From Methanosarcinales archaeon (GTDB lineage Archaea > Halobacteriota > Methanosarcinia > Methanosarcinales > Methanogasteraceae): DNA of 16,433 nucleotides. Where the stretch lies: contig JAUWCK010000008.1 in the NCBI GenBank assembly GCA_030609345.1, positions 1-16,433 of the forward strand. Reading direction: 5' to 3'. The notes below the pieces were generated by a model. That model saw only the letters and a program-made list of their open reading frames with translations, ran no database searches and was not told where the DNA came from. Positions within the stretch are counted from its first letter, which is position 1. Each line of letters opens with the position of its first letter. The translations under genes were made by a program, and so were the position numbers. Of the stretch, positions 1 to 16,433 are shown one piece after another.

Positions 1-180
1 CGGATCATGCGGTCGATGATGGATGGCATCATCCAGTTCAGAACCACATACACAGGTGATAAGATAAACCGGTTCATCAGCATCCCGAAACTGAAAGGCG
101 TCCTGCCGATGAGAAAGATGGTGCCGTTTTACATAACCGCTGAAGGCATATCCATCGATACGAGGGAGCGGGTTGGGTGA
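1..180 (+). CDS. C-terminal end of a RAD55/KaiC-like ATPase (partial)
   Basis: An open frame enters from the left edge in frame 1 and stops with TGA at 178-180, giving 59 residues. The pattern MDGIIQFR, a charged stretch, RFISIPKLKGV, then FYITAEGISI is typical of the last beta-strands of archaeal RecA-superfamily RAD55/KaiC-like ATPases, where an R-x-I-x-K-x-(R/K)-G segment and a final (F/Y)-x-I-T-x-x-G-I are common. The Walker motifs lie outside the window, so activity cannot be judged. The gene converges on the PIN gene, with 8 bases between the two stop codons. KaiC-like ATPases (FlaH/ArlH and relatives) often sit near archaeal pilus or archaellum loci, so a link to the secretion operon on the other strand is possible but unproven. 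The family call rests on a short tail only. Confidence 0.55.
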   Translation, partial: RIMRSMMDGIIQFRTTYTGDKINRFISIPKLKGVLPMRKMVPFYITAEGISIDTRERVG

Positions 181-188
181 CATCAGCC

Positions 189-629
189 CTACAAGTCGAC
201 AGAATTTAAGAAGCCAATCCCCTTCAAATCGGCATCAAAGGTTGCAATTCTTGTTATCTCCCATGCTTTGCATGTAGCTGCAATTATCGCATCATTTGGG
301 AGGAGATTGAACTTTCTCATTATTTCAATCATTTCTGAATACCTGACATTTGGCAAAACCGTGCAATCAAGTATTTCGATCAATTTCAGAAAAACAGCTG
401 CTTCATTGAAGGATTCATCGAACTTATCCGGATCTTTAAGAAATTTAATGGCATCATAATGTCTTAAATCATATTTGTTTTCCACATATTGTTTCATTAA
501 TATATAGAGTACCTCATTTACGACAATGTCGCTCGTGACCATACCCTGCGAACTTCTCAAAAACTCGAATGCTCTGCGATCGCCCTCCAAAAAATGCTTC
601 AAAAAGACCGACGAATCAACGAAGATCAT
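189..629 (-). CDS. PIN-domain RNase toxin (VapC-like)
   Basis: The 146-residue product has the usual PIN-domain length and the acidic residues that bind the catalytic metal: D5 in FVDSS, E39 in VVNEVLY, D113 in PNDAIIAAT, and D132/D134 in TFDADL. PIN toxins of VapBC-type systems cleave RNA and are held in check by a co-transcribed antitoxin. The ATG at 629 overlaps the 3' end of the upstream antitoxin gene by 14 bases, so translation is probably coupled. No residue of the active site appears lost, so the enzyme is predicted to be active. The RNA target cannot be told from sequence. The gene is the last one of the minus-strand series and converges on the RAD55-like gene. The family call is firm; the toxin role is inferred from the pairing. 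Confidence 0.85.
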   Translation of the reverse strand: MIFVDSSVFLKHFLEGDRRAFEFLRSSQGMVTSDIVVNEVLYILMKQYVENKYDLRHYDAIKFLKDPDKFDESFNEAAVFLKLIEILDCTVLPNVRYSEMIEIMRKFNLLPNDAIIAATCKAWEITRIATFDADLKGIGFLNSVDL

Positions 630-852
630 ACATATCGTACCTCGCCCGCTTGTCGTACTTGCCTTTGAACATTCCGGATGTCGCCGTGAGAATGTCCACC
701 ACCTTTCTTATGTGCACTCTCATGATCGCTCCTTCTATTGGCTCGACTTTTTCGATCGGCTTGAATACGCCATTTTCATAAATAACATCTATTACTTCTG
801 CTTCCGTCATCGTGATGCTATTTTGTTCCCTATCCTTATTTATCTTCCCCAC
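616..852 (-). CDS. DUF104/AF2212-like antitoxin of the PIN toxin
   Basis: The 78-residue protein contains the segment VIDVIYENGVFKPIEKVEP followed by EGAIMRVHI at about residues 20-48. This closely fits the AF2212-like antitoxin family (DUF104), whose hallmark is a Y-E-(N/D)-G-V-(F/L)-(K/R)-P-L motif near the N-terminus and which usually lies directly before a PIN toxin. The chosen start is GTG at 850-852: it follows the stop of the secretion platform gene by 3 bases and has GGAGAGG about 8 bases upstream. An ATG at 808-810 (M15) would give a shorter protein starting nearer the conserved core, but has no visible ribosome site. The C-terminal part, rich in K, R, D and Y, presumably blocks the toxin. 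The gene overlaps the toxin by 14 bases. Confidence 0.8.
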   Translation of the reverse strand: MGKINKDREQNSITMTEAEVIDVIYENGVFKPIEKVEPIEGAIMRVHIRKVVDILTATSGMFKGKYDKRARYDMYDLR

Positions 853-855
853 ATC

Positions 856-2205
856 TCAATCCTCTCCAGACAGCACCTGAACGGTCACCCGCCCCACAGC
901 ATCACCAGCCACCGCCTCGACGACGTAGACGCCCCCGTCCATGCCCGGCACCGCCGTCACCGTGACGAGACCGTCCAGTCCGGTCTCCACAATCCCCGGA
1001 TTCACGCTGCCATCAGGCGATATACTGACCCTGACATAGACATCGGGCGCGGGATTTCCCTCGAGATCAGTGACATTGAAGACGATCGGGTCACTGAGCG
1101 GAAGTCCTCCGAACCCTTCCTGCCCACCTCCTGATACCAGTTCGATCCTCATCTCTGCTGCTCCAGGGCTTGGGAGTATCAGCGTGGTACATGCGATATA
1201 GCAAGCAATAATCAGGATTGCGGAATGCTTGAGTCCGTGCTTCATCTCGCCTTCCGTGATCTGACCGATGATGATTCCGCCAAAAAGCGCGTTTAACATG
1301 ATCATGTGAAAGAAACCACGCTCAAAGTCAATCTCGGCTACTCCTGAATTCCCGAAGAGAAGTTCCATCCCCATCCCCTGAATCATCGGAAGAAGCGAGG
1401 TCGAGAGGATGTATGTCAGCATAACGATAATTCCCTGTGCAAGATAAAATATAACGACGTATTGTTTAAGGTTCCCTTCCTTCTCCCGCTCTATCCCGAT
1501 CACAGCCCGCATATCCTCTGACGTCCTGAGTATGAGGTCTGCGACCGCGCCGCCTGTGTATGCTGCCTGCACCACGAGGGCGGTGTACCTTGTGACTAGG
1601 TTGCTTTTGAGCGCTTCCGCCATGTCATTCATCGCATCCGAAAACGAGTGTCCAAGAACCATAGCGGATGCAGCACCTCTCACGTTGTTGGTGATCGCCC
1701 CGAGATCAGTTGTCGATAGGTCGATAACACCCCTTATCGGGTCTATGCCGCCCCGCATCAGTTCGGATAGTTTGAAGAGAAACTCGCTGTATGCGACCTC
1801 GCGTCTCTTGAGGAGTCTCTTCTGGAGGTATGTATCGATCGAATACGGTATGATCGCAATCAGGAACGCGAATACGAGTATATGATCCAGATCGTTCTTT
1901 GGTTTTGTCCCGGGAGTCGTCTCCTCCGCTTCCATGCTTCCACCGTCTTCGACCTCTCCGACCTCCGCCACAAGTGCCTGATATGCTGCAAGCCTGGCAT
2001 CATCTTCGCCACTACCCGCGCCCGCGCTTGATTCTTCCTGAATGGTAAAGGTATGCCCGGCGATCGCCGCCGCGATGACGAGTATGGTTGCAGCGAGCAC
2101 AGGAATCGCCACCGTTGCATACTCCCGCTTTATGTCGTATTTCAGTTTTATGATCTGCGAATACCTGTTGATGCGCATCCGTAACGCAACTGATCTCCTG
2201 CTCAT
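856..2205 (-). CDS. Type II/IV secretion membrane platform protein (T2SSF/TadC-like) with C-terminal Ig-like domain
   Basis: The 449-residue protein is a polytopic platform subunit of an archaeal type IV pilus/type II secretion-like machine. Predicted membrane segments lie near residues 29-50, 107-125, 247-272, 298-316 and 326-345. A cytoplasmic helical T2SSF domain (about 135-245) contains the family-like stretches LSELMRGGIDPIRGV, GHSFSDAMNDMAEALK and YTGGAVADLI. With a positively charged N-terminus inside, five segments put the last ~100 residues outside. That tail (about 370-446: DPIVFNVTDLEGNPAPDVYV, then ETGLDGLVTVTAVPG) resembles bacterial Ig-like group 1 or carboxypeptidase-regulatory-like beta-sandwiches, an unusual addition to this family. 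An acidic outside loop (51-106) is also present. The start ATG overlaps the stop of the previous platform gene as ATGA, so the two proteins are probably made together and form a pair. Confidence 0.8.
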   Translation of the reverse strand: MSRRSVALRMRINRYSQIIKLKYDIKREYATVAIPVLAATILVIAAAIAGHTFTIQEESSAGAGSGEDDARLAAYQALVAEVGEVEDGGSMEAEETTPGTKPKNDLDHILVFAFLIAIIPYSIDTYLQKRLLKRREVAYSEFLFKLSELMRGGIDPIRGVIDLSTTDLGAITNNVRGAASAMVLGHSFSDAMNDMAEALKSNLVTRYTALVVQAAYTGGAVADLILRTSEDMRAVIGIEREKEGNLKQYVVIFYLAQGIIVMLTYILSTSLLPMIQGMGMELLFGNSGVAEIDFERGFFHMIMLNALFGGIIIGQITEGEMKHGLKHSAILIIACYIACTTLILPSPGAAEMRIELVSGGGQEGFGGLPLSDPIVFNVTDLEGNPAPDVYVRVSISPDGSVNPGIVETGLDGLVTVTAVPGMDGGVYVVEAVAGDAVGRVTVQVLSGED

Positions 2206-3056
2206 ACCGGACTCCCCGAATACTTCATAGAGAGCATGGCAAGGAAGATGATGTTTACAAACGGCAGCACAAAGTAGACGAATACGTTGAAGAGATCCCG
2301 CGGCTCAAAGATTCCCATATCTATGCCGAGCGCGCCGCAGACCACGATACTGAGGACTGCAAGCACAACGCTCATCACAACGCCGCCGAGATACCCCTCG
2401 CCGTAAACAGCAAGCGAATCCACAAACTCCTTCTGGACCAGTCTCTGCATCGTCATCAGGTCCCTCGATTTAATCTCAAGATAATCCCTAAACCCGCTCC
2501 CTGAGTGTATGATATTTGCAAGATCGATGCAGATGACCCGGAACGTCTCAGATGGCGTATTCTGTATCAGGTCGCTCATGGCTGTTACCGCATCCTCGCC
2601 AAGGATATCGACCCGGTATATGACCTTCCCAAACTCCTTTGATATGTGACCGTACTCCTCGATGCTGATTCTCCTGACCACATCAATCGGCGACGTGCCC
2701 GCGCTTGCAAGCACCGACATGTACCCGAGCATGTATGGAAGCTCCTGCTCGATGTTCATCTTCTTGGCAGATATCTTGTTGTACAGCACGAACGGGAATC
2801 CGCCGAGCGTGAGCCCGAAAGCGAGTATGGAGAGGACTGTGACATAGACCATATCACCCCGAAATAGGATGGTAGATGAAACGAACATCACAGCTCCTGC
2901 AATGAGAGCGGTAATACCTGCAAGCGAGACGAACATCCCGGGCGTCATCTCGGTATCAGACTGGTACAGCATCTTTGCCACATCATCCCGCGACGTTTCA
3001 TCGATGTACCGCCCGAAATGGTAACAGAACACCTTGTACCGTTCTGCGAACTTCAC
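2202..3056 (-). CDS. Type II/IV secretion membrane platform protein (T2SSF/TadB-like)
   Basis: This 284-residue protein has predicted membrane segments near 40-64, 69-92, 222-244 and 254-277, with a cytoplasmic helical T2SSF domain in between (about 103-215, including ELPYMLGYMSVLASAGTSP and a later SGSGFRDYLE). The ELPYML...LASAG-(T/L)-(S/P) pattern is characteristic of archaeal FlaJ/TadC-type platform proteins. Together with the next gene it would supply the two T2SSF domains that in FlaJ/ArlJ sit on one chain, like the TadB-TadC pair of bacterial Tad pili. The start is GTG at 3054-3056, overlapping the ATPase stop as GTGA, and the stop overlaps the next ATG as ATGA. This tight coupling supports one assembly complex of ATPase plus two platform subunits in the cytoplasmic membrane. 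Confidence 0.82.
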   Translation of the reverse strand: MKFAERYKVFCYHFGRYIDETSRDDVAKMLYQSDTEMTPGMFVSLAGITALIAGAVMFVSSTILFRGDMVYVTVLSILAFGLTLGGFPFVLYNKISAKKMNIEQELPYMLGYMSVLASAGTSPIDVVRRISIEEYGHISKEFGKVIYRVDILGEDAVTAMSDLIQNTPSETFRVICIDLANIIHSGSGFRDYLEIKSRDLMTMQRLVQKEFVDSLAVYGEGYLGGVVMSVVLAVLSIVVCGALGIDMGIFEPRDLFNVFVYFVLPFVNIIFLAMLSMKYSGSPV

Positions 3057-4984
3057 GCCATCTTCTCCATCATCGCATCCTTATCCCTTGAATACGTTCT
3101 TATAGCATTTACAACGCGTTCATAGTCGGTAATGTCATTATTTGCAAGGTAATCCAGCAGTTCTGCCCGGTCATTCAATTCATTTATGAGATCTCCCTCC
3201 GGTACCCCGAATTCCTCTCTTATCCCTGTAAATAGGGCGTAACTTCCGGAGTGGGTGAATGTGTCAGAGACCGGCTCCCATTTGTAGACCGGGTTTGTGA
3301 TCAGGTCCCCGCGGTCAGGGTCGATCTCGATGATCTCAACGATGCCCGACGCCCGCCTGATGTAATGCTCGCCCTTCTTCACCATCGAATTGAAGATGAT
3401 GTTGTCCACACTCGAAAAGAGACTTCTCGGAACGTTCATCGGGTTTGATTCGACCCTTGAGAGGAGTTCTTTCATCGATCCCGCATGGATCGTGCCGAGA
3501 CACGGATGCCCGACCGAGATCGCCTGGAAGAGCGTGAAGGCTTCGCTTCCCCGCACCTCGCCGACCACGATGTACTCAGGGCGCTGCCTGAGTGCTGCCG
3601 TGAGCAGGTCATAGAGTTCGATGTCGCCTGCTGCCCCGCCTTTGCCGGATCCGTTCCCTGACGCTTTTGAGAGGGCTGCTTCGCCTCCGAATCCGGATCT
3701 TGTGATCGATTGTGTCCAGTTCGGATGCAGCAGGTTTAACTCTGCGGTATCCTCGATCGAGACGATCTTGTGTTCCGGGCGTATGAATGCGCAGAGCGCG
3801 TTTAAGGTCGTGGTCTTCCCGGATGCGGTTCCGCCGGCTGCCAGCACCGAGCGTTTGTATTCAAGGATGATCCAGAGGTATGCAAGCTGTTTCGAATCAA
3901 AGGTTCCGTACTTGATCAGATCGACCGGGGATACCGGATTTGACCTGAACCGCCTGATCGTGAAGGTTGAGCCTTTTTTTGTGACCTCCCGCCCGAGTGT
4001 GATGTTTATGCGGCTCCCGTCTGCAAGCGTTGCATCCCGTATCGGCTGGAGCACAGAGATATGCCTGCCAGCAGTTTGCGCGATCTTCATCACGAAGTTG
4101 TTCAGTTCCACCTCCTCGAAGGTGACCTCGGTACGTATCGAGCCGTATATCCGGTGGTTGACGTAGATCTGGGAATTCGGTCCGTTGCAGGTGATATCCT
4201 CGATATACGGGTCTTTCATCAGGACGTCGATCTTCCCGTACCCGATGTACTTCTTCAGGAGATGGTAGAACATCTTCTCCTTCTGGAAGTAATCCAGATT
4301 CAGGAGGTATATGCTGATGATCATCGAAAACCGGTCTTTTAAATATTCTTCTCTGTCTTTATCTCCGATTATCACGATTTCGGAGTGGATCATCTTCTCA
4401 AACGCGTTTTCGATGATATTTAAGTACCTCAACTCACCCTCGCTCAGCAGAGGTTCAACTGTATGATAGACAAGCTCTTCGCCCTCGAAACGGACATTCA
4501 CGTACTGAAACGGTGGATCTACCGCGTAAGTGACATCGACCTCCGAGAGCGGAACCCCGATAACCGGAGCCGACACCTCACCCAGTTCGAAGCCAAGAGT
4601 CCTTACGGATTTGCTTTTTGGCGTTAGATACCGCTTGATTCGCTTCCGTATGTCATCTGTCCCGATCCTGTCGATCTCCGCGAACGATGGTATCCGTTTA
4701 AGCGATCGTTTAAATCTACCTGGCGGCTTTGAATGTTTCGCAGGTTTCACAGGTTCCGCAGGATCGTCTCCCGCTTGATCGGCAGGGACCCGGCTCTTCC
4801 GCCTCAGACTGAACCTGGATCTCTTCTTTTTCGCGGCAGTTTCGGGTGCTGCTTGCTCCCCGGATGGGGCAGGTTCCGCCAGTTCCATGATGGTCTCGTG
4901 AGCGGGCGTTTCATCTTGCGGTTCTGCAGGTTCAGGGGGTACGCGTTTTCTGCGCAGTATTTTTGTAAGCTTGAATTTAACCAA
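3053..4984 (-). CDS. Type IV pilus/type II secretion assembly ATPase (GspE/CpaF/FlaI family)
   Basis: The 643-residue hexameric-ATPase-type protein has Walker A GGTASGKTT (384-392), the Asp box SIEDTAEL (409-416), Walker B YIVVGEVRG (471-479, E476) and the His box TIHAGS (498-503). The N-terminal domain shows IGYGKIDVLMKDPYIEDITC (247-266), as in archaeal GspE2/FlaI proteins. It powers assembly or secretion of pilin-like subunits together with the two platform proteins that follow. The start is TTG at 4982-4984: GGAGG lies 7 bases before it and no in-frame ATG precedes the conserved part. The first ~95 residues are basic and P/E/A-rich, probably disordered, and partly duplicated in the short ORF just upstream. 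A Gly/Ser-rich insert (431-454) lies between the Asp box and Walker B. The gene overlaps its upstream neighbour by 8 bases and the downstream one by 4. Confidence 0.92.
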   Translation of the reverse strand: MVKFKLTKILRRKRVPPEPAEPQDETPAHETIMELAEPAPSGEQAAPETAAKKKRSRFSLRRKSRVPADQAGDDPAEPVKPAKHSKPPGRFKRSLKRIPSFAEIDRIGTDDIRKRIKRYLTPKSKSVRTLGFELGEVSAPVIGVPLSEVDVTYAVDPPFQYVNVRFEGEELVYHTVEPLLSEGELRYLNIIENAFEKMIHSEIVIIGDKDREEYLKDRFSMIISIYLLNLDYFQKEKMFYHLLKKYIGYGKIDVLMKDPYIEDITCNGPNSQIYVNHRIYGSIRTEVTFEEVELNNFVMKIAQTAGRHISVLQPIRDATLADGSRINITLGREVTKKGSTFTIRRFRSNPVSPVDLIKYGTFDSKQLAYLWIILEYKRSVLAAGGTASGKTTTLNALCAFIRPEHKIVSIEDTAELNLLHPNWTQSITRSGFGGEAALSKASGNGSGKGGAAGDIELYDLLTAALRQRPEYIVVGEVRGSEAFTLFQAISVGHPCLGTIHAGSMKELLSRVESNPMNVPRSLFSSVDNIIFNSMVKKGEHYIRRASGIVEIIEIDPDRGDLITNPVYKWEPVSDTFTHSGSYALFTGIREEFGVPEGDLINELNDRAELLDYLANNDITDYERVVNAIRTYSRDKDAMMEKMA

Positions 4985-5288
4985 TCCGACTCCTCCATAG
5001 CATTATTCGCTGGAACATCTGTTGTAATCTCCCTGGTGGCTTTGCAGAACCGTTTCCGGTCCGACCGAATGCTTCCATGAATGCCTGTTCAAATTTCTCG
5101 CGGGATTTTGCAGGATCGTCTCCTGCTTGATTGAGGGGATTTTTGATTATCTTCTGGAATGGGGTTTGGAATCTTCTTTGCCATAACCCAACCATCGGAA
5201 GGGATTCGGAAAACCAATGGTCGAGAGATGCCGCCCCTCTCCGCTTCAGTCCGAACCCGAATTTAACCAATCCGACTCCTCCATAGCA
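4973..5288. repeat. Exact 30-bp direct repeat, copies 286 bp apart
   Basis: Positions 4973-5002 and 5259-5288 are identical. Each copy covers the codons for LWRSRIG-stop, the ribosome site GGAGG and a TTG-VKF start. The flanks on both sides diverge, so these are the best preserved ends of an older tandem duplication whose bodies share only patches (see the short ORF at 4977-5270). Confidence 0.9.
4977..5270 (-). CDS. Short ORF made by tandem duplication of the pstA end and ATPase start
   Basis: This 97-codon frame starts at TTG 5268-5270 with the same GGAGG-7-base-TTG context as the ATPase and begins VKFGFGLKRRG, like VKFKLTK and FSLRRKS of the ATPase. It shares QAGDDPA (residues 48-54; 70-76 in the ATPase) and KPPGR (77-81; 86-90), then ends in LWRSRIG, the same tail as PstA. 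It therefore consists of a divergent copy of the ATPase N-terminal region running into a second copy of the pstA 3' end, read in the pstA frame because the repeat period (286 bases) is not a multiple of three. Spacing between the shared motifs differs by whole codons, so the frame stayed open. It overlaps pstA by 8 bases and the ATPase by 8. It may be a translated remnant; no function can be assigned. Confidence 0.5.
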   Translation of the reverse strand: MVKFGFGLKRRGAASLDHWFSESLPMVGLWQRRFQTPFQKIIKNPLNQAGDDPAKSREKFEQAFMEAFGRTGNGSAKPPGRLQQMFQRIMLWRSRIG

Positions 5289-6156
5289 GCAGTCGCGTTG
5301 CCGCATTGATCAGCATCACGATCACGATCAGGACAAAGGCGGCTGCGAACCCGTTCGATGCAGGGATGAGATGTGGGAACTCAAATGACCGGTACACCGT
5401 GATCGGAAGCGCTGCGGCAAGATCCTGGAACGGATAAAACTTAAGTCCAAATAAGAACCCTTCACGCGGGAGCACCTTGAATTCAGGCAGGAACTGGGTG
5501 TAGCCTGCGGTCAGGATCACCACAGCAGACTCCTCTGCCGCCCGCCCGATCCCGAGAACCATGCCTGTGAGTATTCCTGTGAGCGCGAAAGGTATCGTTA
5601 TGCGGCGCACCGTGTCCCATTTCGATGCGCCGAGCGCGTAGCTTGCCTCCTCAAGTTCTGTCGGGACGGTATCTATCGCACCCTCCGCCGCACGCTCAAT
5701 CACCGGCAGTATCAGGATTGTGAGCGCTATCGTTCCTGCGATGAGCGAGAACCCGCCTGTTATGAACTTCATGTAGTAGACAAGGAATAAAAGCCCGAAG
5801 ATGCCGAGAACAATAGAGGGCGTGCCTGCAAGCACATCGAGCATGAATCCGAATGTACGCACAAGGGTTCCGGGTTTTGCATACCTCTTGAGATATATCG
5901 CAGTCCCGACCGCAAGCGGTGTTGCGAGCGCGGTTGAGAGGAGTGAGAGCAGGAGTGTTCCCGCGATTGCGTTTGCGATCCCGCCGCCAAGACCAGGGAC
6001 TTTGGATTCCGGAGTGATTATGAAGTAGAGGCTGAGACTGGGGAGCGCTTCGAGCGTGATCCGTCCGAGGATTCCGATTAGTGCGAGGAGGGTGATTGCT
6101 GCTGCGATGTACGAGATCGCTTTGAAGGTGTGTCCTTCGAGTGTTCGTTTGTTCAT
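5263..6156 (-). CDS. pstA: Phosphate ABC transporter permease PstA
   Basis: The 297-residue protein is a full-length PstA-type permease of the high-affinity phosphate importer, working as a heterodimer with PstC in the cytoplasmic membrane. It has about six hydrophobic segments, the family stretch GTPSIVLGIFGLLFLV (about 112-127), and the ABC-permease EAA loop EEASYALGASKWDTVRRITI (about 170-189) that docks on the ATPase. The start ATG at 6154-6156 directly precedes the hydrophobic N-terminus; no clear ribosome site is seen. It lies 157 bases behind pstC, with an inverted-repeat element in the gap. The expected pstB ATPase gene does not follow; instead there is the duplicated ORF and the secretion ATPase. 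The last residues (LWRSRIG) recur at the end of that short ORF. Confidence 0.93.
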   Translation of the reverse strand: MNKRTLEGHTFKAISYIAAAITLLALIGILGRITLEALPSLSLYFIITPESKVPGLGGGIANAIAGTLLLSLLSTALATPLAVGTAIYLKRYAKPGTLVRTFGFMLDVLAGTPSIVLGIFGLLFLVYYMKFITGGFSLIAGTIALTILILPVIERAAEGAIDTVPTELEEASYALGASKWDTVRRITIPFALTGILTGMVLGIGRAAEESAVVILTAGYTQFLPEFKVLPREGFLFGLKFYPFQDLAAALPITVYRSFEFPHLIPASNGFAAAFVLIVIVMLINAATRLLLWRSRIG

Positions 6157-6189
6157 GATCTGTGTTGCAGTGTGTAAAAACCGCCGTAT

Positions 6190-6258
6190 TTAACCGCAGA
6201 GTGCGCAGAGGTGCGCAGAGGTTGTTTAACCGATCCTCCGCGTCCCTCCGCGGTTTTA
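6190..6258. repeat. Imperfect inverted repeat built of CGCAGAG/CGCGGAG units
   Basis: In the gap between pstC and pstA, the left arm (6192-6221) reads AACCGCAGAG followed by two GTGCGCAGAG units. The right arm (about 6234-6255) is its imperfect complement (CCTCCGCGTCC-CTCCGCGGTT). The arms face each other around GTTGTTTAACCGAT, so the transcript can fold into a long hairpin. AACCGCRGAG-type units are known to me as dispersed intergenic repeats in many environmental genomes. A related single arm occurs at 9671-9694. Confidence 0.65.
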
Positions 6259-6313
6259 TTCCTTGTTGATGCTCTGTACAAAACACTCGCTGCGAGGCGG
6301 GCGTCACAGTTGT

Positions 6314-7225
6314 TCATAAGTTTCCCCCGATCTTCCTTGCAGCAGCCACAAAGATGATTTCCATCGCAAAGAGAACCGCAGCGATCCCGAAGAGCGCGCT
6401 CCTTGGCTCATCCATCGCACAGTAATAGCCAATGTCGTTTAAGATCTTTGAGGTCATCGCATACCCGGTATCCAGAACCGATGACGGGATATGCTGGGAA
6501 TTTCCGAGTAGCATCACAATTGCCATCGTCTCGCCCATCGCACGCATCATCCCGAGAATCGTTGCTGCAAGGATTCCGCCTGATGCTGTCGGCAGCACAA
6601 CCTTCCGTATCGTCTCCCAGTGGGTTGCTCCGAGCGCAAACGATGCTTCCTCATACTCAAACGGTACCGCACGCATCGCATCCTCTGATAGCGCGATTAT
6701 CGTTGGGAGGATCATCACCGCAAGGATTGTTGACGCTAAGAGGACGCCTGATCCGCTGTTCGGGGAGGGGTCACTGAAGAACGGGATGAACAATCCAAGC
6801 GTACCGCTTAAGAACGGGTCGATGTGATCCTGGAATATATTTTCGAGAACGAAAAGCCCGAAGATGCCGTAGACGACAGATGGGATTCCGACAAGGAGTT
6901 CGACCATCGGGCGCATGATTCGCGCCACGGGGGCAGGCGCAAACTCGGAGAGGAATATCGCTGTAAAGACGCTCACCGGAACTGCAAGCAGGAGGGTTAC
7001 ACCGGTCATCGCAAGCGTTCCGATGATAAAAATCCTGATGCCGTAGACCTGATCGGTATAACTCCATTTTGTTCCTGTGATAAAGCCAATGCCTTGGCTT
7101 TCAAAGACAGGGAGCGCGGTATGAAAGATGAATGCGATAAAAAATATGGTGATTGCTGCTGTTGCGAGAACACAGGTTAGAAGGAGCAGATGCGGTAACT
7201 TTGACCGGAGTTCGTTTAGGTTCAT
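6314..7225 (-). CDS. pstC: Phosphate ABC transporter permease PstC
   Basis: The PstC-type permease pairs with PstA to form the phosphate channel. Visible family features are GIPSVVYGIFGLFVLE, the EAA loop EEASFALGATHWETIRKVVL, and the run GGILAATILGMMRAMGETMA typical of PstC. I place the start at ATG 7223-7225 (MNLNELRSKLP, 303 residues). The open frame extends back to 7336, but that extension has no hydrophobic or conserved character, and it runs through the pstS stop codon and the stem-loop behind it. No good ribosome site is visible at either candidate; 7253-7255 (MAQITHY) is the alternative. The predicted start lies 55 bases after the pstS stop. Expression is probably lower than pstS because of the terminator-like hairpin in between. 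Confidence 0.93.
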   Translation of the reverse strand: MNLNELRSKLPHLLLLTCVLATAAITIFFIAFIFHTALPVFESQGIGFITGTKWSYTDQVYGIRIFIIGTLAMTGVTLLLAVPVSVFTAIFLSEFAPAPVARIMRPMVELLVGIPSVVYGIFGLFVLENIFQDHIDPFLSGTLGLFIPFFSDPSPNSGSGVLLASTILAVMILPTIIALSEDAMRAVPFEYEEASFALGATHWETIRKVVLPTASGGILAATILGMMRAMGETMAIVMLLGNSQHIPSSVLDTGYAMTSKILNDIGYYCAMDEPRSALFGIAAVLFAMEIIFVAAARKIGGNL

Positions 7226-7229
7226 CTTT

Positions 7230-7271
7230 AAAAAATAATGGGTGATTTGTGCCATGATCAGGCACAAATCA
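7230..7271 (-). terminator. Stem-loop and T-run between pstS and pstC
   Basis: On the minus strand TGATTTGTGCC (7271-7261) pairs perfectly over 11 bp with GGCACAAATCA (7253-7243) across a 7-base loop, and a T6 run (7235-7230) follows. The position right behind the pstS stop fits partial termination or 3'-end protection that raises pstS mRNA over pstC and pstA. Confidence 0.75.
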
Positions 7272-7280
7272 GGGGGGGTC

Positions 7281-8300
7281 TCACACAATCTCGGTGTATG
7301 CGAAGTATCCACACGTTCCGAAGTGGTCTGTTGCACCAGGGGACTGTGCGTAGGTGATGAACGCCTTCACCATCGGGTTTGGCTCGCCGTTTGTCATGTA
7401 GTTCAGCGGGCGGGTCAGACCGGGTATGTCATTCACTTTGCCAGTTGGGTATTTGTCGTCGTTGTTTTCCTTGATTGCCGCCTTGAGGTTCTTCTTGGTT
7501 ATGTCTCCGGCAAGGTAGGTGGTTCCTGAACGATTCGTATCAACGATACCGAGTATCTGAACACCATCCTCACCATCTGCAAATCCAAAGTCAACGAAGC
7601 CCATTGAAGCTGCGTCACCCTTCACCGCCGCAAGCACACCGGCATTGCCTATTGCGCCACCTATGTCTGCATGGAAGGTGTCGTTGTCAAGCCAGTCCGC
7701 GAAGGTGTCCTCAGTGCCTGATGCGTCAGATCGCTGGTATGCCTTGGTTATAGGGGTAGCTGTGGCCAAGGTTGCTCCTGTGAAGTCGTTGTTCGTGTAT
7801 GCAGCTATTACATGCTCTCTGTCGACCTCACCCCCCGTCACAGCACTGTTCGCGATCAAAACGACCGCACTGCCGCCGACCGGGTAGACCACCATGTCCG
7901 GGTAGTCGCTTTCTTCCCCAGACTTCATGTCTCTGGATGCCGCGCCGATGTCAACGATGCCCAGTCCGGCTGATGACACGCCTGCGCCTGATCCGCCGCC
8001 CTGCACTGTGATCTTGACGCCCGCATGGTCATCCATGTACGCTTCTGCGAGTAACTCTGATACCGGCTGCACGGTTGTGCTGCCTGCGACCAGAATTTCG
8101 GTCGAGGATGCTGATGTAAGATCCTCGGTGTTCGATTGATCGGATACATCCGATGAGAACGTTCCCATGATCGTTCCCACAGCCGCAGCACCTGTAATTG
8201 CCACGACGACGAGGACGAGCGTTGCCACGATCGGCGACACCGCACGAGTGTCCTCCCACATTCCTTTAAACAGGTCCTTAATCCTTGTTCCTATGTTCAT
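7281..8300 (-). CDS. pstS: Phosphate-binding protein PstS with an archaeal type IV pilin N-terminus
   Basis: The mature part is a PstS-type phosphate-binding protein: AGSTTVQPVSELLAEAY, QGGGSGAG and DIGAASRDMKSGE are the loops that grip phosphate in this family, and GFVDFGFA with the later GLTRPLNYMTNG fits the second lobe. The start is ATG 8298-8300, with AAAGGAGG ending 9 bases upstream; the frame is open further back but has no ribosome site there. The N-terminus is not a Sec or lipoprotein signal. A charged leader (NIGTRIKDLFKGMWEDTRA) is followed by VSPIVATLVLVVVAITGAAA, the form of archaeal type IV pilins (PF07790-like), with expected prepilin-peptidase cleavage after RA (residue 20). 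The subunit should therefore be exported, cut, and either held in the membrane by the hydrophobic helix or built into a filament. It heads the pst operon; 339 residues in all. Confidence 0.92.
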   Translation of the reverse strand: MNIGTRIKDLFKGMWEDTRAVSPIVATLVLVVVAITGAAAVGTIMGTFSSDVSDQSNTEDLTSASSTEILVAGSTTVQPVSELLAEAYMDDHAGVKITVQGGGSGAGVSSAGLGIVDIGAASRDMKSGEESDYPDMVVYPVGGSAVVLIANSAVTGGEVDREHVIAAYTNNDFTGATLATATPITKAYQRSDASGTEDTFADWLDNDTFHADIGGAIGNAGVLAAVKGDAASMGFVDFGFADGEDGVQILGIVDTNRSGTTYLAGDITKKNLKAAIKENNDDKYPTGKVNDIPGLTRPLNYMTNGEPNPMVKAFITYAQSPGATDHFGTCGYFAYTEIV

Positions 8301-8342
8301 ATTCTGTTTCCTCCTTTGTGTTGGTTTTTCTGCTCTTGTGAC

Positions 8343-8360
8343 AGAGTGAGCACTCACTCT
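8343..8360 (-). promoter_or_regulatory. Palindrome in the pstS leader
   Basis: AGAGTGAG and CTCACTCT form 8-bp perfect arms around 2 bases, 43-60 bases before the pstS start. It may be an RNA hairpin in the long leader, or an operator if a second promoter exists close by (an AATATGATAG stretch lies just upstream on the minus strand). Confidence 0.5.
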
Positions 8361-8450
8361 ATCATATTAGAGCGACTCTTTTCCGGATCAGACCCCCGAG
8401 ACTCCCCGGTTGTCTACCAGCGCGCTCTGATGATATGATTGTAACTGCAT

Positions 8451-8520
8451 CTATATGAACTTTGTACAATGGATATATGTATGCGCGAAATACCTATAGT
8501 TAACATTGGAATCTATATAG
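8451..8520 (-). promoter_or_regulatory. pstS promoter with shared Pho-like control element
   Basis: Reading down the minus strand, the 29-bp element at 8520-8492 (CTATATAGATTC, a variable centre, AACTATAGGT) is followed by TTGTACAA at 8469-8462 and a TATA-like TTCATATAG at 8459-8451. Both the sequence and the spacing match the promoter of the phosphatase operon at 14697-14628. The element lies upstream of the TATA box, the place where an archaeal activator would bind. The transcript start is expected near 8430, giving a leader of about 130 bases. Confidence 0.7.
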
Positions 8521-8709
8521 ATGAACAAACACGCACCAGCAGGTAAAAACGTGATGCAGCGGTGGCATGGTGCCAATAACTGTATCCATGGTAACAGAAT
8601 CCGTTACTCCAGATGAAAAAGAAAAGGGCTACTCAGAATCAACTCATAAACGTTCGGAACAACCACAACTTACCCAAGCATATTCGCAAATCCGACCAGA
8701 GAATATATT

Positions 8710-9161
8710 TCATTGCTTGTCGGGATTTTGTCTTCCGATATGATCGTTTATCAGGGATATAAATTCATAAAAATCGCCAAGATTCTCTGATACTATATTA
8801 AATGCGAGATTGTCATCAAGTTTCCCATATCGATGAACTATGATGTTTCTAAACCCTTTCATGGAGCCCAATTTCTCTTTCATCTCTTCAGGCAGTATCT
8901 TATTCCGGATCAGGTTGTCCACGATATCTTCATCGTTGCCTGGAATCCCAAGGTTGTAGTCCGCGTTTAGAACTGCGCAGATATCAAAAACGTCCTCTAT
9001 ACAAAATTCCAGTCTTTTATATATCCCAATCTTTTATATATTCCATCTTTGATTATTCCTAATGATAAAAATTCTTCAAAGTCATCTGGCAAATACTCTT
9101 CTATCATGCCCAAGCTTTCCTCTATCTCCTTTATTTTTGTTTTTATTAGGCTGATCCTCAT
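8710..9161 (-). pseudogene. HEPN-domain (DUF86/HepT-like) gene broken by a 17-bp tandem duplication
   Basis: The 5' part starts at ATG 9159-9161 (MRISLIKTKIKEIEES) and runs to DGIYKRL, then a frame shift leads to a TAG a few codons later. The original frame resumes as EFCIEDVFDICAVLNADYN and continues to the stop at 8710-8712. Joined, the parts give a DUF86-type HEPN protein with the conserved DGIYKRLEF...IEDV stretch and the catalytic RNIIVHRY motif (R-x4-H). The break coincides exactly with two 17-bp near-copies at 9008-9041; removing one copy restores a single frame. HEPN proteins of the HepT family are RNases controlled by the partner MNT enzyme, whose stop overlaps this ATG by 4 bases. 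The toxin is thus probably inactive, unless the duplication is an assembly error or is bypassed by slippage. Confidence 0.8.
9008..9041. repeat. 17-bp tandem duplication inside the HEPN gene
   Basis: Units at 9008-9024 and 9025-9041 agree in 15 of 17 bases (both contain TCTTTTATATAT). The extra 17 bases shift the reading frame of the HEPN gene. Each unit is very AT-rich, as expected for slippage. Confidence 0.85.
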
Positions 9162-9556
9162 GTAATACACTTCTCCCCGATGTAATCATAATATCTGTGT
9201 TTAAATGAATTGAAATCCTTTATTGTCTGACGTGCGATGTCATATAAGAAGTTTCGGTCTTTGCAGTATGCCACATCCCCTTTCAGAACATCTATCCTCA
9301 CATACAGTGGAAGTTGTTGGAAAATTTTGATGTCATAGATGTCATCAAAAAGACTGGAGATTACTTTAAACCTATATCGAGATGCGCAATCGTCGTCGTT
9401 GGTGTCATAATATATTGCCAGATCGATGTCTGAGTCTTCAGTCATCATGCCTCGCACAGATGAACCATATTGGATAATAAATTTAACCTTCTCAAAATCA
9501 TCCAGCGAGGTGATCTTTTCAATGGCTTTCCTCAATTTGGAATCGAGTGAGTTCAT
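9158..9556 (-). CDS. MNT-type nucleotidyltransferase antitoxin (MntA-like)
   Basis: The protein (132 residues from ATG 9554-9556) has the minimal nucleotidyltransferase signature GSSVRGMMTEDSDIDLAIYY at about residues 29-48, that is G-S-x9-(S)-D-x-D, with the two aspartates for metal and nucleotide binding. In MNT/HEPN systems the MNT partner modifies the HEPN toxin with AMP units and so silences it. I prefer the ATG at 9556 because GGAG lies 6 bases before it; a GTG at 9571 would add five residues but place that ribosome site inside the gene. The stop overlaps the HEPN start as ATGA, so the pair was translated as a unit. The HEPN partner is frameshifted, which leaves this enzyme without its normal target here. 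Confidence 0.85.
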   Translation of the reverse strand: MNSLDSKLRKAIEKITSLDDFEKVKFIIQYGSSVRGMMTEDSDIDLAIYYDTNDDDCASRYRFKVISSLFDDIYDIKIFQQLPLYVRIDVLKGDVAYCKDRNFLYDIARQTIKDFNSFKHRYYDYIGEKCIT

Positions 9557-9610
9557 AGTTTTCTCCGGCACGATTTGATTGAAATGTAAGCACTATCTAA
9601 AGATCCAGCG

Positions 9611-9625
9611 ATATTTAAACTTTCC
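9611..9625 (-). promoter_or_regulatory. Probable promoter of the MNT/HEPN pair
   Basis: The minus strand carries GGAAAGTTTAAATAT (9625-9611), a purine-rich BRE-like stretch joined to a TATA box. A start of transcription near 9588 would leave a leader of about 30 bases before the MNT start codon. This suggests the pair is transcribed separately from the surface-protein operon. Confidence 0.5.
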
Positions 9626-9670
9626 ACACACACTTCCGAGATCATCCGGCAAATCGTGACGTACATACTT

Positions 9671-9694
9671 ACCACAGAGACGGAAGTCGCGGAG
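9671..9694. repeat. Single arm of the CGCAGAG/CGCGGAG repeat family
   Basis: ACCACAGAGACGGAAGTCGCGGAG lies between the surface-protein gene and the MNT promoter and resembles one arm of the inverted repeat between pstC and pstA. It has no facing arm here. Confidence 0.4.
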
Positions 9695-9734
9695 ATTTTT
9701 GCATAATCCGGAATCTGAGTCCTTTTGCGTCTGT

Positions 9735-11774
9735 TCACGTCCCCGGCGAAACCGGGGGACCGCCCGTCCGCAACAGTACGAACGCCAGCAAGAAGCCTGA
9801 AACCGCAACTATGATCGCGATCAATGTGAGCGAGGTATCCGCAATGGTAGATGCCAATTTGCCCACGGTCTCAACAACAGAACCTGCCCACTCCATGCCC
9901 GCCCTGAGCTGGTGCGGGAGTCTGTCGGTTATGCCGGAGAGTTGCGGGGATGTATGCAGTACTGTTTGATTTGTCTGGTTGCCATCTAACCGGTCCGGCA
10001 AAACCTGCTGCGATGTTTTGGACGCGGTTGGGTTCTGGGCTGGTGTCGGTGTCGGTACCGTGGTCTCATTGACACCCTCCTCCCCTGACCCATTATCCGG
10101 CGTCACCCAGCCACCTGCTGACGGATCCCAGACCTGCACCACCTCGGCACCAGACTCCCAGAACGAGGAGCGAACCACGCCTTCGTAGTAGTTTCGAGCC
10201 CTGAACCAGACCTCAGCGTACGGAAGATCCAGTTCATCGAAACGGTCAGGACGTATCAGGTAGGACGCCTCAAGCGCCGTTCCCGGCGGCAGAAGAACGC
10301 CCTCTACTGCTATACGGTGGGAATCATCTACCTTACAGAGATCAAGATCCCATTCAGAAAGCGGCAGTCCGCCGCCAGCGATTCCCTCCTCTGCGCTCTC
10401 CTCAATATAGCCCGCGCCAGCAGGCACGGTGTCTGTGAGGTTGATATATGCAGCGCGGTCACCATCGTTTCGCAGATTCAGGGTTACCTTGTATGTTCCG
10501 TCGCCTTCCGATTCTGCGACCGTTTTGGTCAGATTGATGTGGGGTCCGTGAACCGTGATCGTAACGCCACTCGATTCATATAAAAAATCCTTTCCATAGA
10601 AATCCGCCTCAACAGACGGCGCATCGAAGGTGTACGTGCCCGGCTTTGTCGGGAAGAGCTTGTACCCTATAGAATATGGAGTCTCCTCAGATACGCACGC
10701 TGGCGATCCTTTTGTATAGGTCTTGGCGACTCTTAAGCCATCCGGGATAAGGGAATCCGTGATATTGAGATTGCGGACAGAATAGAAACCGACGTTGTAA
10801 ACGCGGAGTTCCACGGTACTCCACTCACTCACGTTGTATATCAGCGCCTCTGGCATACATGCGACCAGCTCACGCAGACTGTACTTATTCGATCTCACGA
10901 GATTGCACGGGCTCATACTGATCTCGTCATAACAGACCGATTTTACCACCCGGATCTCAGGGTCGGTGCAGGTGAGAGTCAGGGAATTGTTTGCCTCATG
11001 CTGCCCGTCCTTGATGTCGAATCCTTTAGCATAAGCCGATATACTGTAATTGATCTCGTAAGGCGAGGTTATTCCATCCCACGCTGGAGCAATAACCGTA
11101 AAATTGATCGATTCTTTAGCATCTTTCTCCATGCATCCTAAATTTTTGTATATGGTCTGATCATGAAACTCTAAGCCCTTGTAACCCTTCAATTCCAGTT
11201 CCCCGATCTCAACAGTTAATTTGACAGTCTCTATCCATGCATCCCCTGTATTCCTGACATCGATCGTGATCGTCTTCTCTTTTTCCGGAGCATACTGATC
11301 AGAAGATACGTGAATCTCATCGAAATCCTCGGATGTCGCATCGATGTTGATATCAAGTTCAGGCAATCCTCTGCGATAGAATTTGAGTTGTGCTGATGGA
11401 GTTTTATGCGAATCTGTGGTTATACCGGTCAGTTCCACTTTTATCTCGGAATCCCAGTCGAAACAACGATCATCTTCCTGCCGGTTAAGATTCAGGATCG
11501 CTTTCCTCACCTCCCCATCCTTCTCGATCGATATGGCTGATGCGTTCAGACTGACATCAAAATCGTCAGCCCGCAGGGTGTACACCTCACCGCTCTCCTC
11601 ACCTATAACGAGTTCATAAGTCCTGCCCCATGCGATCTTCGCGCTGCCTGAGCTCACCCATTCCACATCGGTATCCAGATCGTCATTTAAGCATTCATTC
11701 GCGGTGGCGAGTGCTGGTGTCAGCAGCAGAGACGAGAGGACGATGAGGACGATGAGGGCGATCTTTCCTGTCAT
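9735..11774 (-). CDS. Large secreted surface protein with CARDB/DUF11-like repeats and C-terminal membrane anchor
   Basis: The 679-residue protein begins with a Sec-type signal (GKIALIVLIVLSSLLLTPALA, about 3-23) and ends with a membrane helix (about 649-669) followed by a short tail, so it is anchored with its bulk outside. The body consists of beta-sandwich-like units. A CARDB-like unit (about 155-250) has TITIDVRNTGDAWIETVKL. Two DUF11/COG1361-like units follow, one around 305-400 (DSLIPDGLRVAKTYTKGSPA) and one around 410-510 (LRNDGDRAAYINLTDTVPAG). A Ser/Thr/Pro-rich linker (about 555-600) precedes the anchor. Many N-x-S/T sites suggest glycosylation. Such proteins in methanogen relatives are cell-surface or S-layer-associated. 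Its ATG overlaps the stop of the small Ig-like gene as ATGA. The exact role is unknown; it may hold or present the phosphatase. Confidence 0.75.
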   Translation of the reverse strand: MTGKIALIVLIVLSSLLLTPALATANECLNDDLDTDVEWVSSGSAKIAWGRTYELVIGEESGEVYTLRADDFDVSLNASAISIEKDGEVRKAILNLNRQEDDRCFDWDSEIKVELTGITTDSHKTPSAQLKFYRRGLPELDINIDATSEDFDEIHVSSDQYAPEKEKTITIDVRNTGDAWIETVKLTVEIGELELKGYKGLEFHDQTIYKNLGCMEKDAKESINFTVIAPAWDGITSPYEINYSISAYAKGFDIKDGQHEANNSLTLTCTDPEIRVVKSVCYDEISMSPCNLVRSNKYSLRELVACMPEALIYNVSEWSTVELRVYNVGFYSVRNLNITDSLIPDGLRVAKTYTKGSPACVSEETPYSIGYKLFPTKPGTYTFDAPSVEADFYGKDFLYESSGVTITVHGPHINLTKTVAESEGDGTYKVTLNLRNDGDRAAYINLTDTVPAGAGYIEESAEEGIAGGGLPLSEWDLDLCKVDDSHRIAVEGVLLPPGTALEASYLIRPDRFDELDLPYAEVWFRARNYYEGVVRSSFWESGAEVVQVWDPSAGGWVTPDNGSGEEGVNETTVPTPTPAQNPTASKTSQQVLPDRLDGNQTNQTVLHTSPQLSGITDRLPHQLRAGMEWAGSVVETVGKLASTIADTSLTLIAIIVAVSGFLLAFVLLRTGGPPVSPGT
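9739..9760 (-). other. GC-rich hairpin over the end of the surface-protein gene
   Basis: GTCCCC/GGGGAC plus GG/CC pair across TTTCG with one bulged C, immediately before the TGA at 9737-9735. No T-run follows, so it is not a standard terminator; it may only reflect the codons used or protect the 3' end of the mRNA. Confidence 0.35.
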
Positions 11775-12274
11775 TTAAATCTTCTGACATAAATAAGGAG
11801 TATGAGCATTGCGCATACGCAACAGATGATGGCGATTCCGATAGCCATCAATGGAGGCGATTTCTCCTCCACAGAAAATTCTACAGGTATCCTGACAGAC
11901 GCTCCGATACCAAGACCTGTTGACGCACCCGGAAAACCTGTGATAAGAAGGCTTCCTGAATGATCCCCCACCTCAAAGTCAGATGGGATAGCCATGGTAA
12001 CATTGATCAATCTGCTCTCCTTCGGATTCAATGCGAATTCAGAAGCAGATAGTTCGGTTATATCCTCAAATGTCTCTGCCGCGACAACGATCCTCTCAAC
12101 CTCATCGCCTGTGTTGATGACGTAGAGACTCTTTGCTGATCCATCGCCCGTCTCCAGAACTCCGTAATCGATTCTGCCAGGAGATGCGCCCACCCCTAAT
12201 GCAGATGCGGTCTGTACGTGCGTCGCAATCACGAGAAGAGCGATTGCCGCCAGCATAAATGCTTTTTTATTCAT
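11771..12274 (-). CDS. Small exported Ig-like protein with C-terminal membrane anchor
   Basis: From ATG 12272-12274 the product has 167 residues. AGGAGG lies 8 bases before that codon, whereas an upstream ATG at 12278-12280 is only 2 bases from it. A signal peptide (about 1-26, ending THVQTASA) precedes a beta-sandwich-like domain (LGVGASPGRIDYGVLETGDG, then LYVINTGDEVERIVV). The strand pattern resembles the NEW3/alpha-galactosidase-associated and MSP-like Ig folds common in archaeal surface proteins. A membrane helix (about 139-160) and a basic tail YVRRFK close the protein. It sits 32 bases behind the phosphatase gene, past a terminator-like hairpin, and overlaps the next gene by 4 bases. 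A structural or anchoring role for the phosphatase is plausible but inferred only from position. Confidence 0.65.
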   Translation of the reverse strand: MNKKAFMLAAIALLVIATHVQTASALGVGASPGRIDYGVLETGDGSAKSLYVINTGDEVERIVVAAETFEDITELSASEFALNPKESRLINVTMAIPSDFEVGDHSGSLLITGFPGASTGLGIGASVRIPVEFSVEEKSPPLMAIGIAIICCVCAMLILLIYVRRFK

Positions 12275-12292
12275 TATCATTTCCTCCTGTGT

Positions 12293-12319
12293 AAAAAAAG
12301 AGGGGATCATATCCCCTCT
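12293..12319 (-). terminator. Stem-loop with T7 run at the end of the phosphatase gene
   Basis: On the minus strand AGAGGGGAT (12319-12311) and ATCCCCTCT (12307-12299) form a perfect 9-bp stem with a 3-base loop that lies in the phosphatase stop codon, followed directly by seven T (12299-12293). It has the form of an intrinsic terminator and should reduce read-through into the two downstream surface-protein genes. Confidence 0.8.
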
Positions 12320-14520
12320 GCCACGAATAGCACCGTTCCATCATACTCTCCGCCAGCCCACTCGGGAACCTCAAGCGACGCCGCGACATCCTCTGCGTAT
12401 TCGAAGTCGGTCACATCGGCGGGTATCCCAACAGAAAAACCATCCACAAAAGCACCATTCAGTCTGATCGCTTCGGTGTAGAAGTCGTTTGGATCACCTC
12501 CAATTTTCGCGGTCACAACAACATCATGGGTGCCAGTGTTCGCAATCCTGATCTGCGATGTAGCCGAACTGAGTCCGGCTCCAACCATTCCGAAGTCAAG
12601 CGCAGAAGTCTCGACTGTGACCAAGATTGCGGGTACCACCTCTGCAGAAAGTTCGGTTGTGCTCGTATCGCCAGCAGGCGTTCCTTCTCGAAGCACGCAC
12701 TCATCCACGACCTCGCCCGAGTCACTTATCGCCTTTAGGGCTACTTCTCCTCCATCAACACTGATCATGCAGTAGTGCTTGGACGGATAGAAGGATTCGA
12801 CGTCACCGGACCACGGTGTGTCCTGCTGCGCATAAAACGGCGCACCAGCCCCGCCAGTAATGATCTGCCAGACCGGGTTTGTGAAATTCGGATTCGTTGA
12901 TCCGTCGAGGTACACAGGTGTCTCATCGTCGACGCTCATCCTGTTGTAGTTGTGCTCGTCGCCAAAGAATACTGCTACAACCTTGCCATTCTGGCTGATC
13001 GCCTCCCAGAGTTCATCCCTGCGCTCGATCACGTGCGTCCGGTTGAGCGGGTTTCCATAGTAATCCTCGTTTTCAGAGGACTCTCCTCCATTATACCACT
13101 GTGCATCATGCAGATGCCCCCCGTTCGGGAATGCGGGCTCGTGCGCGAACATAAAGATGTGTTCGATCGTTGAATCGCCCGCTGCATCATCAAGTACGTC
13201 CTTGATCCACGCAAGCTGGTTGTCCATCACATATCCCTCGAGGTTGCCTCCGAAGTCCTCAGGATGGCTGCACCACCAGTAGTTCGTGTTAAATGCAATG
13301 ACTCTCGTATTCCCGTAGTCAAAGTAGTAGACGTTCTCCGCGTAACTCGGAGCGGTTGTGTTTTCAGGATCCGGGGAACCACCAGCCGGATTCACAAACT
13401 CCTCGGCAAAGATCGTCTCAGCACTCTTATTGACGCCATCGTCCTGCTTATCAAACTCGATACCGTAACTGCTTCCGTCATCATAGACATCCACCAGAGA
13501 CTCATGGTTGCCCATAACCTCGTATATCGGGATGTAGCATCCGACCTGTTCTGTGGCGTCCTTCCATGCCCCAAGCTGTCTATGATAGTCGTCCATGCTT
13601 GTTGTGTAGCCATTGACGAGATCTCCGCTGAAGACGACAAAGTCTGCGCCGTTCTGGTATGCATCGATCGTGAACCGGGCGAGCTTGTGGTAGTTAACAC
13701 CAGCAAAGCTCCTCTCGCCGCCACCAACGCCAGCTCTTGAGTCTGACATTATCGCAAACTCAAACTCCGGGCTTGCAGGTTCAGTTGTGAAGCGGTATGT
13801 CTTGATATCACCCGCACCATCGACGAGCACATCATACTCGTATTCCGTACCCAGAGAGAGTCCTGTGATTGATACCTCGTGGCTGGTACCAGACGCCCCA
13901 TCGGTGTATGATCCGCTGTTGATCTCAACCGCGGCGGTTGTGGGCACATCAGTCTTCCATGAGACAACCGCACTATCTATTGTCACAAGATCCACAAAAG
14001 GACCTTCGATTATGCACGGCACAAGATTATAATCCCCATCGACCCTGAACCTGCCATCATAGAATACCGATGTGGCATCTTCCGGGTTGTAGAGTTCGAT
14101 TCTGTAGCAGATCACACCTCCCTCTTCTCCGAAGTTGCAGATGTCATAACGCGCGCCCTCAAACTTCCCGATGTTAATCGTGGCGCTGTGGGATGCGCTC
14201 TCGCCAGTCAGGTCTTCTGTAGTCGATCTTCGATACTGCGGCACCTGTATCTCCTGCTCTGGAACGTAAAGCCCGTAGTATACCTTCGCTCCCGGTGTTG
14301 CAAGCAACGTATCGAACTGTAGCGTTGCTTCCTTCGCACCGGCGTCGACCGTCACACCGAGATCACCCACCAGAAGATAATCAGGCGTAGCGTCCTTCTG
14401 CGGCAGTGCCGGGTATATATGATCATGCCCCAGATTGCCGGCTTGAGCGCAGACTGACGATGCGAGTATTGCCATCACCAGAATGGCGATCAAGCCATTT
14501 TTCATATATGTTCTGTTCAT
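12307..14520 (-). CDS. Secreted purple-acid-phosphatase-like metallophosphoesterase
   Basis: From ATG 14518-14520 (GGAGG ends 10 bases upstream) the product has 737 residues. A Sec signal (about 1-26, NGLIAILVMAILASSVCAQA) is followed by an N-terminal beta-rich region, a fibronectin-III/PAP-like domain (about 175-248, AVVSWKTDVPTTAAVEI and TGLSLGTEYEYDV), the calcineurin-like domain (about 252-560), and a C-terminal Ig-like domain (about 633-737, LDFGMVGAGLSSATSQIRI). Metal-site motifs are SDSR (D260), SGDLVNG (D300), GNHES (N338, H339), FAHEP (H460) and GDEHNYNR (H523). The usual His after the first Asp is Arg, and the first His of GHxH is Asp. This variant is shared, to my knowledge, by some PAP-like proteins, so activity is likely but the substrate is open. 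Its promoter matches that of pstS, pointing to release of phosphate from organic esters under phosphate limitation. It leads the operon. Confidence 0.85.
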   Translation of the reverse strand: MNRTYMKNGLIAILVMAILASSVCAQAGNLGHDHIYPALPQKDATPDYLLVGDLGVTVDAGAKEATLQFDTLLATPGAKVYYGLYVPEQEIQVPQYRRSTTEDLTGESASHSATINIGKFEGARYDICNFGEEGGVICYRIELYNPEDATSVFYDGRFRVDGDYNLVPCIIEGPFVDLVTIDSAVVSWKTDVPTTAAVEINSGSYTDGASGTSHEVSITGLSLGTEYEYDVLVDGAGDIKTYRFTTEPASPEFEFAIMSDSRAGVGGGERSFAGVNYHKLARFTIDAYQNGADFVVFSGDLVNGYTTSMDDYHRQLGAWKDATEQVGCYIPIYEVMGNHESLVDVYDDGSSYGIEFDKQDDGVNKSAETIFAEEFVNPAGGSPDPENTTAPSYAENVYYFDYGNTRVIAFNTNYWWCSHPEDFGGNLEGYVMDNQLAWIKDVLDDAAGDSTIEHIFMFAHEPAFPNGGHLHDAQWYNGGESSENEDYYGNPLNRTHVIERRDELWEAISQNGKVVAVFFGDEHNYNRMSVDDETPVYLDGSTNPNFTNPVWQIITGGAGAPFYAQQDTPWSGDVESFYPSKHYCMISVDGGEVALKAISDSGEVVDECVLREGTPAGDTSTTELSAEVVPAILVTVETSALDFGMVGAGLSSATSQIRIANTGTHDVVVTAKIGGDPNDFYTEAIRLNGAFVDGFSVGIPADVTDFEYAEDVAASLEVPEWAGGEYDGTVLFVAEGI

Positions 14521-14547
14521 AGTTGTCATTCCTCCATGGTTTATGCT

Positions 14548-14602
14548 GGTGATCGATCGCCTGATCAGAAGTCTACAGCAGGGAGACAGCGACTCGATCA
14601 CC
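14548..14602 (-). promoter_or_regulatory. Long hairpin in the 5' leader of the phosphatase mRNA
   Basis: The arms 14602-14589 and 14560-14548 (GGTGATCGA-G-TCGC against GCGATCGATCACC) pair over 13 bp with one bulged G. The stem begins within a few bases of the transcript start predicted from the TATA box and ends about 12 bases before the GGAGG ribosome site. It could stabilise the 5' end or control translation. Confidence 0.55.
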
Positions 14603-14627
14603 ACGTTACACGCGTGGGGATGGCTTG

Positions 14628-14697
14628 TTATATAAAATTTGCACAAATGATGTATTTAGGGGTGATTTACCTATAGTTGACACCAGAATCTATATAG
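14628..14697 (-). promoter_or_regulatory. Phosphatase operon promoter with shared Pho-like control element
   Basis: The 29-bp element at 14697-14669 agrees with the one before pstS in 25 of 29 bases (fixed ends CTATATAGATTC and AACTATAGGT, differing mainly in the centre). TTTGTGCAAA follows at 14647-14638 and overlaps into the BRE/TATA box AAATTTTATATAA (14640-14628). The element-to-TATA distance is about the same as at pstS. The transcript start is expected near 14605. Confidence 0.75.
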
Positions 14698-14832
14698 TTA
14701 TCAAGCAATCTCCAGCAGCCACTTCCTCAAGGGTCTGAACCGATCCACAAACTTGTCACTACAGATGAAAAGTTGGTTGAAATATTTTCACTGGTACTGA
14801 ACAATAGCAGCCGCCATCGGGACGTCGATCAC

Positions 14833-15015
14833 TCACGCCTGCATCCGGCGTCTGCGTCTGTACACGACATACACAGTCAGAAGATACGCAAAAAGCGCGA
14901 CAAAGACGAATGGCATGACCGAATCGAATATTATGGATGGCGCGTACCAGCAGGATGTGCAGAATGTATATAGCGACAGTATCGTTGCGACCAGCATACT
15001 GATGACCGTTTTCAT
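14833..15015 (-). CDS. Small two-helix membrane protein of unknown function
   Basis: The 60-residue frame starts at ATG 15013-15015 and encodes an N-terminal hydrophobic helix (about 3-22), a short polar turn (CWYAPSIIFDS) and a second helix (about 33-52), ending in YRRRRRMQA, which should face the cytoplasm. The composition is that of a real membrane protein, and a TATA-like CCTATATAG lies about 45-53 bases before the start. The ribosome site is weak (GAATGAG). It lies on the same strand as the phosphatase operon, 135 bases before its shared promoter element, so it is probably transcribed alone. I recognise no family. Confidence 0.5.
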   Translation of the reverse strand: MKTVISMLVATILSLYTFCTSCWYAPSIIFDSVMPFVFVALFAYLLTVYVVYRRRRRMQA

Positions 15016-15059
15016 GGTTTAGACTCATTCTGATTCTTGATAAGCCTTGCACATAGGAT

Positions 15060-15068
15060 CTATATAGG
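15060..15068 (-). promoter_or_regulatory. TATA-like promoter of the small membrane protein
   Basis: CCTATATAG on the minus strand (15068-15060) lies at a distance that would start the transcript near 15037, about 20 bases before the ATG at 15015. It shares the CTATATAG core with the Pho-like elements but lacks their second half. Confidence 0.4.
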
Positions 15069-15516
15069 AGATCATATCTGCCTGAGAATCTCGTACCCAA
15101 AGACTGCGATCGTGATCGCAACAGAGGGTATGAATTCCTGTAAAAGGTGATTAAATCACGAATGCACACGTTTAGACGACTTCCAACGATCCAGATGAGT
15201 ATGGTATTCCGTTCTCATCACATAACGAACAGCGTGGCGAAGGTATTGCCCTAAGTATTGGTTTATCCGAACTTTAACGACATTAAATAAGCGTAAATAA
15301 ACGTAAATGCCAGAATATATAGCATAATTGATTCACAAATATATCAAGCACTTAATCCGCATCCATTTTTCACAATCATCATAAAACAGATTAAACATAT
15401 TCAATATCCAAATGGAGATTTGAAAAGGTGCAATATTTTTACCATCCGGGAACGATTTCACCAACCAGTCAAAAACACTTCAGCTAACAAAGCCATTATC
15501 AAAGGAGATCGCTACC
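15069..15516. other. Intergenic region upstream of the SulP gene
   Basis: This AT-rich stretch separates the minus-strand genes from the + strand transporter. It holds a 13-base palindrome GTGATTAAATCAC (15147-15159), 10-bp direct repeats TAAATAAGCG/TAAATAAACG followed by a partial third unit (15284-15309), and a TATA candidate GAATATATAG (15313-15322). The last would give a leader of roughly 175 bases to the SulP start. A 28-codon hydrophobic fragment on the minus strand (15072-15155) has no start codon. No RNA gene was recognised. Confidence 0.5.
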
Positions 15517-16433
15517 ATGGATAACGAAACAAGTCCGACTGACCATAAGAACCTGCTTCACCGGTACCTGCCGATCCTGACATGGCTACCCAAATACAAC
15601 CCCTCCTGGCTGCGCCACGATCTCATTGCCGGTCTGACCATCTGGGCGGTGCTCGTGCCGGAGGCGATGGCTTATGCAGGGATTGCGGGAGTGCCCCCGA
15701 TAATGGGGTTGTATACCCTTCCCCTACCGCTATTTTTTTATGCCATCTTCGGCACGTCACGCACGCTTGTTGTGGGATCCGACTCGGCGGCGTGCCTGAT
15801 TTCCGCAAGCGCAGTTGGCGCATTGGCTGCCTGTGGTGCGGCTGAGTATCTGGCGCTAACAACGGCGATGGCGATAGCGGTGGGGGTATTCCTTATAGTG
15901 TTTGGAACGCTGCGGATGGGGTGGATAGCCGACTTTGTCTCGATTCCGGTGATGGCAGGCTTTCTCGAAGGGGTAGTCCTCGTCACAATCATCGGTCAGG
16001 TGCCCAAGCTGTTTGGCATCGACTGTGATGGTGGCAACTTCGTTCAAAGGCTTTTGGAGATTGTCCAGAGGCTGCCCGATACCAACCTGACAACACTAAC
16101 ACTCGGTCTCGGCAGCATCGTGTTGATCGTTGCCATCGGTCGGTATGTCTCGAAATTGCCGGCTGCACTCACGACCATTGTAATCTCCATTGTGGCGGTT
16201 TCGGCCCTAAACTTGACAACTAAAGGCGTTGACGTGGTCGGCACACTCAGCACCGGCTTGCCGCCCATAAGTTTGCCAGACGTAAGCCTGACAGATTATA
16301 TGGCTGTTATCCCTGGCGCTCTGGCGATAGTTCTGCTCGGTTATATTGAGACGCTTGGCGCAGCCGCTGGCGCTGCCTCGAAGGAGGGTGGAAGAATCGA
16401 TCCCGATCAGGAGTTGGTTGCCCTTGGCACTGC
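15517..16433 (+). CDS. SulP-family anion transporter (partial, 3' end outside window)
   Basis: The frame starts at ATG 15517-15519 with AAAGGAG ending 9-10 bases upstream and stays open to the window edge (305 codons). Residues 33-70 contain the SulP signature: RHDLIAGLTIWAVLVPEAMA then YAGIAGVPPIMGLYTLPLPL. Next come GTSRTLVVGSDSAACLISAS, which corresponds to the conserved anion-binding helix region, and IPVMAGFLEGVVLVTIIGQVP. About eight membrane helices are visible so far. SulP proteins move sulfate, bicarbonate or similar anions across the cytoplasmic membrane, usually with H+ or Na+. The substrate cannot be told here, and whether a C-terminal STAS domain exists lies beyond the window. 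The Glu in VLVPEAMAYA stands where most members have Gln. It is the only complete-start gene on the + strand. Confidence 0.92.
   Translation, partial: MDNETSPTDHKNLLHRYLPILTWLPKYNPSWLRHDLIAGLTIWAVLVPEAMAYAGIAGVPPIMGLYTLPLPLFFYAIFGTSRTLVVGSDSAACLISASAVGALAACGAAEYLALTTAMAIAVGVFLIVFGTLRMGWIADFVSIPVMAGFLEGVVLVTIIGQVPKLFGIDCDGGNFVQRLLEIVQRLPDTNLTTLTLGLGSIVLIVAIGRYVSKLPAALTTIVISIVAVSALNLTTKGVDVVGTLSTGLPPISLPDVSLTDYMAVIPGALAIVLLGYIETLGAAAGAASKEGGRIDPDQELVALGT

Follow-up and report, generated by a model that had tools for sequence, protein, structure and literature searches.

A conserved 69-bp sequence as a probable phosphate-linked promoter control element in Methanosarcinales archaea

A contig from a Methanosarcinales archaeon (assembly GCA_030609345.1, contig JAUWCK010000008.1) raises the question of what a sequence that stands before a phosphate-transport operon, and again before a phosphatase operon, might do there. 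The window, by which we mean the whole stretch of 16,433 nt that was analysed, had previously been interpreted from its letters alone; this sequence-only reading pointed to a near-identical pair of 29-bp sequences in the same orientation, each upstream of a TATA-like box, and proposed an archaeal Pho regulon operator. Reading the window directly bore out the pair, with 25 of 29 bases identical between 8492-8520 and 14669-14697, and a 27-bp core was matched twice in the window with up to 3 mismatches versus not once in 200 dinucleotide shuffles. The claim was, however, an understatement: the 29-bp match is the upstream part of a repeat of 69 nt with 77% identity (8452-8520 versus 14629-14697). 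Counted in register in blocks of 20, identical positions numbered 4 just upstream, then 16, 15, 15 and 9 across the element, then 4; outside the repeat, identity falls to about chance on both sides, with one later block (8381-8400) at 10 of 20. The copies lie 6.2 kb apart, their ends are mostly sharp, and the genes behind both are on the minus strand.

The first operon runs pstS-pstC-pstA and then into GspE- and GspF-like genes; the second encodes a metallophosphatase (secreted), a small protein and a DUF11 protein:

7281-8300, minus strand: PstS-like binding protein with an archaeal type IV pilin N-terminus (PF12849, PBP_like_2, above cutoff; TIGR02537 22.6 bits against a cutoff of 20)
6314-7336, minus strand: pstC, coordinates of the ORF, translation probably starting further inside (TIGR02138 298 bits, above cutoff)
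5263-6156, minus strand: pstA (TIGR00974 246 bits, above cutoff)
3053-4984, minus strand: GspE/FlaI-like secretion ATPase adjoining pstA (PF00437; synteny)
2202-3056, minus strand: GspF-like membrane protein (PF00482)
856-2205, minus strand: second GspF-like membrane protein (PF00482)
12307-14529, minus strand: secreted calcineurin/purple-acid-like phosphatase (PF00149 above cutoff, PF16656 just below cutoff)
11771-12310, minus strand: small protein of the phosphatase operon (no Pfam family)
9735-11774, minus strand: DUF11 protein of the phosphatase operon (PF01345 above cutoff)

The start codon of pstS is at 8300, and that of the phosphatase was placed by eye near 14520-14529. Because the NCBIfam PstS models scored below their cutoffs for the 7281-8300 protein (TIGR02136, 89 against 206.6), its name rests also on the adjacent pstC and pstA. 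The window's pst operon showed no pstB; in G001 and other genomes pstB lies in a second cluster with phoU. In G001 this pstB-phoU-AbrB-PhoU cluster is found on the far side of a SulP-type transporter, and it may thus lie just past the window's end. Continuation of the pilin-type pstS operon into GspE and GspF was seen at many loci of the order and in ANME-1 (noted at L090, L094, L098, L113, L117, L121, L123 and L131), and among seven Methanomicrobiales loci GspE was recognised in five and GspF in three. The pilin-type PstS and the GspE/GspF proteins may together form a pilus-like phosphate-capture system. The bindosome of Sulfolobus, which is sugar-binding, likewise has a substrate-binding protein with a pilin signal beside a GspE-type ATPase and GspF; however, the window's ATPase scores 183 bits against a cutoff of 1000 for BasE (NCBIfam), which places it outside that family, and the binding protein here is PstS-like rather than sugar-binding.

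Read in the direction of the genes, the element has the layout CTATATAG-N13-CTATAGG...TANATA...TTGTRCAA...TATATA. In a gap-free alignment of 18 sequences from the family of this archaeon, CTATATAG occupies columns 2-9, CTATAGG columns 23-29, TANATA columns 41-46, TTGTRCAA columns 53-60 and TATATA or CATATA columns 65-70. The corresponding features of the window are:

8452-8520, minus strand: whole element of the pstS promoter, a conserved control region of about 69 bp including the TATA box (repeat comparison, family alignment, order-wide matches)
8513-8520, minus strand: pstS block 1, CTATATAG, invariant in 18 of 18 aligned family sequences
8493-8499, minus strand: pstS block 2, CTATAGG, starting 21 bp after block 1 (family alignment)
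8476-8481, minus strand: pstS block 3, TANATA, here TACATA (family alignment, 68-mer matches)
8462-8469, minus strand: pstS block 4, TTGTRCAA, here TTGTACAA, at the expected BRE position (family alignment, search for block 4 with TATA)
8452-8457, minus strand: putative pstS TATA box, CATATA (family alignment), transcription probably starting about 20 nt downstream
14629-14697, minus strand: second whole copy, phosphatase promoter (repeat comparison, family alignment, order-wide matches)
14690-14697, minus strand: phosphatase block 1, CTATATAG (family alignment)
14670-14676, minus strand: phosphatase block 2, CTATAGG (family alignment)
14653-14658, minus strand: phosphatase block 3, TAAATA (family alignment)
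14639-14646, minus strand: phosphatase block 4, TTGTGCAA (family alignment, search for block 4 with TATA)
14629-14634, minus strand: putative phosphatase TATA box, TATATA (family alignment)

The last block (TATATA or CATATA) was taken for the TATA box, and on the minus strand the claimed position upstream of a TATA-like box holds for both copies (8452-8457 and 14629-14634). For Methanolobus psychrophilus, the available text of one study describes BRE and TATA elements predicted about 19-22 nt from mapped starts (PMC5378194); at the distance given there, the transcription starts would be expected near 8430 and 14607, past the downstream end of the element. The element would therefore be promoter DNA and not leader RNA. 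A riboswitch or leader RNA was rejected on the position of the element upstream of the TATA box and on the finding of 0 Rfam matches in the window at gathering scores.

Comparison among relatives indicated which of these features are kept. The pst-type (n = 7) and phosphatase-type (n = 11, one before a DUF11 gene) copies of the family have 34 invariant columns in common and 8 fixed differences. Most pstS and phosphatase sites retain the 21-bp spacing from block 1 to block 2; the DUF11 sites of Methanolobus, as we call genus g17 in this analysis, have a poor block 2. Palindromic half-sites had been suggested as the key feature, but this symmetry is not conserved, because all 15 distinct pstS sites of Methanolobus have A or G in place of the first C of CTATATAG; that C is retained in some DUF11 sites. 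Among 56 distinct sites scoring at least 30 bits, the base before TATATAG was C in 30, A in 13, T in 7 and G in 6. Block 4, which the sequence-only reading had not named, is conserved as well, as TTGTRCAA in most family copies and TTGTNNAA in Methanolobus pstS sites.

We then asked which genes follow the motif, a check made on relatives of the archaeon rather than on the window's own genome. The 27-bp core, allowing up to 3 mismatches, gave 16 matches in 10 genomes, all of one family, among 119 genomes searched; its reversed control gave 4 matches in the 119 genomes, 2 of them in the family. Of the 16 core matches, six stand before pstS, nine before the 5′ end of a phosphatase gene and one before a DUF11 gene; for two of the nine, G013 (where the contig ends) and G004 (before a rearrangement), the phosphatase was recognised by eye from its opening codons. 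The nearest relative searched, G001, has exactly two core matches, on one contig, before the phosphatase and before pstS. A 30-column model run on 17 family genomes returned the same 16 matches at E ≤ 4e-7, followed by a truncated phosphatase promoter at E 3e-5, a third site in G003 at E 0.0055 and further matches at E ≥ 0.19. The partial R2 match in G009:C14 (E 3e-5) was rejected as a new regulon member, being a truncated copy of the phosphatase promoter. The model scans scored the best first-look candidates per genome (150 and 26), so that weaker sites may be missed.

Relatives elsewhere in the order share the layout. When a 72-column model (R1) was trained only on family sequences, it recovered the layout in other families among 185 genomes, with best E values from 7e-15 to 2e-6; in the five best-match genomes outside the family, the match lay before pstS in G183, G155 and G158, beside the cluster in G050 and after an AbrB-PhoU gene in G179. 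We also used a gap-free 68-mer consensus with up to 3 mismatches, written with the family, R1-found and Methanolobus sites in view. Of 184 order-level genomes, 34 contained this pattern, with 49 matches in all, and 150 had no match; its reversed control gave 0. The matches lie mainly before genes of one function, as expected of a regulon operator: 41 of the 49 are directly before pilin-type pstS (24), second-type pstS (2), phosphatase (8) or DUF11 (7) genes, the DUF11 relatives in Methanolobus carrying their own copy of the element. Some of these targets had not been seen when the pattern was written, namely the second-type pst operons of G184 and G185 and a phosphatase in another family (G041). 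By this comparison, the proposed reading as an archaeal Pho regulon operator is supported. Behind the remaining eight matches there is no intact recognised phosphate gene:

G003:16094: protein of 527 aa that resembles a portion of the phosphatase reference (E 6e-55)
G004: 5′ end of the phosphatase gene only
G013: contig end
G050: ORF of 131 aa, no family assigned
G179: nearest ORF 668 bp off, AbrB-PhoU minus its first residues
G155:C13: no ORF listed on the strand
G008:C98 and G016:C218:5406: 3 mismatches each, ORFs that start alike (the one in G008 encodes a beta-propeller protein); shared GTATTAGGACAA signature

Viewed from the gene side, pilin-type pstS (E ≤ 1e-30) occurs in 35 genomes, 25 with a 68-mer match and 10 without, and three of the ten (G149, G112 and G052) show weaker or partial versions of the element. 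A position-weight scan of the fetched loci gave 62 matches above 30 bits against 0 in the reversed control, a count that is partly circular, since loci were chosen for their matches and some sites are counted twice in overlapping loci, and that is not a count of specificity. Two groups of weaker matches fall outside this picture. In genus g18, which we take to be Methanosarcina, recurrent weak R1 matches cover only positions 4-35 or so of the model, without the proximal half, are found between S-layer-like genes, and were rejected as the element; in family f5, weak matches are scattered, some inside or near unrelated genes.

From these comparisons of sequence we consider it likely that the repeat is a shared phosphate-linked promoter control element. 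It would be a Pho-type control region, a fixed-geometry promoter of about 70 bp through which one regulator could turn on phosphate scavenging by PstSCA uptake, the secreted phosphatase and the DUF11 protein. An activator-like dimer or tetramer would sit on blocks 1 and 2, which are separated by two turns of the helix and lie 36-63 bp upstream of the TATA box; block 4, whose end is 5 bp from the TATA box in the region bound by TFB, might couple the regulator to the basal machinery; and the signal would presumably be low phosphate. According to the available text of PMC6864096, both pst operons and phoA of Methanosarcina mazei rise under phosphate starvation, which is a response of a comparable gene set in a relative and not of this promoter. 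With a defined sequence, a gene list and one candidate protein, the proposal is testable in organisms with genetics. If the switch does respond to phosphate, it could be used to read phosphate stress from the metatranscriptomes of methane-cycling communities.

The candidate protein is an AbrB-PhoU fusion that combines a DNA-binding with a PhoU domain (PF04014, 34.7 bits against a cutoff of 24.7; PF01895, 85.9 bits against 23.5) and falls below the cutoff of the NCBIfam full-length PhoU model. Its structural model, built on 4 sequences, has a mean pLDDT of 80, with low confidence for the N-terminal 50 residues; in a fold search it matched PhoU structures over about 200 of 320 residues, and none of the best pdb matches pointed to the AbrB-like N-terminal part. 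At many loci the gene lies beside a small membrane protein, a DUF11 gene and pst, and in several family members it is instead found with pstB and phoU. AbrB-PhoU was detected at about E 1e-68 or better in 29 of 34 site genomes versus 22 of 150 others, and at a stricter cut of about 1e-75 in 28 of 34 versus 8 of 150, although scores of the group run on without a clean gap and kinship inflates both counts. A weaker association persists when genus g17 (15/1/5/6, p 0.009) or the family (9/1/2/5, p 0.018) is taken by itself. The element was not seen before the family's pstB-phoU-AbrB-PhoU cluster, so no autoregulation is visible. On this sequence evidence we tentatively put AbrB-PhoU, whose gene shares the cluster, forward as the most likely binder of the element; its AbrB domain would contact the DNA while its PhoU domain senses the Pst transporter. 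Taken alone, this step seems to us plausible, if short of probable.

An earlier predicted regulator lends this candidate some weight. It too has an N-terminal DNA-binding domain, a PhoU domain and synteny with pst, and there too the role is a prediction; the protein described here differs in its AbrB fusion and in its clustering with pilin-type pstS, and it is set beside PhoU2 by description only. The analogy supports the AbrB-PhoU candidate and proves nothing for the element.

We regard the chances as evenly balanced that the element is a real Pho operator bound by some other protein, such as a winged-helix or ArsR-like factor or a response regulator encoded elsewhere, with AbrB-PhoU only tuning the transporter. 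Twelve genomes of family f5, presumably Methanoperedens relatives, keep an AbrB-PhoU of the same group and have no site, and five site genomes, in a set where some genomes are incomplete, have the element without AbrB-PhoU (G014, G041, G150, G184 and G185). A weak argument against this alternative is that no DNA-binding protein other than AbrB-PhoU was recognised as recurring nearby, in a comparison of neighbouring ORFs with a chosen reference set only. If AbrB-PhoU is indeed the binder, the parts could be joined into a predicted one-protein Pho pathway of methane-cycle archaea, in which it would read the state of Pst and bind the 69-bp promoter directly, with neither kinase nor response regulator. 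The main product would be a phosphate-binding protein on a pilin tether, with a GspE/GspF machine dedicated to its assembly; the promoter, the regulator and the genes of surface uptake would constitute one Methanosarcinales module, and uptake genes with related CTATA repeats would reach ANME-1 and Methanomicrobiales. As a whole we hold this pathway to be possible and somewhat doubtful.

The sign of the control could also be the reverse of that proposed. Archaeal repressors often bind close to the TATA box, as block 4 lies, and the element might thus be a repressor site released at low phosphate; the distal pair of blocks, however, sits at a distance upstream of the TATA box that is typical of activator sites, and we think a repressor rather unlikely. 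We give still less credence to a promoter that is simply strong and constitutive, with several TATA-like boxes, common to highly expressed genes and without a phosphate switch. Most of the blocks are indeed TATA-rich and one is the putative TATA box itself, but a generic promoter should recur, and this layout is nearly absent elsewhere in the genomes. The pattern TTGTRCAA-N5-ATATA had 12 matches in 12 chosen genomes (10 of them with the 68-mer), 7 at these promoters, against 3 for its control; block 4 with TATA is thus rare there, and not a common promoter element of those genomes. Finally, a recent duplication, in which the promoter of one operon was copied to the other and likeness merely reflects ancestry, would suit the shared orientation, the distance of 6.2 kb and the mostly sharp ends, but appears very improbable, as the two types recur as separate conserved groups within the family with their own fixed differences and shared invariant columns, and the layout recurs in other families. 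These fixed differences point towards each copy grouping with its orthologues; an old promoter copy kept by selection is possible, and would not remove the function.

The control element we favour may be set against known Pho boxes. In bacteria, the Pho box bound by PhoB or PhoP consists of CTGTCAT-type repeats about 11 bp apart, upstream of the core promoters of pst and phosphatase genes. The present element resembles it in this placement of repeats; in contrast, inspection of the family alignment by eye found no CTGTCAT-like repeat and a spacing of 21 bp instead of about 11, which sets it apart from that class. Among archaea, Furtwangler et al. reportedly described in 2010 the Pho boxes of two Halobacterium salinarum pst operons. 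The available text of a further report states that the pst promoters of both operons contain Pho boxes that are essential for upregulation and are described as PhoU binding motifs (PMC6560208). These boxes are cis elements in archaeal pst promoters, as is the element described here; they belong to another archaeal class, and the two are likened by description, without a sequence alignment. Unlike the Halobacterium boxes, as far as the available text describes them, the present element also stands before phosphatase and DUF11 genes, runs into the TATA box and has a fixed spacing. As far as the literature was searched, regulation of archaeal phosphate uptake has been little described outside the haloarchaea. 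In open-access literature, covered by titles and abstract openings with subscription papers outside the scope, no description of the element was found, which is no proof of novelty.

Related repeats may reach beyond the order. Sequences upstream of pilin-type pstS in ANME-1, Methanocellales and Methanomicrobiales contain at least one CTATA word, at varied spacings, L121 being the only locus without such a word. Pairs exactly 21 bp apart occur in three of seven Methanomicrobiales upstreams. Across the phylum, a search for the 21-bp pair with a TATA box matched one of 344 genomes, with one match for the control; the single match precedes a gene with a pilin-type pstS N-terminus, as judged by eye. 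AbrB-PhoU was not seen in the fetched stretches of the seven Methanomicrobiales loci or of the ANME-1 locus. We consider the extension past the order suggestive, a lead and not a result.

Several further observations concern the same loci. A 38-bp repeat with 92% identity (4973-5010 and 5259-5296) lies at the pstA/gspE junction of the window, together with a 109-aa ORF whose start resembles, by eye, that of the gspE ORF in G003; perhaps the repeat is a local duplication of the 5′ end of gspE. Between the phosphatase promoter and the SulP-type transporter, positions 14759-15500 contain no convincing gene. Directly before the phosphatase element, at about 14698-14745, we recognised by eye the apparent last codons of an AAA_14/DUF4143 ATPase gene. 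In G009:C14 and G023:C23 such a gene likewise ends shortly before a phosphatase-type promoter that is truncated or split (L185:1382-2700; L106:4715-6301). The promoter of G023, which belongs to another family, is interrupted by roughly 180 bp with CTCTGGTG repeats on either side, in the manner of a small insertion element. The family of this archaeon also has a second class of promoter, with GTATTAGGACAA before the TATA box (L027:5406, L170:1942 and L030:719); the genes behind it are a beta-propeller ORF in L170, an ORF with the same start in L027 and an ORF without a Pfam family in L030. Lastly, G155 has two element-like sites in tandem on one strand (L093:6141-6208 and 6700-6750) with no downstream ORF listed, possibly marking a gene for a small RNA or a small protein.
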